The translations under genes and the position numbers were made by a program. From Streptomyces sp. QL37 (lineage in GTDB: Bacteria > Actinomycetota > Actinomycetes > Streptomycetales > Streptomycetaceae), in the NCBI RefSeq assembly GCF_002941025.1, contig NZ_PTJS01000001.1, positions 1,488,001 to 1,552,000 on the forward strand: a stretch of 64,000 nt of DNA. The letters run 5' to 3'. The notes under the pieces were generated by a model. The model did not search any database and was not told the origin of the DNA. It saw only the letters and a program-made list of their open reading frames with translations. This document shows positions 1 to 64,000 of this stretch, one piece after another (position 1 is the stretch's first letter; every line of letters begins with the position of its first letter).

Positions 1-684
1 TGCACGACCGACCCGCTCAGCCCCGAGATCGTGCTGCGCAGCCCGGACCACCGCTACAGCATGCAGTTCGACCCGCAGTCCGCCACCTCCGCATGGTGGC
101 GGTTGCACGCCGAACCCACCCGCACCGAGCGGGGCTGGTACGCAGAGTTCGGCGAACTCGTCCCCGCCGAAATCCTGGGCCGTCTCACCGACGCACTCAT
201 CGCCCCGACACCCACCGAGCACGCCGACCCGTTCCAGGCTTTGGAGTCGGCGGGATGGGCTCTCGAATCAGAGACCACAGCCCACTCCCCCGACGGAATG
301 TGCCACGTACACCGGCCAACGGACGAAGGCGTATGGCGGTCTTCCTGGCGCGTCGAGACCTGCCAGCCCGGGTTCGAAACGCCGATGGGGCCCCGGATCT
401 GGCACGCCTTCGTCGACGAGTCCATGCCCGAACACCTCGTCGGTGCTTTCGCCGCCGCGCTCGCCGACCCTGCCCCGCTCCAGCGCGCCATGTACGACCG
501 GACCGCCCACTACAGCGCCGTACAGAGCCGGAGCCTGCTCACGCCCGAGGATGTCGTCGCAGCCCACAGCACCCGGCTCGACGCCATCCGAGCACAGGCC
601 CGCGCCGCCCGCCGCCAGCAGCGGACCCAGCCCGCAGTCACCCCAGCCACGGCCCGTGCCGTCCGCCCGGCCGTTCGCCGCTGA
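1..684 (+). CDS. DUF317 domain protein (5' end cut by window edge)
   Basis: The frame is open to base 1, so the true start lies outside the window; the GTG at 31 is internal to a conserved DUF317 stretch. Two DUF317-like units are visible. The first contains the AWWRLHAEP and GWYAEFGE blocks followed by an alpha-helical tail (PAEILGRLTDAL). The second contains AGWALES...SPDG, then WHAFVDESMPEHLVGAFAAALADP. The C-terminus is Ala/Arg/Pro-rich and disordered. DUF317 proteins are common in Streptomyces accessory regions and plasmids; their function is unknown. The stop overlaps the probable start of the next gene, suggesting one transcript. Confidence 0.85.
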   Translation, partial: CTTDPLSPEIVLRSPDHRYSMQFDPQSATSAWWRLHAEPTRTERGWYAEFGELVPAEILGRLTDALIAPTPTEHADPFQALESAGWALESETTAHSPDGMCHVHRPTDEGVWRSSWRVETCQPGFETPMGPRIWHAFVDESMPEHLVGAFAAALADPAPLQRAMYDRTAHYSAVQSRSLLTPEDVVAAHSTRLDAIRAQARAARRQQRTQPAVTPATARAVRPAVRR

Positions 685-1276
685 TCCCGACAGGACCCTC
701 ACCATCTCCGCCGACCACACCGCACACCGCAAGCTCCTCCGTCACCTCGACCACTACCTGAGCGACAGCAAGAAGATCCTCGACGCGTGGGACGTCTACT
801 CCGACGAACACACCGACCTCGACGGCTGGCCCCATGACGACCACGCCTACGGCATGCGCGCCAGCCAGCGCGACGCCGACACCGCCGAAGCGTTCGAGGA
901 CCTCCGCGACGGCGCCCGCCACCTGCTGGCCACCGCCGAAGTACAGCTCGGAAACCTCCCCGCCACCGCGGTGCAGAACCGCTGGGTCTACCAACTGGGC
1001 GTCCTGCAGACCGCACTCGACCGGCTCGACGAACTGCACGAGCAGTGGCTGGCAACCCGCGACAGCCTCCCCGCCAACGCCAAACCCGGAACCCCGGTCT
1101 TCGATGACGCACTCGCCGAGCACCACGCCGAATCGTGGAGCTACCTCGACGACTGGGCCTGTCACAGCCAGGCCCTGCGCGAGATCAACTCCGCCGCCCG
1201 GAACACCCCCTCGCCCCTGGCCCCGCCCCCGACCACGGTCCCCGCACCTGGCCGGCGAACCCCCGTGCGGAGGTGA
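656..1276 (+). CDS. hypothetical protein, helical, within DUF317 operon
   Basis: I do not recognise this protein. Frame and codon bias support coding from about 656 to 1276. I chose GTG 656 because it overlaps the upstream stop and is the nearest start before the conserved-looking segment TLTISADHTAHRKLLRHLDH; no strong ribosome binding site supports it. The product (about 206 aa) is acidic, rich in predicted helix (several D/E/L/A heptad-like runs) and ends in a Pro-rich tail. The following gene begins 2 bp after its stop. Confidence 0.6.
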   Translation: MPSARPFAADPDRTLTISADHTAHRKLLRHLDHYLSDSKKILDAWDVYSDEHTDLDGWPHDDHAYGMRASQRDADTAEAFEDLRDGARHLLATAEVQLGNLPATAVQNRWVYQLGVLQTALDRLDELHEQWLATRDSLPANAKPGTPVFDDALAEHHAESWSYLDDWACHSQALREINSAARNTPSPLAPPPTTVPAPGRRTPVRR

Positions 1277-1278
1277 AC

Positions 1279-2058
1279 GTGTCCCCGAGTCCCGAGACCG
1301 TCGAGGTCGACTTCATCAGCCCGCGCCACCTCGCCGGCGGCGGCGACCCCGCCTGGATCACCGTGTCCCTCCACCGGGCATGCGGCTGGAGCCACGGTCA
1401 CGACCCCCTGATGCCTCGCGTCCTTCTCTCCAGCCCCGACCAGAAGGCCCTCCCGCGCCTGGAACCCGACCCCACCGACCAGTGGTGGATCCTGCACCAC
1501 GCCGCAGAGCCGAACAGGCCCGCCTGGTACGCGAGCTTCGGCGCCGATACGCCCGTCGAACTCATCGCCGCCGCTACCGACGCCCTCACCGACCCGGCCA
1601 CGCCGACGGACGCATCGTCCGATCCGTACGAGCCCCTTCGGCGGATCGGCTGGTCGCCCACCTCCGCAGACAACGGCCTCGCGTCACCCGACGGCACCGC
1701 GTACCTCCAGCGGCTGGGCAGCGCGGAAGACCCGGGAGCCTGGTTCGTCACCGCCACCCTCGCCCCGAACCGGCCGGTGTGGCAGGCCCGCTTCGGTGAG
1801 CACACCCCCACCCGACTGGTCGCCGCGTTCACCGCTGCACTCGCCGACCCGAAGCCAGTGGCGCGCACCGGCAGCTTGCGCAGTCTCCCGACCCGCGACC
1901 CGCAGATCATCACTCGTAGGACCACAGACGTGCACGCCGACCTTCTCGCCGGGGCACTGGAAGAACGCGTCCGCTTCCTCGCCGCCCGTCATCCCGCACC
2001 GCCGACGAGCCCGGTCTCCTCGCAGCAGCTACCGCCAAGGAACCGCCGCAGCCGCTGA
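1279..2058 (+). CDS. DUF317 domain protein
   Basis: Starts at GTG 1279, with GGAGG at 1269-1273 just upstream and the previous stop at 1274-1276, so translational coupling is likely. The 259-aa product shows the full DUF317 pattern twice: ISPRHLAGGGDPAWITVSLH, HDPLMPRVLLSSPDQ, WWILHHAAE, PAWYASFGADTPVELIAAATDAL, then a second copy GWSPTSADNG...SPDG, VWQARFGEHTPTRLVAAFTAALADP. The role is unknown; members often accompany conjugation genes and DNA methylases in Streptomyces. Confidence 0.9.
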   Translation: MSPSPETVEVDFISPRHLAGGGDPAWITVSLHRACGWSHGHDPLMPRVLLSSPDQKALPRLEPDPTDQWWILHHAAEPNRPAWYASFGADTPVELIAAATDALTDPATPTDASSDPYEPLRRIGWSPTSADNGLASPDGTAYLQRLGSAEDPGAWFVTATLAPNRPVWQARFGEHTPTRLVAAFTAALADPKPVARTGSLRSLPTRDPQIITRRTTDVHADLLAGALEERVRFLAARHPAPPTSPVSSQQLPPRNRRSR

Positions 2059-2089
2059 TCCCCCGTCCCCGTCCGGAAGCACGTAGCCC

Positions 2090-3871
2090 TTGCCCCCCTC
2101 CTCCTCCAACAGCAGCACCGACGGATATGACCTTGTTCTGCGCCTCCTCCTCGGCGTGCTCGCTGTGGTTGTCCCCCTGTCCCACCTTGCCTGGCTGACG
2201 GGCAACATCACCGCCTACCTCAACGGCACAGGCTGGGCCCCCTACCAGCCGACCAACTCACTGCTTCACCCCGAGCAGGTCTGGCCCCACGTTGGAGAAA
2301 CGTCCCTGCTGATCGGGGCCCGCATCGTCCCCGTACTCCTGTTCCTGGCCCTTGGGGCGGCTGGGGGTGCTCTGTGGGTCCGGTACAAGAATCGAGGCGG
2401 CGGCCGGAAGAAGGTCACCGACATGGCCAAGGCCCGGGACATCGAGCCGCTGATGGCCAAGGCGATCACCGCCAAGGCCCGCTCCCTACGCCCGAGCCTG
2501 AAGGACGCCAAACACATCGCCGCGAAGGACACCGGCATTCTCCTCGGCAACCTCCAAGGCAGCCGCCACGAGGTGCGGATGGGATTCGAGGACGTAGCCG
2601 TCGCGATCATGGCCCCCAGGTCCGGCAAGACGACCTCGCTCGCCATCCCCTCCATGCTCAACGCGCCCGGCCCGGTCCTCCTCACCTCGAACAAGGCCGC
2701 CGGAGACGCCTTCACCACCGCTTACGAGGCCCGGGCGGCGGCAGGGACGGTGTGGACCATGGACCCGCAGCAGATCGCACACGCTGCCCGCGTGATGTGG
2801 TGGAACCCCCTCGCCAGCGCGAAGACCCTCGACGGCGCCGGTCGCTTGGCCGGCCATTTCCTCGCCGCATCCGTTGACGCAAGCCAGCAGGGCGACTTCT
2901 GGTCGAAGGCCGGCAGCAACATCCTCAGCCAGTTGCTCCTCGCCGCGGCCCTCGACGAGCGGCCGATCACCGACATCATGCAGTGGCTCGCCTTCCCCGC
3001 CGACCGCACCCCGCTCGACATCCTCCGCGACCATGACTTCGCCCCCGTCGCCGCCCAGCTCAAGGGCACCGTCGAGGGACCACCGGAAACGCGCGACGGC
3101 ATCTACGAGACCGCCCGCCAGTATGCCGCCGCCCTGCTCAACTCCGAGATCGCCGCATGGGTGACACCCCAGAAGGACGTCCCCGAGTTCCGGCCCGCCG
3201 ACTTCGTCACCTCCACCGACACCCTGTTCCTGCTGAGCAAGGACGGCGGCGGCGGGGCCTCAGCACTGATCGCAGCATGTGCGGACTCGGTGATGCGCTC
3301 CGCCACCGCCCAGGCCGAACGCGCCGGAGGACGCCTCGACCCACCGATGCTCGCGATCCTCGACGAAGCCGCCAACGTGTGCAAGATCAGCGACCTTCCG
3401 GACCTGTACTCGCACCTCGGCAGCCGCGGCATCATCCCCATCACGATCCTCCAGAGCTACCGCCAGGGCCAGAAGGTCTGGGGTGACGCCGGCATGGACG
3501 CCATGTGGAGCGCCTCGACGGTCAAGGTCATCGGTTCGGGTATCGATGACCCCGACTTCGCCGACAAACTCAGCCGTCTGATCGGCGACCACGACGTCGA
3601 GACAACCTCGACCTCGCACTCCGAGTCCGGCAAGTCGACCTCGGTGTCGATGCGGCAGGAGCGCATCCTGCCCGCCGACGCGATCCGCGCCCTGCCCAAG
3701 GGCACCGCGCTCTGCTTCGCCACCGGCATGCGCGCCGCCATGCTCGACCTGCGCCCCTGGTACCGGGAGCCCGGAGCGGAAGAACTGTCCACAGCCTCCG
3801 CCCGCGCGTCAAAGGCGATCACCGACCGCGCCGTCGCGAAACACGCACCCGGTGCCGGTCCACTTCCGTGA
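2090..3871 (+). CDS. VirD4/TraD-like type IV coupling ATPase
   Basis: A 593-aa membrane-anchored ATPase of the type IV secretion coupling family (TraM-recognition-type C-terminus). Two N-terminal membrane segments are seen around residues 15-38 and 66-91. They are followed by a Walker A motif (PRSGKTTS, Lys about 180), a Walker B motif (LAILDEAANV, Asp425/Glu426), and the SRGIIPITILQSYRQG region typical of coupling proteins. Such proteins link a DNA relaxase complex to a secretion channel at the membrane. The TTG start at 2090 lies directly after an in-frame TAG (2084-2086), with GGAAG about 10 nt upstream. No relaxase or mating channel gene is visible, so a free-standing function is possible. 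Confidence 0.85.
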   Translation: MPPSSSNSSTDGYDLVLRLLLGVLAVVVPLSHLAWLTGNITAYLNGTGWAPYQPTNSLLHPEQVWPHVGETSLLIGARIVPVLLFLALGAAGGALWVRYKNRGGGRKKVTDMAKARDIEPLMAKAITAKARSLRPSLKDAKHIAAKDTGILLGNLQGSRHEVRMGFEDVAVAIMAPRSGKTTSLAIPSMLNAPGPVLLTSNKAAGDAFTTAYEARAAAGTVWTMDPQQIAHAARVMWWNPLASAKTLDGAGRLAGHFLAASVDASQQGDFWSKAGSNILSQLLLAAALDERPITDIMQWLAFPADRTPLDILRDHDFAPVAAQLKGTVEGPPETRDGIYETARQYAAALLNSEIAAWVTPQKDVPEFRPADFVTSTDTLFLLSKDGGGGASALIAACADSVMRSATAQAERAGGRLDPPMLAILDEAANVCKISDLPDLYSHLGSRGIIPITILQSYRQGQKVWGDAGMDAMWSASTVKVIGSGIDDPDFADKLSRLIGDHDVETTSTSHSESGKSTSVSMRQERILPADAIRALPKGTALCFATGMRAAMLDLRPWYREPGAEELSTASARASKAITDRAVAKHAPGAGPLP

Positions 3872-4042
3872 GACGGAGGACTGCGCGCGCCAGACAACTA
3901 AACGCCAGCCGCCTGCCTCGGGCCAGATAACACACCCCTCCCGGCCACGTCGCCCGCTTCCTGTAAGCCCCTGAGCGAACGTCTCGCCCTAAGCGTCTGC
4001 GGGACGGACTGGACGAACGCGAATCACACTCCTGGAGATGAC

Positions 4043-4543
4043 CTGCGCATCTACGAACCCACCGACCTCGATGACATGTCTCCGCGCCACGCACTTGATG
4101 CCGTAGCTGCGGACATACGCGACCACCCCATCACCGTGGACGGCACCGGCCTGTTCAACGCCACGCGGCACATCGGCCTGCTGTGCCACCTCACCTCGCG
4201 CATGACCGCCGACGCCGAGTACCAGCTCGCCCCGAACATCGCCGGCCTCCCACCCGCCGAGATCCTCGGTACGGCCGCCGGCCACCTCGGACGGGCCATC
4301 GCCCTCTACACGCAGGCCCTCACCCCACTCGTCACCCTCACCACCACGGGGCAGCACACGCTCCAGCACAAGCTCGACTCGCTCGACCACCACAGCCGCC
4401 TGCTGGCCCATCTCGACGACGCCGGACGGGCCCTGACCGCGGCCCGCACCGCGCTGGAGGCACCGCAGCCTCCCGCTGCTCCCAGCGCACCCGCTCCGGC
4501 ACCCTCCGCACCGCTCGCACCCGCTGCCCGGCGCCGCGCGTGA
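4043..4543 (+). CDS. hypothetical protein, probable CTG start
   Basis: Unrecognised 166-aa helical protein with a Pro/Ala-rich tail. The first ATG in frame (4076) has no ribosome binding site. A CTG at 4043 has GGAG at 4034-4037 with 5-nt spacing, and the extra residues (LRIYEPTDLDDM) look like coding sequence. I therefore prefer the CTG start. The end overlaps the next gene in a GTGA junction. The 204-bp gap upstream (3872-4042 and just beyond) shows no gene. Confidence 0.55.
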   Translation: MRIYEPTDLDDMSPRHALDAVAADIRDHPITVDGTGLFNATRHIGLLCHLTSRMTADAEYQLAPNIAGLPPAEILGTAAGHLGRAIALYTQALTPLVTLTTTGQHTLQHKLDSLDHHSRLLAHLDDAGRALTAARTALEAPQPPAAPSAPAPAPSAPLAPAARRRA

Positions 4544-5301
4544 CGACACCGCCCGTCGAGGGCCTTCTGTTTGAGGTCCCCGCTCCGCCGACGTCACTCG
4601 AACGGTTGCTGCTGCTCGCGGACCAGTACACCCGCCACAACGACATGCTCGACCTTCATCTCCATACCAGCACGTATTCCGAGCCCGACGCCCACATCGC
4701 CTCGGCACGGCGACTCGCATCAGCAACCCGCACCGCCCTTCAGGCGCTCACCAACGAGCGGCTCTATGAGAGTCCCGAGGTGGCCGACGCGACGGTCCGC
4801 CTCCAGCAGCTCGCCTTCCTGAGCACCGCCTGCACAGACCAGCCTCTGCCGATGGCCCGCGCGTTGACCGCACTGGCTCCAGAGGCTGCCGTGGAAAGCG
4901 CCGTACGCGTAGCCGGAGAGATCCGGCGCCGACGCGGGAGCGCCACCGACGTTCCAGACCTGCAACTGACCGCCACACAGGACCTCGCCCTGCAGGAGAT
5001 CGCACGCGGACACGTCGTGGCCACCACATCCCAGGGCCGGCAGTACGTCCATTTCCGGGACGCCCGCGTGCTGATCGGCACGCTGCGGTCGCTGGAGGCC
5101 AACGACCTCGTCGAACGCGTCCCGCAGTCCGCACCCCCCGCCTTTGTCGGAGGGCCGCTACAAGACCGAGTCCGTCTCACCTCGGCTGGAACCGCCGCCC
5201 TGGCCCGCACCATCGGCCTGCCTCCAGCCGCCGGGAGCCCGCCGGCAACGGTTTTGCCGCCCGCCCCTGCCAGCGCGCAGACGGCGGCCCGAAGCCGCTG
5301 A
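4540..5301 (+). CDS. hypothetical protein with winged-helix-like C-terminus
   Basis: GTG 4540 overlaps the previous stop (GTGA). The 253-aa product has a helical N-terminal half. Its C-terminal region (about residues 145-225) reads like a winged helix: L-T-A-T-Q-D-L-A-L-Q-E-I-A-R-G, then a strand pair, then ARVLIGTLRSLEANDLVERV and a final RVRLTSAGTAALART. The same layout occurs at the end of the next gene, so the two are probably diverged paralogs. The function is unknown; DNA or nucleic-acid binding is an inference from the fold-like pattern. Confidence 0.7.
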   Translation: MTTPPVEGLLFEVPAPPTSLERLLLLADQYTRHNDMLDLHLHTSTYSEPDAHIASARRLASATRTALQALTNERLYESPEVADATVRLQQLAFLSTACTDQPLPMARALTALAPEAAVESAVRVAGEIRRRRGSATDVPDLQLTATQDLALQEIARGHVVATTSQGRQYVHFRDARVLIGTLRSLEANDLVERVPQSAPPAFVGGPLQDRVRLTSAGTAALARTIGLPPAAGSPPATVLPPAPASAQTAARSR

Positions 5302-5362
5302 CCAATCCTCCAGCGCCGCCCCTTTCAGAGTCGCGCTGATCCGCAACTAACCGGAGCCCTCA

Positions 5363-6193
5363 ATCACGCTGCGCCACATCGACCTGCCGCTCCAGATCGA
5401 CCTTCTCCGCGAGCTCGGAGCCGACTTCACCGCCCTGCACACCAAGCTCACCGCGCTTGACCCCGAGCCGGGCAGTGACCTGCTGCGGCAGGTCGGCCCA
5501 CAGATCCTCGCCATCCACGACCTCGTGAGCCGGTCCCTGGTTCGGCTGTCCGTCCTGGACGGCAGTCAGTACACCGCCGTGCCCGGCAGCCGGCTCTCCC
5601 TGGACACGCTCAGCGGCGTCACCGCGTCCGCTTCGATCGCCGCCTCTCAGCTGGCACGAGCCGTGGGCGACAACCCGCTCGACGGCGCGGACTTCGCCGG
5701 CGGCCCGCCTGCCGACGAGGAGTCCGTGCGCCAGGCGAGGCACACCGAGGCCGCACCGGTCCTGGCGAAGAGCCTGGCCACCGCTGCCCAGCACCTCGAA
5801 CTGAGCGCAACCTGCTGCCAGTACACCGCATCCGCCATCATCCGTGACCTGACAGAGCATCCCGAACACCGGCCCGACCTGCCGGAACTGTCACCCGCCC
5901 AGTACGCCGTGCTCGAACGGATCGCCCAGGGCGGCACCCGTCGATACGCACCGCACAACCGGCCCGTCCGCGTCACCGACGGGGACGGTCAGTCCATCCA
6001 CGCCAAGCCCTTCGGCGTCCTGGAGAAGGAGCGCCTGATCCGTGTGGCGCGGGCTTCCAGGTATGTGAGTCAGGACGTCGTGGTCACGGCTGCCGGACAG
6101 CTCGCGCTGGACTTCCAGAAGCCGCACCGCTCCCAGGCACCGTCACCGGCCAAGCCGCCTGCACCCCGCAACACGGGCGGCAGGAAGCGGTGA
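5363..6193 (+). CDS. hypothetical protein, winged-helix-like, non-AUG start
   Basis: In this frame a TAA lies at 5348-5350 and the next codons are CCG GAG CCC TCA ATC ACG CTG; the first GTG is not until 5525. The intervening residues (LPLQIDLLRELGADFTALHT and on) look coding. A GGAG at 5353-5356 sits 6 nt before ATC 5363 and 12 nt before CTG 5369, so the start is probably one of these. The C-terminal part (LSPAQYAVLERIAQGG...GVLEKERLIRVARASRYV...VVVTAAGQLALDF) parallels the preceding protein. I do not recognise a family. Confidence 0.6.
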   Translation: MTLRHIDLPLQIDLLRELGADFTALHTKLTALDPEPGSDLLRQVGPQILAIHDLVSRSLVRLSVLDGSQYTAVPGSRLSLDTLSGVTASASIAASQLARAVGDNPLDGADFAGGPPADEESVRQARHTEAAPVLAKSLATAAQHLELSATCCQYTASAIIRDLTEHPEHRPDLPELSPAQYAVLERIAQGGTRRYAPHNRPVRVTDGDGQSIHAKPFGVLEKERLIRVARASRYVSQDVVVTAAGQLALDFQKPHRSQAPSPAKPPAPRNTGGRKR

Positions 6194-6927
6194 ACGCGTT
6201 TGCCCCGAACGATCTGGTCCTCGTCTCGCCGCGGTATCTAGCCGGCGGCGGAATGAACAAGATCAACGATGCCATCGGTCCCCTGGTCCACCTGTTCGCG
6301 TGGCCCTATGAGCACAACCCGCGTACCGGACGCATCGACATCGACAGCCCCTGCGGCAGCGTGTTCATCGACTTCGATCCCAACCGTCCGGACGGCGTGT
6401 GGTGGACCATCGCCCACCACGAGCCTTACTGGCAAGTCGAGTTCAGCCGGCAGACGCCGAGCGAGGCCATCGCGTCCGTTACCCAGGCCCTGCCCCAACT
6501 GCTCGGTGACCGCCGGCATGCCGACCGCATTCCCCTCGCGACCGAGTCCGTGTCCCACCTTGCCAAGACCAGCGGCTGGGAGGCGTCCTCCATTTCGTCG
6601 GGGGTGGCGTGGGCCTCTCCCGACGGCCACTGCACCGTGGAGCACAGCGCGGACCCCATGCACCCGTGGCGGATCGAGCACTCGGTGTACGACGGCTTCG
6701 ACACGCACTGGAGCGCCACGTTCACTCCCGAGGTGCCCGAGCGTCTGGTTGCCCAGTTCTTCACCCACCTCGCGACCACCACGCCGGTGGAACGTCTCTT
6801 CCGCGATGTCCCGTATTTCGTGCAGAAGCTGGACGAGGTGCTCATCACCCCGGCCCGTGGAGCCGCTGTGAACCCGCATGTCCACCACGCCGGCGCCCAG
6901 CTCGGCCGTGCCGTACGCCACCGCTGA
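6190..6927 (+). CDS. DUF317 domain protein
   Basis: GTG 6190 overlaps the upstream stop (GTGA). The 245-aa product begins with the typical LVSPRYLAGGG block, then VHLFAWPYEHNPRTGRI, GVWWTIAHHEPYWQVEFSRQ and a second unit SGWEASSIS...WASPDG, HWSATFTPEVPERLVAQFFTHLA. It is the third DUF317 member of this block. Its function is unknown. Confidence 0.88.
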   Translation: MNAFAPNDLVLVSPRYLAGGGMNKINDAIGPLVHLFAWPYEHNPRTGRIDIDSPCGSVFIDFDPNRPDGVWWTIAHHEPYWQVEFSRQTPSEAIASVTQALPQLLGDRRHADRIPLATESVSHLAKTSGWEASSISSGVAWASPDGHCTVEHSADPMHPWRIEHSVYDGFDTHWSATFTPEVPERLVAQFFTHLATTTPVERLFRDVPYFVQKLDEVLITPARGAAVNPHVHHAGAQLGRAVRHR

Positions 6928-7070
6928 TCTCCCCGCCGACCGGATCCCTGCGGCGTCGCCTCCGCAGCCCGACTCAGCGCCGCTGGCGGACCCCGCACAG
7001 AGGTCCTTCGTATCCCACTGCAGAAAGCTCGCTCATCAATCCGCTCCCCTCCCTCACCAGCACGCGCCGT

Positions 7071-7937
7071 GTGTCTCTGCCCGACGGCGCTGAACTGACC
7101 GCCTACCTCGACGGGCCGGCCGACGCGCCTGTCACCCTCGTTCTGGTCCACGGGCTGTCTGTCACCGCGGACCTGTGGCGCCTGCACACCCCACCCCTTG
7201 CCGCCCAGGGCGTCCGGGTCGTGCGCTACGACCAGCGCGCACACGGGCAGTCCACCCGTGGAACCGCCCCGATCAGGCTCAGGAAACTCGCCGATGACCT
7301 TTCCTTCCTCATCGACAGCTGCGTCCCGCACGGCCCGCTGGTCCTCGCCGGCCACTCCATGGGCGGCATGATCCTGCAGACCCTGACGACGATGCGTCCG
7401 GACCTGCTCCCCCGGATACAGGGCCTCCTGCTGATCTCCACGCCCGACGGACCGGTCACCACCCGTCCCGTGCCCGGGCTCCGGACCCGACTCCTCAGCT
7501 GGGGCCGAGACCTCCTCGCGCTCACCTGCACCCACGCCCCCGCGGTGGTGGACGCGATACGGCGCCGCCTGCCGCGCTCCAGCCCTTGGGCCCTGTCCAC
7601 CGTCGCACCCGAGAGCGATGGCCCCAGCGTGCCAATCGCGTGCCGACGGGGCCTGCACCACACCGCCACCCGTGACATCGCCGCCTTCTGGGAAGCGCTC
7701 GCCATCCGCGGATCGCGCCCGGTCGACGGGCTGCGCACGCTCGGTCCGCGCCTGACCCTCCTCGCAGGTTCCGCTGACGTCCACGTGCCCGCCGGCCACA
7801 CCCAGGCGCTCGCCCGCCGCCTGCCCCAGGCGCGGTTCGTGCTGACCGACCAGGCCACCCACACGCTTCCCATCCGCCACCCCCATGCAGTCGTGGAGAG
7901 CCTGACCAACCTCCTGTCCACCGCCCGAAAGCACTGA
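7071..7937 (+). CDS. alpha/beta hydrolase
   Basis: A classic alpha/beta hydrolase of about 288 aa: oxyanion-hole segment VLVHGLSVTADLW, nucleophile elbow GHSMGG with Ser about residue 96, acid residue in AGSADVHVP, and His in TDQATHTLPI. The substrate is unknown. GTG 7071 is used because RVSLPDGAELTAYLDGP matches the usual first strand, but it has no clear ribosome binding site. An ATC at 7035, 8 nt after GAAAG, would give 12 more plausible residues. It sits directly upstream of the TrpA-like gene, so the two may act on the same compound. Confidence 0.82.
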   Translation: MSLPDGAELTAYLDGPADAPVTLVLVHGLSVTADLWRLHTPPLAAQGVRVVRYDQRAHGQSTRGTAPIRLRKLADDLSFLIDSCVPHGPLVLAGHSMGGMILQTLTTMRPDLLPRIQGLLLISTPDGPVTTRPVPGLRTRLLSWGRDLLALTCTHAPAVVDAIRRRLPRSSPWALSTVAPESDGPSVPIACRRGLHHTATRDIAAFWEALAIRGSRPVDGLRTLGPRLTLLAGSADVHVPAGHTQALARRLPQARFVLTDQATHTLPIRHPHAVVESLTNLLSTARKH

Positions 7938-7959
7938 CCCCCCGTGGAAAGGGAACATC

Positions 7960-8754
7960 CTGCTTGCCGTTCAGAAACTCGACGCTCTCCTCGCCCAACC
8001 CGCCTGCCGACTCGGTGTATTCGTCCCCGCCGGCCTGCATCCGCAGAGCGCTGAGCAGCGCCACCTCGACTGCCTCGCGGACGCCGGAGCCGACCTGTTG
8101 GAGATCGGCTTTCCCCATCACGCGCCCTTCCTCGACGGTCCCGTCATCCAGTCCGCCTACTGCCGCGCCTTTCGAAACGGGCACGTGCTGGATCGCACCG
8201 TCCGTGCGGTTGAGCACGCCGCTCGCCTGCGGCCGACCGTCGTCATGGCCTACTGGGATTCCGTCAGTCGCCACGGCCCCGAGCACGTGGCCGGCCTGTT
8301 CGCCGACGCTGGCGCCGCCGGGGTAATGGTCGTCGATCTGCCCGCGCACATGGCCGCACGCTGGCATCAGGCCGCGAGCCGCGCGGGCCTGGTCACGCCG
8401 AGCCTCGTCCCGCGCCACACCCCCGGCTCAAGTCTGCCGAAGGCGGTCGCCGGGGCGTCGGGATGGCTCTACGCGCCCGCCAGTACGGCCCTCACCGGCC
8501 ACCAGGGCGCAGTGGACATCCTCGCGCTCGCCGACTTCGTCCAGCGTCTTCGGCAGGCCGTTTCGGTCCCCGTCGTCTCGGGAGTGGGGATCTCCACCCC
8601 GGCTCTCGCGGCACGCATTGCACCGCTGGTGAACGCGGTCATCATCGGCACTCCTGTCGTCCGCGCTCTGCTGACGAAGCCCGGCCAGGCCCCTGCCGTG
8701 GCCGCCTCGTTCGCTCAGGCGCTGCGCCCGACCTTCAGGGAGCACCGTGTCTGA
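7960..8754 (+). CDS. tryptophan synthase alpha-chain paralog (TrpA-like)
   Basis: A TIM-barrel protein of the TrpA family (264 aa), with no TrpB or other trp gene nearby. TrpA cleaves indole-3-glycerol phosphate. Here the catalytic pair is kept: Glu48 in LLEIGFP and Asp59 in FLDGPVIQ, spaced 11 apart as in Salmonella TrpA (Glu49/Asp60). The Asp at the position equivalent to 56 is Ala. The later blocks VVSGVGIS and AVIIGTPVV match the phosphate-binding end of the barrel. The start must be CTG 7960 (or ATC 7957), behind GGAAAGGGAA: no ATG, GTG or TTG lies in frame between the stop at 7903 and TTG 8098, which would delete the first strands. It may release indole or act on a related substrate. 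Confidence 0.8.
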   Translation: MLAVQKLDALLAQPACRLGVFVPAGLHPQSAEQRHLDCLADAGADLLEIGFPHHAPFLDGPVIQSAYCRAFRNGHVLDRTVRAVEHAARLRPTVVMAYWDSVSRHGPEHVAGLFADAGAAGVMVVDLPAHMAARWHQAASRAGLVTPSLVPRHTPGSSLPKAVAGASGWLYAPASTALTGHQGAVDILALADFVQRLRQAVSVPVVSGVGISTPALAARIAPLVNAVIIGTPVVRALLTKPGQAPAVAASFAQALRPTFREHRV

Positions 8755-9214
8755 TGTCGATACGCCAGCCGAGCCCCTCTCGCGCCTGAGCGCAGAAGCG
8801 CTTGCCTTGCGCCACGCACTGGGTGCCGCCGGCAAGGACCGCGACGCCCGCGCCCTGGCCACCTGGATCACCGATGCGCAGGCCCTCGCCCGCAGCGCGC
8901 TGGACATCCTTCTCGACCTCACGCCGGCCCGGTCGCACACCACGGTCGAAGGACTGCTGTTCCTCGACCGCCTCGCGCAGATCGCCAAGGCCGCCCAGGA
9001 CGCCGGCGCCGAACTGACCGCGGCCCTGGCCCGCGCCGTGGAGAACCAGCGCCGGTGCGTCGCCGCCTCGTCGGGCCGGGTTGTTGTCATCGGGCCTTCG
9101 CCCAAGCAGCTCATTGCCTCGGCCGCCGACCTGCTCGGCCGCATCCCCGCCCTCTGCCACGCGATACACCGCGAGCGGCTGATGCCGACTCACCACGGGC
9201 ACCGGCTGAGTTGA
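8747..9214 (+). CDS. hypothetical helical protein
   Basis: GTG 8747 overlaps the TrpA-like gene by 8 bp. The 155-aa product is almost entirely alpha-helical (Ala/Leu/Arg/Asp-rich), with a segment TVEGLLFLDRL close to the PVEGLLFEVP start of the protein at 4540, which may indicate shared ancestry. No family is recognised. The stop (9212-9214) is followed by 36 bp and the PAPS-reductase-like gene. Confidence 0.7.
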   Translation: MSDVDTPAEPLSRLSAEALALRHALGAAGKDRDARALATWITDAQALARSALDILLDLTPARSHTTVEGLLFLDRLAQIAKAAQDAGAELTAALARAVENQRRCVAASSGRVVVIGPSPKQLIASAADLLGRIPALCHAIHRERLMPTHHGHRLS

Positions 9215-9250
9215 GGGCGCGCCCTCCGTTTCCAACCCCCAGGACAGACC

Positions 9251-10174
9251 ATTTCAGATCAGCCCCGATTCCGCGCCCTTTCTCTCGGCGCGGGAGTTCA
9301 GTCCAGCACTCTTCTTGCCCTCTCAGCCGAAGGCGTCCTCCCCAAAGTCGACTACGCGATTTTCGCCGACACGGGATGGGAACCGAAAGCCGTTTACGCC
9401 CATCTGGACCGCCTGGAAGAGGAGGTGGCAAAGCCCGCCGGTATTCCAGTCCTCCGCGTCGCATCCGGAAACATTCGAAGCGATGCGTTGAATCCGGATC
9501 ACCGGTTCGCCTCGATGCCTCTCCATATCCTCAACACGAACGGCCGGCCGGGGATGACTCGCAGGCAGTGCACCGGCGAATATAAGATAAAACCAATAAA
9601 ACAGAAGGTGCGTGAACTTCTCGGGCACCCCTACCCCTCACGCATCCCCAAGGGCGTGTTCGTCGAGCAGTGGGGCGGTATCTCGACCGATGAGTTCCAT
9701 CGGGCCAAGGACGCCGACGTCCAGTACATGCGCAACCGCCATCCCCTTCTGGACCTAGGCTGGAGCAGAGCGGACTGCGTCCGTTACCTGACCTCACTCT
9801 GTCTGGGCGAGACGCCGAAATCGAGTTGCCTCGGATGCCCGTTCCACGGAAATGCGCAGTGGAGGCACATCAGGGATACGTCACCGTCCGAGTGGGCGGA
9901 TGTGGTCGAATTCGATGCAGCCATCCGTCAGGGAAACGCCCGTGCCAACGCGTCGGGAAACCGACTGCTCGGCGAGGCATTCCTGCATCGCTCCCGCGTC
10001 CCCTTGAGCGAAGCCCCGATCGATCACGTCACCGCCGCCGAAAAGGCCGCCCTCCAGATCGGGGCGGACGAGGCGGAGGAACTGAAAAACGGCATCGAGG
10101 ACGGCTGCTCGCCCTGGGCGTGCCGCGGAGACGCGGACGCGATGGGGCAGACCGATTTCGGGCTGGCCACGTGA
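9251..10174 (+). CDS. PAPS reductase-like (adenine nucleotide alpha-hydrolase fold) protein, ATT start
   Basis: A 307-aa protein of the PAPS reductase/ATP-pyrophosphatase fold. The PP-loop SLGAGVQSSTLL is near residues 10-21, followed by IFADTGWEP, a FADTG-type block usual in this family, MTRRQCTGEYKIKPI, and a Cys pair SCLGCPFHG. In frame, the stop at 9212 is followed by no ATG, GTG, TTG or CTG before the PP-loop. ATT 9251 with AGGA at 9241-9244 is the only well-placed start. Related proteins include sulfonucleotide reductases, DndC and phage proteins; the exact reaction is unknown. The stop overlaps the methyltransferase start (GTGA). Base composition around 9470-9610 is clearly more AT-rich than its neighbours (for example TATAAGATAAAACC), suggesting recent acquisition. 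Confidence 0.8.
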   Translation: MSDQPRFRALSLGAGVQSSTLLALSAEGVLPKVDYAIFADTGWEPKAVYAHLDRLEEEVAKPAGIPVLRVASGNIRSDALNPDHRFASMPLHILNTNGRPGMTRRQCTGEYKIKPIKQKVRELLGHPYPSRIPKGVFVEQWGGISTDEFHRAKDADVQYMRNRHPLLDLGWSRADCVRYLTSLCLGETPKSSCLGCPFHGNAQWRHIRDTSPSEWADVVEFDAAIRQGNARANASGNRLLGEAFLHRSRVPLSEAPIDHVTAAEKAALQIGADEAEELKNGIEDGCSPWACRGDADAMGQTDFGLAT

Positions 10175-11442
10175 TACTCGACCTGTTCGCGGGTCCGGGC
10201 GGTTGGAGCCGGGCACTGAGCGTGCTCGGAGTTCGTGACATCGGCCTGGAGTGGGACGCCTGGGCCTGCAAGACACGTGCGGCGGCACGGCAGTTGACGG
10301 TCCGGACAGACGTGGCCATGTATCCGACCTGGCCCTTCATCGGCCGGACCCGCGGGCTGATCGCATCCCCGCCATGCCAGGCGTGGAGCATGGCCGGCAA
10401 ACGCCTGGGCCTGCTCGACCAGCCGCTCGTGCACGAGGCTGTGGAGAATCTCGCCACAGGACGCGACACCCGCGAGCGCCTCCTCGCCGCCTGCCGCGAC
10501 GAACGCTCCCTGCTCGCGGCGGAACCGATGCGCTACCTCCACGCCCTGAACGCGGTCGGCGAGCCCGAGTGGGTGGTCATGGAGGAGGTACCCGATATCC
10601 TTCCGCTGTGGAAGCAGTACGCGGCTGTGCTGCGACGCTGGGGCTTCTCCGTATGGACGGGCATCCTCAACGCCGCCGACTACGGAGTACCCCAGACGCG
10701 ACGGCGCGCCATCCTGCTTGCCTCGCGGGTCCGTACCGCTCAGCCTCCCGCACCGACACACGCCCAGATCGGCGAGCCCGACTCGCTGTTCGGGCCGGGC
10801 CGCACCCGCTGGGTCAGCATGGCCGAAGCGCTCGGCTGGGGTGCCACCGACCGGCCCGTGCCCACCGTCTGCGCCGGCGGCGGACCCGGCGGTGGCCCAG
10901 AGCCGTTCCCCTCCGGCTCCCGCAAGACACTGTCCGACGCCCGTGAGCGCGGCACATGGATGCCCCGACCGGGCGGGGTGGTCCTGCAGTCCCGCCGCGA
11001 AGGCGCGGGATGGGCGGCCCGGCACGGCACCCGCGACAACCGGGCCACCGACACTCCAGCGCCCACGTTCACCGCCGAGGCGCACCGCTGGTCCTGGTCA
11101 CTGCGCAGCAACAACCAGGCCAACGCCACCATCCGGCCATTGTCCGAGCCGGCGGGAACACTGTTTTTCGGACACCGCTCCAACGAATGCACCTGGATCG
11201 CCGAGCCCTCCGCCTCTTCGCAGGACGAAACGGGGCCGGTGCCCGTGCCCGGGCCGATCCGGATCACCGCCCGCGAGGCCGGCATCCTGCAGACCTTCCC
11301 CGCCGACTACCCCTGGGCCGGAAACAAGGGCCAGCAGTTCTCCCAGATCGGCAACGCGGTACCCCCGCTGCTCGCGGCCCACCTGCTCGCCCCGCACCTG
11401 GTTGTCCCCCTCAACCCCGACGACTTCACCCTGGCCGCGTAA
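10171..11442 (+). CDS. DNA C5-cytosine methyltransferase
   Basis: A 423-aa C5 methyltransferase that transfers a methyl group from S-adenosylmethionine to cytosine in DNA. Motif I DLFAGPGG is at residues 3-10, motif IV SPPCQ carries the catalytic Cys69, a motif VI variant MEEVPD replaces the usual ENV, motif VIII is QTRRRAILLA, and motif X is QIGNAVPP near the end. A long region between VIII and X probably carries target recognition. The protein starts directly at motif I with GTG 10171, overlapping the upstream stop. No restriction endonuclease is adjacent, so it is solitary or works with the PAPS-reductase-like protein. Confidence 0.93.
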   Translation: MILDLFAGPGGWSRALSVLGVRDIGLEWDAWACKTRAAARQLTVRTDVAMYPTWPFIGRTRGLIASPPCQAWSMAGKRLGLLDQPLVHEAVENLATGRDTRERLLAACRDERSLLAAEPMRYLHALNAVGEPEWVVMEEVPDILPLWKQYAAVLRRWGFSVWTGILNAADYGVPQTRRRAILLASRVRTAQPPAPTHAQIGEPDSLFGPGRTRWVSMAEALGWGATDRPVPTVCAGGGPGGGPEPFPSGSRKTLSDARERGTWMPRPGGVVLQSRREGAGWAARHGTRDNRATDTPAPTFTAEAHRWSWSLRSNNQANATIRPLSEPAGTLFFGHRSNECTWIAEPSASSQDETGPVPVPGPIRITAREAGILQTFPADYPWAGNKGQQFSQIGNAVPPLLAAHLLAPHLVVPLNPDDFTLAA

Positions 11443-12572
11443 TGCCCCACACGTCCCACCCCGACGAGGACGACCTCGAAGCGATCCCACGGCCGCACCC
11501 GGTCTTCCACGTCGAGCAAGCCCTCCTTGGTGCTCTCCTGCTCGAACCCCAACGCCTGCACGAGGTGAACGGTATCGGCCCCGATGCGTTCTCCACCGCC
11601 GCGCACCGCGCTCTGTTCGCCGCGATCCGCTCCCTGCCACCCCCGGACCCGGTCGAGCACGCGAAGAACGCGAAGTGGCTCGACACCGTACTCACCACCG
11701 CCCGTGAAGAAGCCCGCGGGCTGTCCGCACCGTACCTGCACAGCCTGGTCCAAATCTGCCCTTTGGCCCGGCACGCACCCGCCTACGCCCGAATGGTCGA
11801 GGCCGAACACTGCCGGCGCCGTCTGGCCGCCGCTTCCCAGCGCCTCACGCACACCGCCGCGGACACCTCACTCCCCGAGCGCGTGGCCGCCACCCTGGAA
11901 GAGGCTGACGCCGTGGTCACCGTGGTGGACGACATCGCCGCCCGCTTCCCCCCGCATCCCGGATCCCTGCCCCGCACGGCCGCTCCCGCGCCGGTACCGA
12001 CCGTGGATGAAGAAGCCTCAGACGACGAGCGGCTGCTCCTCGCGACCGTGACCGCCAACCCCAGCGGCATCGAGCAGATGCGGTGGCTGACGCCCGGCGA
12101 CTTCGCGCACCCGCTGCACGCCGGGCTGTGGCAGTGCCTGACGGCCCTGGACCGGCGCGGCACTCCCATCGACCCCGTGACCGTCCTGTGGGAGGCACAG
12201 CACCGCGGGCTCCTGCATCCGCAGGCCGATCCGCGCGAGCTGCTGGGGCTCCTGTCCGGGTCGTTCGGTTCCCCCGAGCACTGGGGCGAGCGCGTCGTCC
12301 AGCGCTCCGTCCTCACCGCCGCCGACCACGCAGGCCGGACCATCGAGGCGTTCACCGACGATGCGACCAGCACGCCCTACCAGCTTGTCGTCGGCAGCCG
12401 CCGCGCCCTCGCCGACCTGTCCGCCGTGCGTACCCGATGGCGACACGCCACCTCCCCCTCCCCTCAGCCAGCCGACCGGACCCCACGTGCACGCGCCACG
12501 AGAGCCGCAGGCGTGCCCCGAGCCGGTCCGCCGCAGACCACGGCTCCCTCCGCCACGCGCAGTCCCCGCTGA
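11442..12572 (+). CDS. tandem DnaB-helicase N-terminal-domain protein
   Basis: ATG 11442 overlaps the methyltransferase stop (TAATG). The 376-aa product has two copies of the helicase DnaB N-terminal fold: FHVEQALLGALLLEPQRL...PDAFSTAAHRALFAAI near residues 20-65, and ERLLLATVTANPSGIEQMRW...GDFAHPLHAGLWQCLTALDRRG near residues 190-240. It has no RecA-like ATPase core, so it is not itself a helicase. In DnaB this domain mediates hexamer assembly and primase contact; here it may be a helicase decoy or loader-like partner. The C-terminal 50 residues are low complexity. Confidence 0.82.
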   Translation: MPHTSHPDEDDLEAIPRPHPVFHVEQALLGALLLEPQRLHEVNGIGPDAFSTAAHRALFAAIRSLPPPDPVEHAKNAKWLDTVLTTAREEARGLSAPYLHSLVQICPLARHAPAYARMVEAEHCRRRLAAASQRLTHTAADTSLPERVAATLEEADAVVTVVDDIAARFPPHPGSLPRTAAPAPVPTVDEEASDDERLLLATVTANPSGIEQMRWLTPGDFAHPLHAGLWQCLTALDRRGTPIDPVTVLWEAQHRGLLHPQADPRELLGLLSGSFGSPEHWGERVVQRSVLTAADHAGRTIEAFTDDATSTPYQLVVGSRRALADLSAVRTRWRHATSPSPQPADRTPRARATRAAGVPRAGPPQTTAPSATRSPR

Positions 12573-12582
12573 CCCCCACACT

Positions 12583-12616
12583 CCGGTTGCCGGGCCCTTC
12601 GCATCCCGGCAACCGG
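12583..12616 (+). terminator. 12-bp hairpin between genes (attenuator or terminator)
   Basis: CCGGTTGCCGGG at 12583-12594 pairs perfectly with 12605-12616 around a 10-nt loop. No T-run follows. The right arm abuts and partly includes the ribosome binding site of the next gene (GGAAGG), so the hairpin could also limit its translation. Confidence 0.55.
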
Positions 12617-12634
12617 AAGGAACGAGACCCCCGC

Positions 12635-14011
12635 ATGACGACCCCCTCCATCGACGCCCACGTCCGCCTCGATGTCCACCCTCACCACTCCAGCGCCGTG
12701 ACCGCCGTCCTGACCGGTTCCCAGGCCCATATCGCCCACGTTGCCCTGGAGGCCGGCAACTGGAGCGTCGTGGGCAAGAACACCCTGGTTCTGGCCCGCA
12801 TCGATCACGAGGAGCCTTACTGGGCCGAGTGGGCAGCCGAACAACTGGCCGCTGACGGCATCACCGTCGAGATCACCCCGAAGCTCCGGGAAGCCATGGA
12901 CGAGGAATGGACCTGGCCCAACTACCCGATGCACTGGTGCACCCGCAGCGAGATCCGCCAGGTCTCCAACGAGGCCCAGAAGATCCACGACGACATCCGC
13001 CACGGCCATCTCCTCATCCACGCCCACGCCCACGACGGCCACACCACCGTCGCAGTCGGCACCTACCTCCACCAGAGCAGCAAGTCCGTCTACCTCCACG
13101 GCGAGGACCACCTGCGCCAGGTCGCAGACACCTTCCAATCACCCGCCGCAGCCCTGATCGCCTTCGAAAAGGCCCACGGCGCCGCCATGCGCCCCGGCCC
13201 GGCTCCCCTGACCGACACCGAACAAGACACCGCCCAAGCCCGAACCTCGCTCGGCCCGCCTACCGCCGGGGCTGAGCCTCCGCGCCCGGAACCGGAAACC
13301 GTCCCCGTATACGCGGCCGACGCCGGCGACCACGACGCCCTCCTGGACACCTTCCTCGAAGATCACCGCGACTGGCAGAAGTGGCGCACCTGGTCCGACG
13401 ACACGACGCACGCCATCCACGAGGACCAGACCCTGCGCATCGAGCACGTCCACGAAACCGACCCCCACGAAACGGCGTGGACCGTGGCCGCTTACGAGAG
13501 CCCCGTCTCCGACCGCATGTGGGTCCTCACCGCCACCGGCGCCACCCCGGCCCCCGTACTGCGCGGGCTTCTGCATCACCTCGCCGACGCCGACAGCTCG
13601 GACACCCCTCTCGGCTCCCCCGTGGGCGAGAAGACCGTGACCGCCTCCACTCGCCCCCTCTCCGAAGCCGGGTGGAGCCACACCGTGGACGGACGAGGGA
13701 TCCGCTGGACATCCCCCACAGGAGACGCCGGGGTCCAGTTCGACGCCTTCGCGGCCCAGCGCCCGACTCAGAACCTGGCCACCTGGACCGTCTGGGGCGG
13801 CCCGAACCCCGACCGCCCCGCCTGGACCCTCACCGCCTCGCCGTACACGCCCAGCTCGCTGCTGGCCGACCTCTCCGAAAACCTCGCCTACGGAACCGGC
13901 ACCCGCCAGAAGCCGGCCACGAGCCGCCAGCGTCAAACACGCCCCGTCACCACTTCACCGGCCGTACCTGTCACCACCGGCGCCTGCCACCTACCCAGTC
14001 GTACGCGCTGA
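12635..14011 (+). CDS. DUF317-type protein, long form
   Basis: ATG 12635 follows GGAAGGAACGAG. The 458-aa product has an N-terminal region (WSVVGKNTLVLARIDHEEPYW, then GTYLHQSSKSVYLHGED) also seen in long Streptomyces DUF317 proteins. Two DUF317-like units follow in the C-terminal half: WTVAAYESPVSDRMWVLTAT and GWSHTVDGRGIRWTSPTGD...DRPAWTLTASPYTPSSLLADL. The tail is basic. It is the last gene of the +-strand block that begins at the window edge; function unknown. Confidence 0.85.
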   Translation: MTTPSIDAHVRLDVHPHHSSAVTAVLTGSQAHIAHVALEAGNWSVVGKNTLVLARIDHEEPYWAEWAAEQLAADGITVEITPKLREAMDEEWTWPNYPMHWCTRSEIRQVSNEAQKIHDDIRHGHLLIHAHAHDGHTTVAVGTYLHQSSKSVYLHGEDHLRQVADTFQSPAAALIAFEKAHGAAMRPGPAPLTDTEQDTAQARTSLGPPTAGAEPPRPEPETVPVYAADAGDHDALLDTFLEDHRDWQKWRTWSDDTTHAIHEDQTLRIEHVHETDPHETAWTVAAYESPVSDRMWVLTATGATPAPVLRGLLHHLADADSSDTPLGSPVGEKTVTASTRPLSEAGWSHTVDGRGIRWTSPTGDAGVQFDAFAAQRPTQNLATWTVWGGPNPDRPAWTLTASPYTPSSLLADLSENLAYGTGTRQKPATSRQRQTRPVTTSPAVPVTTGACHLPSRTR

Positions 14012-14196
14012 TCCTCAGAGACCAAACGACTCAACGTAGCGCGGAAAAATGCTGCCGATGCACCACAGGCCATCGGCCGGACCCCGAGCCAGGCCATCCG
14101 CGGAAGCGAACACTTGCACTCACTCGTATGAGGCACTCGACCAGGTGCACGTTCATTGGGTCCGACCCGCCGCTGCTCCAGAAGGTGCATCCAAAT

Positions 14197-14212
14197 TCGA
14201 ACGCATGCTCTA
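14197..14212. promoter_or_regulatory. SOS-box-like operator upstream of LexA-DBD operon
   Basis: TCGAAC-GCAT-GCTCTA fits the actinobacterial LexA box (GAAC-N4-GTTC) with one core mismatch (GCTC for GTTC). It lies 8 bp before the ATG at 14221 and overlaps the probable promoter/leader of a gene pair that encodes a LexA-type DNA-binding domain, which suggests autoregulation. The rest of 14012-14196 shows no gene. Confidence 0.5.
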
Positions 14213-14220
14213 ATTGGAGT

Positions 14221-14463
14221 ATGGCTCCGACACCCCCCTTCCCCTACGATCTCCTGCAAGCCGAGCGTGAGAGGCACGCCGCTTACCTGGCGCTCAGCAC
14301 CTTGAGCCCTGTCGAGAACACCGCCCTGCGTCGACGGCTGCTGCAGTTGTCCGCGCGGGTCTGGTGGCATCCGTTCTGGGGTACGAGGAATGGCCGGGCC
14401 TCGGCAGCCCGGATGGAACTCCAAAGGTCCGTCCGCGCGGCGGAGCAGGGCAGACCGGCATGA
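14221..14463 (+). CDS. hypothetical 80-aa protein
   Basis: ATG 14221 is preceded by TTGGAG. The product is short, basic and helical (YDLLQAERERHAAYLALSTL, LRRRLLQLSARVWWHPFWG). I recognise no family. Its stop overlaps the start of the LexA-like gene (ATGA), so the two are translationally coupled and share the SOS-like box. Confidence 0.7.
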   Translation: MAPTPPFPYDLLQAERERHAAYLALSTLSPVENTALRRRLLQLSARVWWHPFWGTRNGRASAARMELQRSVRAAEQGRPA

Positions 14464-14681
14464 CCGGTGACGCTCCCCTCAGTGCACGGCAGGAGTCGAT
14501 CCTCCAGGCGATCAAAGCCGCCATAACCGAGAGTGGTGAGGCGCCTAGCCTCCGCCAAATCGCCGAGCGGGTCGGCCTCACTAGTGCCAGCTCGGTCCAC
14601 TATCAACTGGGCCGGCTGGAAGAGCGGGGTCTAGTCCGTCGCACATCTCGCCGCTGGCGTTCGTGTCAGCTCTTGACCTGA
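14460..14681 (+). CDS. LexA N-terminal DNA-binding domain, stand-alone
   Basis: A 73-aa protein matching only the winged-helix DNA-binding domain of LexA: LSARQESILQAIKAAI, then SLRQIAERVGLTSASSVHYQ and LGRLEERGLVRR. The cleavage site and the Ser-Lys S24 peptidase domain are absent, so it cannot self-cleave on RecA filaments as LexA does. It may compete with LexA for SOS boxes or repress its own operon constitutively. ATG 14460 overlaps the upstream stop; the gene ends naturally with TGA and no peptidase remnant follows in 14682-14816. Confidence 0.85.
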   Translation: MTGDAPLSARQESILQAIKAAITESGEAPSLRQIAERVGLTSASSVHYQLGRLEERGLVRRTSRRWRSCQLLT

Positions 14682-14816
14682 AGTGCCAACCTTCGTAACC
14701 GTGATCGGAATACTGACCGCCCTCGTCGAGTCAGGTAGCCCATATCGGGGCTCCGCGGCCGAGAAGGCAAGGGTCACTGTGGCCATGGTGTCCGGCGAAC
14801 GATGCTGGTCACAGCG

Positions 14817-16139
14817 TCAGGCCGCGTGTAGTTTTTCGATGAAGTCGTCGACGCCGTCCACCTGCCGGTAGGGCTTGAAGGCTGGCGCGAGTTCGCGAAC
14901 CTGGGCCACGCATCGTTCGGCACCGATGCGGTGCGCCAGTTCAAGGGCTTCTTCCGTGACGGCGAGGGCGTGCTCGATGTGGCGGGACTGCAGGAGTCCT
15001 TTGGCCTGGTACGTCAGGAAGATGCCGCGTGTCTTGTCCCGGGCTTTCGGTAGCAGGCTGAGGCCCTCGCGCATCTTCGCCGAAGCATCATCGAGCTGGC
15101 CGAGGTCGAGCAGGCATTGACCGGAGTCGACCGCGAGGTCGGCGGGGCTCATCCATGAGCACCAGTTCGGTGCGGCATCGACGGGCTGCAACGACAGTGC
15201 CGTCTCGGCTTCGGAGAGATCGCGGTAGCAGAGGGAGCGTTCGCCGAGTGCGGCGTAGGCCCTGGCCCGGCGGAGGAACAGCAGCGACCGGGCGGTCGGG
15301 TGTTCGGTGCCGGTGATCGCGTGGCCGAGTTGGTCCACAGAGACGTTCGGTTGTCCGAGCCAGTTGGACTGATAGGCGAAATCAGATAAGACACCGGCTC
15401 CGAAGTCACGGTCGCCGGCGGCGTGGGAGGAGTGCAAGGCTGCCGTCCACAGCTTTCCCGCCGCGTAGTGCTTCCCTTGGTCGAACCGGTACCAGCCGCA
15501 TGTGGTGGACAGGGATGCGGCAAGGCTGTGCAGCCGTTTCGTAGATGTCCCGGTGTGGCGTCCGCCTTCGATCAGGTCGGTCACGGTTTCCAGGTGGGCG
15601 TCCATCATTTTGATGGTGTGCTGTCGCTGTTCGGTGGGGAGGCCGGTCAGTTTCCGGCTGGTTTCCTCCAGCCAGTCGATGAGCTCGTGATCGGCTGTCG
15701 TTCTTCCGCTGAGTGCGGAGGCGAGGTGGTCCGGTTCGATCGAGGCCCATTGGGCTCCGAGGCCGGCCAGTGCGGCTGCGCTGTAGGTCATGAAGGTGCG
15801 GCGATCCATGGCGGCTTTCTGTGCGTCGCGAAGGACTTGAACGGTGTACCCCGACCCCAGCGGCAGCGGGATCTCCGAGCCGGGCAGCCAGTCCGGCCAG
15901 CCGTACCGGTCCACGTTGGCCACAGGCACGTCGAACACTTCCGCATCGGCCATGAGGAGCTGGGTCTCGCGGTTCGGCCGCTGAAGCCAACGCTCGTACC
16001 GGCTGATGGTCGTCTTGTCGGCGCCAGAGCGCAGTCCGCGCTTCCGGGCAGCCCGGTCCAGGAGATGGGCCAGTTCGTTCTGGGACAGATCGTTGACTTC
16101 TCTGGCGTAGGCAAGCGGGTGCCGGATCGGGTTGTCCAC
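14817..16139 (-). CDS. XRE-family regulator with TPR-like C-terminal domain
   Basis: A 440-aa cytoplasmic regulator. The N-terminus has a helix-turn-helix of the XRE type (VNDLSQNELAHLLDRAARKR...TTISRYERWLQRPN, about residues 15-55). The rest is helical repeats resembling tetratricopeptides (for example TARSLLFLRRARAYAALGER, ALAVTEEALELAHRIGAERC). Such proteins are common pathway-specific regulators in Streptomyces. It is transcribed divergently from the 16.4-25.1 kb gene run, which makes that run its probable target. Confidence 0.88.
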   Translation of the reverse strand: MDNPIRHPLAYAREVNDLSQNELAHLLDRAARKRGLRSGADKTTISRYERWLQRPNRETQLLMADAEVFDVPVANVDRYGWPDWLPGSEIPLPLGSGYTVQVLRDAQKAAMDRRTFMTYSAAALAGLGAQWASIEPDHLASALSGRTTADHELIDWLEETSRKLTGLPTEQRQHTIKMMDAHLETVTDLIEGGRHTGTSTKRLHSLAASLSTTCGWYRFDQGKHYAAGKLWTAALHSSHAAGDRDFGAGVLSDFAYQSNWLGQPNVSVDQLGHAITGTEHPTARSLLFLRRARAYAALGERSLCYRDLSEAETALSLQPVDAAPNWCSWMSPADLAVDSGQCLLDLGQLDDASAKMREGLSLLPKARDKTRGIFLTYQAKGLLQSRHIEHALAVTEEALELAHRIGAERCVAQVRELAPAFKPYRQVDGVDDFIEKLHAA

Positions 16140-16162
16140 GCTTCGATTCCATCATCGACCGT

Positions 16163-16198
16163 GACGGCAACTCTACCGTCAGCGACGGCGAATCTACC
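16163..16198. promoter_or_regulatory. two direct repeats in divergent promoter region
   Basis: GACGGCAACTCTACC (16163-16177) is repeated as GACGGCGAATCTACC (16184-16198), 12 of 15 identical, offset by 21 bp or about two helical turns. It lies immediately upstream of the XRE/TPR gene and on the path to the divergent operon, so it is a candidate binding site for that regulator. Confidence 0.45.
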
Positions 16199-16411
16199 CC
16201 GCGTCTACAGGCAACTCCTGTCGTGTTGACGGAGGTTGGGCTGTACTCGACGCACATCGAGCAGGTTCCGCTCGAAGCCGGAAGAAGTCCTCCAGGAAAC
16301 GACAGCCGCAGACATCAGCCGGTGGCTCGCGCGCTCCCGGGTGACACCTCGATCCGGACGGTTCTCCGCCTGCGCTCCCATGTCGGAGCGCGAGATCGTG
16401 AAGGGACACCC

Positions 16412-17185
16412 ATGCCCAGATCCTCCGCTCCCCCGCCGGGGGACGCCGCTCGCCGCAACCGTCCTCTCCGCTGGCTCGCTAGTGGGGCCGGCCGGTCGTC
16501 TCGCCGGCCGCGCATCCTGATCGACGGACTGGACCTGTCGGGTAAGACGACCCTGACCGACGCCCTGCTCACCATGTGTGCCGCGCAAGGGACGGCGGCG
16601 GTACGCCACCGGGGGATGCTCGCTGAGCACCACCCGCTGGAGAAGCTTTTGAAGCGGCTGCCGCTGGCCCACCAGTACGAGTCGAGCGGAATCACCACCG
16701 CCTATCTCGTCGGGGGGTTCGCCCTGGACGCCCTGCTGGTCCACCTCGACCCGCCGCAGTGCGGCGACGCCGTCCTGGTCCAGGAAGGCTACGTGGATCG
16801 CACCATGGCCGTCGGCCTGGCCGGCGGTCCCTTTCTGTCGGCCGCCCTGGCGCTGTGGGCCGCGCGCTACTTCGCCGCCTTCGACGTCGCCGTATACGTG
16901 CACGCGTCCCCCGAGGCGCGCCGCGCCCGGATGCTGCGTCGCCAGCGCGTGGACGCCGGTGACCGCAACAGCGTCGAGGAAGGCTTCGCGGGCCGTTTCA
17001 ACTCGGCACTTCTGCACCACCTCGGCCGCCGTCACCACACGGTGCTGGTCTTCGATACGGAGCAGTACACCCCCCAGGAGATGGCCCGGCAGATCCTCTC
17101 GGTTGCGGGACTGCTGTCGGAGGAGACGCAACGGCCCAGCGGCGACGGCTTCGAACTCGTCGGACCTGCCACACCGGCGACCTGA
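16412..17185 (+). CDS. thymidylate-kinase-like P-loop kinase
   Basis: ATG 16412 follows AAGGGA. The 257-aa product carries a P-loop ILIDGLDLSGKTTLTDALL near residues 35-53 and an overall layout like dTMP kinase, including a lid-like RARMLRRQRVDAGDRNSVEEG. It probably phosphorylates a nucleotide or a related metabolite. The insertions and N-terminal extension differ from the housekeeping Tmk, so the substrate may be specialised. First gene of the run regulated by the divergent XRE/TPR protein; 22 bp separate it from the next gene. Confidence 0.75.
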   Translation: MPRSSAPPPGDAARRNRPLRWLASGAGRSSRRPRILIDGLDLSGKTTLTDALLTMCAAQGTAAVRHRGMLAEHHPLEKLLKRLPLAHQYESSGITTAYLVGGFALDALLVHLDPPQCGDAVLVQEGYVDRTMAVGLAGGPFLSAALALWAARYFAAFDVAVYVHASPEARRARMLRRQRVDAGDRNSVEEGFAGRFNSALLHHLGRRHHTVLVFDTEQYTPQEMARQILSVAGLLSEETQRPSGDGFELVGPATPAT

Positions 17186-17207
17186 ATCGTGAGCGAGGAG
17201 GACTGCC

Positions 17208-18773
17208 ATGCCCGGATACCCCGCCCGAGCAACATCGGACCTGAAGGTGTGCATCGATCTGATCGTCCGTCCCGGCCGGCACGCTCTGGCCCCTGACATC
17301 ACCGAGGCCCGGTTGGAGCGCGTGGCCGGCGCGGCGTCCGGGCGGCTCGGCAAGGACACGATCACCAGCCCGGACGCGCTCCGCCGGGCTCTGCGCGGGG
17401 CGCAACAGTCGGTTCCGTACCCGTTGTTGGTGAGCGTGAACCAGGAGGGGGGCCGGCTCAACGCACTCGACTGGCCGCAGGTGGCGCAGCTTCCCGCCAA
17501 CCTCGCTCTCGGTGCGGGCCGGGACCCGGAGGCCGCCGAGCTGGCCGGGTCGGTAGTCGCTGGCCAGCTGCGGGCTGCGGGACTGACGTGGAATCTGGCG
17601 CCGGTGTGCGATCTGGCGACGTGGCCGTCCGTGCCCGCGGTCGGAACGCGGTCCTACGGCTCGGACCCGAAAGCCGTGGCCGCTATGGCGGCGGCCTACG
17701 TCCGGGGCCTGCAGGGCGGCAAAGTCGCAGCGACGGCGAAGCATTTTCCGGGACTGGGCGGGATCACGGTGGACCCCCACCACGACGCCCCCGTGACCGA
17801 ACGGCTCCCCCACGGAGCGCTGCTGCCTTTTCGGGCCGCGGTGGAGGCCGGGGTGGCGTGCGTGATGGCAGGCAGCCACACAGTGCGGGCCCTTGATGAC
17901 CGGCCCGCGTTCGCGTCGCCGCGCGTCCTTGGACTGCTGCGGGACGACCTCGGCTTCACCGGCGTGATCGTCAGCGAGAACCTGTCGATCCCCGCGGTCC
18001 ACCAGCCGCTCGGCGGACTCAGCGAAGCAGCAGTGGCAGCCGTTGCCGCCGGCGTGGACATCGTGATGCTGGACTCCGAGATCTCCCGCGGCCACCAGGA
18101 CTTCGCCCAACGAGCGGCCGGCGTGCGGCGCCGCGCGCTCGTCACCCGGGCCCTGTGGGACGCGGTGCGTGAACACCGGTTGAGTCAGGACCGGATCGAA
18201 GAGGCCGCGGCCCGTGTGCGGGCGCTGCACCACGCCTACGGTCTCGGCGCCGACGCCGTCCTTCCGTCGTGGGAGGAGGCGAACGCGGCGGCCGAGCACG
18301 CGGCCCGGCGTATCGCGGACCGGTCGGTGACCGTGGTGCGTGGTCGCCATGTCCTCCCGCTCTCCTCCACCGAACCGGTGCTCGCGGTGCGCGTACCGGA
18401 CACCGGGGAGCGCCGGGCCGACAGTGCCCGCCGGGCCCCGGATCATCTGCCCGGCTCCCTTGCCAGGCACCGGCCCGTGACCTCTCTCAGCCCGTGTGCT
18501 GCCATGCCGCCGGGCACCGGCACGGTCGTGGTCTACGGGTACGACACCGGCAGCGCCGCGGCGGCCGAGGCGGCCCGGTGGGTCGGTGCCGGGCGTGTGG
18601 TCGTCCAGGTCGCCCTCGGTGATCCGGACGACTTGGCCGGCTCGTCGGCCGATGTCCTGGTAGCGGCGTTCAGCCCGCATCGCTCCAGCGCCGAGTCGGT
18701 GGCGGACCTCCTGCTGGGTGGCAGGGCTCCCGGCCCTGCCGCTGTCCCCGTAGGAGGCACGGCATGGCAATAA
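17208..18773 (+). CDS. glycoside hydrolase family 3-like protein with altered nucleophile
   Basis: A 521-aa protein with the GH3 N-terminal barrel of the NagZ type: VSVNQEGGRLNAL, AKHFPGLGG (Lys178-His179), the Asp-x-His dyad at Asp189-His191, and GFTGVIVSENLSI. In NagZ the last motif is SDD, whose Asp is the nucleophile; here it is Glu257-Asn258. Hydrolase activity is therefore uncertain; it may be a phosphorylase-like variant, a binder, or act on an unusual sugar. The C-terminal 150 residues resemble the second GH3 domain. It overlaps the Ldh-type gene by 10 bp. Confidence 0.82.
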   Translation: MPGYPARATSDLKVCIDLIVRPGRHALAPDITEARLERVAGAASGRLGKDTITSPDALRRALRGAQQSVPYPLLVSVNQEGGRLNALDWPQVAQLPANLALGAGRDPEAAELAGSVVAGQLRAAGLTWNLAPVCDLATWPSVPAVGTRSYGSDPKAVAAMAAAYVRGLQGGKVAATAKHFPGLGGITVDPHHDAPVTERLPHGALLPFRAAVEAGVACVMAGSHTVRALDDRPAFASPRVLGLLRDDLGFTGVIVSENLSIPAVHQPLGGLSEAAVAAVAAGVDIVMLDSEISRGHQDFAQRAAGVRRRALVTRALWDAVREHRLSQDRIEEAAARVRALHHAYGLGADAVLPSWEEANAAAEHAARRIADRSVTVVRGRHVLPLSSTEPVLAVRVPDTGERRADSARRAPDHLPGSLARHRPVTSLSPCAAMPPGTGTVVVYGYDTGSAAAAEAARWVGAGRVVVQVALGDPDDLAGSSADVLVAAFSPHRSSAESVADLLLGGRAPGPAAVPVGGTAWQ

Positions 18774-19813
18774 CGGTGCGCCCCGAAGAACTGACCGACT
18801 ACCTGATCCGCTTGTACCTGGCGGCGGGAATGACCAGGCGTGGAGCGCGAACGGTGGCCGCCGCGCAGGTAGAGGCTGACCTCCGGGGCGTTGCCGGCCA
18901 CGGCAGCAGGCTCGCTCCTGGGTATGTGGCCAAGCTGCGCTCCGGACGTCTGACAGCCCGGCCGAAGATGATCCGCCGACCGGCCGGGGCCGGCTGCTTG
19001 GTCCTGAACGCGGACCGGGCACCCGGTCCGCTGGCCGTGGAACACGCGGTCTCCTTCGCGGCCACCGGGGCGCCCCGCCAGGGCGTCGTGCTCGTCATCG
19101 TGCGCAACGCCGGCCACGCCGGGGCACTCGGTGTGGGAGCCGCGCAGCTGGCCCGGCGCGGGCTGGTCGGGGTGCTGGCCGCCCAGACGTCCGGGCCGAG
19201 CGTGGCCGTCCTGGGTGGTCCGGGGACAGCGCTGCTGGGCAACTCGGCGCTGGCTGTGGCCCTTCCCGGTACCGACCCGCAGCGGCCGGCGCTGCTGGAT
19301 ATGGCCGCCGGGCCCATGTCCTGGGGCCGCCTGCACGAGCATGCCCGCACCGGTCGTCAGCTGCCCGAAGGCTGCGCGCTCGACCAATCTGGGCAGCCGA
19401 CCCGCGACCCGGGGCGGGCCGCGGTCCTACTTCCGTCCGGCGAACGGGCCCAGGCGCTGGTCATCGTGCTGGAGCTGCTGGTCGGCGCGCTGACCGGAAG
19501 CCCCGCACTGCCCTGCGGGGACGACGGCCGGGGTCTGCTGTGCCTGGCTATCGACCCTGCCCGTCTGGGTACCGGCGGTCAGCTCGCCGGTGCCGTCGCC
19601 GAAGTCGCCCTTGCCCTCAGCGAGCACGGCGCCCGGCTGCCCGGCGAACGCGCCTGGGCCCATCACGACCATGCCGCCACCCAGGGCGTCAGCCTGGCCG
19701 AACCGGATCTGGCCGCGCTGATCGCCGCCGGCGACCCGCACGTGCACCCACCGCGCGCCTGGACCACCCGCCAGGACGACCGCACCGACAACTCCAGTGA
19801 GGTACTGCTGTGA
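18764..19813 (+). CDS. Ldh-family (malate/L-sulfolactate type) oxidoreductase
   Basis: A 349-aa member of the Ldh_2 family of NAD(P)-dependent 2-hydroxyacid dehydrogenases. Supporting blocks are QVEADLRGVAGHGSRLAPGYV near residues 30-50 (family: ADLRGVDSHG), VRNAGHAGALG (family: NSNHFG-like) and LLDMAAGPMSWGR. Members reduce or oxidise malate, lactate, ureidoglycolate or imine substrates. The canonical catalytic His lies in the GHGSR block. It overlaps its neighbours on both sides (10 bp and GTGA), so it belongs to the same transcript as the glycosidase and radical SAM genes. Confidence 0.82.
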   Translation: MAITVRPEELTDYLIRLYLAAGMTRRGARTVAAAQVEADLRGVAGHGSRLAPGYVAKLRSGRLTARPKMIRRPAGAGCLVLNADRAPGPLAVEHAVSFAATGAPRQGVVLVIVRNAGHAGALGVGAAQLARRGLVGVLAAQTSGPSVAVLGGPGTALLGNSALAVALPGTDPQRPALLDMAAGPMSWGRLHEHARTGRQLPEGCALDQSGQPTRDPGRAAVLLPSGERAQALVIVLELLVGALTGSPALPCGDDGRGLLCLAIDPARLGTGGQLAGAVAEVALALSEHGARLPGERAWAHHDHAATQGVSLAEPDLAALIAAGDPHVHPPRAWTTRQDDRTDNSSEVLL

Positions 19814-21408
19814 CCACGCACGCCACACCGCCCACCACCGCGGCCATGGCCCGGCTCCTCGACGTCGGCCCCCGGGTCCTTCACGACCGAGGACTGCGCC
19901 CGGACGCCGCTCAGGCTCTACAGAGCGCCCTGGACATCGCGGACCCGTACCCGGTGGTCACCACCGCTCGCCGCCTGTGCGACGGGGTGCTGGAATTCGC
20001 TCTCGCCGACGTCGTCGGCCAGCGGCTGCTCCACGAAGTGACGGGCCGCCGCATCCCGTTGCAGGAGCTGCCGTCCCGGACCCTGCGCCCGCTGACGGCC
20101 CGCCACCGACTCAGTGCGGAACAGGTAGACGCGCTGCACTTCGTGCTCCGCTGCACCTTCGCCTACCCCGGCATCGTCGGCACCCCCCACGCGCCCCTCG
20201 CGCTGAAGACCGCGCTGCCCGACGGCTTCCAGCCGGTCGCCACGGCCCAGGAGATCGCCGCGACCCAGGCGATGGCCGGCCCCGACGGCCTGAACACCAG
20301 TTACATGGTGTCGCAGATGAAGGGCGGGGTCTCGGTCGACTTCGGGATCGGCTGCCCGCTGATGTGCGCCTACTGCTACCGGCGCGAGGGCGACACCGTC
20401 GACGGCTACCTCGGCTCATGGGAACCCACCGGGTTCCTGACCGCAGAGCAGGCGGTCGAGCGGTTGCTCGCCCACCCCTGGTTCACCCCGCACGTCACCC
20501 CGATCGGTCTGCACATGTCCACCAGCGAGGCGTTCCTGCCCAAGCTGTGGCCCAGAACGTGGGCCGCCCTGCAGCTCCTGGACCGCCTGGGACTGACCAA
20601 CCGCGTCTCCTGCATCACTAAGTACACGCTGTCCGACGAGCAGATCGCATGCCTGGAGTCCCTCGTCAACGTCGACCTCGACGTCAACGTCTGCTACGCC
20701 GCGATGCCCGAGGCGATCGAGCCGCCCAACCGCAAACGACGTCTGGACTTCCTGCGCCGCATCCTGACGTCGGACCGGATCAACACCCTCGCCTACTACC
20801 GGCCCATCGCCGAAGGCATCAACACCACCGATGCCCACCTGCGCCACGTCTGGGAAACCTTCAGAGAGGCAGGTGCCCGCACCATCGTTCTCGGGGGCCT
20901 GAAGTTCGGCGACGACCACGTCCACTCCTTCATGTCCTACGGCCTGCCGCTACCCAGCGGGTCCTTCACCCCGGGCAAGAAGCTGCTGACCAGCGCCACC
21001 GAGAAACGCATCATGACCGCGTTCGACAAGGTGTACGCCGATGTCCCCGCGAACGAACGGCCGGCCGTCCTCAAGCGCTCCTCCTGCGGCCGGTCGGTCG
21101 AACGCGGCAGCCACATCCCCGACTACAACGGCCACTACGACCTGCCCCAGACCAACTGCCGCCTGCGCTGCCCCACCGCCCAGCACGATGTGTGCGCGGC
21201 CAGCCAGAGCCCTGACGAGGAGACCGTCCGCCAGCTCCTGGCCCGCATCGACCGGGAAGGGACACCGGTCAACATCACCCCCTCCACCGTCGTCGTCCAC
21301 GCCGACATCAGCCCGTTCGAGCGCACGTTCCTGCGCCAGAACCTCCTCCACCCCGTCCACACGGCCCGCCAGGCCGCCGAACTCGTCGCCGGAAGGCTCT
21401 CCGCATGA
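19810..21408 (+). CDS. radical SAM enzyme with extra C-terminal cysteines
   Basis: A 532-aa radical SAM protein. The cluster motif is Cys182-x3-Cys186-x2-Cys189 in IGCPLMCAYCYR, the arrangement that binds the 4Fe-4S centre which cleaves S-adenosylmethionine; the Cys-Tyr ending resembles spore photoproduct lyase. Four further cysteines (426, 450, 454, 462; NCRLRCPTAQHDVC) could hold an auxiliary iron-sulfur centre. The first 150 residues form a separate helical domain. The reaction is unknown. GTG 19810 overlaps the upstream stop, and the gene end overlaps the glycosyltransferase (ATGA). Confidence 0.88.
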   Translation: MTTHATPPTTAAMARLLDVGPRVLHDRGLRPDAAQALQSALDIADPYPVVTTARRLCDGVLEFALADVVGQRLLHEVTGRRIPLQELPSRTLRPLTARHRLSAEQVDALHFVLRCTFAYPGIVGTPHAPLALKTALPDGFQPVATAQEIAATQAMAGPDGLNTSYMVSQMKGGVSVDFGIGCPLMCAYCYRREGDTVDGYLGSWEPTGFLTAEQAVERLLAHPWFTPHVTPIGLHMSTSEAFLPKLWPRTWAALQLLDRLGLTNRVSCITKYTLSDEQIACLESLVNVDLDVNVCYAAMPEAIEPPNRKRRLDFLRRILTSDRINTLAYYRPIAEGINTTDAHLRHVWETFREAGARTIVLGGLKFGDDHVHSFMSYGLPLPSGSFTPGKKLLTSATEKRIMTAFDKVYADVPANERPAVLKRSSCGRSVERGSHIPDYNGHYDLPQTNCRLRCPTAQHDVCAASQSPDEETVRQLLARIDREGTPVNITPSTVVVHADISPFERTFLRQNLLHPVHTARQAAELVAGRLSA

Positions 21409-23528
21409 CCACCCTCCCACCGCGCACCTACCTGCCGCTGGCCCAGTCCCCGCTACTCACCGGCCGGACGAACCGTGCGGACGCCGAACTCGCCATCCGG
21501 CTGGCCCATCAGGCATTACCCGACCCGGCCACCATCCGCTCCCTCCTCAGCGTTCGCACCCCCGAGGCCGCCGACCAGATCACCGCCGCCCTGGAAGCCC
21601 GGACCGACCTGCCCCCTGCAGCACTCGCCCTGCTGGTGGCCCACCGCCCAGCGTCCAAGCCGGCCACGTCCCGGCTCAAGAACCTGCTCTTCCCCGGCAC
21701 GGCCGCTGGGTGTCACACCTTCGCCCGCACGATGGCCCAGCTCGCCCACCGCCCCGAAACGATCGACCACCTGTTCCTGGCCAGCCCCCGCTTCGCCGAA
21801 GCCGCTGCCACCGTGAACCCCCAGGCGCTGAACGACCTCCTCGCGCCCCTGCTCGCCGCCCCCGTCCTGACCGGGCCCGCCGACGCGGCCCTGGGGGCCC
21901 TCATCCAGGCCCGCAGCGCGGCGCAGATCACGGCAAGCGACCTCGACCAGGCCGCCGCCCGTGCGAGAGAACGCACCCGGCGCAACCGGATCGGCACCGA
22001 ACTCGCCGCCCGGCGCGAGGAAACGATCGCCGCTCTCGCCCAGCACACCGCCGGCCTCACCCTGGCCGCCACCCTCTGGTTCGGCGCACTCGCCGAGGCC
22101 GCCGACACCCCGCAGAACGCCGGACGCGCCCTGGCGGTAGCCCTCCTTGCCCCGCGCACGCTCGCCGCCGACGCGGTGCCCGACTGCCCCTGGCCCGCCG
22201 TCCAGGCCCGCTGGCAGCAGCTTCGAGCCGCCGCTCGCGCCGCGAGCCGGCACCCCCAGGTCTGGTCAACGGCCTGGCAGAAGGCCGCCACCACCGCAGA
22301 CGGGTCCACCTGGGACCCCAGCCAACGGGCGCTGATCGCCGGCTACGACCTTCTCTCTGAGCACGTCCGCACCCACTACACAGCGGACACTCCCACCCCC
22401 GAGCGGTGCTGGGCCTCCGACCCGGCAGGACGTGCCCTGCTGCACACCATCGCGGACCACCTCACCGGCCACCTCGGGCACAGCCCGCTGCCGCACTTCG
22501 ATGACGCCCTGCTCATCACCTTCGTCCAGGCCCACGCCAAGAACAGCCGGCACAAGATCCCCGGCGCCCTGCACATCCACGGGCTGATCGCCGCGCTCAA
22601 GGCAGCCCGCTCGAAAGCGGCGCTCCTCACCCTCACCCAGACACCCGACGTCGGCATCGTCATCCCCATGCGCTCCGAAACCGGCCGGCTCGCCCCCGCC
22701 TCACCCGATAACCCCGACGGACTCGACGCCCTGGCCGCAAAGACCGCACAGCTCGCCTGGCTCCTCGAAACCCGTCCCGACGCCCGCGCGCACCTGCTGC
22801 TCATCGACGAGGCTTTTGACAGCGCCTCCGCACAGGCCGCCGCCGAACTGACCGGCTCCCACCCCCGGATCAGCATCACCATCGCGCACCGAGCGGCAGT
22901 GACCAGCAGCAAGGGCGGAGCGGTGCTGTGGGGCCTCAACCAGCTGCACGCCGCCGGCCACACGACCCTCGCCTACACCGACCTCGACCTCACCTACCCC
23001 CTCGACCAGCTGGGCCTGCATCTCGAAGCGCTGACCCACTCCGGAGCCGGGGCGGCAATCGGGTCGCGCCGTAGGCCCGACTCGCACGGCTACTACCCGC
23101 CCGCCGGCCCCACGCCTGCCACCCTGCTCTACGTGCAGGCGGCCAACGAACTCCTCAGCCTGCACGTCACCGACCCCCAGGCCGGGTTCAAGGCGTTCAC
23201 CCGCACCGCTCTCGCCGCAGCCCTGCCCCAGGTCACCGATCACCGGCTGTCCTTCGACACCGACCTGCTCGGCGCCCTCCAGCACACCGGCAACCACGTC
23301 ATCGAGGTCGGTATCGCCGCCCTGCACCGCTACGTGGACGGCCAGGTCGGCACGCCCCGCGACTACGACACCATGCTCGCCGCAGTCCACCAGCAGGCAG
23401 TACGCCACGGGCTCGACCCCAGCAACCGGGCCACCCCGATCTGGGACCGGATCCGCGAGGCCGGCTCCCTGACCGCCGCCGCGGCCCCTGAACCCCTCTC
23501 CATTTCGATCACACCCCCCACCCGCTGA
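21405..23528 (+). CDS. two-part protein: unknown N-terminal half plus GT2-type glycosyltransferase
   Basis: A 707-aa protein. The C-terminal 300 residues are a GT-A glycosyltransferase: VGIVIPMRSE opening strand, metal site DLD at Asp526/Asp528 (AYTDLDLTYPL), AAIGSRR, and TDPQAGFKAFTRTAL as in family 2 dolichyl-phosphate-mannose-synthase-like enzymes. The N-terminal 400 residues are helical and Ala-rich and match nothing I know. Leu38 is encoded by TTA (21516-21518), a codon read in Streptomyces by the bldA tRNA and often used to delay expression. It is followed by a hairpin and a new promoter region before the next gene. Confidence 0.82.
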   Translation: MTTLPPRTYLPLAQSPLLTGRTNRADAELAIRLAHQALPDPATIRSLLSVRTPEAADQITAALEARTDLPPAALALLVAHRPASKPATSRLKNLLFPGTAAGCHTFARTMAQLAHRPETIDHLFLASPRFAEAAATVNPQALNDLLAPLLAAPVLTGPADAALGALIQARSAAQITASDLDQAAARARERTRRNRIGTELAARREETIAALAQHTAGLTLAATLWFGALAEAADTPQNAGRALAVALLAPRTLAADAVPDCPWPAVQARWQQLRAAARAASRHPQVWSTAWQKAATTADGSTWDPSQRALIAGYDLLSEHVRTHYTADTPTPERCWASDPAGRALLHTIADHLTGHLGHSPLPHFDDALLITFVQAHAKNSRHKIPGALHIHGLIAALKAARSKAALLTLTQTPDVGIVIPMRSETGRLAPASPDNPDGLDALAAKTAQLAWLLETRPDARAHLLLIDEAFDSASAQAAAELTGSHPRISITIAHRAAVTSSKGGAVLWGLNQLHAAGHTTLAYTDLDLTYPLDQLGLHLEALTHSGAGAAIGSRRRPDSHGYYPPAGPTPATLLYVQAANELLSLHVTDPQAGFKAFTRTALAAALPQVTDHRLSFDTDLLGALQHTGNHVIEVGIAALHRYVDGQVGTPRDYDTMLAAVHQQAVRHGLDPSNRATPIWDRIREAGSLTAAAAPEPLSISITPPTR

Positions 23529-23546
23529 TCCAGAAGACGCACTCCG

Positions 23547-23581
23547 CCAAGCCGCCTCGCTCAACAGCGATGGCGGCTTGG
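23547..23581 (+). terminator. 10-bp hairpin after glycosyltransferase gene
   Basis: CCAAGCCGCC (23547-23556) pairs with GGCGGCTTGG (23572-23581) around a 15-nt loop. No T-run follows. It ends the overlapping five-gene run; a -10-like TAGACT near 23638 suggests a fresh promoter for the nucleotidyltransferase. Confidence 0.55.
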
Positions 23582-23718
23582 CCAGTTGAGCGCAACCGCC
23601 ACGGACTGCGGGTTCACGGAAACCGTGCACGGTATGCGTAGACTGTCGCGCCTATCCCGCCCCGCCGGGCCCTGCCGGAGGACCACAGGCAGAGCCCGCA
23701 CCCACCCGAAGGGCCCGC

Positions 23719-24564
23719 GTGAGTCGCGCCGTCATCGCCGTAGCCGGCATGGGAACCCGCTTCTTCCCCATCGCCAAATCGGTCAACAAGTGCATGCTGC
23801 CGGTACTCGACCAACCCGTCCTCGCCTACGCGGTCGCCGACTGCCTGGCAGCGGGCGTGCGCGAGATCGCGATCGTCACCTCGCAGGGCGAGGGTGGACG
23901 GCAGGTCCGCCACTACTTCACCGAAGACCACGGCATGCGGGACTACTTCGCCGCCCGCGGCTGGCAGAAGAAGTACGAACCGATCGCACACCTTCACGAC
24001 CAGGCGGACTTCCACTTCATCGAGCAGCCCCGCGACGGCGACCGCTACGGAACGGCCCTGCCCGCGATCCTGGCCGCCGAATTCATCGGCGACCAGGACT
24101 TCTTCCTCATCGCGGGGGACGACCTGCTCCTGCGGACCGACGGCGGATCCGACCTCGCCGACCTCGCCGCCGCCCGCGACGCCGCCGGCACCGCGGGTGC
24201 TGTCGCCGCCGCCACCGTCCCCGGCAGCGACGCCCACCGCTACGGCATCCTGAAGCCCCGAAACACGGAGGACGGCCAGCAGGTAATGGACGACCTGCTG
24301 GAAAAGCCGACCGCCTACGGCGCACCGACGGCCTACATCAACATCAGCCGCACCCTGCTTCCCGCCGAGGCCACCGCCTACTTCGAGAAGCTCACCCCGG
24401 CCGCGAACGGCGAGTACCAGGCCACCGATGCCATCACCGCCTTCGCCCGCGACCACAACGTGCTCATCCACCCCGTCACCGGCCAGTACTTCGACTGCGG
24501 CAACCCGACAGGCTGGCTGGCCGCCAACAACGCTGCCGCCCTCCAGTCGCGGACGGACTCATGA
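23719..24564 (+). CDS. GalU-like sugar-phosphate nucleotidyltransferase
   Basis: GTG 23719 follows GAAGGG. The 281-aa product has the nucleotidyltransferase signature in a modified form: AVAGMGTRFFPIAKSVNKCMLPV (usual G-x-G-T-R-x-x-P-x-T-K). It continues with VLAYAVADCLAAGV, a metal-binding GDD at FFLIAGDDLLL, and GYFDCGNPTGW-like ending. GalU enzymes join UTP and glucose-1-phosphate. The nearby glycosyltransferase could use the resulting nucleotide sugar. It overlaps the NUDIX gene (ATGA). Confidence 0.85.
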   Translation: MSRAVIAVAGMGTRFFPIAKSVNKCMLPVLDQPVLAYAVADCLAAGVREIAIVTSQGEGGRQVRHYFTEDHGMRDYFAARGWQKKYEPIAHLHDQADFHFIEQPRDGDRYGTALPAILAAEFIGDQDFFLIAGDDLLLRTDGGSDLADLAAARDAAGTAGAVAAATVPGSDAHRYGILKPRNTEDGQQVMDDLLEKPTAYGAPTAYINISRTLLPAEATAYFEKLTPAANGEYQATDAITAFARDHNVLIHPVTGQYFDCGNPTGWLAANNAAALQSRTDS

Positions 24565-25076
24565 CCACGACGGGCGCCGTTCCGGCCATCGCGATCCGCA
24601 CCTGCGCAGCCATCATCGAAAGCGACGAGATCTGCCTGATCCGCCGGGCCCGCCCCGATGGAGACCAGTACTCACTGCCGGGCGGGCTCCTCCACCCGGA
24701 CGAGGAAGTACCTGTCGCCCTCGCCCGCGAACTCAAGGAAGAGCTCGATCTCGACGTCACCGCCCTCCCCGACCGTCCCCGGTTGCGCTGGGCACAAGAC
24801 CAGATCACCACACGCCCCGGCAGAACCGGCACGTTCCGCCGGCTCCACCTCATCCATCTTCTGGCCATCCCCCGCCACGTCCGGGCCGCCCTCCCCACAA
24901 CCGAGCAAGACGCCGAAGACGTCACCAGCGTGGTCTGGGTCCCCCTCGCGCAGGCCGCCCGCCGCCACCTCTACCCCGCCGTCGGTAACGCGCTCAGTGA
25001 GCTGACCGAGCCCACCGACCCGCCCAGCGACGTGCTGCTCCCCCCGATCACCGACCAGACGTACACCTGGCGCTGA
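24561..25076 (+). CDS. NUDIX hydrolase
   Basis: A 171-aa NUDIX hydrolase that cleaves nucleoside diphosphate-linked compounds. The NUDIX box is complete (second Gly of PGG, then Glu, then RELKEELDLDV) except that the usual late Gly is Asp. ATG 24561 overlaps the upstream stop. Last gene of the +-strand run; it may remove or recycle nucleotide intermediates made by the kinase and nucleotidyltransferase. Confidence 0.88.
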   Translation: MTTTGAVPAIAIRTCAAIIESDEICLIRRARPDGDQYSLPGGLLHPDEEVPVALARELKEELDLDVTALPDRPRLRWAQDQITTRPGRTGTFRRLHLIHLLAIPRHVRAALPTTEQDAEDVTSVVWVPLAQAARRHLYPAVGNALSELTEPTDPPSDVLLPPITDQTYTWR

Positions 25077-25530
25077 CCAAGCGGTTGGGAGCCGCCGTAA
25101 CGCGTAACAGACGCGGAGGCCGTATCCCTCCAGCCGTCAAGACCGCCATACGACTGGCCCTACGGCCCGGCCCGCTGGGGCGTCGCCATCCGACTTCTTG
25201 ATCGCTCGGTGCGACGCCACCATGTCGGGTGCTCTACCTCGTGACCATCCACTCCCACGCCGCCTTCCCAACCTGCGTAGCGAAGCCGCCAACCGCGGAC
25301 AGCGCGAGAAAACGGGCCAGCGCGCAGGGAGAGGCGAACGAATCTTGCGTCATTCGATAGCCGCCGCCCAGCGACCGCGCAACATAGCGCGGGATCGCCG
25401 GTTAGCCAAACCGGCGATCCCGCGCATCATTGATAGTCCACCGCCACGCCCCACCCGCACGTCGAAAGGCTTCGCCCTCACGACCACAGAACAGCCACGA
25501 AGCGGCCACGACCGAGAGGCCGGCAGGCGA
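25077..25530. other. intergenic region between convergent genes
   Basis: No gene is supported here. The only clear structure is the 17-bp hairpin at 25387-25425. The rest shows no recognisable promoter or repeat. Confidence 0.6.
25387..25425. terminator. 17-bp perfect hairpin, likely bidirectional terminator
   Basis: GCGCGGGATCGCCGGTT (25387-25403) pairs perfectly with 25409-25425 around a 5-nt loop (AGCCA). It lies between the convergent NUDIX and NucS-like genes. No T-run is present on either strand, as is common in GC-rich actinobacteria. Confidence 0.65.
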
Positions 25531-26418
25531 TCACGCTGCTGCGAAGCTCGCCCGGAACAGCTCCTGTGCCCGCTCCAGGTCCCGTGGGGTACGCAGCTGC
25601 ACCTCCAGGTCGCCCGTCCCGTGGTGACCGAGCCCGGACACGTCCCGGGTGAATCCCGGTACGAGGTCGACGTCCTTCGGATCGACCTTCAGGTAGACCA
25701 GCACCTTGCTCCGCTGCGGCGGACACAGGCAAGCAAAGTTCCGCAGCCGCTGGTACGCCCGGTACGTCTTGCGCTCGACACGCTTCACGCCGCCCCCGAG
25801 CCCGAGCAGCGCCTCGTCCACCGCACCCGCCAGCTCCACCATCGACGCGCCCTGAACGTCGGCCGCTGCCCGAACAACCGCCTGCCGACGCGCCCGACGG
25901 GCCACCCGCATGCCGCCGCTCACCGACGCCACGGTCTCAAGCCCGAGCAGATCGCTGCCGAAGAGTCGGTAGCGGACCAGGTCGATAGACCGACGGTGCT
26001 CGCGCACGGCATGCACGTCGTAGCGGGTGAAGTCGCCAGCGATACAGATCAGGCGTGGGCCGCTCCACAGGACCTGGGACGCGGCCGTCACCCCGAGCCG
26101 GTCGCGGACCAGGTGCTCGAACTCCGCCCGGTGGTCCATCAGCCACGAGAGGTAGAAAAGCCCCTGGTTGATGACGCCGGCGTCGACACCGCGCTTGTAC
26201 TCAATGAGGACTGGCGACCCGTTCTCGTCCAGCCCCAGCGAATCGATCCGGCCCCCGTGCACCGGACCCGTTCCGTACTCGCTCGCCAGGAACCGCACCC
26301 CCAGCAGCGTCTCCATGTGCGCCTCGACAAGACCCTGCACATCGGCCTCGACCTCAGCAAGACGCGGCACGACCTCGGTCATGCCGCCATTCACCATGTC
26401 CATGCGAAACAACTTCAG
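25531..26418 (-). CDS. NucS-like N-terminal / DUF5655 protein, probable CTG start
   Basis: A 295-aa protein found widely in actinobacteria. The N-terminal half has a PD-(D/E)xK-like nuclease core as in NucS/DUF91 proteins: GGRIDSLGLDENGSPVLIEYKRG, then INQGLFYLSWLMDHRAEF. The C-terminal half matches DUF5655 (RKTYRAYQRLRNFACLCP, KVLVYLKVDPKDVDLVPGF). The family normally begins near LKLFR; here that segment begins at CTG 26418, 6 nt after a strong GAGGAGGGG. ATG starts further down would trim it and one much further up adds 46 unlikely residues. A role in DNA repair or restriction is possible but unproven. Confidence 0.8.
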   Translation of the reverse strand: MKLFRMDMVNGGMTEVVPRLAEVEADVQGLVEAHMETLLGVRFLASEYGTGPVHGGRIDSLGLDENGSPVLIEYKRGVDAGVINQGLFYLSWLMDHRAEFEHLVRDRLGVTAASQVLWSGPRLICIAGDFTRYDVHAVREHRRSIDLVRYRLFGSDLLGLETVASVSGGMRVARRARRQAVVRAAADVQGASMVELAGAVDEALLGLGGGVKRVERKTYRAYQRLRNFACLCPPQRSKVLVYLKVDPKDVDLVPGFTRDVSGLGHHGTGDLEVQLRTPRDLERAQELFRASFAAA

Positions 26419-26631
26419 GCTCGACCCCTCCTCGGCTCGGAGGTCATCAACGCCGAAAAGGTGCGGGATTGTTTCCGCGAGAGGCCACGAGGGCGTGAAG
26501 GTGATGTGAGAGCCTACGTACGAGCCGGCCGGAGAGCACTCGCCTCCCCCAGCCACCAGGGACCAGCGATTCCCCCATGCGTCCCCCGCGACCTGAGGGA
26601 CAGGGCCCGGAAGCTGCGTTTACGCAGGTCA

Positions 26632-26704
26632 GCCCCCGTAGCTCAGCGGACAGAGCACGTGCCTTCTAAGCGCTTGGCCGCAGGTTCGAGTCCTGCCGGG
26701 GGCG
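26632..26704 (+). tRNA. tRNA-Arg (anticodon TCT)
   Basis: A 73-nt cloverleaf: acceptor GCCCCCG paired with CGGGGGC (26697-26703) and discriminator G, D-stem GCTC/GAGC, T-arm GCAGG-TTCGAGT-CCTGC. The anticodon loop is CTTCTAA (26663-26669), anticodon TCT at 26665-26667, reading AGA. In the anticodon stem the outermost pair is C-T and one inner pair is G-T. CCA is not encoded. No duplicated 3' end that would mark an attachment site was seen. Confidence 0.93.
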
Positions 26705-26724
26705 CACATTGCGCACAACTGTGA

Positions 26725-26749
26725 GGCCCTCCGACCAGGAGGGCCTTTT
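26725..26749 (+). terminator. rho-independent terminator of tRNA-Arg
   Basis: GGCCCTCC (26725-26732) pairs with GGAGGGCC (26738-26745) around a 5-nt loop and is followed by TTTT. It lies 20 bp after the tRNA. Confidence 0.88.
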
Positions 26750-26973
26750 CGCTGGTCAGAGGCACATTACCGGGCGATGCGTAGCTGGAACGTAAGCGCC
26801 GGACCGGCCCCGTGCGGCCACGAGGACGGTCCGGCGCTGTCCGGCTGTCGCCGGGTTTCTGGCGGGTGGCTACGGAGAATCCACGGAGACGTTCTCCGCG
26901 CTCCTCGTCAGCCGGCGTCGGGCAGCTCGGGGAGGCCCTCCCCGGCTTCCATGCGCTTCTTGAGCTCCGAGAG

Positions 26974-27294
26974 CTCACCTCCGCTCGAGCGGAGGTGAGT
27001 CGGACCGGACCTGCTGCGGGAGCCGGGCCGTCGTCCACTCCGCGCGAGCGGAGGTGAGCTGCCAAGGATCTACTGCGACCGGAACCCTCTTGGTTGACGG
27101 CGTCTTCCACATAGTGCGGTGGGACCCGCGGCACGAGGTCTGGCCGTCAAGGAAGTGATAGCGCCCGTTCGGCTTCCAGCCGGGCGGGGGCGCTTTTGCC
27201 TGATCGGCCACGACTACGCCCACGAAGTTCCCCTGGGGTGCAGCGGGCAACTGGCAAGGGCCATCGTGCTCTCCGCGCGAGCGGAGGTAAACCA
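26974..27294 (+). CRISPR. degenerate type I-E-like CRISPR repeats
   Basis: Three related 29-nt units are seen, at 26974-27002, 27033-27061 and 27266-27294. They share the core CTCCGCGCGAGCGGAGGT, palindromic as in Streptomyces type I-E repeats; the first has CTCGAGC in the centre and differs at about six positions. The first two are separated by 30 nt, close to spacer size. The last two are 204 nt apart, which does not fit a regular period, so units have been lost or have decayed. No cas gene is in the window. This is best read as an array remnant. Confidence 0.45.
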
Positions 27295-27758
27295 TTGACG
27301 ACTGGCGGCGACGCCGTTCGCACCAGGCGTGCCGCTCGCACTGGGCCGCGTCGCCCTTCAGTTTCTTCGGCCGAGGGCTGACCTGGGCGAGGACTCGTTG
27401 GCCAGACCCCGATAGCCCTCGTCAGCCTCAGCTTCACCGTCGGGTGCTGGCGGAACTGCTCGGCGATCCCCCGGTGCGCACGGCGGTTTGATCGTGCATC
27501 CGACCGCGCCGGACCACGACGCTGAACAAGGCGCGGCCTGGGGCGTCGCTGACGGTAATGGCCTTGATGGAGTTCTGTTTCTTTACGAGGCCCTGCGTCT
27601 GGATGAGGGAAATCCGGTACCTCGCGGCTGAACGTACGAGGTTCAGCGCGGCTCGCTTCGCATGCGAGGGACCAGTTCAGGACTCCCGTACTTCACCAGC
27701 TCTCAGTGGGCGGTTCGTGGGTTGATGTCCGTTTCTGCTTGAGGGTGGAGTAAGGCCG
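27295..27758. other. intergenic region without supported gene
   Basis: No reading frame here has homology or coding character that I can support. The stretch joins the CRISPR-like remnant to insertion-sequence debris. Confidence 0.5.
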
Positions 27759-27778
27759 CTGGTGGGGCTGTCAAGGGA

Positions 27779-27867
27779 CAGTAGGAGTTCCCCGCTCGCG
27801 GACAGTTGATCTCCCCACTGGTGGACGCTGAAAGTCCCCGGTGGGCAGTCGATCTCCCCGCTTGTGG
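27779..27867. repeat. IS21-type terminal repeats
   Basis: Three related units of about 22 bp: 27779-27801, 27803-27824 (CAGTTGATCTCCCCACTGGT...) and 27846-27867 (CAGTCGATCTCCCCGCTTGT...). IS21 elements carry multiple terminal repeats where transposase binds. They lie just past the 3' end of the minus-strand istB, as expected for the right end of that element. Confidence 0.6.
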
Positions 27868-27868
27868 G

Positions 27869-28702
27869 TCAGCCGAGGGGGACGATGCCTCGGCCGGTAG
27901 TGGCCTCGGAAAGGCGGTGGCTGTCGCCCTGCGTGACGACGACGTGGGCGTGATGCAGGAGCCGGTCGACGGTCGCGGTGGCGAGGGTCTTGGGCATGAT
28001 CTCGTCGAATCCCGACGGATGAAGATTGCTGCTGACGGCCAGACTCCGCCGTTCGTAAGCAGCATCGACCAGACGGTAGAAGCCCTCGGCTGCGTCCGGC
28101 GAGACGGGCAGGAGCCCGATGTCGTCAACGATGATCAAGTCGGTCCGGGTGATCCGACTGATGGCCTTCGAGACGGAGTCGTCGACGCGGTGACGGCGGA
28201 TCAGAGCTCCGAGGTCCTCGATGGTGAACCAGGCGACCGTCATCCCGGCGTCGACGGCCAACTGGCCGAGTGCCTCGCTGAAGTGCGACTTCCCCGTCCC
28301 CGAGGGGCCGACGACGCAGAGATTCTCGCGCCGGCCGACCCATTCCAGGGTCCGCAGCGCGGACTGTGTCGGGACCGGGATCGAGGACGCCTCCTCGTTC
28401 CAGATGTGGAAAGTCTTGCCGGTCGGGAAGGCAGCGCGAGTGCGGCGGGTGCGGAGGTTGGCCGCGTCGCGGCCGGCGGCCTCTTCCGCCAGCAGGGCCC
28501 GGACGGCCTCGGCGGGATCCCAGCGTTGGGCCTTCGCGGTGGGGATGATCTCCGTCATCGCCCGGCGGATGTGCGGCAGCTTCAGTCGCCGGGTCAGCGC
28601 GATCGCCTCGTCGAACGCGGCGCCGGACGTAGCGGCGACCGCCGAAGCGGGTGCTTGCATGCGGGGCAGCGTCGCGGCGGGTTGGGCAGGGCTGTCGTTC
28701 AT
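27869..28702 (-). CDS. istB: IstB-like ATPase of an IS21 element (no partner istA)
   Basis: A 277-aa IstB helper ATPase: Walker A GPSGTGKSHF, Walker B DLIIVDDIGLLP, and SSNLHPSGFDEIMPKTLA. IstB supports IstA in IS21 transposition. The gene looks intact from ATG 28702, but the istA that should precede it on the minus strand is missing, replaced by an unrelated + strand gene. It is therefore an orphan and probably inactive on its own. Confidence 0.9.
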   Translation of the reverse strand: MNDSPAQPAATLPRMQAPASAVAATSGAAFDEAIALTRRLKLPHIRRAMTEIIPTAKAQRWDPAEAVRALLAEEAAGRDAANLRTRRTRAAFPTGKTFHIWNEEASSIPVPTQSALRTLEWVGRRENLCVVGPSGTGKSHFSEALGQLAVDAGMTVAWFTIEDLGALIRRHRVDDSVSKAISRITRTDLIIVDDIGLLPVSPDAAEGFYRLVDAAYERRSLAVSSNLHPSGFDEIMPKTLATATVDRLLHHAHVVVTQGDSHRLSEATTGRGIVPLG

Positions 28703-28792
28703 GAAAGTGCTCTTTCCAGGTCGGGGCCGGTGCGGGATGCCCGCCGGCCAGGTGATGGTGGTGCTGTCATGGGGGTCGGATAGGTTGCCCGG

Positions 28793-29092
28793 ATGACTGA
28801 CACGGACCCCCTGGTGCCTGTCCTCGCCGGACTCGTCGTCGATGTCGTCTGGTTCCTCGACAGCTGCGAGGACGACGAGGTCGACCCCGACTCCGCGGTG
28901 AAGATGATGGAGAGCGTCGCCTGGGTGCTGGGGCGGCTGCCGCAGGACCAGCGCGACCGGTTCCTGAGCGTCCTCGCAGACCTGGCCGAGGCCGAGCAGG
29001 ACTCGGGGCGGCGGGAGTTCTTGGAGGCATTCCCGTTCTCCTGCGGCCTGGTCGACGAGTGTCGGCGTACGTGCACCACCGCGTACGGATGA
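28793..29092 (+). CDS. small acidic hypothetical protein
   Basis: A 99-aa acidic helical protein (LAGLVVDVVWFLDSCEDDEV, MMESVAWVLGRLPQDQRDRF). No family recognised. The last dozen residues may be altered, because the sequence from about 29060 (GTGCACC repeated at 29070 and 29096) could be the left end of the following IS21 element. Confidence 0.65.
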   Translation: MTDTDPLVPVLAGLVVDVVWFLDSCEDDEVDPDSAVKMMESVAWVLGRLPQDQRDRFLSVLADLAEAEQDSGRREFLEAFPFSCGLVDECRRTCTTAYG

Positions 29093-29175
29093 AAGTGCAC
29101 CGTTGTTGATGCGCTGAGGTCAGTGCCGCGCGAGTCTTCTGTCGTCCTGTTCGGGGTCGGCGGAGGGCGTCGAGA

Positions 29176-30596
29176 GTGGTCTTGGATCCGCATCGCTGGT
29201 TGGAGCTGAGGCGTTTTCGCGGTCTGTACGAGTCCGGCGCGATGAGCCTGCGAGAGATCGCGAAGGAGACCGGGCTGAACCGGCGCACGGTCGCCAAGTA
29301 TCTGTCGGGCGAGACGCCGGTCGCGCCGCCGCGAAGGGCACCCAACGGGCAGCCGTACCGGCGGATGGTGGATGAGGTCGCGCCGTTGATCGACGCGATG
29401 CTGCGGGCTGAAGTCCTGCTCAAGGGTGCCGTGATTCACGAGCGCCTGGTGGCCGAGTACGGGTTCACTGGCAGCTACCAGCGGATCAAGATGTACTTGC
29501 AGGAAGCCAGACCCCGCATCGCGGAGGAACTCGGCATCAGCCCGAGCGAGCTGGCGGGCCTGCACCGCAGGTTCGAGGTGGTGCCCGGGGCTCTGGCCCA
29601 AGTCGACTGGGGAGACGAGGGAAAGATTCTCGCCCACGTCGGGATCCCGAAGGTCTACTCGTTCCACATGACCTTGTCCTACTCGCGCGATCCGTTCTGC
29701 TGCTTCACCACCAGCCAGGACCTGGCCACCTTCTTCGACTGTCACCGCCAGGCATTCGCGCACTTCGGCGGGGTCCCGATGTCGATCGTCTACGACCGGA
29801 CCAAAACGGTGGTCCGCCGACACGTCGCACCAGGTGAAGCTGTCCCCTCCACCCGGAAGCCGTCGCTTTCGCCGGGCACTACGACTTCGATCCCGACGTG
29901 CTGGCCGCCTACCGGCCCACGGGCAAAGGCCGGGTCGAGCGGCAGGTGCTGATCGTCCGCGACCATGTCCTGGCAGGACGCGCCTTCTCCTCGGTCGAGG
30001 AACTCAATGCCGCGTTCACCGCCTGGGTTCCGCTGCGGCGGGCGAAAGTGCATGGCACCCACGGCGAGGTCATCGGTCTCCGTGCGATCCGCGACCACGT
30101 GGCCCTGCGGCCGCTGCCCCAGGCGCCCTATGTGGTCACTCAGCGGCATCTCCGCCATGTCGGCAAGGACTGCCTGGTCGCCTTCGACGCGAATCTCTAC
30201 TCGGTGCCGGCCCGCAAGGTCCGTCCTCGTCAGCTGGTCGAGGTCAGGGCCACGAAGTCCCAGATCATGCTGCATGCCACCGGCCCCGATCGCACGGGCG
30301 AGACCCTGCTGGCCGTCCATCCGCGGACGGTTGGCCGAGGCGCCAGAATCGTGGATGAGAAGCACTGGGACGGCCTCCCCACGGGCGTCGGCCGCCGCGT
30401 CACCGCCGGTGATGGGGGCCTGCCGCGGCCCCGCCGCCACGACGCTCCGGCCTCGCAGGCCGGGCCGCTGGCGGCTCTGCTGAACCGGGCCGCGGTCACC
30501 CAGGTCGAGGTCGGTCGCCGGCCTTTGTCGGTCTATGACGAGCTGACTGGCACCCGCCCCTTCACCACCAAGCCGAGCGCGAAGGAATCGTCTTGA
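29176..30596 (+). pseudogene. istA: IS21 transposase istA, frameshifted
   Basis: The first part (29176 to about 29846) encodes an IstA N-terminus with a helix-turn-helix (MSLREIAKETGLNRRTVAKYL) and the start of the DDE core (LAQVDWGDEGKIL). The remainder (to 30596) continues the same protein in another frame (HYDFDPDVLAAYRPTGKGRV...). The break is a run of four C at 29844-29847 where one more C would restore the frame. This is either a real one-base deletion or a sequencing error in a homopolymer. Its stop overlaps istB (30593). Confidence 0.88.
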
Positions 30597-30808
30597 GCGA
30601 GCTGGTCTCCACCCGTATCCGCAACACGGCCGGCAAGCTGGGCCTGCCTCACCTGGCCGAGGCCCTGACTCAGTACGCTCAGCGAGCCGACGAGGCCAAG
30701 ATGGGCTACCTCGACTTCATCGACCTGGTTCTCTCCGAAGAACTCGCTGTCCGTGAAGCCACCGGGTCCTGGTCGCCGTGCTCCGCAGCCGCAACACCGT
30801 CACCTTGA
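30593..30808 (+). pseudogene. istB: truncated istB of the second IS21 element
   Basis: ATG-equivalent start at 30593 gives the normal IstB beginning (RIRNTAGKLGLPHLAEALTQ...YLDFIDLVLSEELAVRE). Homology stops at about 30756 and the frame runs into unrelated sequence up to 30808. The Walker motifs are gone. Confidence 0.85.
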
Positions 30809-31005
30809 CTCTCGCGGCCGAACTGATGGGCCGCAAGCGCAACGTGCTGAGCTACCACGCCGGGAGGTCCAAACCGATGCTGGCCTTCGCCGGACCCGAG
30901 CTCGCCAGAGTCCTCGTCCTCCACAGGCCCCACCCTCCCCGCACGCTCGAAGCCTTGAAGCGCCTGATCGAGCACCACGACGAGATCATCCCAAGCAGTA
31001 GTTAA
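30757..31005 (+). pseudogene. unidentified gene fragment between IS remnants
   Basis: An open frame of about 80 codons (HRVLVAVLRSRNTVTLTLAA...LARVLVLHRPHPPRTLEALK...HHDEIIPSSS) without its own start. It begins where istB homology ends and stops 11 bp before the IS3 orfA stop. It looks like the C-terminus of some larger protein cut by the insertions. I do not recognise the family. Confidence 0.45.
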
Positions 31006-31016
31006 ATTACGGGTCC

Positions 31017-31322
31017 TCACCAGCGCGTCTCCCCGGCGAAATACTTGGCGGCCTTCCGCAGGATCTCGCGTTCCTCCTCGAGCTCGCGGACCTTCTTCCG
31101 CAAAGCCGCGTTCTCCGCCTCCAGCGGGGCCGGCGGCTGGGACATTTCCTGCGTCCGGCGTCCCCGTGGACGACTTGCTCCGGCCGCCCGGACCCAGTTC
31201 CGCAGGGTCTCCGGGTTGATCCCCAGATCGGCGGCGACCGACCTGATCGTTGCGTCGGGCCGCGACTCGTACAGCGCGACCGCGTCCGCCTTGAATTCCG
31301 GCGGGTAGTTCTTCATGACCAC
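31017..31322 (-). CDS. IS3-family transposase OrfA (orfB missing)
   Basis: A complete 101-aa OrfA: helix-turn-helix FKADAVALYESRPDATIRSV, GINPETLRNWVRAAG, and a leucine-zipper coiled coil (AALRKKVRELEEEREILRKA) ending AKYFAGETRW. In an intact IS3 element orfB would follow on the minus strand below 31017 and overlap it; instead unrelated sequence begins at once. The element is therefore truncated. Confidence 0.9.
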   Translation of the reverse strand: MVMKNYPPEFKADAVALYESRPDATIRSVAADLGINPETLRNWVRAAGASRPRGRRTQEMSQPPAPLEAENAALRKKVRELEEEREILRKAAKYFAGETRW

Positions 31323-31377
31323 GAGATGTCCGTTCTCAGATCCTCAGGATCCAGTGTCTCGTGTGTCCAACATCAGG

Positions 31378-31845
31378 GGTCAAGGCCCTCCCACTACACG
31401 CCGCCTCAAGTGATCCATTTGCCGGTCGATCTTAATCCGAGTGCATATCGTGCATGTGGCGGCCCGTCGCGCACCATCGTGCATGCCGTGTGGTCCCCAA
31501 CTGGTCCCCATCAAGAGACTGCTGTTCTGCCATCAGGCGGGCGCCTTCGTGAGGCGGCAGCTGGCGAGCAGCTGCCCTGAGACGAACAGGTGGGGCGACT
31601 ACGCGATATCAGACGGGACTGGCAATCGAACGGGACGGCCGCTAAGCCACCCCTGCCTCAGTCTGGAACCTGTGGACCGGCCCGAGCTGACGGAGGAGAT
31701 TTCCGGACCGTCATGCCGCCCTCTTCGTCGTCCAACGCCGCGTGCAGCACGCTCATCAGTGCGCGCTCGGCTGTTCGTTCTGCCGGCGTCGGTGCGGCGC
31801 TCGCGGTCTACGCCGGTCGTCGGGCGCGACCGGCAGATCGCCCCG
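31378..31845. other. region without supported gene
   Basis: Open frames exist on the + strand but show no recognisable protein and weak codon bias. A short direct repeat, TGGTCCCCAACTGGTCCCC (31493-31511), is the only clear structure. It separates the IS debris from the two-component genes. Confidence 0.5.
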
Positions 31846-32529
31846 TCACCCCTGGGAGCGCGGCCGCGGCTTCACCAGCCCGCTCTGATAGGCGAGCACG
31901 ACGAGCTGTGCCCGGTCTCGGGCGTACAGCTTGCTCATGGCCCGCTGGATGTGGCTGCGTACGGTCAGTGGGCTCACTACCAATTCTTCGGCGATCTCGG
32001 CATTGGACCTCCCGTGGGCGGCCAGCGCCGTCACCTCGCGCTCCCGCTCCGTGAGCAGTTTCATTACATCCGGCACGGAGGTGCTCTGGTCGTGGTGCGC
32101 GACGGACAGGAAACGACTGATGAGGGTGCGCGTGGCGACGGGTGAGAGCAGGGACTCACCAGCCGCGATGGTGCGTATACCGGACAGCAGGGTGTCAGGA
32201 GTGACGTCCTTGCCCAGGAATCCGCTCGCTCCGGCGCGCAGCGCCTTCGCGACGTTCTCGTCGTTCTCAAAGGTGGTGAGGACGAGAATGCGGCTCGACG
32301 ACAGCTCAGGGCGCGCGCAGATGGCGGCGGTGGCGGCCACTCCGTCCAGCTCGGGCATGCGGATGTCCATGAGAACCACGTCGGGGTGATGTGCCGCCGT
32401 GAGCTCTACGGCCTCCCTCCCGTCGGCGGCCTCGGCGACGACCGTGAAGTCGGGTTGTGTGTCGATGAGGATGCGAAACGTGGCCCGCAGCAGGGCCTGG
32501 TCGTCGGCGAGAAGGACACGGATCGTCAT
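31846..32529 (-). CDS. NarL/LuxR-type response regulator
   Basis: A 227-aa two-component regulator. Receiver domain: LLADDQ acid pair, phosphoacceptor Asp in VVLMDIRMPELDG, switch Thr in VLTTFENDE and Lys in GFLGKD. The C-terminal LuxR helix-turn-helix is LTEREREVTALAAHGRSNAEIAEEL...TVRSHIQRAMSKL. It starts 6 bp after the kinase gene ends, forming a classic pair, and probably controls the upstream MMPL exporter. Confidence 0.94.
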   Translation of the reverse strand: MTIRVLLADDQALLRATFRILIDTQPDFTVVAEAADGREAVELTAAHHPDVVLMDIRMPELDGVAATAAICARPELSSSRILVLTTFENDENVAKALRAGASGFLGKDVTPDTLLSGIRTIAAGESLLSPVATRTLISRFLSVAHHDQSTSVPDVMKLLTEREREVTALAAHGRSNAEIAEELVVSPLTVRSHIQRAMSKLYARDRAQLVVLAYQSGLVKPRPRSQG

Positions 32530-32534
32530 CGGGA

Positions 32535-33703
32535 CTACCCTTCTGTCGTACGGGTCAGAGGAAGCGTGCAGGTGACCTGGAAGCCGCCCTCCGGGAGAGG
32601 GCCGGCGCGGAAAGTACCGCCCGCCGCCACGACTCGCTCACGCATCCCGAGCAGGCCGAAACCCCTGGTGCCGGCCGTCGGGGCCGGCGCCCAGCGCGCC
32701 GCATCGTTGGTGACGGACACGGTCAGCTGGCGCAGGGTGTAGGTGAGGCGGACGGTGGCCGAGCGGGTGGCCGCGTGTTTGGTCACGTTGGTCAGGGCCT
32801 CCTGGACGACGCGGTAGGCCGCCAGGTCCGGGCCGGCCGGCAGGGGGCGAGCGTCGCCGTCCACCGTGACGGTCACATCGAGGCCTGCAGTGGTGAAGCC
32901 ATCGATCAGGTCGGGTAGTCGTCCCAGTCCCGGTGCGGGCGCCAGGTCGTCCGCACCGTCGGATTCCTGCCGTAGCAGTCCCACCGTCGCCTTCATATCG
33001 GTCAGCGCGGCAGCCGTGGTCTCGGAGAGCCGCTCGATCATCTCGAAGGCCCGTTCGGGGTGGGTGCGGTAAAGGTGGGCCGCAGTGCCGGCCTGAGCAT
33101 TGGCAAGGGCGAGATGGTGGGCCACCACATCGTGCAGTTCCCGCGCGATGCGCACGCGCTCCTGCACGACCCGGTGGCGTGCCTCCTCCTCGCGCTCTCG
33201 GTCAGCGTGTTCGGTACGGGCCAGCGCGTACTCACGGTGTACCCGGACGTAGTTGCCACACACGGCGGCGAGGAGAACCCAGGCGACAGGGCTGACGGTG
33301 ACAAAGACCATCGAGTCCGGGAACGAGTTCAGGAACAGACCGGTGATCACCAGACACGCGGACGCCGTCAGTGCGGTGTTCCAGGTGGAGAGGCGGGCCC
33401 GGGCGCTCGTCGAGTACTGCGCGACCAGCAGTGGTGCGGTGTCAGGAGGTAGCCGAGCGTTCCAAGGCCCATGGCGCACAGCAGGACGACACCGAAGACG
33501 ATGGCAGGATTCTCGCGCCTGCGGTACAGCGCCGCGGAGGCGACCGCGGAGGGGAACAGACCTGGCCAGAGCGGTTGCAGTTGTGGTGCGACCGCCGCGG
33601 AGAGCGCGACCCCGGAGACGGTCAGGCCGAAGAGGAGGGCGAGGGCAGCGGTCTCGGTGACCACAGGCCGGGCCGTCGCCAGTCGCTGCCAGTATGTACG
33701 CAT
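32535..33703 (-). pseudogene. two-component sensor histidine kinase, frameshifted
   Basis: Membrane sensor kinase of the HisKA_3 class. The N-terminal membrane part is read from ATG 33703 (TETAALALLFGLTVSGVALS, FPSAVASAALYRRREN, FGVVLLCAMGLGTLGYLLTP). The rest follows in another frame: remaining membrane segments, dimerisation helix with phosphoacceptor His in RIARELHDVVAHHLA, and ATPase region EALTNVTKHA and GTRGFGLLGMRERV. The frame changes at about 33437-33450, where a single-base change would give one 389-aa protein. Whether this is true decay or a sequence error cannot be told from the window. Partner of the response regulator just downstream. Confidence 0.8.
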
Positions 33704-33736
33704 CGTGCTCCGGGTCGGTTCGCGGACGGTTATGGT

Positions 33737-33787
33737 CCCACGACGGGCCGCGGTGCCGCGCTCAGCGGCACCGCGGCCCGTCGTGGG
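33737..33787. terminator. 23-bp perfect hairpin between MMPL and kinase genes
   Basis: 33737-33759 (begins CCCACGACGGGCCGCGG) pairs perfectly with 33765-33787 around the loop GCTCA. It lies 10 bp past the MMPL stop and would end that transcript before the kinase gene. Confidence 0.78.
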
Positions 33788-33796
33788 CGGTGATTG

Positions 33797-36007
33797 TCAG
33801 AGGACGCGAGACGGTTCCCGCGGCGCCTGGTCGTCAGCGATGGATGGCTTGGTGAGGCTGCTGCCCTCGACGTCGACGTGGGGCAGCACCTTGTCCAGCC
33901 AACGAGGTATCCACCACGCCCGGTCCCCGAGCAGGGCCAGCACTGCGGGAACGAAGGCCATGCGGATGACGAAGGCGTCCAGCAGGACGGCGACGGCGAG
34001 TCCGAACCCCATGGTCTTGATCATCGACTCGTTCGCGCCGACGAACCCGGCGAAGACGGCGATCATGATGACCGCCGCGGCGACCACGACCCGGGCACTG
34101 TGCCGGAACCCGGTCACGACGGCTTGCGGTGCCCGGTCGCCGTGAACGTACCCCTCCCGCATGCGGGCCACGAGGAAGACCTCGTAGTCCATGGCAAGGC
34201 CGAAGACGATGCCCACCAGGAAGACCGGCATCAAGCTCATGATCGGGCCGGGCTGTTCGACTCCCAGCAGTCCCGCGCCCCAGCCCCACTGGAAGACCGC
34301 CACGACCACGCCGAGGGAAGCAAGGACGGAGAGCAGGAACCCGACCGCGGCCTTGAGCGGAACGAGCAGCGAGCGGAACACCACGAGGAGCAGGAGGAGG
34401 GCCAGTCCGACGATGACGACGAGGTAGGGCGCGAGCGCCTTCTGCAGGGCCTGTGCCACGTCGATGTTCATCGCGGTGGAGCCGGTGACCTGGAATGTCG
34501 CGCCGGTCGTCTTCTCCAGCTCCGGGCGCTCGGCGCGGATGGTCTGGACGAGGTCCTTGGTCTTCTCGTCGTTGGGACCGGTGGAGGGCACCACCGAGAA
34601 GAGGGCGGCGTCGCGGTTCTGGTTGAGCTGCGGGGTGGAGATGGAGACGATGCCGCCGGTGTCGCCGACCGTCCTGGCGATCGTCTCGGCAGCCGCCTCG
34701 GGGTCGTCGGCGCCCTTGACGTCGGCCACCACGGTCAGCGGCCCGTTGAAGCCGGCACCGAAGCCGCCCGCCAGGGCGTCGTAGGCGCGTCGCTCGGTGG
34801 ACGAGGTCGGCTGGGACTCGGCCCCCGGCATGCCCATTTCCAGATGGGCTGCGGGTAGGGCGATGACGCCCAGCCCCGCGACGCAGGCCAGGAGGACGGG
34901 CACAGGTCGGCGCAGCACGAACCGCGCCCACCGGGAACCGCCGTTCTCCTTCGCCCCGGAGGCGTGGCCGACGGCACCGCCGCGCTTGCGGGCGCGCCGG
35001 GAGAGCACTGCGTCGGGCCACATGCCGAGCAGGGCCGGAACCAGCGTCAAGGCGATCAGTACGGCCACCACGACCGCGGCCGCGGCTACGAGGCCCATCT
35101 TCGTCAGCATGGGAACTCCGACCACCGAGAGACCGGCAAGCGCGATGACGACGGTCAGGCCGGCGAAGACGACCGCCGAGCCGGCCGTGCCGACCGCGAT
35201 ACCTGTCGCGTCCCGCGCGTCGTGTCCGGCCGCGCGTTCCTCCCGGTAGCGTGACACCACGAACAGGGCGTAGTCGACGCCTACCGCGAGCCCGAGCATC
35301 GACGCGAGGCTGGTGGAAGTCATCGACAGACCCAGGGTGCTGCTGAGCGCCACGATGCCGGCCATGCTGATGCCTATGCCGATGATCGCAGTCAGCAGGG
35401 GCAGCCCCGCCGCGGCGAGTGAGCCGAATGTCACCAGAAGCACCACGGCCGCGAGAGCGAGTCCGATGACCTCGGAGGTGCCGCCCGGCGAGATGGTGGC
35501 AGCCAATGCGTCGCCCCCGACCTCGACGGTGAGGCCGGAGTCACTGGCCTCGTCGATGCTCTTCTCGAGGGCGGCCTTGTCGGCGTCGGTGAGGTCGGCC
35601 GACGGGACCTCGAAGTTCACGGTCGCGTAGGCGGTGGAGCCGTCTTCGCTCACCGCGCCGGTTCGGAAGGGGTCGGCGACGCCCGACACGCGCCGTCCTT
35701 CCGAGGCCTGGGAGACGAACGCCTCGACGGTGGCTCGTCCGTCGCCCGCGGACACCTTCGTGCCGTCCGGCGCGATGAAGACGACCTGCGCGTAGGCGCC
35801 GTCGGTGGAGTTGCCGGGGAAACGCTCGCCGATGAGATCGGCCGCCTTCTGCGCCTCGATGCCGGGCATGAAGGAGGTGTCCTCGGAAGCGGAGGGCGCT
35901 GTGGCGGCGCCGACACCGGCGACACCGAGAATCACGACCCACAACGAGGTCACCAGCCAGCGCCGCGCGAAGGCGGCTCGGCCCAGCCGGTAGAGCAATG
36001 TAGCCAC
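33797..36007 (-). CDS. MMPL-family RND exporter
   Basis: A 736-aa inner-membrane exporter of the MMPL group. It has about 12 membrane segments in the usual 1+5+1+5 layout: one near the N-terminus (WLVTSLWVVILGVAGVGAAT), a large extracellular domain, then blocks such as VIGLALAAVVLLVTFGSLAA and GVDYALFVVSRYREERAAG. The second half carries FGLAMDYEVFLVARMREGY, the paired proton-relay-like motif. I chose GTG 36007 (GGAGACC about 10 nt upstream) because the longer frame adds low-complexity sequence. MMPL proteins in actinobacteria export lipids, siderophores or drugs. The kinase and regulator genes downstream are likely linked. Confidence 0.92.
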   Translation of the reverse strand: MATLLYRLGRAAFARRWLVTSLWVVILGVAGVGAATAPSASEDTSFMPGIEAQKAADLIGERFPGNSTDGAYAQVVFIAPDGTKVSAGDGRATVEAFVSQASEGRRVSGVADPFRTGAVSEDGSTAYATVNFEVPSADLTDADKAALEKSIDEASDSGLTVEVGGDALAATISPGGTSEVIGLALAAVVLLVTFGSLAAAGLPLLTAIIGIGISMAGIVALSSTLGLSMTSTSLASMLGLAVGVDYALFVVSRYREERAAGHDARDATGIAVGTAGSAVVFAGLTVVIALAGLSVVGVPMLTKMGLVAAAAVVVAVLIALTLVPALLGMWPDAVLSRRARKRGGAVGHASGAKENGGSRWARFVLRRPVPVLLACVAGLGVIALPAAHLEMGMPGAESQPTSSTERRAYDALAGGFGAGFNGPLTVVADVKGADDPEAAAETIARTVGDTGGIVSISTPQLNQNRDAALFSVVPSTGPNDEKTKDLVQTIRAERPELEKTTGATFQVTGSTAMNIDVAQALQKALAPYLVVIVGLALLLLLVVFRSLLVPLKAAVGFLLSVLASLGVVVAVFQWGWGAGLLGVEQPGPIMSLMPVFLVGIVFGLAMDYEVFLVARMREGYVHGDRAPQAVVTGFRHSARVVVAAAVIMIAVFAGFVGANESMIKTMGFGLAVAVLLDAFVIRMAFVPAVLALLGDRAWWIPRWLDKVLPHVDVEGSSLTKPSIADDQAPREPSRVL

Positions 36008-36292
36008 GGGAAACGGTCTCCAGGTCTGGACGTCGGTAGATGACCAGCCTGGCCGGGAAAGTCCTCCCAAGCATCGTGCGGCTGCCGCGTCCGACACCTG
36101 GTGCGTGAGCACTACGCGCGGCGCCCTGCTCCTCCTCCCGGAGTAGGGAGACCGTACCGTCCTGACGCCACCTGTCCGGCCTGTGACCGCCATCACACCG
36201 AGGCGGGGTTCCTGCGCCTCGGCACGGAGTGCTCTGCCCTGATGGGCGGCAGTCGTGAAGCTGGGCGGCGCCGTCCGGCCGGATCAACCTGA

Positions 36293-38320
36293 TCAAGGAG
36301 CGTTGGTCAGTTCCTCGCGTCGGCCGTCGCGCGCCAGGACCGGGATGACCGACAGCGGTGCGTCGAGGAGGACCTCTTGGCCGCCCTCGTAGACGTGACC
36401 ACCATGAAGGCTGGTCCAGCGCGCACCAGCAGGAAGGTAGACCGTCCGCTCCCGGGCACCCGGCCGGACGACCGGTGCCACGAGCAGGTCAGGGCCGAAC
36501 ATGTACTGGTCGGCCAGGTCCCAGCAGCGCTCGTCGCCCGGAAACTCGTAGAACATGGTGCGTAGCACAGGAGAGCCGAGTTCATGGCTCTCCCCCATCA
36601 GTTCGCGCAAGTAGGGGCGGAGCGACTCGCGCAGCCGGAGGTGGGTCGCGAGGATTTCATACACCTCGTCACCGAAGCTCCATATCTCGTTGTCGGCGCC
36701 GGTCGGACAGGTCGGGGTGCCGTCGGCCCGACGCACCTCGGTCGCCGGTGTCCGGTCACCGTGCAGCCTCATGACCGGGCAGAACACGCCGTACTGGAAC
36801 CAGCGCACCAGCAATTCGCGGAACGCCGGATCGTCGGGGTCGCCGCTGTGGAAGCCTCCGACGTCCGTGGTCCACCAGGGGATGCCGGCGATGCCCATGT
36901 GCAGACCGGCGGTGATCTGCCTGCGGAAGTCGTCCCAGGTCGAGCCGATGTCACCGGACCAGACCAAGGCACCGTAACGCTGGCTGCCGGCCCAGGCGCA
37001 GCGCACCAGATTGACCGGGTTCTCCTGTCCGGCCGCAACCATGCCTTCGTAGAAGAGGCGGGAGAACATCTTCGGGTAAAGATTGCCGACCTGCAGAGCG
37101 GAGCCGGCGTGGTAACGGTAGGCGGCGAAGTCGTAGGTCTCGTATTCCGGTTCGGCCTCGTCGAGCCAGAACAGCCGTACGCCCTTGTCATGATAGTTGC
37201 GCTTGCATACGTCCCAGACGTAGGCGCGGGCGGCCGGGTTGGTGGCGTCGAGGAAGACGGTCGGCTCCTGGAAACGCATCTGCAGGTCGATACCCGCCTC
37301 TGTGCGGACCAGCATGTTCCCATCGGCCAAAGGCCGGTAGTTCTCGGAGCCGAAGGTCACCTGAGGCCACACCGAAACCATCAACTCGACTCCGAGGCCG
37401 CCGAGTTCAGCAACCATGGCGGCAGGGTCGGGGAAGAACTCCTCGTCGAAGCGGAAGTCACCCTGGTGCGGCCAGTGGAAGAAGTCACATACGATCACAT
37501 CGAGCGGCAGCCCACGCCGCTTGTACTCCCGGGCCACCTCCAGCAATTGCTCCTGGTTCCAGTAACGGAGTTTGCACTGCCAGAAGCCGAGGCCGTAGTC
37601 GGGCATCATCGGCGGCCGTCCCGTCACCTCGACGAACCGCCGGACCAGGTCGGCCGGCTGATCACCCGCCGTGATCCAGTAGTCGAGCTGGTTCGTGCAC
37701 TCCGAGGCCCACTCGGTGCGGTTGGTGTTGAAGCTCGCGCGACCGATGCTCGGGTCGTGCCAGAAGAAGCCGTATCCCGCGCTGGAGATGACGAAGGGGA
37801 TGGAGGCTTGGGAGTTGCGTTGGGCGAGTTCGAAGGTCGCGCCCTTGAGATCGAACAACTCCTGCTGGTACTGGCCCATGCCGTACAGCTTCTCGTTGGA
37901 CGGAGCCTCGAAGGACGCGGTCAGCCGGTACTCTCCGCCGGGTATCTGCTGGAAGCGGCGGGCCTTGAGCTTCAGCGCGTTCTCACCGCTGATCTCGCGC
38001 AGCAGTGGGCGGCCGTCGACGTGGAAGTACTCGACGCGGCACCCGACGGAGTCGGGGATGCCTGCGCCCATGAAAGAACGGCGGGCGGTGAGGACCGCCT
38101 TGATCTTTCCGTTGACGATGACGGCGCTCTCGCCGTCGCGGCCGATCGCGATCACGGAGCTGGTCGGTACGGGGACGTCCAGGGCGTAGTCCGTGTCGAG
38201 GATGTCACCCATCGGGCGGCAGCGGATCCGGAGGCTGTCGTCTCCCCACGCCTGCACGCGCAGGGTCTCGCCGGGGCCGTGCCAGATCAGAGCGTCACCC
38301 TCGGTGGTGAACGAAGCCAT
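36293..38320 (-). CDS. GH31 alpha-glycosidase (alpha-xylosidase/glucosidase type)
   Basis: A 675-aa family 31 glycosidase. It has the N-terminal beta domain and the barrel: PMMPDYGLGFWQCKLRYWNQ, PLDVIVCDFFHWP, nucleophile region VRLFWLDEAEPEYE, acid/base region LVWSGDIGSTWDDFR, and MGIAGIPWWTTDVGGF, followed by C-terminal beta domains. The block pattern is close to YicI-type alpha-xylosidases, but the substrate cannot be fixed. No signal peptide is seen, so it acts in the cytoplasm on imported oligosaccharides. ATG 38320 has AGGA upstream. A palindrome at 38359-38385 may be its operator. Confidence 0.92.
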   Translation of the reverse strand: MASFTTEGDALIWHGPGETLRVQAWGDDSLRIRCRPMGDILDTDYALDVPVPTSSVIAIGRDGESAVIVNGKIKAVLTARRSFMGAGIPDSVGCRVEYFHVDGRPLLREISGENALKLKARRFQQIPGGEYRLTASFEAPSNEKLYGMGQYQQELFDLKGATFELAQRNSQASIPFVISSAGYGFFWHDPSIGRASFNTNRTEWASECTNQLDYWITAGDQPADLVRRFVEVTGRPPMMPDYGLGFWQCKLRYWNQEQLLEVAREYKRRGLPLDVIVCDFFHWPHQGDFRFDEEFFPDPAAMVAELGGLGVELMVSVWPQVTFGSENYRPLADGNMLVRTEAGIDLQMRFQEPTVFLDATNPAARAYVWDVCKRNYHDKGVRLFWLDEAEPEYETYDFAAYRYHAGSALQVGNLYPKMFSRLFYEGMVAAGQENPVNLVRCAWAGSQRYGALVWSGDIGSTWDDFRRQITAGLHMGIAGIPWWTTDVGGFHSGDPDDPAFRELLVRWFQYGVFCPVMRLHGDRTPATEVRRADGTPTCPTGADNEIWSFGDEVYEILATHLRLRESLRPYLRELMGESHELGSPVLRTMFYEFPGDERCWDLADQYMFGPDLLVAPVVRPGARERTVYLPAGARWTSLHGGHVYEGGQEVLLDAPLSVIPVLARDGRREELTNAP

Positions 38321-38681
38321 CAGCGGTCCTTGCAGTCGTCGCGGGCAGCCTGCCGTCTCGAAAATCTTACGGCGAATAGTTTTCGTGATCACGACCCCGG
38401 CCGCTGTCGACATCGCTCCTCGGGCTGAGAGGGAAGATGCGCTGAAGGACGCCCTCGGCCCATCCGGACGACGCGCGCGACCCCGAAGCCGTCCGGCCAA
38501 CAGCTCCGATGCGCGTTCATGCGTCAGGCCACCCGCCGCAGGGGCCCACCGCGATGACCGATCGGCCGGAGCCGGCCAACTGAGCTGCATCCGCCGCGAG
38601 GCACGGGCCCACGCGCCTTTGCCCGGTGGAGCCACTGTGAGACTTCACCGGGTTCGGGCGTTTCGCTCCAGGATGAGGCCC
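38321..38681. other. intergenic region upstream of GH31 gene
   Basis: No gene supported. It contains the palindrome at 38359-38385. The half beyond 38400 shows nothing recognisable. Confidence 0.5.
38359..38385. promoter_or_regulatory. palindrome upstream of GH31 gene
   Basis: CGAAAA at 38359-38364 is mirrored by TTTTCG at 38380-38385, with a 15-bp AT-rich centre. It lies 39 bp before the ATG. The layout fits an operator of a sugar-responsive repressor, but no repressor gene is adjacent. Confidence 0.45.
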
Positions 38682-38879
38682 CTACGCCTCACTCACCGCG
38701 ATCGCGGAGGCCGGACAGACGGTGACCGCTTCGCGTACGGCGCCGTGCTGCTCGGCGGAGGGCAGTTCGTCGAGGAGGACGACGATACCGTCCTCGTCCC
38801 GCTGGTCGAACACGTCCGGGGCGACGAGCACGCAGGTGCCCGCGCCGCAGCACTTCTCTTCGTCGACGGTGATCTTCAC
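38682..38879 (-). CDS. 3Fe-4S ferredoxin (P450 partner)
   Basis: A 65-aa ferredoxin of the short actinobacterial type: EKCCGAGTCVLVAPDVFDQ near the N-terminus and a final VCPASAI. The spacing, with one ligand Cys replaced, is typical of single 3Fe-4S proteins that pass electrons to cytochromes P450. It follows the P450 pseudogene by 58 bp and probably now serves the intact P450 at 39305-40525 and the reductase at 45014-46222. Confidence 0.93.
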   Translation of the reverse strand: MKITVDEEKCCGAGTCVLVAPDVFDQRDEDGIVVLLDELPSAEQHGAVREAVTVCPASAIAVSEA

Positions 38880-38937
38880 GGTGCTTCCTTCACTTCCGTA
38901 TCAGTGGGTTGGGTGACGCGTGGCAGGGCGAATGGGG

Positions 38938-39262
38938 TCACCAGTAGACGGGCAGGGCGCGCAGGCCGCCCACGCTCAGCCCGAGGGGTCGCCAGGGAGG
39001 AGCCGCCGCCGGCCGCTACGCCACCGGCCCCCTCGGGTGCGATGCGGGCGGCGTCGTCCTGCGCCGTCGGCCGTGAGAACCGGCCGTCCGACAGGAGCTG
39101 CCGCACGTCGTCGTAACGGGTCAGGTAGGCGCCGGTGTCCCCGCTGGGCAGGACGGCGGTGGCAACCGGTCACCGGGCGCGCAGTTCCCGTAGTTCGGGC
39201 GCGGGGTCGAGCAGGCCGCTGCCGGACAGGGGCAGATGGACGGTTTGAGTGCGAGAACTCAT
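38938..39262 (-). pseudogene. cytochrome P450 with internal deletion and nonsense codon
   Basis: On the minus strand an ATG at 39262 with a good ribosome binding site (GGAGAGATCC) opens a P450-like N-terminus: LSGSGLLDPAPELRELRAR, then TGA, then TGAYLTRYDDVRQLLSDGRF. The sequence then jumps directly to a P450 C-terminus, LGLSVGGLRALPVYW and stop (38938-38940). Everything between, including the I-helix, ExxR and haem Cys loop (about 300 residues), is gone. It was evidently the original partner of the ferredoxin gene. Confidence 0.82.
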
Positions 39263-39304
39263 GGATCTCTCCAGGTGGGGCTGGACAGGGGCCGGTCGGA
39301 GATG

Positions 39305-40525
39305 TCACCAGGCCACGGGCAGCCGGTGGACGCCGTAGACGACCCCACTCTCCTTGAAGGGCAGTTGGTCCCGGTCGACGGCCAGACGGAGAGTGGGAAT
39401 GCGACGGAAAAGGGTGCCGAGGACGACTTGGAGCTCCACCCGGGCCAAAGGCTGCCCCAGGCACTGGTGCACACCGAATCCGAACGCCATGTGGTGACGG
39501 GCGTTACGGCCGATGTCGAGCTCGCCGGGCTCGGGGAAGTAGTCGGGATCCCAGTTGGCGGCCGAGCTGGGAATGATGATGCCTTCCCCCGCTCGGACGG
39601 TGTGGCCGTGGAGGTCGATGTCCTCCGTGGCCACACGCCGGTTCCCGAGGTGGATGATGGTGAGGTAGCGCAGCAGTTCCTCGATGGCTCCGGCGAGTAC
39701 CTTCGGGTCCTCGGATTCCCGGACCACGGCGAGCTGATCGGGGTGTTCGAGCAGTGCAAGAGTGCTGAGCGTGATCATGTTGGCGGTGGTCTCGTGGCCG
39801 GCGCCCAGGAGCAGCAGGCCGAGAGAGGCTGCCTCGAAGCGGGAGAGCTCGCCTTCGCGGTGCCGCGCCGCGAACTCCGACAGCAGATCGTCACCGGGGC
39901 GGGCCAGCTTCGCGTCGAGCTGCTTCTCCAGGTACTGCAGCAGAGCCTGGTGCGCGGCCCGGGCAGCCTGGGGAGTGACGTCCTGGTGCAGGCCCACCTC
40001 GCTGTGGGCTTGGAAGAACTCGTGGTCGTCGTAGGGAACACCGAGCATCTCGCAGATCACCAGGGAAGGCAGGGGCAGCGCGAGCGAGGTGACCAGGTCG
40101 GCCCGCGCGGGGCCTGCCAGCATCGCGTCGATGAAGTCGTCGGTCATGCGCTGGACGACGGGCCGCAGGGCCTCGATGCGCTTGATGGTGAACGACCCCG
40201 CCACCATGCGGCGGATCCGTGCGTGATCGGGGTCGTCCATGTTGAGGAAGGACGGGACACCGCCGCGGGAGGCCGCTTCCCGGAACGCCGGATTGGTGTA
40301 CGGGTAGCCGGGTTTCGTGGGGTCGACGCTGCAACGCTGGTCGGCGAGAAGCGCTTTCTGTTCCTCGTAACCAGTGACGAGCCAGGGGGTACTCCCGTCC
40401 CACAGACGCACCTTCGAGATGGGACCCTCGGCCTGCATCTGCCGCAGCTGCGGGGGCGGGGCGAAGGGGCATCCGGCGGCCCTGGGCATCGGGAAGTCGG
40501 GAACGGCCCTAGTGGGGGTGGACAT
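39305..40525 (-). CDS. cytochrome P450 (second of the module)
   Basis: A 406-aa soluble bacterial P450: I-helix GAGHETTAN, ExxR helix EELLRY, haem loop FGFGVHQCLGQPLAR. Long stretches match the P450 at 46219-47484 (for example FTIKRIEALRP, LGVPYDDHEFFQ), so the two are paralogs. It resembles CYP105-type enzymes, though the subfamily cannot be assigned. ATG 40525 (MSTPTRAV) was chosen. A tetR-type palindrome lies 43 bp upstream. Oxidises a substrate presumably shared with, or made by, the upstream operon. Confidence 0.94.
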   Translation of the reverse strand: MSTPTRAVPDFPMPRAAGCPFAPPPQLRQMQAEGPISKVRLWDGSTPWLVTGYEEQKALLADQRCSVDPTKPGYPYTNPAFREAASRGGVPSFLNMDDPDHARIRRMVAGSFTIKRIEALRPVVQRMTDDFIDAMLAGPARADLVTSLALPLPSLVICEMLGVPYDDHEFFQAHSEVGLHQDVTPQAARAAHQALLQYLEKQLDAKLARPGDDLLSEFAARHREGELSRFEAASLGLLLLGAGHETTANMITLSTLALLEHPDQLAVVRESEDPKVLAGAIEELLRYLTIIHLGNRRVATEDIDLHGHTVRAGEGIIIPSSAANWDPDYFPEPGELDIGRNARHHMAFGFGVHQCLGQPLARVELQVVLGTLFRRIPTLRLAVDRDQLPFKESGVVYGVHRLPVAW

Positions 40526-40567
40526 GGCGCTCCTCGTCGGTCTCTGGAGTGTGGGGGGTGCCAAAAC

Positions 40568-40591
40568 TTTAAGTCAACGGGTTGAATTAAA
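40568..40591. promoter_or_regulatory. TetR operator, site 1
   Basis: Perfect palindrome with arms TTTAA-n-TCAAC and GTTGA-n-TTAAA around GG. The same sequence recurs at 47684-47705 and, less perfectly, at 48464-48495 before tetR. It precedes the second P450 gene by 43 bp. Confidence 0.82.
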
Positions 40592-40660
40592 CCCTAGTGG
40601 CGCTCTGTCTCGCGTCAAGCCGTGGGGGCTTCTACCGGCCATCCTTCGACCGGCGGCGTG

Positions 40661-40910
40661 TCACTCCCGAAGGGGAAGCGCCGTGTGCTGGGCGTCGTAG
40701 CCGGGGCTGCCGGAGAAGCCGTGCTTGCAAGCGCCGCCGTGGATCCAGACCATGACCGGACGGCGGGCCGCCGGGTCGGTGTCGGTCGGGCGTCCAGAGG
40801 TTCACGGTGAGCCGGCCGTCACGGGTGCCGCGGAAGAGGTCATCTTCCGCGCGGCCTCGGACGGGGCCGCCGGTGGTGCGGACCTCAGGAGGTGCGGTTG
40901 TCGGCATCAC
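40661..40910 (-). pseudogene. type-B carboxylesterase remnant
   Basis: GTG 40910 overlaps the MFS stop. The fragment starts as a type-B esterase (VRTTGGPVRGRAEDDLFRGT), lacks a segment, resumes at LTVNLWTPD, then changes frame to continue DTDPAARRPVMVWIHGGACK...SGSPGYDAQHTALPLRE and stops. The oxyanion motif WIHGGA remains but the catalytic serine domain is lost. Esterase activity from this locus is therefore not expected. Confidence 0.78.
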
Positions 40911-42412
40911 GGCCCCTGTTGTTCGGTGGGGGCATCGGGCTCACGGGCAGCCGGTTCCAGGCTGGCCCGTAGGGTGACCGGCTTGAGCAGGACAGCCGCC
41001 ACGATGCCAAGGGCGGCGATTCCGGCGCAGATGAGGAAGATCAGGCCGGTGGCGTCGCCGTAGGCCACGGCGCTCGACTCGTGTCCCGCGGTCGTCTTCT
41101 CGCTGACCTGCCGGGCCAGGACGGCGCCGAGGATGGTGACGCCGAACGTGCCGCCCAGAGTGCGGAAGAAGGTGACCGTCGTGCTCGCCGTACCGATGTC
41201 CTTCATCGGTACGGAGTTCTGCACCACGAGTACGAAATTCTGCATCGTCATACCGACACCGCAGCCTACGAAGAGCATCGCCACGCTCATCAGCACGAGG
41301 GAGGTCCGGTGGTCGGTGAGTGCGAGACCGGCGAAGCCGAGGGTGAGCAGCACCGATCCGGTGAGCACGAACGGCTTGAGTTTCCCGCTCCTGCTGAGCA
41401 GCCGTCCCGCGGCGATGGAGGAGACCAGGACGCCACCCATCATGGGTATGGTCAGCAGGCCCGCCTGGGTGGCCGAGTAGCCACGGCTGACCTGGAAGTA
41501 CTGACTGAGGTAGACGGAGGCGGCGAACATGGCGGTGCCCGCCGCGAGGCTCCCCAGGATGGCGAGCACGGTGGTGCGCTGCCGCAGGATCGGCAGGGGA
41601 ACGATCGGCTCCGCGGCGCGGCTCTCCACCCACAGGGCGCCGCCGAGCAACAGAGCGGTGGCCGCGAGCAGGGCCCCGGTCTGCCAGGACAGCCAGGCGA
41701 ACGAGGCGTCGACGAAGGAGATCCAGATGAGCAGGACGCTCACCCCGGAGGCGATGAGTGCGGCGCCCAGGTAGTCGATCCGCACCTGTTCGCGCCGATG
41801 GACCGGAAGGTGCAGGGTGCGCTGTACGAGGAGCAGCGAGGCGACGGCAACCGGCAGGCTGATCAGGAAGCACCAGCGCCAGCCCAGCCAGTCGGTGTCG
41901 ACGATGAGGCCGCCGAGCAGCGGACCGCCGATGGTGGACAGGGAGGTCACGCCGCTCAGATAGGCGCTGTAGCGGCCGCGCTCCCGGGGCGGGATCATTG
42001 CCGCGATGGCTATCTGGACCAGCGCCTGGACGCCGCCGACCCCCACCCCCTGGAGCACGCGGGCGCCAATCAACTGACCGGCGTTCTGGCTCAGCCCGGC
42101 CGCCACCGACCCCGCGATGAAGACGAGGACGGCGATCTGCACCAGCCTCTTCTTGCTGAACAGGTCCGCGCATTTGCCCCAGATGGGAGTGGTGGCGGTG
42201 GTGCTGAGCAACGTCGCCGTCACGACCCAGGTGTACTGCGTCTGGGAGCCGTGCAGGTCGCCGATCATCTTCGGCAGCGCGGTGGAGACCACGGTGCTGC
42301 TGAGCGTGGCGACGAAGAGCGCGCTGAGCAGACCGCTGAGGGCGACCAGGACCTGGCGCTGAACTCCGGGCGGGCCTTCAGCGGTGGCTGTTCGTTCGGG
42401 TGCTGCGCTCAT
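40907..42412 (-). CDS. MFS exporter, DHA2 (14-segment, EmrB/QacA) type
   Basis: A 501-aa membrane transporter. It has 14 predicted membrane segments and the motif-C-like block QIAIAAMIPPRERGRYSAYL, plus WVVTATLLSTTATTPIWGK and GPLLGGLIVDTDWLGWRW (motif C). Members export drugs by proton antiport. It sits 56 bp after the alcohol dehydrogenase gene on the same strand, so it is likely the last intact gene of the operon and may export the substrate or product of the oxidation pathway. Confidence 0.93.
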   Translation of the reverse strand: MSAAPERTATAEGPPGVQRQVLVALSGLLSALFVATLSSTVVSTALPKMIGDLHGSQTQYTWVVTATLLSTTATTPIWGKCADLFSKKRLVQIAVLVFIAGSVAAGLSQNAGQLIGARVLQGVGVGGVQALVQIAIAAMIPPRERGRYSAYLSGVTSLSTIGGPLLGGLIVDTDWLGWRWCFLISLPVAVASLLLVQRTLHLPVHRREQVRIDYLGAALIASGVSVLLIWISFVDASFAWLSWQTGALLAATALLLGGALWVESRAAEPIVPLPILRQRTTVLAILGSLAAGTAMFAASVYLSQYFQVSRGYSATQAGLLTIPMMGGVLVSSIAAGRLLSRSGKLKPFVLTGSVLLTLGFAGLALTDHRTSLVLMSVAMLFVGCGVGMTMQNFVLVVQNSVPMKDIGTASTTVTFFRTLGGTFGVTILGAVLARQVSEKTTAGHESSAVAYGDATGLIFLICAGIAALGIVAAVLLKPVTLRASLEPAAREPDAPTEQQGP

Positions 42413-42468
42413 TCGTCATGCTCCGGGCGGTGGGTGTGTGGGGGAGGTTCGAGGGTCGCGAGGGCGGA

Positions 42469-43542
42469 TCAGGTGATCACGGTGCGAACCCCTTCACCCT
42501 GTTCGAGCAGGTGCAGGCCCTCGTTCACCTGATCGAGGGTGATGCGGCGGGTGACCATGGACGCCAGATCCAGGCGGCCGCTCTCGGCGAGCCGGATGAA
42601 GCGCGGGAAGTCGCGCAGGATCTGGGATCCGCCCACGACGGAGCCCTGGATTCGTTTGCCGCTGAAGATGGCGGATATGGCCGGCAAGGTCAGCTGCGCG
42701 TCTCGGCTCGGTGGCATGCCGATGTAGGTGACCGTGCCTTCCGGGCGGGCCATGTCGAAGGCCTGGACCATGAGCTGCGGCAGACCGACCGCCTCGAAGG
42801 AGTGGTCCACGCCCCGGCCACGGGTGAGGATGCGAACCTGCTCGACGGAGTCACCCTCAGCCGGGTCGACGGCGTGGGTGGCTCCCGCGGCGAGGGCGGC
42901 GGTACGCCGACCTGCTGACAGGTCGACGGCGACGATGGTGGCGGCGCCGGCGATACGGGCGCCCTGGACGACCGACTGCCCGACGCCGCCGCAGCCGATG
43001 ACGGCAACGCTCGAACCAGGCCGTACCCGTGCGGTGTTCAGGGCGGCGCCCAGTCCGGTGGTCACTCCGCAGCCCAGCAGCGCGAGCTGATCGTCCGGCA
43101 GGTCGGTCTCCACGGTGACGACGCTGGCCTCGTCCACCACCATGGCCTCGGCGAACGAGCCGCAGCCGCACAGGGCCGGAGCGCGCCGGCCGTCGGGCAG
43201 GTCGAAGCGGGGCACCATCCGGGTCGCCCCCCGCTCGCAGTGGTTGGACATCTCGTTGACGCACCACCAGCAGGATCCGCAGGCCGGGGAGACCGACGCG
43301 AGGACCCGGTCGCCGGGGCGCACCCGCCGTACGTCGGCACCTACGGCCTCGACCGTGCCGCAGGCCTCATGGCCGGGAACGAGCGGGGTCTCCCGTTCCG
43401 GACGGTTGATGGAGGTGAGGTCGGTGTGGCAGATGCCGCTGGCCGCGACGCGGACCAGGACGTCCCGCGGCCCTGTCTCCGGGACGGACAGTTCTTCCAG
43501 GACCAGCGGCTCACCCGGCTTGTAGGCGACGGCGACCTTCAC
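42469..43542 (-). CDS. zinc-dependent alcohol dehydrogenase
   Basis: A 357-aa class III-like medium-chain dehydrogenase. Catalytic zinc ligands are Cys in GICHTDL, His in PLVPGHEACGTVEAVG; the structural zinc site is CGSCWWCVNEMSNHC; cofactor site VIGCGGVGQSV. It oxidises an alcohol to an aldehyde with NAD(P). GTG 43542 overlaps the aldehyde dehydrogenase stop (GTGA). With the P450 and aldehyde dehydrogenase it forms a logical hydroxylation-to-acid route. Confidence 0.95.
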   Translation of the reverse strand: MKVAVAYKPGEPLVLEELSVPETGPRDVLVRVAASGICHTDLTSINRPERETPLVPGHEACGTVEAVGADVRRVRPGDRVLASVSPACGSCWWCVNEMSNHCERGATRMVPRFDLPDGRRAPALCGCGSFAEAMVVDEASVVTVETDLPDDQLALLGCGVTTGLGAALNTARVRPGSSVAVIGCGGVGQSVVQGARIAGAATIVAVDLSAGRRTAALAAGATHAVDPAEGDSVEQVRILTRGRGVDHSFEAVGLPQLMVQAFDMARPEGTVTYIGMPPSRDAQLTLPAISAIFSGKRIQGSVVGGSQILRDFPRFIRLAESGRLDLASMVTRRITLDQVNEGLHLLEQGEGVRTVIT

Positions 43543-45014
43543 GAGGCGTCTCCTTCCTGTGCGAGGGCGGCCGGCACGCCGATGGTGTGGGGTTCGAGGT
43601 ACTGGTGCAGACCCTCGACGCCCAGCTCGCGGCCGAGACCCGACTCCTTGAAGCCGCCGAAGGGGGTCAGTGGCATGGGTGAGGTGCCCCCGTTGACCAT
43701 CGTGCCGCCGGTGCGCAGCCGCCGGGCGACCGCGAGGCCGCGGGCGTCGTCGCCGGACCAGACGCTGCCGGAGAGGCCGTAGCGGGAGTCGTTGGCGATG
43801 CGGACGGCGTCGTCGTCGCCGTCGTGCGGAATGATGCTGACGACCGGGCCGAAGATCTCCTCCTGGGCCACGCGCATGGAGTTGTGGACGTCACCGAGGA
43901 CGGTCGGCTCCACATACCAGCCCTTGGGGAGGTGGGCGGGCCGGCCGCCGCCCGCCACGACCCTGAAGCCCTCCTCGGCGGCGAGCGCGATGTAGCCCTC
44001 CACCCGGGCCCGCTGCCTTTCCGCCACCAGGGGCCCTACCACGGTGGCCGGATCGTGCGGGTCGCCGACGGGAACTCCACGCGCCCTGTCGGCTGCGGCC
44101 TCCAGCGCGCGGGCGTAACCGGAACGGGGCACCAGGATGCGGGTGATGGCCGCGCAGACCTGCCCGGAATTGTGCATGCTGCCGCCGACCAGGTTGGCGG
44201 TGACGGTCTCCACATCCGCGTCGTCGAGGACGAGAGCAGCGGACTTGCCGCCCAGTTCCAGCGAGACGCGCTTGATCTGATCTCCGCACAGACTCATGAT
44301 CCGCTTGCCGGCGGCCGTGGAACCCGTGAAGGCGATCTTGTCGGTGCCGGGGTGGGTGACCAGGTGCTCGCCGACCTCACGGCCGCCCGGAACAAGGTTG
44401 AACACCCCTGCCGGCACACCGGCCTCGTGCAGCACCTCCGCGAGGATGTAAGGGCTCAGCGGGGACTCCGGCGGCGGCTTCAGTACGACGGTGCAGCCCG
44501 CCGCGAGGGCCGGGGCCACCTTCCAGGCGGCCAGCGTCACCGGCGCGTTCCAGGGGACGATCGCCCCCACCACGCCCACCGGATCGGATACGACCAGACC
44601 GACCCGGTCCCCCTCACGCACCACCCGGTCGAACGCGAAGGTGCGCGCCAGCCGCGCGTAGTACTCGAAGACCATGGCCACCGTACCGACCTGCATCGGT
44701 GCCTGACCGCTGGCGACGCCCATCTCGTCCACGAGGACCTGCACGATGTCGGGGGTACGGGACTTGAGGAGCTGGGCTGCCCGGTCCAGGACGTCCGCCC
44801 GCTCCCCAGGGCTCATCCGGGGCCACGGCCCTTCGTCGAAGGCGGTCCGGGCCGCCGCGACGGCATTGTCGATATCCTGGCCGACTGCGTGCGGTACCCG
44901 CCCGACGACCTCCTCGCTGGAGGGGGAGACCACTTCGAGGACATCGGGACCGGTGGGCTTGGCCCACACGCCTCCGATGTAGAAATCGTCACGGTGCATC
45001 ATGGATGCGCTCAT
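43539..45014 (-). CDS. NAD(P)-dependent aldehyde dehydrogenase
   Basis: A 491-aa aldehyde dehydrogenase of the classic fold: FIGGVW start, cofactor region GSTAAGKRI, general base Glu in LELGGKSA, catalytic Cys in HNSGQVCAAITR, and QEEIFGPVVSI. It converts the aldehyde made by the alcohol dehydrogenase to an acid. ATG 45014 overlaps the ferredoxin reductase stop. Confidence 0.95.
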   Translation of the reverse strand: MSASMMHRDDFYIGGVWAKPTGPDVLEVVSPSSEEVVGRVPHAVGQDIDNAVAAARTAFDEGPWPRMSPGERADVLDRAAQLLKSRTPDIVQVLVDEMGVASGQAPMQVGTVAMVFEYYARLARTFAFDRVVREGDRVGLVVSDPVGVVGAIVPWNAPVTLAAWKVAPALAAGCTVVLKPPPESPLSPYILAEVLHEAGVPAGVFNLVPGGREVGEHLVTHPGTDKIAFTGSTAAGKRIMSLCGDQIKRVSLELGGKSAALVLDDADVETVTANLVGGSMHNSGQVCAAITRILVPRSGYARALEAAADRARGVPVGDPHDPATVVGPLVAERQRARVEGYIALAAEEGFRVVAGGGRPAHLPKGWYVEPTVLGDVHNSMRVAQEEIFGPVVSIIPHDGDDDAVRIANDSRYGLSGSVWSGDDARGLAVARRLRTGGTMVNGGTSPMPLTPFGGFKESGLGRELGVEGLHQYLEPHTIGVPAALAQEGDAS

Positions 45015-46222
45015 CAGCTCTGCCTTCCTGCCGCTACGAGGGTTTCGCCAGGACGGGGCCCGGAGTCCACGACGAGCTGTCGCAGCTTGCGCAGCTCACG
45101 GTGGCTGTTCCAGCCGAGTACGCCGACGACCTTGCCGCCGTCGCTGTAGCCCAGGACGAATTTCCGGTTGTCCGGACTTCCGTGCAGCACGGTGGTCTCG
45201 GCGCCCTCGGGGAAGATGCCGAAGGCCTGCATCTTGATGTCGTACTGATCGCTCCAGAAGTACGGCACGGGAGCATAGGCCTTCTGCCCGCCCAGAACGT
45301 TCTCCGCAACGGTCAGAGCCTGTTCGGTGGCGTTGAGGCGGTGCTCGACCCGCATCCGCCGGTTGAAGTGCGGATTGTGCCAGGACGCCACGTCGCCGGC
45401 CGCCCATACGCCGGGCGCGGCCAGGCAGTGGGCGTCGCACCGCACACCATCTTCGAGCTCAAGGCCGGAGCCGGTCAGCCAGGAGGTCGCCGGGGCCGAA
45501 CCGACGGCGACCACGACGACGTCCGCCGGGACCACGCTTCCGTCGGAGAGCTCGACGCCGGTGACCCGCCCTCCGGAGCGCGTGAAACGGGACACGCCCT
45601 GCCCCAGTCGGAGTGCCGCCCCGTGCTCTTCGTGCATCTGCCCGACCAGCGCGCCGACCCGCTCGCCGAACTGCCGACGCATGGGGACCGGCAGCGGGTC
45701 GACCAGGGTCACCCGCAGGTCCATTCCCCGGACCACGGCCGTGACTTCGGACCCGAGGAAACCGGCGCCGACGACGACGACTCTCGGGCCGCCCAGCAGC
45801 TCCGCGCGGAGCGCCACGGCGTCGTCGAGGTCGTGGACGACGTGCACTCCGGCCAGGTCGTCACCCGCCAGACGACGAGGGCTCACTCCTGTGGCGACGA
45901 CCAGGGCGTCGTAGCCGAGCAGCTCGTCGCCGTCGAGAGTGACCCGGCGGGCTGCAGTGTCCAGGCCCACGGCGGTGCGGCCCAGCAGCAGCCGGGCACC
46001 GAGCTTGCCGACGGTCGCCTCGTCCCGAAGTTGCACGCGCTCCGGCTCCCACGCGCCCGAAAGGACCTGCTTGGACAGCGGAGGCCGGTCGTAGGGCAGC
46101 CGGTCCTCCTTGCCGACGAGGGTCAGGGCACCCTCGTAGCCCTTGTTGCGCAATGCCTCTGCGGTGGCCAGGCCCGCAGCGGACGCTCCGACGATCACGA
46201 CGTTCTCGGGCACCGCGCTCAC
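45014..46222 (-). CDS. FAD-dependent ferredoxin reductase
   Basis: A 402-aa reductase of the putidaredoxin-reductase type. FAD site VVIVGASAAGLATAEALR, PYDRPPLSK, NADH site VVVVGAGFLGSEV, and VWAAGDVASW. It moves electrons from NAD(P)H to a ferredoxin for P450s. GTG 46222 overlaps the P450 stop (GTGA), showing the two are co-expressed. The ferredoxin itself is encoded 6 kb further along the same strand. Confidence 0.95.
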   Translation of the reverse strand: MSAVPENVVIVGASAAGLATAEALRNKGYEGALTLVGKEDRLPYDRPPLSKQVLSGAWEPERVQLRDEATVGKLGARLLLGRTAVGLDTAARRVTLDGDELLGYDALVVATGVSPRRLAGDDLAGVHVVHDLDDAVALRAELLGGPRVVVVGAGFLGSEVTAVVRGMDLRVTLVDPLPVPMRRQFGERVGALVGQMHEEHGAALRLGQGVSRFTRSGGRVTGVELSDGSVVPADVVVVAVGSAPATSWLTGSGLELEDGVRCDAHCLAAPGVWAAGDVASWHNPHFNRRMRVEHRLNATEQALTVAENVLGGQKAYAPVPYFWSDQYDIKMQAFGIFPEGAETTVLHGSPDNRKFVLGYSDGGKVVGVLGWNSHRELRKLRQLVVDSGPRPGETLVAAGRQS

Positions 46223-47484
46223 CACGTGACAGGGAGTTCGTAGGCGCCGTAGATGAACCCGTCGTGCTTGAACGGGATGTCGGCGAGGTCGACGGCCAGG
46301 GCCAGGTCGGGCAGGCGCCGCAGCAGCGTGGGGTAGGCAACCTGGAGTTCCATACGGGCCAGCGGCTGGCCGAGGCACTGGTGGATGCCGTAGCCGAAGG
46401 TGACGTGGCGGCGGGCGTCGCGGGTCAGGTCGAGCCGGTCGGGGTCGGCGAAGACCTCGGGGTCGCGGTTGGCGGTCTCGTTGACGGTGATGATGCCCTC
46501 GCCGGCCTTGATGACCTGTCCGGCGACCTCGATGTCCTCCAGGGCGACGCGGCGCAGACCGCCATGAGTGATGGTCAGGTAGCGCAGCAGTTCGTCGACG
46601 GCGCGGGCGACCACCTTCGGGTCCTCGGCGTCACGGACCAGCGCGGCCTGCTCGGGGTTCTGCAGCAGGGCCAGCACACCGAGGGCGATCATGTTGGCGG
46701 TGGTCTCGTGGCCGGCGAACAGCATCAGCACGCCCATGGCGACGGCTTCCTGCCGGGTCAGCTCCTCGGCTCTGACGCGCTCGGCGAGGCCGGTGAGCAG
46801 GTCGTCCTGGGGATGGACGAGCTTGTCCTCCAGCAGTCCGTCAAGGTAGTCGGTCAAGCGCTGGCGGGCGGCGACGCGGTCCTCACCGGAGGTGTGCCGG
46901 TTGATGATGGCCTTGCTGTTGGTCTGGAAGAACTCGTGGTCGTCGTAGGGGACGCCGAGCAGTTCCGAGATCACCAGCGACGGCACGGGGAGAGCGAAGG
47001 CCTCGACGAGGTCGACCGGCTTCGGCCCGGCCGCCATGGTGTCGATGAGGTCGTCCACCACCTGCTGGGTCGCCGGACGCAGGGCCTCGATGCGCTTGAT
47101 CGTGAACGCGGAGGTCACCATGCGGCGCAGCCGGGCGTGCTCGGGGTCGTCCATCAGGATGAAGCTGTTCTCGGCGGCGGTCCTGCCCTGCTTCTTCGCC
47201 ACCTCGACGTGACTCGCCTCGCCCTCGGAGAGCTTCGGCGCACCGGGGCGGAAGGGGTCGACGCTCACCCGCTGGTCGGAGAGGACGGCGCGGTGAGCGT
47301 CGTAGCTCGTCACCAGCCACACCGGGGTGCCGTCCCACAGGCTGATGCGGGTCAGAGGGCCCTCCGCCTGCCGGGCCCGCATGGCGGGAGCCGGTTCGAG
47401 GGGGCAGCGGGCGTCACGGGCGATGTCGTACTCGGGAAGGTGCGCCGGGCACTGACTGGGGGCGGCCTTTGCTGAACTACTCAC
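46219..47484 (-). CDS. cytochrome P450 (first gene of TetR operon)
   Basis: A 421-aa soluble P450 with I-helix FAGHETTAN, ExxR in DELLRYLT, and haem loop FGYGIHQCLGQPLAR. It heads a five-gene operon with ferredoxin reductase, aldehyde dehydrogenase, alcohol dehydrogenase and an MFS exporter. That order is typical of pathways that hydroxylate a methyl group or terpene-like compound and oxidise it to an acid. The start ATG 47484 is 200 bp downstream of TetR operator 2. The substrate is unknown. Confidence 0.95.
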   Translation of the reverse strand: MSSSAKAAPSQCPAHLPEYDIARDARCPLEPAPAMRARQAEGPLTRISLWDGTPVWLVTSYDAHRAVLSDQRVSVDPFRPGAPKLSEGEASHVEVAKKQGRTAAENSFILMDDPEHARLRRMVTSAFTIKRIEALRPATQQVVDDLIDTMAAGPKPVDLVEAFALPVPSLVISELLGVPYDDHEFFQTNSKAIINRHTSGEDRVAARQRLTDYLDGLLEDKLVHPQDDLLTGLAERVRAEELTRQEAVAMGVLMLFAGHETTANMIALGVLALLQNPEQAALVRDAEDPKVVARAVDELLRYLTITHGGLRRVALEDIEVAGQVIKAGEGIITVNETANRDPEVFADPDRLDLTRDARRHVTFGYGIHQCLGQPLARMELQVAYPTLLRRLPDLALAVDLADIPFKHDGFIYGAYELPVTW

Positions 47485-47683
47485 TCATTCCTCCGGTGTC
47501 TGGGGCGGGCGCGCACCGGCAGAGCTGCCGGGCGGGACGGCCTGGGTGGGGGCGACCGGTCGAGCTGGGTCCTGACTGGGAAAGCGGACATCGGATGACG
47601 GCGTACGGACCAGAGTCCGGGCCGAGCGCCGACTCGCGTCCGGCCTTGGATCCCAGGGCTTCAGCCAACATGAGGGATCCGAG

Positions 47684-47705
47684 TTAAGTCAACCCGTTGA
47701 TTTAA
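47684..47705. promoter_or_regulatory. TetR operator, site 2
   Basis: TTAA-g-TCAAC-cc-GTTGA-t-TTAA, a perfect palindrome and near copy of site 1. It lies between the tetR stop (47741) and the P450 operon, 200 bp before the P450 start. No gene was found in the leader 47485-47683. Confidence 0.83.
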
Positions 47706-47740
47706 TTCACCGTCGCCCGCGCCGGCAGAGCGCCTTCACA

Positions 47741-48391
47741 TCAACCCGACACCGAGACCGGAGCACGCCACAGTGCGACGATCACGTCGATCAGTCCGTC
47801 GGCGGCCTCACGCCAGCTCGCCCGCGGCGTGAGAACCCTGCCAGCCAGGGCGCGATCACGCTCGGCCACCATGTGAGTGACCAGGTGCCGCGTCATGGCT
47901 CCGCGCTCCTCGCGCACGACGACGGGAAGGTCGAGCACGCACCTGTTCAATCCCTCCTGAAGCAACCCCATGGAGGGAGAGGCGGCCATGAACGCCTCGG
48001 ACACGAGCGCACGCAGGGCCGGGTCGACAGTGGCCTGAGCGATGAACCGGCCGTACCAGCTGGGCGCCCCCAAGGACTGGACGTGTTCGGTGACGGGGCG
48101 TACCGCACAGGCCACCCAGTCACGCAGGTCCATCGACACCCCGATCGAGTCCAGCATCAGCAGTCGGCGCCGCTCGATACTTTCGGCGTGCCGGGAGGCG
48201 ACAGCCCGCACCAGGTCCGCCTTCGTGCCGAAATGGTAGGCAACAGCCGCGTTGTTGCCCTGACCGGCAGCCTGACTGATGTGACGGTTCGCCACCGCAT
48301 GGACGCCCTGTTCGGCGAACAGCCGCTCCGCGGCATCGAGGAGGACTTCACGGGTCGCACCGGCTCGCTGGTCCCGCCCCACTGCAACCAC
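47741..48391 (-). CDS. TetR-family regulator of the P450 module
   Basis: A 216-aa TetR repressor: the helix-turn-helix segment is REVLLDAAERLFAEQG...NRHISQAAGQGNNAAVAYHFG at residues 12-55, with a helical ligand domain. GTG 48391 (behind GGGGAGCGGA) was chosen because earlier residues are not TetR-like. Three matching palindromes (40568-40591, 47684-47705, 48464-48495) define its probable regulon, including itself. The inducing compound is probably the P450 substrate. Confidence 0.9.
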   Translation of the reverse strand: MVAVGRDQRAGATREVLLDAAERLFAEQGVHAVANRHISQAAGQGNNAAVAYHFGTKADLVRAVASRHAESIERRRLLMLDSIGVSMDLRDWVACAVRPVTEHVQSLGAPSWYGRFIAQATVDPALRALVSEAFMAASPSMGLLQEGLNRCVLDLPVVVREERGAMTRHLVTHMVAERDRALAGRVLTPRASWREAADGLIDVIVALWRAPVSVSG

Positions 48392-48463
48392 TCCGCTCCC
48401 CCGTCCGCTGCCGCCACAACAGCCGACCGACCAAGGGAAAGCGCACCGATGGACGACAGGCAG

Positions 48464-48495
48464 CAGTGTTAAAACAACCCATTGATTTAACACTG
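48464..48495. promoter_or_regulatory. TetR operator, site 3 (autoregulatory)
   Basis: Inner part TTAAAACAACCCATTGATTTAA (48469-48490, split here as TTAAA-ACAAC-CC-ATTGA-TTTAA) matches sites 1 and 2 with two changes. Flanking CAGTG and CACTG extend the symmetry to 32 bp. It lies 73 bp before the tetR start. Confidence 0.75.
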
Positions 48496-48774
48496 CTCCT
48501 CAAGAGTCGCACCACCCAGCGGGTCGCACCCACGCCGACCGCACAGGCGCCGACCCCACCTCCCACCTCCCAGTCCGACGGCGCTTCAAGGTCATCACGG
48601 CGGTCGACTGCGGGTGCGGCCCCCACCACACCGCTCCTGGCGCCCTTCCCGCACTCGGCCGTGCCCGAGCGCGCCCGAATGCCCCCGATTCAAAATCATG
48701 CCTTTCTAAATTTTCGCCGGTCGAGCCCTTGTCGGACCGCCCCCCTCTCCCTAGACTCCTGCATGTAACCTTCC

Positions 48775-48786
48775 TGAAACGTTTCA
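48775..48786. promoter_or_regulatory. LacI-type operator candidate before rhamnosidase gene
   Basis: TGAAACGTTTCA is a perfect 12-bp palindrome of the form typical of LacI/GalR-family sites. It lies 236 bp before the rhamnosidase start. No LacI-family gene is in the window. Confidence 0.5.
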
Positions 48787-49021
48787 TTTCCGCCCCTACC
48801 GGGCCCCACCGTCCAACCCTGAGAAGCCCTCATGAGCCCGCTTGTCCGCAGCATGCCGCGCACCGTCACGGGGCCTGCGTCCCCTCACCGGGAGCGACGT
48901 CACGCATTCCGCGAAGAGAACCCGGCGTGACCCGCGCCGGTCCGGTCCGCCTCGCTCCTTGCCGCGACATACCCGTCGGCCCCTGATCCGCCCCCTCAGC
49001 ACCAAGATCCGCAGGAGAACC

Positions 49022-51331
49022 ATGACGAGCGACCACGGCGCCTTCGATGTCACCGCCCGCTGGGTCGGCCGGAACAACCCCGCCGAGCCGTCTCCCCCGG
49101 GCCAACAGGCGCTTGCTCCCCTCCTGCGACGGCAGTTCACCATCGAGGACCAGCCCGAGCGAGCCGTACTGCACATCTCCGCCCTGGGCTACTTCGACGC
49201 CGAGATCAATGGCCGACCGGTGACCGACGGGCTCCTTGATCCGCCTCCGTCCCAGTACGACACGACGGCGTACTCCCGCACCATCGACGTGACCGGCCTG
49301 CTGCGCAAGGGCGAGAACACGATCGGCGTCATGCTCGGCCGTTCCTACGTGTCCGGTGTCGGAGGGCCACAGTCCGTCTGGGTCACCGAGCCCCGCCTGC
49401 TCGCCCAGCTCGAGGTCACGTCCGCGGACGGCTCGACGCAGCGGATCGCCACCGACGACTCCTGGCAGATGTCCGATGGTCCGCTCCGCGACTGGATGTT
49501 TCTCGGAGAGCACTACGACGCCCGCGCCGTGAAGGAGAACTGGACCACGCCCTCGTACGATGCCTCCTCCTGGGATGCGGCGCCTCAGCAGGAGGTGTCC
49601 GCGCGGGACGTCGTACCTGCTCTCATGCCGCCCGTGAGGATCGTGGACACCTTCGGACCGGTCGCGGAGAAGGTGTCCGAGGCGGGCACGCGCGTCTACG
49701 ACTTCGGCAGGGTCACCGCCGGGTGGAGCCGGATCACCGTCGAGGGGAAGCGCGGCGCCACGGTGACGCTCACGTACGGTCAGTCCCTCAATGCCGACGG
49801 CTCGGTCTACACCTGGCTGCCCGGCATGCACGTCGACACCTACACACTGCACGGCGACGGCCCCGAGGTGTGGGAACCGCGCTTCACCCGGCACGGGTTC
49901 CAGTACGTCGAGGTCTCCCTTTCCGGCCAGGACGTCTCACTCGCCCGGATCGAAGCGCGCGAAAATCACACCGACCTCGCTTCGACGGGCTGGTTCTCCA
50001 GCGGTAACGAACTACTCAACACCATTCACGAGAATCAGCGCCGCAGTCTGCTGCTCAACCACTGGGGCTTCCCGACGGACACCTCCTGGCGGGACCGTCA
50101 GGGCTGGACCGCCGACACCGCCCAGTACATGGACGGTGCACTGCTCAACTTCGCGGGCGTCGCCGACGTGTACGACCGGTTCCTGCGGTCACTGCGTGAC
50201 GCCCAACTCCCCGATGGCTCCACATCGATCTACGCACCCGACGGGCGGGATTTCCCGCTGCACAACGACCCGTCGTGGTCCGGCATGCTGGTGCTGATGC
50301 CCTGGACCCTGTACGAGCACACAGGAGACGTGAAGTATCTGCGGGACAACTACGAGGCCATGACCGTCTGGATGGACCTCATGGACTCCACGATCCGCAA
50401 GACCGGCGATCTGTACGAGGGGACCTGCATCGGGGACCACTCGTCCCCAGGCTCGGAGGACGCCGGGACCACCGAACTCAGCCCGCCGGAAGGCGGGTCG
50501 CTGGTCGGCAACGGGCACCTCTACCACGAGGCACGGACGTTGGCGCGTACGGCGGCCCTCCTGGGGCACGCCGAGGATGCAGAGAAATACGACGCCATGG
50601 CCGCCCGCATTTCCGTGGCGTTCGTCCGCGCCTACTTCGACTCCGCCGCGAACGTGTTCCGGACACCGACCCAGGAGGGCTACCGGCAGACGTCCAACCT
50701 TGTGCCGCTGGCCTTCGGGCTCGTGCCGGACGACCGCAGGGAAGCTGTCGTGGCCAACCTGGTCGCCGACCTCCAAGAGCGCGGGCACCGGCTGAACACC
50801 GGAGCGATCGGCACGAAACTGCTTCTCCCGGTCCTGACCGAGTACGGACACGGCGACCTCGCGTACAAGGTGGCTACACAGACCGCCTATCCGAGCTGGG
50901 GGTACTGGGTGAAGCAGGGGGCGACCGCTTCGTGGGAGACGTGGAGCCACAAAGGCCCGGAGCAAACCTTCGACCACCCGTTTCTCTGCACCGTGGAGGA
51001 CTGGTTCTTCCGGCACCTGGCCGGCATCCAGCCGGGCGAACCGGGATACGCCACCGTGCGCATCGCACCCGTGGTCCCCACCGGGCTCGACCACGCCTCG
51101 GCCGAAGTCACAACTCCGCAAGGGAAGGTCTCCGCAAGCTGGCGGCGTGACGGGCGGGGCCGGCTCACCTTCACTGTGAAGGTACCCGAGGGCGTGCCGA
51201 CGGAGATCCGGTTGCCGTTCGCCTCGGACGATGTGGAAGTCGAGCAGGGCCGGATCACGCTGATCGAAGCGGTGGACGGGCACAGCTCCTTCCGGACCGA
51301 GTCCAAGCGCACGGTACTCCGGGTGCCCTGA
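49022..51331 (+). CDS. alpha-L-rhamnosidase (GH78)
   Basis: A 769-aa family 78 rhamnosidase. The N-terminal beta domain has FDAEINGRPVTDGLLDPPPS and YSRTIDVTGLLRKGENTIGV. The concanavalin-like middle carries YDFGRVTAGWSRI, and the (alpha/alpha)6 catalytic domain has FPTDTSWRDRQGWTADTAQY, which bears acidic catalytic candidates, with GYWVKQGATASWETW near the end. It removes rhamnose from plant glycosides and polysaccharides. ATG 49022 follows CAGGAGAACC. No signal peptide is evident, so it is probably cytoplasmic. Confidence 0.93.
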   Translation: MTSDHGAFDVTARWVGRNNPAEPSPPGQQALAPLLRRQFTIEDQPERAVLHISALGYFDAEINGRPVTDGLLDPPPSQYDTTAYSRTIDVTGLLRKGENTIGVMLGRSYVSGVGGPQSVWVTEPRLLAQLEVTSADGSTQRIATDDSWQMSDGPLRDWMFLGEHYDARAVKENWTTPSYDASSWDAAPQQEVSARDVVPALMPPVRIVDTFGPVAEKVSEAGTRVYDFGRVTAGWSRITVEGKRGATVTLTYGQSLNADGSVYTWLPGMHVDTYTLHGDGPEVWEPRFTRHGFQYVEVSLSGQDVSLARIEARENHTDLASTGWFSSGNELLNTIHENQRRSLLLNHWGFPTDTSWRDRQGWTADTAQYMDGALLNFAGVADVYDRFLRSLRDAQLPDGSTSIYAPDGRDFPLHNDPSWSGMLVLMPWTLYEHTGDVKYLRDNYEAMTVWMDLMDSTIRKTGDLYEGTCIGDHSSPGSEDAGTTELSPPEGGSLVGNGHLYHEARTLARTAALLGHAEDAEKYDAMAARISVAFVRAYFDSAANVFRTPTQEGYRQTSNLVPLAFGLVPDDRREAVVANLVADLQERGHRLNTGAIGTKLLLPVLTEYGHGDLAYKVATQTAYPSWGYWVKQGATASWETWSHKGPEQTFDHPFLCTVEDWFFRHLAGIQPGEPGYATVRIAPVVPTGLDHASAEVTTPQGKVSASWRRDGRGRLTFTVKVPEGVPTEIRLPFASDDVEVEQGRITLIEAVDGHSSFRTESKRTVLRVP

Positions 51332-51400
51332 CGAACAGGTGAAGGCCGGGCCGCAAGTCCCTAAGCTCGCGTCCGGGCCGTGCCGGCCGCCGGGCCGACT

Positions 51401-51429
51401 CGGGAACATGACTGACGGCCGTGTTCCCG
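51401..51429 (+). terminator. 8-bp hairpin after rhamnosidase gene
   Basis: CGGGAACA (51401-51408) pairs with TGTTCCCG (51422-51429) around a 13-nt loop. It may end the rhamnosidase transcript, or be an operator of the next gene, 124 bp downstream. No T-run follows. Confidence 0.4.
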
Positions 51430-51552
51430 GCGTTCGAGACCCGGTGCACCACAGCAGTGTGGCGGCAATACCCGTGACCCGCGGGGGCGGAGCCACCTGA
51501 TCGGCATCTCGTCGTGAAAATTTCTTCATTCCGCAGACGCATTGGAGTTCTC

Positions 51553-52485
51553 ATGCCACTCGACCCCTTCCTCGCGGAGAAAATGCACCTGCTCGACGGC
51601 CTCCCGGACTGGGGGAGCATGCAGTCCGACCCGGAAGCCGTGCGCAGGTTCACCGAGTTCTTCACCGACCCCGGTGAGTGGCAGATGCCGGAGGTCGATA
51701 CGGAGGACCGCACGGTGCCCGGTCCGCACGGGGAGGTTCCGGTGCGCCTCTACCGGCCCCGTCGGCGCGCCGCCGACCGGGCCTTGCTCTGGCTGCATGG
51801 CGGCGGGTTCATGGGCGGCAATCTGGAGATGCCGGAAGCTCATGTGGTGTCGGCCGAACTCGCCGCTCGATCAGGGGCGTTGGTGGTCTCCGTCGACTAC
51901 CGCCTCGCCGTCGACGGCACACACTACCCGGTGCCGGTCGACGACGTGGACGCCACTTGGCGCTGGTTGACGGAGAGCGGGTGGACCAACTCCGGGTCCG
52001 TCGCCCTGGGCGGTGCGAGCGCCGGCGCAGCCCTCGCGCTCTCGGTGGCACTCCGCCTCCGCGACCAGGGGCAGCGCCTGCCCGACGGCCTCCTGCTCGC
52101 CTATCCGTTCGCCCACTTCCCGACGCCGTCGCTCGACACGGCGAGCGCCGAGCAAATGAGCGTCCTGCCCTCGCTCATGCGGTTCACTCCGGAGTCCATC
52201 GAGCACATGGTCCGCAACTACGTCGGCCGTATCAGCGCGCTTCCGGCGTACGCGATGCCCGGGGCAGCGGACCTGACCGGGCTTCCACCCACCAGCCTCG
52301 TACTGGCGGAGTACGACGACCTGCGGCCCTCCGGCGAACTCCTCAGGCGGCAGATGGAGGAGACCGGCGTTCCCGTCGAGACATACTTCTCGCCAGGCAT
52401 GACGCACGGGCACCTGAACCGGGGCCCGTCCCTCGGCGAAGTCGACCGCTCCCTGGACTTCTTCGCACGGGCGCTCTCTCGCTGA
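51553..52485 (+). CDS. alpha/beta hydrolase, hormone-sensitive-lipase type esterase
   Basis: A 310-aa esterase. The HGGG oxyanion motif in LLWLHGGGFMGGNLEM, nucleophile elbow GGASAGAALA, acid in LVLAEYDDLRPSGE and His in MTHGHLNRGPS place it in the lipolytic family with HGGG and GxSAG motifs. It probably removes acyl groups from glycosides or esters, in keeping with the adjacent rhamnosidase. ATG 51553 follows TTGGAGTTCTC. Confidence 0.92.
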   Translation: MPLDPFLAEKMHLLDGLPDWGSMQSDPEAVRRFTEFFTDPGEWQMPEVDTEDRTVPGPHGEVPVRLYRPRRRAADRALLWLHGGGFMGGNLEMPEAHVVSAELAARSGALVVSVDYRLAVDGTHYPVPVDDVDATWRWLTESGWTNSGSVALGGASAGAALALSVALRLRDQGQRLPDGLLLAYPFAHFPTPSLDTASAEQMSVLPSLMRFTPESIEHMVRNYVGRISALPAYAMPGAADLTGLPPTSLVLAEYDDLRPSGELLRRQMEETGVPVETYFSPGMTHGHLNRGPSLGEVDRSLDFFARALSR

Positions 52486-52960
52486 ACGCCGGCTTCACTC
52501 CGCTCCCCGCAGCCCCGGCTGCGCGCCGCGATGGCGGAGCCGGCAGAGGAGATTCTGGCGGACCGACCTCATATGCGCGCAGGTATGCCCCGGCGAAGCC
52601 TTGCCGGGCAGGCAGTCTGCGCGGTCGCGCTGCTGACGAAGGTCTCCTCACCGTCGATCGTCATCCGCACGGCGACTTCGGGCGTCGTGGGTAAGGGGTA
52701 CGAATCACCGACGTGGTCCCCGGGGACGTCGGCGACCACGGGAACACGCGGTCCGGGGCGGACGCACCCTCTGGTGTGGGGCGCATGTCATGGGGACGCG
52801 GACGCCGGGCAGTCGCAGCTTGCCGAGGTCGCCCTCGGTCAGTCGGTTCGGCAGGCCCGAACGTCTCCGTGGGGCCGGATCCGCCGGGTGAGGACGGCTG
52901 TTCACGGGCAGCCGTCCCAGGCCGCCGTTCGTGCCGCCCGGGCCCCACGGCCGCCCCGGC
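52486..52960. other. region without supported gene
   Basis: No intact gene. Minus-strand frames show short runs that look coding (for example LTEGDLGKLRLPGVRVP) but no continuous or recognisable protein. It may be decayed DNA linked to the dehydratase remnant that follows. Confidence 0.5.
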
Positions 52961-53116
52961 TCATCCTGTCAGGGGGACGGTGGCCTCGGCGACCACCAGG
53001 CGCTCGCCCGTCTGCTTGTCGGCCCAGACCTCCAACTCCACGACAACCGTTCCGTCCTCGCGTACGGTCCGGCGCTTGACGACGCCTCCGCAGGAGATCT
53101 CGTCCCCGACGGTCAT
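52961..53116 (-). pseudogene. MaoC-like dehydratase C-terminal remnant
   Basis: A short minus-strand frame reads MTVGDEISCGGVVKRRTVRE...VVVELEVWADKQTGERLVV...VPLTG and stop. This matches the end of MaoC/hot-dog acyl dehydratases (GDxVxCGGxV...WAxNQxGE). The N-terminal part with the catalytic Asp/His is absent, so it is a fragment. Confidence 0.6.
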
Positions 53117-53412
53117 CGTGGGCGCAGCCGCCTTGTCCGCAGAACCAGGGTGCACCGCAGAAACCCGTTGACGTCTTGAGAGGCCGGCCCAGCGGCGGCT
53201 CGGCCTGATCACAAGCTCCTCGGCGTGGCCGACGCTCATACATCTGAGCGGGCAAAGCAGCAAAACGGTCGGCGGCGCTGCCCGTCATGTGGCGCACAGC
53301 CAGACGCCGGTCACCCCTCAGGTGTCACCGCGGCTTCTCGATCGATTCGGCAGTCACCGTGAGGCGCCACGGCCTCACGGGCCCAGACAGCCTGCAGCGC
53401 GGAACCTGCGGC

Positions 53413-53898
53413 TCACGCGCCCGCGCGGGGCTCTCCCTGTCGCGGCCAGGGCAACCCGTGCAGTTGCTCGAGACTGGCGTTGAAGTGTTGGAGGTGATCA
53501 GCGAACGCCGCGATCCTTTCCTCCGGCCAATCAGCCATGATCCGGTCCAGGCCCGCTATGACGCGGGCGCGGTCCTGATCAAGGCGACGCGCACCCTCTT
53601 CGGTGATGCGGAACTTGCGGGCCAGACCGCCGTCGGGGTCAGGGATGCGCTCGACGAGACCCGCCCTCGCAGCGGCAGCGGTCTGACGGTTGAGTGTCGA
53701 AACATCCAGCCCGAACGCCTCACCGAGCTGCCCGATCGACATCGGACCCTGCACACGGATGCGGCTGAGCAGGATGTATGCGCTGCGGTCGAGGATGCCT
53801 TCCGCCCGATGCTCCTTGCCGTGACGCAGATGCATGTAACGACCCAGCAGCATCTGTTCAAACTCCACCCGAGCCGTGTCCCGCCCTGTGGTACCCAC
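53413..53898 (-). CDS. MarR-family regulator
   Basis: A 161-aa MarR winged-helix protein: ILLSRIRVQGPMSIGQLGEA, FGLDVSTLNRQTAAAARAGL recognition helix, and VERIPDPDGGLARKFRITEEG wing. It is divergent from the MFS pump gene; two palindromes in the gap (53956-53986) are its probable sites. MarR proteins usually release the pump when a toxic ligand binds. Confidence 0.93.
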   Translation of the reverse strand: MGTTGRDTARVEFEQMLLGRYMHLRHGKEHRAEGILDRSAYILLSRIRVQGPMSIGQLGEAFGLDVSTLNRQTAAAARAGLVERIPDPDGGLARKFRITEEGARRLDQDRARVIAGLDRIMADWPEERIAAFADHLQHFNASLEQLHGLPWPRQGEPRAGA

Positions 53899-53955
53899 GC
53901 GACATCCCTCCCTACCGGTGCCCGAGCCCGACCCTAACCCAAGCTATGCATCAAC

Positions 53956-53986
53956 CACAAATTGTGACTCTTACACATCTTGTGTA
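53956..53986. promoter_or_regulatory. two palindromes in the marR-MFS divergent region
   Basis: CACAA-A-TTGTG (53956-53966) and TACACA-tct-TGTGTA (53972-53986) are perfect inverted repeats separated by 5 bp. They share TGTG/CACA half-sites, are AT-rich against the background, and lie 64 bp before the MFS start and 58 bp before marR. Confidence 0.7.
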
Positions 53987-54049
53987 TTGTGCATATGGGC
54001 GCTGGCCACGGCGTCTTCATTCGTCGTTGAGTCACAGAGGAGTTCCATC

Positions 54050-55501
54050 GTGGACGACCCCCAGCCGGCCGCACGTTCAGGTCCCATCGTCGCTACGCTC
54101 GCCCTGGCGGGAACAGTGGCCGCCATCATGCAGACGCTGGTGACCCCACTGATCGCGGACATGCCGCAGATCCTTGACACCACCGCCTCGAACGCGGCCT
54201 GGGTGGTCACCGTCACCTTGCTCGTCGCCGGTGTGTGCGTGCCGGTCTCCGGTCGCCTCGGTGACCTGCTGGGCAAACGACGCATGCTGCTGGTCTGCAC
54301 GGTGCCCCTGGTCGTCGGCTCCGTCGTCTGCGCGCTGGCCTCGTCCGTGGTACCAATGATCATCGGGCGGGGTCTCCAGGGGATGGGCATGGGCATGGTG
54401 CCCCTGGGCATCGCCATGCTGCGGGACGTGGTCCCGGCCAAGAAGCTGAGCGGTTCCATCGCCCTGGTGAGCGCCTCCATGGGTATCGGCGGGGCCATCG
54501 GTCTGCCCCTCGCCGCAGCGGTCGCCCAGTACGCTGACTGGAGGGTCCTGTTCTGGGGCTCCGCCGCGCTCGCCCTGGCCATCGGCATCGTCATCTACTT
54601 CGTCATCCCGGATGTCCCGGCGGGCGCCAAGGGGCAGCGTTTCGACGCGCCCGGCGCCGTCGGACTCGCCATCGGCCTGGTCTCGCTGCTGCTGGGCATC
54701 TCCAAGGGCGGTGACTGGGGCTGGACCTCCGGCACCACGCTGGGCCTGCTCGCCCTGGCCGTTGTTTCGCTCGCCGCGTGGGGCTTCTACGAACTTCGCA
54801 CCCGCGACCCCTTGGTCGATCTGCGGACCACCGCCCGCCCTCGCGTGCTGTTCACCAACGCTGCCTCCATACTCATCGGCGTGGGCATGTACGCCTTCAT
54901 GCTGATCGCACCGCAGCTGCTCCAGTTCCCCGAAGCCACCGGCTACGGCCTCGGACAGTCGATGCTGGCAGCCGGCCTCTGGATCGCGCCCGGTGGCGTG
55001 ATGATGATGATCATCTCTCCGCTCGGCGGAAAGCTCATCAACAAGCATGGCCCGAAATTTGCCTTGATCTGCGGCGCTCTCGTGATGGCGGCCGGCTACG
55101 GCATCGCCCTGCCTCTCATGGGTACCGCGTGGGGCCTGATGATCGTCGGCATCGTGATCAACAGCGGCGTCGCCCTCGCCTACGGTTCCATGCCAGCTCT
55201 CATCATGAGCGCCGTTCCGGTGTCCGAGACCGCAGCAGCCAACGGCTTCAACACCCTCATGCGCTCCCTCGGCACCACCATCGGCTCAGCGGTGATCGGA
55301 GTCGTGCTGGCACAGATGACCATGACCATGGGCGGTCAGACGCTCGCGTCCGAAAGCGGTTTCCGTACAGGTCTGATGATCGGCTGCGGTGTGGCTCTCG
55401 TCTCGGCAGCCGTCGCCTGCCTCATCCCCGCGGTGCGGGGCAACGCCGCTTCGCCGGCCACGGAGCAAGCCCCGGCCGAGCAAGCACCCGCACGCGCCTG
55501 A
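54050..55501 (+). CDS. MFS drug exporter, DHA2 type
   Basis: A 483-aa transporter with 14 membrane segments. Motif A GRLGDLLGKRRMLLVCTV, motif C-like GIGGAIGLPLAAAVAQY ADWR, and WVVTVTLLVAGVCVPVSG near the N-terminus identify the DHA2 family of proton-driven multidrug exporters. GTG 54050 follows AGAGGAG. The gene is probably repressed by the divergent MarR protein. Confidence 0.93.
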   Translation: MDDPQPAARSGPIVATLALAGTVAAIMQTLVTPLIADMPQILDTTASNAAWVVTVTLLVAGVCVPVSGRLGDLLGKRRMLLVCTVPLVVGSVVCALASSVVPMIIGRGLQGMGMGMVPLGIAMLRDVVPAKKLSGSIALVSASMGIGGAIGLPLAAAVAQYADWRVLFWGSAALALAIGIVIYFVIPDVPAGAKGQRFDAPGAVGLAIGLVSLLLGISKGGDWGWTSGTTLGLLALAVVSLAAWGFYELRTRDPLVDLRTTARPRVLFTNAASILIGVGMYAFMLIAPQLLQFPEATGYGLGQSMLAAGLWIAPGGVMMMIISPLGGKLINKHGPKFALICGALVMAAGYGIALPLMGTAWGLMIVGIVINSGVALAYGSMPALIMSAVPVSETAAANGFNTLMRSLGTTIGSAVIGVVLAQMTMTMGGQTLASESGFRTGLMIGCGVALVSAAVACLIPAVRGNAASPATEQAPAEQAPARA

Positions 55502-55506
55502 GCGAT

Positions 55507-55573
55507 GAATCGTGCGGCAGAGGCCCGCCGAAGTCCGCACACTGGACTTCGGCGGGCCTCTGCCGCACGATTC
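55507..55573. terminator. 30-bp perfect hairpin terminator
   Basis: Positions 55507-55536 (starting GAATCGTGCGGCAGAGG) are the exact reverse complement of 55544-55573, with a 7-nt loop. It begins 5 bp after the MFS stop. No T-run follows. A 30-bp perfect stem is long even for Streptomyces. Confidence 0.82.
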
Positions 55574-55920
55574 AAGGTCTGGCCGGAGCACGCATCCCGG
55601 CGACGTTGACACGCCTGGCATCCGCGGCACCGCAGCACTTCCGTGGACGAATCACGGAAGTGAGGCAGAGCCAGGGCGGGAGAACGTCCGGTCTCCTTCA
55701 CCACGCGCTCAGAGCCGCCTCGACGCCTGACGGCCAGAGGCTGCCCGCCGGAATCCGGACGCGTCGGCGGAATCGTCGTGGCCGTAACCAACACCCCGCA
55801 GTGACGGAGCCACAACCCGCCCCGCTCGCACGCGCCGACGGTGCACCAACATATGACAGCGAGACCGGCCCGGTGCCGGTCTTGGCTTGAAACGCTCCTG
55901 TCCAGCGGTACGCTCCCCGG
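55574..55920. other. intergenic region before tetR
   Basis: No gene supported. A small hairpin with 8-bp arms CTTCCGTG/CACGGAAG lies at 55638-55660, and a second near 55861-55886 with arms around GACCGGC/GCCGGTC. Neither has a clear role. Confidence 0.45.
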
Positions 55921-56511
55921 GTGATGCAGCCCACCCCTTCGGACTCCGGGCGGCGCGCGAACGACGGGCCGAAGGCTGCCGTACGCAATCGAGCCGCTCT
56001 GATCGCCGCCGCCCGAGAGATCTACGCAGCGGACGGCCCGAACGCCCCGCTCTCCGCCATCGCACGACGGGCCGGAGTCAGCCAGGGAGTCCTGTACAGG
56101 CATTTTCCCGACCGCTCCACCCTGGCGACCGCGGTGCTCGAGGAGAACGTTCGTCAGGTCGAGCAGATGGCAACCACCGAAGGGACGACCTTGCGCGACG
56201 TGCTCGGTGTGGTGACCTGGCATCTCACTGAGTCCGCAGCTTTCATCGGCCTTCTGCACGCCGACACAGCAGGCAGCCCATCAGGCTTGAGCACGGCCGA
56301 CTTGGATCTGGCCGAGCGAGTGGAACGCTCCCTGCGAAGACACCTGCCCGTCGGCCATCAGCTGGGCGCGGCGGACGATCTCATGCTCGCCGTAGCCATG
56401 GTCTCCGGTGCCGTCACCGGCCCCACGCGCGAGACGCGGGAACGCCGAACACTGGCCGCTTGGCGATTGCTCGGCGTCGAGGTGGGGCCGGTGCGGCCCT
56501 TCGGTGCCTGA
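55921..56511 (+). CDS. TetR-family regulator
   Basis: A 196-aa TetR protein: RAALIAAAREIYAADG...LSAIARRAGVSQGVLYRHFPD helix-turn-helix near residues 24-65, then a C-terminal ligand region like the SACE_7040/TetR_C group. It may start at GTG 55921 or ATG 55924; no strong ribosome binding site decides. Its likely targets are itself or the nearby monooxygenase/lipoprotein pair, whose shared promoter has a perfect palindrome. Confidence 0.88.
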   Translation: MMQPTPSDSGRRANDGPKAAVRNRAALIAAAREIYAADGPNAPLSAIARRAGVSQGVLYRHFPDRSTLATAVLEENVRQVEQMATTEGTTLRDVLGVVTWHLTESAAFIGLLHADTAGSPSGLSTADLDLAERVERSLRRHLPVGHQLGAADDLMLAVAMVSGAVTGPTRETRERRTLAAWRLLGVEVGPVRPFGA

Positions 56512-56524
56512 GGTCGGGAGGGGG

Positions 56525-57544
56525 TCAGCCTCCGTTGGACTGGCGGACGCCTTCCGCCAGCGCGTCGAACGTGTAGAGGTATCCTCCGGCCGGGCCGCTG
56601 ACGGTCATGTACGCCTTGGTTCCACCGGGCGTGATCGCCACGTTCGTCGCTGATTCCAGCCCCTTGGTGCGAGCGGGAACTTCGATCGTCGCCAGGCGCT
56701 CGCCATACCGGTCGTACACGATCATCGCAGGGCGACCATGCAGAGCCTGGTAAAGATTGCCGTCCGCGTCCACGGCTATCGAGTCCGTCTGGGCGAGCCC
56801 TCCGTCGACTCGGACAGCGGTGTGCAGAGGAGCCGTTCCGGGCTGCGCGTCAAGGTGGAGGTAGGAGATCCGGTTCTGTGTGAGTTCGCTGAACCACAGA
56901 CCTCGATATTCCGCGTCGAACGAGATCCCGTTCGTAGCGGAGAGGCCGTCCGCCAGAACGGTGGCCTTCTTGCCATCGCGGTCAATACGCACCACTCGCC
57001 CGCGCGGCTCCCCCTCAGGAAGCCCGCGTGAGTCGGAGACGTACAAGTCACCGGCCTTGTCGAAGGCGATGTCATCGGGGTTCATCTGCGCTCCCTCGAC
57101 CTCGCCGGCGAAGAAGGTCTGCGGATCACTGCCGTCCGGGGCAAGGCTCACGACCTCGCCGTGGGCGTAGTCGGTCAGGTAGAGCCGCCCGTCATACGGG
57201 CTGAACTGCGCCGAGGTGTAGGACCCACGGCTGTCGGTGTGAACAGCCCGCGACGTCTTCTCCTTGACATCGACACGCAGCACCTTCGGCTCTCCCCGAG
57301 GGGCGGTGACATCGACGACGAACAGGGCCCCGTGGTCGTCGAAGGTCGGCCCCTCCAGAAGGGTCATGCCCGTCCCTTCGTGGACCTGTGTCAGCTGCAT
57401 GACCTTGTGTGCCTGAATCGTCCTGCCGGCCATACCGGTAGTCGCCCGACCGGCGGGATCGCCTGTCTCGGTCCCGCATCCCGTGAGGGTCAGCATGCCC
57501 AAGGTGGCGAGCACGGCCATGGCTCGAATCGAGGGTCGTTGCAT
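56525..57544 (-). CDS. SMP-30/gluconolactonase-like lipoprotein
   Basis: A 339-aa secreted lipoprotein. The signal peptide MAVLATLGMLTLTGC ends in a lipobox (LTGC, Cys about residue 23). The mature part is a beta-propeller of the SMP-30/lactonase type: GPTFDDHGALFVVDVT, NPDDIAFDKAGDLYVSDSRG, GISFDAEYRGLWFSE, DSIAVDADGNLYQA. These enzymes hydrolyse lactones with a metal ion. Divergent from a Baeyer-Villiger monooxygenase, which makes esters or lactones, it may open the product outside the membrane. Confidence 0.9.
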   Translation of the reverse strand: MQRPSIRAMAVLATLGMLTLTGCGTETGDPAGRATTGMAGRTIQAHKVMQLTQVHEGTGMTLLEGPTFDDHGALFVVDVTAPRGEPKVLRVDVKEKTSRAVHTDSRGSYTSAQFSPYDGRLYLTDYAHGEVVSLAPDGSDPQTFFAGEVEGAQMNPDDIAFDKAGDLYVSDSRGLPEGEPRGRVVRIDRDGKKATVLADGLSATNGISFDAEYRGLWFSELTQNRISYLHLDAQPGTAPLHTAVRVDGGLAQTDSIAVDADGNLYQALHGRPAMIVYDRYGERLATIEVPARTKGLESATNVAITPGGTKAYMTVSGPAGGYLYTFDALAEGVRQSNGG

Positions 57545-57649
57545 TGGGTCACTCCTCCTGTCCGCTGTGTGAGGATGCCGCGGGCTCAGTGTTCGTCCGC
57601 CGCGCGCAGGTCAGCGTTCACCGAGGAGCTGCGACACCCCCGCTTCCAA

Positions 57650-57667
57650 CCGGACAACACTGTCCGG
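57650..57667. promoter_or_regulatory. operator candidate between lactonase and monooxygenase genes
   Basis: CCGGACA-acac-TGTCCGG is a perfect 7-bp-arm palindrome. Further half-sites (CGGACAG near 57682 and TGTCCGC near 57559) lie in the same gap. This is the likely control site for both divergent genes, possibly bound by the TetR protein at 55921-56511. Confidence 0.65.
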
Positions 57668-57732
57668 ATCTTGTTACCGTAGCGGACAGCCGTTCATCTC
57701 GAGCGGCCCATCTGCAGAATTGAGGCCCCCAC

Positions 57733-59583
57733 ATGACACCCCCTCAAGCAACCACCGAGCATGCACTCGCCGCCCTGAGGCAGCGGTACCGCGTCGAGCG
57801 CGAGCGGCGTGTACGCCCGGACGGCGCCGGCCAGTACCACGCCACGGAAGCCGAGTTCGGCTACTACGCCGCGGACCCGTACACCGGGGAACCGGCCGCA
57901 CGTGAGCCGCTGCAGGACACCGTCGACGTCGCCGTGATCGGCGGTGGGTTCGGCGGGATCCTCGCCGGGGCGCGGATGCGGCAACAGGGCATGGAGAGCG
58001 TCAGAATCGTCGAGAAGGGAGGCGACTTCGGAGGTACCTGGTACTGGAACCGTTACCCGGGCATCCACTGCGACATCGAGTCGCACGTCTACCTGCCGAT
58101 GCTCGACGAGACCGGCTACGTCCCGGAATGGAAATACGCCCCCGGCGAGGAGATCCGCCGCCACGCGGTGCGCATCGCACAGCAGTTCAACCTCTACTCG
58201 GACACCCTGTTCTCCACCGCGGTCACCTCGCTGACCTGGGACGAGGACTCCGAGACATGGATCGTCGCCACCGACAGGGGCGACGCGTTCCACGCCACGT
58301 ACGTCGTCACGGCCACTGGCACCCTCTCCGAACCGAAGCTCCCCGGAATACCCGGCATCGAGGAATTCGCAGGCCACACCTTCCACACATCGAGGTGGGA
58401 CTACGGCTACACCGGCGGCACCGCCGAAGGCGGCATGACCGGGCTCGCGCAGAAGCGGGTGGGAATCGTGGGCACCGGAGCCACCGGCATCCAGGTCATT
58501 CCGATGCTGGCCGAGGACGCCGGACACGTGTACGTCTTCCAGCGCACACCCTCCACCGTGGACGTGCGCGCCAACCGCCGCACCACGGCCGCCGACGTCG
58601 GCGCCGACCGCGCGGGCTGGGCACACGAGCGCCGCGAGAACTACCTCCGCATCGTCTCCGGTGAGGCCGTCGAAAAGGATCTGGTGGCAGACCGCTGGAC
58701 CGAGTCAGCGGACCTTCTGGAGAAGCTGCTCCCCAGCTTCCGCCGCCAGGGCGACCGGGACGCCTTCGAAGCCGCATACGAGGTCGCCGACGCCACCAAG
58801 ATGAACGAGCTCCGGGCCCGGGTCGAACAGAGCGTCACCGACCCGGAAACCGCGGAAGCCCTCAAGCCGTGGTACCGCTACGCCTGCAAGCGCCCCACCT
58901 TTTCCGACAAGTACTACCAAGCGTTCAACCGTGACAACGTCACTCTGGTCGACACGGCGGACACGCACGGCATCGAGCGCATCACCGAACGTGGCGTCGT
59001 GGTCGGCGATTCGGCATACGAACTCGATTGCCTCATCTTCGCCACGGGTTTCTCCGTCGGGACGTCCGGCATCCTCTCCGGAAAGCTCCCCGTCCACGGC
59101 CGGGGAGGCACCCAGATGCTGCACGCGTGGGCGAAGGAAGGCCCGCGCACTCTGCACGGCTTCACCAGCAACGGCTTCCCGAACCTGATCCAGATGGGAG
59201 CGTTGCAGAACGCCAGCAGCGTCAACTTCACGCACGTGCTGGACGAGCAGGCCGTCCACGCCGCAGCCCTCGTCGCGGCCGCCGAAGCCAAGGGTGCCCT
59301 CGTCGAACCCTCCCGAGAGGCCGAGGACGCCTGGATCGCCGTCCTGACCGAGGACGCCCCCGACCACGAGTGGTTCCACGCCGAGTGCACCCCCGGGTAC
59401 TACAACCGCGAAGGTCGCGGCCGTCCCAGCGGTCCGATGGCCTACCCCCACGGGGCGTTCGCCTTCCACGGACTCCTCAAGCGATGGCGCGAGGAATCCA
59501 TGGGCGAGATCCTCGAGGCCCGGGCTTCCGCCGATGGCCAGACCTCCCCGGGGGACGAATCAGCGGTCGGCGCGTCACGATAG
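57733..59583 (+). CDS. Baeyer-Villiger flavin monooxygenase
   Basis: A 616-aa class B flavin monooxygenase. FAD site VAVIGGGFGGILAGARM near residue 70, GGTWYWNRYPGIHCDIESHVY, the Baeyer-Villiger fingerprint FAGHTFHTSRWD, and NADPH site VGIVGTGATGIQV. Such enzymes insert oxygen next to a ketone to give an ester or lactone, as in phenylacetone or cyclopentadecanone monooxygenases. ATG 57733 is used. The divergent lactonase-like lipoprotein is a logical partner. Confidence 0.95.
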   Translation: MTPPQATTEHALAALRQRYRVERERRVRPDGAGQYHATEAEFGYYAADPYTGEPAAREPLQDTVDVAVIGGGFGGILAGARMRQQGMESVRIVEKGGDFGGTWYWNRYPGIHCDIESHVYLPMLDETGYVPEWKYAPGEEIRRHAVRIAQQFNLYSDTLFSTAVTSLTWDEDSETWIVATDRGDAFHATYVVTATGTLSEPKLPGIPGIEEFAGHTFHTSRWDYGYTGGTAEGGMTGLAQKRVGIVGTGATGIQVIPMLAEDAGHVYVFQRTPSTVDVRANRRTTAADVGADRAGWAHERRENYLRIVSGEAVEKDLVADRWTESADLLEKLLPSFRRQGDRDAFEAAYEVADATKMNELRARVEQSVTDPETAEALKPWYRYACKRPTFSDKYYQAFNRDNVTLVDTADTHGIERITERGVVVGDSAYELDCLIFATGFSVGTSGILSGKLPVHGRGGTQMLHAWAKEGPRTLHGFTSNGFPNLIQMGALQNASSVNFTHVLDEQAVHAAALVAAAEAKGALVEPSREAEDAWIAVLTEDAPDHEWFHAECTPGYYNREGRGRPSGPMAYPHGAFAFHGLLKRWREESMGEILEARASADGQTSPGDESAVGASR

Positions 59584-59942
59584 GCCGGATGCGAGTCCAC
59601 CGGGGAAACCGCAGCTCGGCAAGAGCCCGCGTTACCCATGGACCGCAGGGACGGTGAGGCCCGCCGGTGACGTCCGGCTCGTCGGGGCCGGCTCCCCGAC
59701 ACCGGCGTCGCCGAGTCAGGCACCCCCTCACCACCAGCGGAAGGCACGGATCGTCATGCAGCCCCTGGCCCGGGCGACCCCGCTGCCGCTCGGGCCAGGC
59801 GCGAGACAACAGAGCATCCTGGTCAAAATCTTTAAAGCATAGATTTTTAGGGTTAGAGTGAATTCCGGATCGCTCCGCCTCTTCTTCGTGTGCGCTCCGA
59901 CCAGTGAAAACGTCCACTCGATCCAGCACCCCGAGGGAATTC
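59584..59942. other. intergenic region before GH3 gene
   Basis: No gene supported. The only notable structure is the AT-rich palindrome at 59825-59847. Confidence 0.5.
59825..59847. promoter_or_regulatory. operator candidate before GH3 beta-glucosidase gene
   Basis: AAAATCT (59825-59831) is mirrored by AGATTTT (59841-59847) around a 9-bp AT-rich centre, 96 bp before the ATG. It stands out from the GC-rich background and fits a sugar-repressor site, although no repressor is adjacent. Confidence 0.5.
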
Positions 59943-62219
59943 ATGCCCGATCTGCCCTTCCGTGACGCCGCTCTCTCCGTCGAGGAGCGTGTCGAGGACC
60001 TCCTGTCCCGCCTTACGCCTGAGGAGAAGGCCGGGCAGCTCACGATGTACTTCTACATGGGCACGGGCGAGCCCGTGCCCGAGGACTTCGACATCGAGTC
60101 GCTGCCGCCCGAGCACCGCGCGTTCATCGACCAGCCCCGCAAGGTCGAGGCTGCGGCGGCGAGCGGCGGAGCCGGCGGTCTGCTCTTCGTGAAGGACCCG
60201 AAGCTGGCCAACCGTCTGCAACACAGGGCGGTGACGGAGAGCCGCCTGGGCATCCCGTTGCTGTTCGGCTACGACGTCATCCATGGAATGCGGACGATCT
60301 TCCCGGTACCGATCGGACTGAGCGCGACCTGGTCCCCCGAGACCCTTGAGGCCGTGCAGACGGTCGCCGCTCGGGAAGCGCGCGCAGTCGGTATCCACTG
60401 GACGTTCGCGCCGATGATCGACATAACTCGTGACGCCCGCTGGGGCCGCATCATCGAGGGCTCCGGCGAGGACCCGGTACTCACCGCGGCCATGGCCGTT
60501 GCCCAGGTGAGAGGCTTCCAGGGCGACTTCGGCACGGACCGGCTGCTGGCCGGACCGAAGCACCTCGCCGGATACGGCGCGGCACGCGGCGGCAGGGACT
60601 ACGACGACGCGGACATCTCCGACTCCGAGCTCTGGAACGTCTACCTTCCGCCGTTCCAGGCGGCCGTCGAGGCCGGCGCCGCCAACATCATGAGCGCCTA
60701 CATGGACCTCAACGGCGTCCCGGCCTCCGGCAACCGCTGGCTCCTGACCGACGTCCTCCGTAACACGCTGGGCTTCACGGGGTGGGTGGTCTCCGACGCC
60801 AATGCCGTCCGGTCGCTGGAGACCCAGCACTTCGCACGGGACCAGAAGGACGCGGCGGCACGGGCACTCCACGCAGGTCTCGACATGGAGATGGCCACGT
60901 TCGACCCGGCGTACGAGCACTTGCCCGAGGCACTCGCGGAAGGGGCGGTGAGCGCGCTGGAGCTGGACCAGGCGGTGCGCCGCGTCCTCACAGCGAAGTT
61001 CCGCCTCGGCCTGTTCGAGGAACCGTACGTCGAGGAGGAATCGGCGCCCGGAGTCCTCGCCGACACCATCCACCGGGACGTCGCCCGCGACGCGGCAGAG
61101 AAGTCGATGGTGCTTCTGAAGAACGACGACCGGACCCTGCCCCTGAAGGCGGGTGAACTGCGGTCGGTCGCAGTCGTCGGACAGCTCGCCGACAGCAAGC
61201 GCGACACCCTCGGCCCCTGGGTGTTCGAGCACGACACTCAGGAGACCGTCACCGTCCTGGAAGGACTGCGCAAGCGCCTGGGAGACGGCGTCCGCGTCGA
61301 GCACGCCTCTGGCGCGGGCATCGTCGAGCGCGTCTTCCCCTCTCCGTTCGATGCGATGGACCCGACCGTCGAGCGGACGGCCGCAGATCGCGACGAGGAC
61401 ACCGAGATCGCCCAGGCAGTGGAACTGGCCGGCTCGGCGGACGTCGCCGTGGTCGTGGTCGGCCAGAGGCAGAATCAGATCGGCGAGAAGGCGTCGACCT
61501 CCACGCTGGATCTCCCCGGCCGCCAGTTGGAACAGCTCCAGAGGATCACCGCCACCGGAACCCCGGTCGTCCTCGTCGTCATGACGGGCCGCCCGGTGGA
61601 CCTGCGCTGGGCGGACGAGAACGTCGCGGCGATCGTACAGGCGTGGTACCCGGGCACCCGGGGCGGCGAAGCGGTCGCCTCGCTGCTGCTGGGCGACGTC
61701 TCGCCGGCCGGACGCCTGCCCTTCACCTGGCCCCGCCACGTCGGTCAGGTACCGATGACGTACGCCCACTACCGAACCTTCGACCCCGAACAGCAGGGCA
61801 CGCGCTACTTCGAGGAGGAGAGCACACCGCTCTACCCCTTCGGGCACGGCCTCGCCTACGCGGAGTTCGACTACGGGAACCTGCGCGTCGACACCCCGTC
61901 GATACCGCTGGGCGGCACGGCGAAGGTCTCCGTGGACGTCACCAACACCTCCGACCGTACGGCAGACGAGGTCGTCCAGGTCTACACGCACCAGCGCTTC
62001 GGCACCTCGTCCCGCCCCGTGCGCGAACTCAAGGGCTTCGAGCGCGTGACGATCGGGGCAGGCGAAACCGAGACAGTGACGTTCGAGCTCGGCCCGGAGC
62101 AGTTGCGCTACTGGTCCGCTGCTACGCGCGGCTATGTGCAGGATGCCACGACGCTGGACATCTGGGTCGGGGGGAGCTCCACGGCGCAGCTCACCACGAC
62201 ATTGGGTGTGACCGCCTGA
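59943..62219 (+). CDS. GH3 beta-glucosidase (BglX type)
   Basis: A 758-aa family 3 glycosidase with the full three-part layout. The barrel carries FAPMIDITRDARWGRIIEGSGE, PKHLAGYGAARGGRDYDD and nucleophile Asp285 in GWVVSDANAV. The second domain carries the acid/base region AVVVVGQRQNQIGEKAST, and the C-terminal fibronectin-like domain ends GAGETETVTFELG. It releases glucose or xylose from beta-linked oligosaccharides. ATG 59943 follows GAGGGAATTC. No signal peptide. Confidence 0.95.
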   Translation: MPDLPFRDAALSVEERVEDLLSRLTPEEKAGQLTMYFYMGTGEPVPEDFDIESLPPEHRAFIDQPRKVEAAAASGGAGGLLFVKDPKLANRLQHRAVTESRLGIPLLFGYDVIHGMRTIFPVPIGLSATWSPETLEAVQTVAAREARAVGIHWTFAPMIDITRDARWGRIIEGSGEDPVLTAAMAVAQVRGFQGDFGTDRLLAGPKHLAGYGAARGGRDYDDADISDSELWNVYLPPFQAAVEAGAANIMSAYMDLNGVPASGNRWLLTDVLRNTLGFTGWVVSDANAVRSLETQHFARDQKDAAARALHAGLDMEMATFDPAYEHLPEALAEGAVSALELDQAVRRVLTAKFRLGLFEEPYVEEESAPGVLADTIHRDVARDAAEKSMVLLKNDDRTLPLKAGELRSVAVVGQLADSKRDTLGPWVFEHDTQETVTVLEGLRKRLGDGVRVEHASGAGIVERVFPSPFDAMDPTVERTAADRDEDTEIAQAVELAGSADVAVVVVGQRQNQIGEKASTSTLDLPGRQLEQLQRITATGTPVVLVVMTGRPVDLRWADENVAAIVQAWYPGTRGGEAVASLLLGDVSPAGRLPFTWPRHVGQVPMTYAHYRTFDPEQQGTRYFEEESTPLYPFGHGLAYAEFDYGNLRVDTPSIPLGGTAKVSVDVTNTSDRTADEVVQVYTHQRFGTSSRPVRELKGFERVTIGAGETETVTFELGPEQLRYWSAATRGYVQDATTLDIWVGGSSTAQLTTTLGVTA

Positions 62220-62588
62220 CCCGGGACGCCACGCTCGCACCCACAGGAGGAAGCGGGCTCCGGTAGCGGAGAGAATTCAGCTCCTTGAGCCAGGTCGAGG
62301 TCACGGTGACCGCGGGCGGTCACGTGACCTCGACCGGTCCGGGGTCTTGCCGGGGACGGCACCCGTCCGTGAGCCCCGTCGCCGAGCCTCGCCCCGGGAT
62401 CGGGCCCGCCTCACCGACGGGCAGCCCTCACCCTCCGAACGCCGGCCGGCCACCTCCGGTCGGCACCGGGCTAGGCAAGCAGGACCGCGTACGGGGCCTC
62501 GACGCTCGTCCCTCACAGGCGACGCACCGACGAACTTAATGGCCGGACAGGGCAAGCCCATGCGGGCGGGCGTGCCGCACGCGCTGCC
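62220..62588. other. intergenic region between convergent genes
   Basis: No gene supported. It contains the hairpin at 62293-62335; the remainder shows nothing recognisable. Confidence 0.55.
62293..62335. terminator. 20-bp hairpin, likely bidirectional terminator
   Basis: GGTCGAGGTCAC (62293-62304) and the following GTGACC pair with GGTCACGTGACCTCGACC (62318-62335), leaving one bulged G and a short GC loop. It lies between the convergent GH3 and dehydrogenase genes. Confidence 0.7.
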
Positions 62589-63623
62589 TCAGGTGCTCAG
62601 CAGAACCGTCACGAGCGCCTCCGTGCTGCCGTCTCCAGCACACGCGGCGCCGTCGGCCAAGGATGCCACCGGAATCTCACGCGCGATGAGCGGGCGGGAG
62701 TCGATAAGGCCCTCGTCGAAAGCCCGCACGGCGGTGTACCAGGCACGGGAGGTGGCCACCGTGGCTGTGAGCAGGCTCAGTTCGCGCAGTGCCAGCATGG
62801 TCCGGTCCAGCAACGGCGTGCCTTCGGGGAACGTACGGGTGAACACGACCCGCGCCGAGCGGGCAGCCAGGAGACATGCCGAGCCGGGAGCGGCGGCGGT
62901 CCCGGTGGTGTCCACCACCACGTCGAAGACGTTCGCCACCCTCGCGGCGTCCAGCGTCCGACAGTGGCGCGTGGCCCCTGCGGCAAGGGCAAGCGCGCCG
63001 CGCTCCGGGGACGGGTCGATGACGACGACCTCGCACGGGCGGGCGAGGGACAGTAGCTGCACCAGTAGGAGCCCCACCGCGCCGGCTCCGAAAATGGCAA
63101 CGCGCTCCCCCGCCTTCGGCTCAGCCGACTCCAGCACTTCGGCTGCCACCGAGGCGCGGCCCAGCAATGCGGCGGCCGCGAGATCTGTACCGTCCGGAAG
63201 CAGCTGCAGGGCCGACCGGGACACGGCCAGGTGTCCGGTGAGGAGACCAGGCACGACCTGACGCGAACGGGTTTCGACGTCGGTGGCTGTGCCTGCTTTC
63301 GCGGGGCGGGCACTGCTGATCGTCCGGTCCTCCAGGGCCTCGCGCGCCACGGTGTTTTGTCCCACCAGCTCCGGGCTCACTCCTGGGCCGGTCGACACGA
63401 CCCGCCCGGCCCAGTCCCACTCTCGAACGAGCGGGCGCCCAACGGCCGGCATGCCGGTGTCGCGCTCAGTCCAGTCGCTCTCGGACAACGCGAACGCGTG
63501 GACCTCGACGAGGACTTCACCGGGCCCGGGCTGCGGTGCGACACTGCTTTCCACCTGCCACGGCCCGGATCCATCTGTCCGGATGCACCAACTGGGCAGG
63601 TGCGGCGCATTGGATGGCGTCAT
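62589..63623 (-). CDS. zinc-type medium-chain dehydrogenase
   Basis: A 344-aa member of the medium-chain dehydrogenase family: GEVLVEVHAFALSESDW, cofactor site VAIFGAGAVGLLLVQLL, and VVVDTTGTAAAP. The catalytic zinc ligands usual near residues 40 and 70 are not clear: the Cys and GHE motifs are replaced by ALSESDW and VREWDWAG. It may therefore be a zinc-free quinone-reductase-like variant. ATG 63623 with GGAGACGAGG upstream. It follows the araD-like gene on the same strand and may share its transcript. Confidence 0.85.
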   Translation of the reverse strand: MTPSNAPHLPSWCIRTDGSGPWQVESSVAPQPGPGEVLVEVHAFALSESDWTERDTGMPAVGRPLVREWDWAGRVVSTGPGVSPELVGQNTVAREALEDRTISSARPAKAGTATDVETRSRQVVPGLLTGHLAVSRSALQLLPDGTDLAAAALLGRASVAAEVLESAEPKAGERVAIFGAGAVGLLLVQLLSLARPCEVVVIDPSPERGALALAAGATRHCRTLDAARVANVFDVVVDTTGTAAAPGSACLLAARSARVVFTRTFPEGTPLLDRTMLALRELSLLTATVATSRAWYTAVRAFDEGLIDSRPLIAREIPVASLADGAACAGDGSTEALVTVLLST

Positions 63624-63675
63624 GAGAATCGCCTCGTCTCCTTCTGTTGTCACCGCCGCACTCGAGCGGGAGGGC

Positions 63676-64000
63676 TCAGCCGATGGGTGGGTTGCCGTAG
63701 TAGGCGTTCGGGCCGTGCTTACGGGTGTAGTGCCGGTCCAGAAGATGCCGGGGCGGCTCGCCGGCACCCAACGCAATGGTGTTGATGGCCATCTCCGCCA
63801 CCGCCTCGCAGATGATCGCGTGCTCCAGCGACTTCATCGCTGTCGCTCCCCAGGTGAAGGGGCCGTGGCAGGAGACCAGTGCCCCCGGCACTTCTGCGGC
63901 CCGCTGATCGCTTGCTTCGAGGAGGTCCACGATCACTTGGCCGGTGTTGAACTCGTAATCACGAGCGCACTGTTCGGGAGTCAGGTCCGCGGTGACGGGC
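63676..64000 (-). CDS. araD: L-ribulose-5-phosphate 4-epimerase, C-terminal part (cut by window edge)
   Basis: The C-terminal ~107 residues of an AraD-type class II aldolase: DYEFNTGQVIVDLLE, PGALVSCHGPFTWGATAMKSLEHA and ending LLDRHYTRKHGPNAYYGNP, the family's distinctive tail. AraD interconverts L-ribulose-5-phosphate and D-xylulose-5-phosphate in arabinose use. The start lies beyond 64000. Its presence beside glycosidases supports a plant-sugar role for this end of the window. Confidence 0.93.
   Translation of the reverse strand, partial: PVTADLTPEQCARDYEFNTGQVIVDLLEASDQRAAEVPGALVSCHGPFTWGATAMKSLEHAIICEAVAEMAINTIALGAGEPPRHLLDRHYTRKHGPNAYYGNPPIG

Follow-up and report, generated by a model that had tools for sequence, protein, structure and literature searches.

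The locus raises the question of whether seven enzyme genes lying on one strand beside a divergent regulator in Streptomyces sp. QL37 belong together and, if they do, what they could make. The earlier note had read them as one seven-gene unit behind a divergent XRE/TPR regulator, serving the synthesis of a nucleotide-activated sugar or glycoside with a single radical step. We have followed up this reading in the window (the whole stretch of 64,000 nucleotides analysed), where KIN, GH3, LDH, RSAM, GT, the GalU-like gene and NUDIX lie on the plus strand, 3' of the divergent regulator, as follows.

14817..16139, minus strand: XRE/TPR regulator of the NsdA family, divergent from the run
16412..17185, plus strand: KIN, P-loop kinase, weakly thymidylate-kinase-like (start inferred; accessory)
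17208..18773, plus strand: GH3 protein, NagZ-like, with Glu at the nucleophile position and the Asp-His pair retained
18764..19813, plus strand: LDH, Ldh_2-family NAD(P)-dependent oxidoreductase (PF02615)
19810..21408, plus strand: RSAM, radical SAM protein bearing an N-terminal extension, CX3CX2C and four more C-terminal cysteines
21405..23528, plus strand: GT, glycosyltransferase with a helical N-terminal region and a C-terminal GT-A domain bearing a DLD motif
23719..24564, plus strand: GalU-like sugar-1-phosphate nucleotidyltransferase (TIGR01099 below cut-off)
24561..25076, plus strand: NUDIX hydrolase, accessory (PF00293)
14836..23468, strand not applicable: 8,633-base block that the window has and the otherwise colinear SNU607 record lacks

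GH3 and LDH overlap by 10 nt, and overlaps of 4 nt join LDH to RSAM, RSAM to GT and GalU to NUDIX, while gaps of 22 nt (KIN to GH3) and 190 nt (GT to GalU) separate the others. The open reading frames, the Pfam matches and six further loci bear out this same-strand series as real and beyond chance. Using RSAM as the query, four full-length relatives were retrieved from the genomes of 84,980 species and two additional ones from 160 Micromonospora genomes, a rare and patchy distribution across the genomes scanned. The order GH3-LDH-RSAM-GT-GalU is common to the window and five Micromonospora loci; in Fictibacillus (Bacillota) it is LDH-RSAM-GT followed by GH3, with a UDPGP-family pyrophosphorylase in place of GalU, so that seven loci from two phyla unite the five core families. 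Thus, the homologs were found in conserved order rather than scattered, as the earlier note had expected of a true run. For the tail, the comparison covers a short stretch and is weaker for locus L060 (E 0.005). Among the pairs computed, dN/dS was 0.15–0.45, always below 0.5 (the ratios of the wider pairs, with dS near or above 1, being rough), and purifying selection is acting among the actinobacterial copies of the core. At locus L061 the GalU gene is split by a frameshift. The Fictibacillus locus also carries genes for PHP, two thymidylate-kinase-like, ACP, luciferase-like, CYTH, nucleotidyltransferase and PqqD-like proteins, and because of these extra genes the pathway there may differ. 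Open reading frames downstream in Fictibacillus resemble ABC transporters, as judged by eye.

The seven genes as a single unit fared less well: the five-enzyme core is kept in order, but neither KIN (tblastn) nor NUDIX has a match at E 1e-4 in the six other loci (L060-L063, L122, and L123), and both lie outside the conserved core. The KIN open reading frame spans 16223-17185, with a likely ATG start at 16412 preceded by the ribosome-binding-like GAAGGGA. Its P-loop/thymidylate-kinase-like Pfam match is weak, it falls short of the dTMP kinase cut-offs (TIGR00041, 14.8 against 83.25 bits; PF02223, 13.6 against 27), and no credible solved relative was found by sequence. A relative at 49% occurs in one of 149 other Streptomyces genomes, with two more marginal cases. 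We discarded the idea that KIN is the counterpart of the thymidylate-kinase-like proteins of Fictibacillus, as nothing beyond a 30-residue P-loop match was seen. NUDIX (PF00293, E 8e-14) adjoins GalU in SNU607 as well, as a 97% identical copy, and locus L018 has a fragment of 42 residues. In the present strain, KIN and NUDIX could supply additional phosphorylation and clean-up steps.

The divergent regulator, in turn, proved to be a regular companion, since an XRE/TPR gene lies divergently upstream of the run in six of the seven loci (at L123 it is 1.5 kb from GH3, with open reading frames in between). Locus L062 has no such gene within the 3 kb upstream examined; an HTH protein of different appearance is found further upstream there. 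The window's regulator passes the NF053720 model (NsdA_fam_reg; E 5.9e-91, 306.1 bits against a cut-off of 75), as do those of loci L060, L122, and L123, and the Fictibacillus XRE/TPR protein gave no match to this model. The regulator would act on the region 16140-16411.

The radical SAM assignment depends on a motif and a domain match, from which we have called RSAM a divergent, radical-SAM-like protein. PF04055 (Radical_SAM) matched at E 1.7e-4 with 22.2 bits, under the curated 29.5, and the CX3CX2C motif of 4Fe-4S clusters is found at C182, C186, and C189 in all seven loci, where seven RSAM cysteines are invariant. A single radical SAM gene within one biosynthetic run, as claimed before, is supported. 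No credible solved relative was found by sequence; the structure model is poor (pLDDT 61), and its best PDB match was the pyruvate formate-lyase activating enzyme (E 7.1e-4, with that poor model). Short relatives 29–33% identical to the RSAM core occur in a plasmid cassette (short RSAM, 3'-5' exonuclease, and AAA kinase). The four C-terminal cysteines are common to all 11 aligned rows and CX3CX2C to 10 of them, row L059 beginning downstream of the motif, whereas the N-terminal extension of about 150 aa is absent from the short relatives in the alignment. Of six plasmid neighbourhoods viewed, four have the exonuclease and the AAA kinase adjoining the short RSAM, the two from Streptomyces also having thymidylate synthase and NDK; the remaining two are from Nostoc, without the exonuclease, and Roseibium, without exonuclease and kinase. 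No match to GH3, LDH, GT or GalU at E 1e-4 was found in 14 Streptomyces neighbourhoods of short RSAM relatives. The viral contigs contain seven loci of the wide RSAM family at 28–34% identity, none of the full-length subfamily and no GT relatives; phages gave no short RSAM. On plasmids there were no GT relatives, and searches with GH3 at E 1e-40 and LDH at E 1e-20 gave two distant matches each.

The GH3 protein clearly has the family's barrel domain (PF00933, Glyco_hydro_3; E 1.4e-60, 205.9 bits against 27), and a five-member profile matched 6k5j at E 7.9e-82. Compared with NagZ-type GH3 beta-N-acetylglucosaminidases (6k5j, YbbD), the barrel and second domain align over most of the protein and the Asp-His pair is shared (D189 and H191, invariant in the seven loci), but all seven members have PGLG for PGHG and carry Glu257 where Asp occupies the nucleophile position. 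The altered nucleophile residue noticed earlier is therefore confirmed in all seven loci. We take the Asp aligned with Glu257 to be the GH3 nucleophile; it is present in both solved relatives with inspected alignments (6k5j and 4zm6) and in all five GH3 paralogs used as a control (one at window 59904-62219, the other four in genomes of Micromonospora and Fictibacillus). We class the run's GH3 as a GH3-fold protein with a changed residue, and with Glu it might not hydrolyse at all. LDH belongs to the Ldh_2 family (PF02615, E 5.4e-59, 200.4 bits against 38.8) and retains the Gly/Ser-His-Gly motif in all seven loci.

For GT, the Pfam match was marginal (Glycos_transf_2, E 0.25) and no credible solved relative was found by sequence, but the model (mean pLDDT 79.8) has a C-terminal GT-A fold backed by structure matches (Foldseek, VIA-align), and D526 and D528 of the DLD motif are invariant in the seven loci. 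The best structural matches of this domain, with tied scores, include soluble hydroxy-acid glycosyltransferases and lipid-phosphate enzymes. Identity to mannosylglycerate synthase and glucosyl-3-phosphoglycerate synthase is 14–18% in the structural-match rows, lipid-phosphate glycosyltransferases score the same as these two, and what sets the run's GT apart from them is its helical N-terminal part (approximately residues 1–400). The GalU-like protein matched NTP_transferase (Pfam, E 1.7e-22) and, below the equivalog cut-off, TIGR01099 (E 5.6e-48, 163.8 bits against 326.8). All 16 solved relatives found are named UTP-glucose-1-phosphate uridylyltransferase or similar (best 5j49, E 3e-36), and by homology it is likely a UDP-sugar pyrophosphorylase. 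The presence of two pyrophosphorylase families (GalU-like and UDPGP) in the same place fits the supply of a UDP-sugar donor, and for this reason a nucleotide-activated sugar is not necessarily the product. The nucleotide-sugar reading of the earlier note is supported in part.

With GH3 beside GT, the gene content suggests that a sugar is put on and taken off. Our preferred reading, to which we give about an even chance, is a rare operon for biosynthesis, passed between lineages, in which a small molecule receives a sugar, undergoes a radical change and loses the sugar again; the five-enzyme set probably acts in this sequence. GalU (UDPGP in Fictibacillus) would make a UDP-hexose, most likely UDP-glucose, and the GT-A enzyme would transfer the sugar to a small molecule, for which a hydroxy acid or a comparable polar alcohol is plausible. 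RSAM would cleave S-adenosylmethionine at the CX3CX2C cluster for one C-H activation on the glycoside or aglycone, its four C-terminal cysteines perhaps holding a second Fe-S cluster. LDH could set the oxidation state at an alcohol or ketone carbon, and GH3, with Glu for Asp, could remove the sugar or pass it on, so that the glycosyl group would serve only for a time, as a handle or mask. Consistent with the earlier statement that no matching pathway is described, none was found in a limited search of the open-access literature, nor was a published description of the five-gene set. The bolder version, possible but doubtful, is that the five enzymes define a new class of natural-product pathways: a small hydroxy-acid-like substrate would carry a sugar handle, a two-cluster RSAM of a new subfamily would act on it, a Glu-GH3 would remove the handle, and the cassette would have passed between Actinomycetota and Bacillota. 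If the preferred reading holds, the pathway would be compact, orphan and based on a radical enzyme, and would bring a new RSAM subfamily together with a GH3 clade whose catalytic residue has changed; its five genes, which have clear partners, are small enough for whole expression, making the radical reaction and the removable sugar handle directly testable.

A chance run of unrelated genes could appeal to how common single families are (each Micromonospora genome has several GH3 paralogs), but the same five families recur at seven loci belonging to two phyla, dN/dS is below 0.5, and the likelihood left to it is negligible. The most serious competitor, tentative and on balance unlikely, is by analogy a nucleoside antibiotic pathway, in which RSAM would alter the sugar of a nucleoside, GT and GH3 would glucosylate and deglucosylate it, and kinases and NUDIX would handle nucleotides. 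The radical SAM protein ThmA is presumed to change the nucleoside sugar part for 4'-thiothymidine (PMC12691670), and the plasmid company of the short RSAM relatives (exonuclease, AAA kinase) recalls thmA-B-C. This cluster of Photorhabdus asymbiotica, like the run, is small and has a radical SAM gene with an adjoining kinase and nucleotide hydrolase (compare KIN and NUDIX), but it has three genes, without GT, GH3, LDH or pyrophosphorylase (PMC12691670). For nucleocidin in Streptomyces calvus, NucGT glucosylates and NucGS deglucosylates nucleocidin metabolites, which sets a precedent (PMC7017864); the UDP-glucose-dependent glycosyltransferase, sugar-removing glucosidase and radical SAM gene (nucGT, nucGS, and nucJ) make a functional analogy, but nucleocidin is built on an adenosine core and bears a sulfamoyl group, and no sign of either was seen in the run. 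The two thymidylate-kinase-like genes of Fictibacillus also point towards nucleosides. Against this, KIN lacks a match in the six other loci, profile searches recognised no nucleoside-forming enzyme in the core, and the short RSAM relatives have no N-terminal extension and keep different gene company, which in Nostoc lacks the exonuclease and in Roseibium also the kinase.

Viperins make modified nucleotides that poison a phage enzyme, and an intracellular chemical defence of that kind, though improbable, would suit the sporadic distribution of the run. Beside the run lies a DUF5655 protein matching PADLOC PDC-S18 (E 2.8e-139), NUDIX matches PDC-S07 (E 5.8e-9) and KIN, weakly, VakA (E 1.1e-5). 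One stand-alone GalU relative, on a linear plasmid, has DUF2397, DUF2398, SbcC-like and DUF2399 genes as neighbours, a set that we take to be Wadjet-like, and another lies near a Ku gene; such surroundings would also speak for defence. However, none of the five core proteins matched a PADLOC model at E 0.01, the full-length RSAM relative is absent from the viral contigs searched, and the multi-step pathway, with ACP and transporter-looking downstream frames (by eye) in Fictibacillus, fits defence poorly. Equally improbable is that GT acts on a lipid phosphate to modify a glycolipid or polymer of the cell surface: dolichyl-phosphate mannose synthase, ArnC, and GtrB are among its best structural matches, but Pfam and NCBIfam profile searches found no transporter, flippase or polymerase family in the run, the Kyte-Doolittle hydropathy of GT does not exceed 1.6 over any stretch of 19 residues, and so rare and patchy a spread is, in our judgement, unusual for envelope genes.

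The SNU607 record shows the surroundings of the run nearly without it. Window positions 1-14835 and 23469-26564 match NZ_CP050439 of Streptomyces SNU607 at 95.6–96.8% DNA identity, and nearly the whole block from regulator to GT is missing cleanly from this otherwise colinear record, an absence read from colinearity alone. We rejected the idea that the record is simply the plasmid form of an integrated element, as two small circular SNU607 records share 2,051 bases at 99.9% identity and the join at L017 position 12163 shares no core with the chromosome ends; we claim no attachment site, and either an excision circle or an artefact of assembly may account for the record. We also rejected tRNA-Arg (26632-26705) as the integration site, a second copy of its end being absent from the 18 kb searched leftward. 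Being nearly identical outside the block, SNU607 is a possible natural minus-strain for metabolite comparison.

The gene run lies in a stretch at positions 1,488,001–1,552,000 within an 8.77 Mb contig. As a biosynthetic cassette it is real, conserved, and orphan, and its radical SAM (RSAM) protein represents a new subfamily. The layout claimed in the earlier note was borne out by ORF calling, which gave seven forward-strand ORFs (a P-loop kinase, GH3, LDH, RSAM, a glycosyltransferase or GT, GalU, and NUDIX) plus a divergent XRE/TPR regulator. The most likely kinase start is the ATG at 16412, leaving 16140–16411 as a divergent control region. The GT had no significant Pfam match, and in a predicted structure model (mean pLDDT 79.8, five sequences) its C-terminal part has a GT-A fold behind about 400 helical residues.

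The order GH3-LDH-RSAM-GT-GalU, on a single strand, is common to the window and five Micromonospora loci (L060, L061, L062, L122, and L123). The Fictibacillus locus (L063) reads LDH-RSAM-GT-(PHP+GH3). Behind these genes come two for thymidylate-kinase-like proteins and one each for an ACP, a luciferase-like monooxygenase, a CYTH protein, a nucleotidyltransferase, and a PqqD-like protein; a UDPGP-type pyrophosphorylase is encoded upstream, on the far side of the regulator. In this locus, the RSAM frame (9743–11749) continues past its end in the other loci (668 vs. 528–541 aa) with a tail weakly similar to the GT start, while the GT (11715–13799) starts later in a different frame, overlapping RSAM by 35 bases. 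The arrangement is fusion-like, and the weak similarity of the tail hints that RSAM and GT work side by side. A divergent XRE/TPR gene was found upstream of the run in the window, L060, L061, L063, L122, and L123 (1.5 kb distant in the last), and none was seen upstream in L062. The regulators of the window, L060, L122, and L123 passed the NsdA-family cut-off, that of L061 is 95.5% identical to that of L060, and the Fictibacillus one is a different XRE/TPR protein.

Conservation was searched with RSAM as bait. Matches appeared in 14 of 198 other genomes of the window's genus, at 28–38% identity and always with the first 125 residues uncovered. Around these 14 matches (17–20 kb each, some ended by contig ends) neither GH3, LDH, GT, nor GalU was found at E 1e-4, and a single weak XRE match turned up, in L024, roughly 8 kb away from RSAM. 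A search of 245 other genomes of the genus gave no full-length GT relative; among the matches listed, all begin at residue 396 or beyond. A wider scan with six exact RSAM peptide patterns covered one genome per species in 84,980 species, excluding the window's own genome, and recovered four relatives of the full-length kind, a count that would miss any relative in which none of the six peptides occurs.

Full-length RSAM relatives in the 84,980-species scan, with identity
Micromonospora alfalfae, 76%
Micromonospora parastrephiae, 77%
Micromonospora zingiberis, 64%
Fictibacillus nanhaiensis, 60%

Profile searches found full-length RSAM in five of 160 Micromonospora genomes (two of them new, G757 and G768) and the short kind, lacking the N-terminal extension, in nine others; full-length RSAM was restricted to Fictibacillus itself among 397 genomes of its order, and to the window among 394 genomes of its class, 12 others having the short kind.

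In all seven loci (window included), RSAM keeps its three CX3CX2C and four C-terminal cysteines without change, GH3 keeps Glu257, Asp189, and His191, GT keeps both Asp residues of its DLD motif, and LDH keeps its His. Nei-Gojobori dN/dS was 0.15–0.45 in 24 gene-by-pair comparisons of actinobacterial loci (five locus pairs, four for GalU), the ratios being rough for the wider pairs because their dS is near or above 1. The L061 GalU carries a frameshift. The GH3 Glu change is specific to the run: all seven members have Glu and PGLG, Asp occupies the nucleophile position in the five paralogs tested, with PGHG in four (the paralog at 59904–62219 differs there), and both solved relatives with printed alignments have Asp and PGHG.

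Regarding function, UDP-sugar pyrophosphorylase is the step made firmest by homology, since the same place is filled by two different families. The substrates of Ldh_2 enzymes are 2-hydroxy or 2-oxo acids. Structural matches of the GT domain were tied in score between enzymes glycosylating small hydroxy acids and lipid phosphates, and GT hydropathy has no 19-residue stretch over 1.6. Taking this together, we prefer a pathway in which a hydroxy-acid-like acceptor would receive a sugar, be modified by RSAM and LDH, and then be released by GH3, a plausible mechanism. We found no recognisable description of the gene set in a limited search of the open-access literature, most subscription papers lying outside the search. 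The nearest published logic appears to be that of nucleocidin (PMC7017864), by functional analogy; among small nucleoside clusters with a radical SAM gene, the closest appears to be thmA-C (4'-thiothymidine; PMC12691670).

Short RSAM, a 3'-5' exonuclease, and an AAA kinase occur together in four of six plasmid neighbourhoods viewed (L054, L055, L057, and L059; families assigned by Pfam for L054 and L057), accompanied in two of them by an aldo/keto reductase and, in the two Streptomyces plasmids, by thymidylate synthase plus NDK. This plasmid cassette may represent a thmA-C-like nucleoside pathway. In Nostoc (L058) short RSAM accompanies a kinase, and in Roseibium (L056) it adjoins an IS30 transposase.

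One other genome of the window's genus (L135, 4354–13076) has a 49% relative of the kinase. A single ORF separates it from a 46% relative of the NsdA-family regulator, 2.3 kb away, and genes for an aminotransferase, a GT, and a TauD dioxygenase stand in line with it. This is a further run built in a similar way, and regulator and kinase thus seem to lead biosynthetic runs of more than one kind.

Streptomyces SNU607 record NZ_CP050439 matches the window from −782 to 14835 and from 23469 to 26564 (95.6–96.8% DNA identity). The block it lacks, 14836–23468, takes in almost the whole of the regulator, kinase, GH3, LDH, RSAM, and GT. The regulator's last 19 bases and the GT's last 19 codons are left and, because gene ends persist at both sides, the block was more likely lost than gained. 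Two circular records of the strain (L017 and L102) have 2,051 bases in common (99.9% identity), so that their status as separate plasmids is in question, and the plasmid status of NZ_CP050439 is doubtful. The flanking region has one TraG/T4SS-like and three DUF317 genes. GalU relatives (82–84%) lie on two linear plasmids where the other core genes are absent, one with a NUDIX fragment, and a third plasmid has a 49-residue GT fragment. Two further genes lie downstream of the run:

25531–26556, reverse strand, DUF5655 protein with a weak NucS-like part, matching the PADLOC defence candidate PDC-S18 at E 2.8e-139
27869–28702, reverse strand, IS21-type IstB helper ATPase, directly past a tRNA-Arg gene

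SNU607 has a 97.7% identical copy of the DUF5655 protein, together with GalU and NUDIX.
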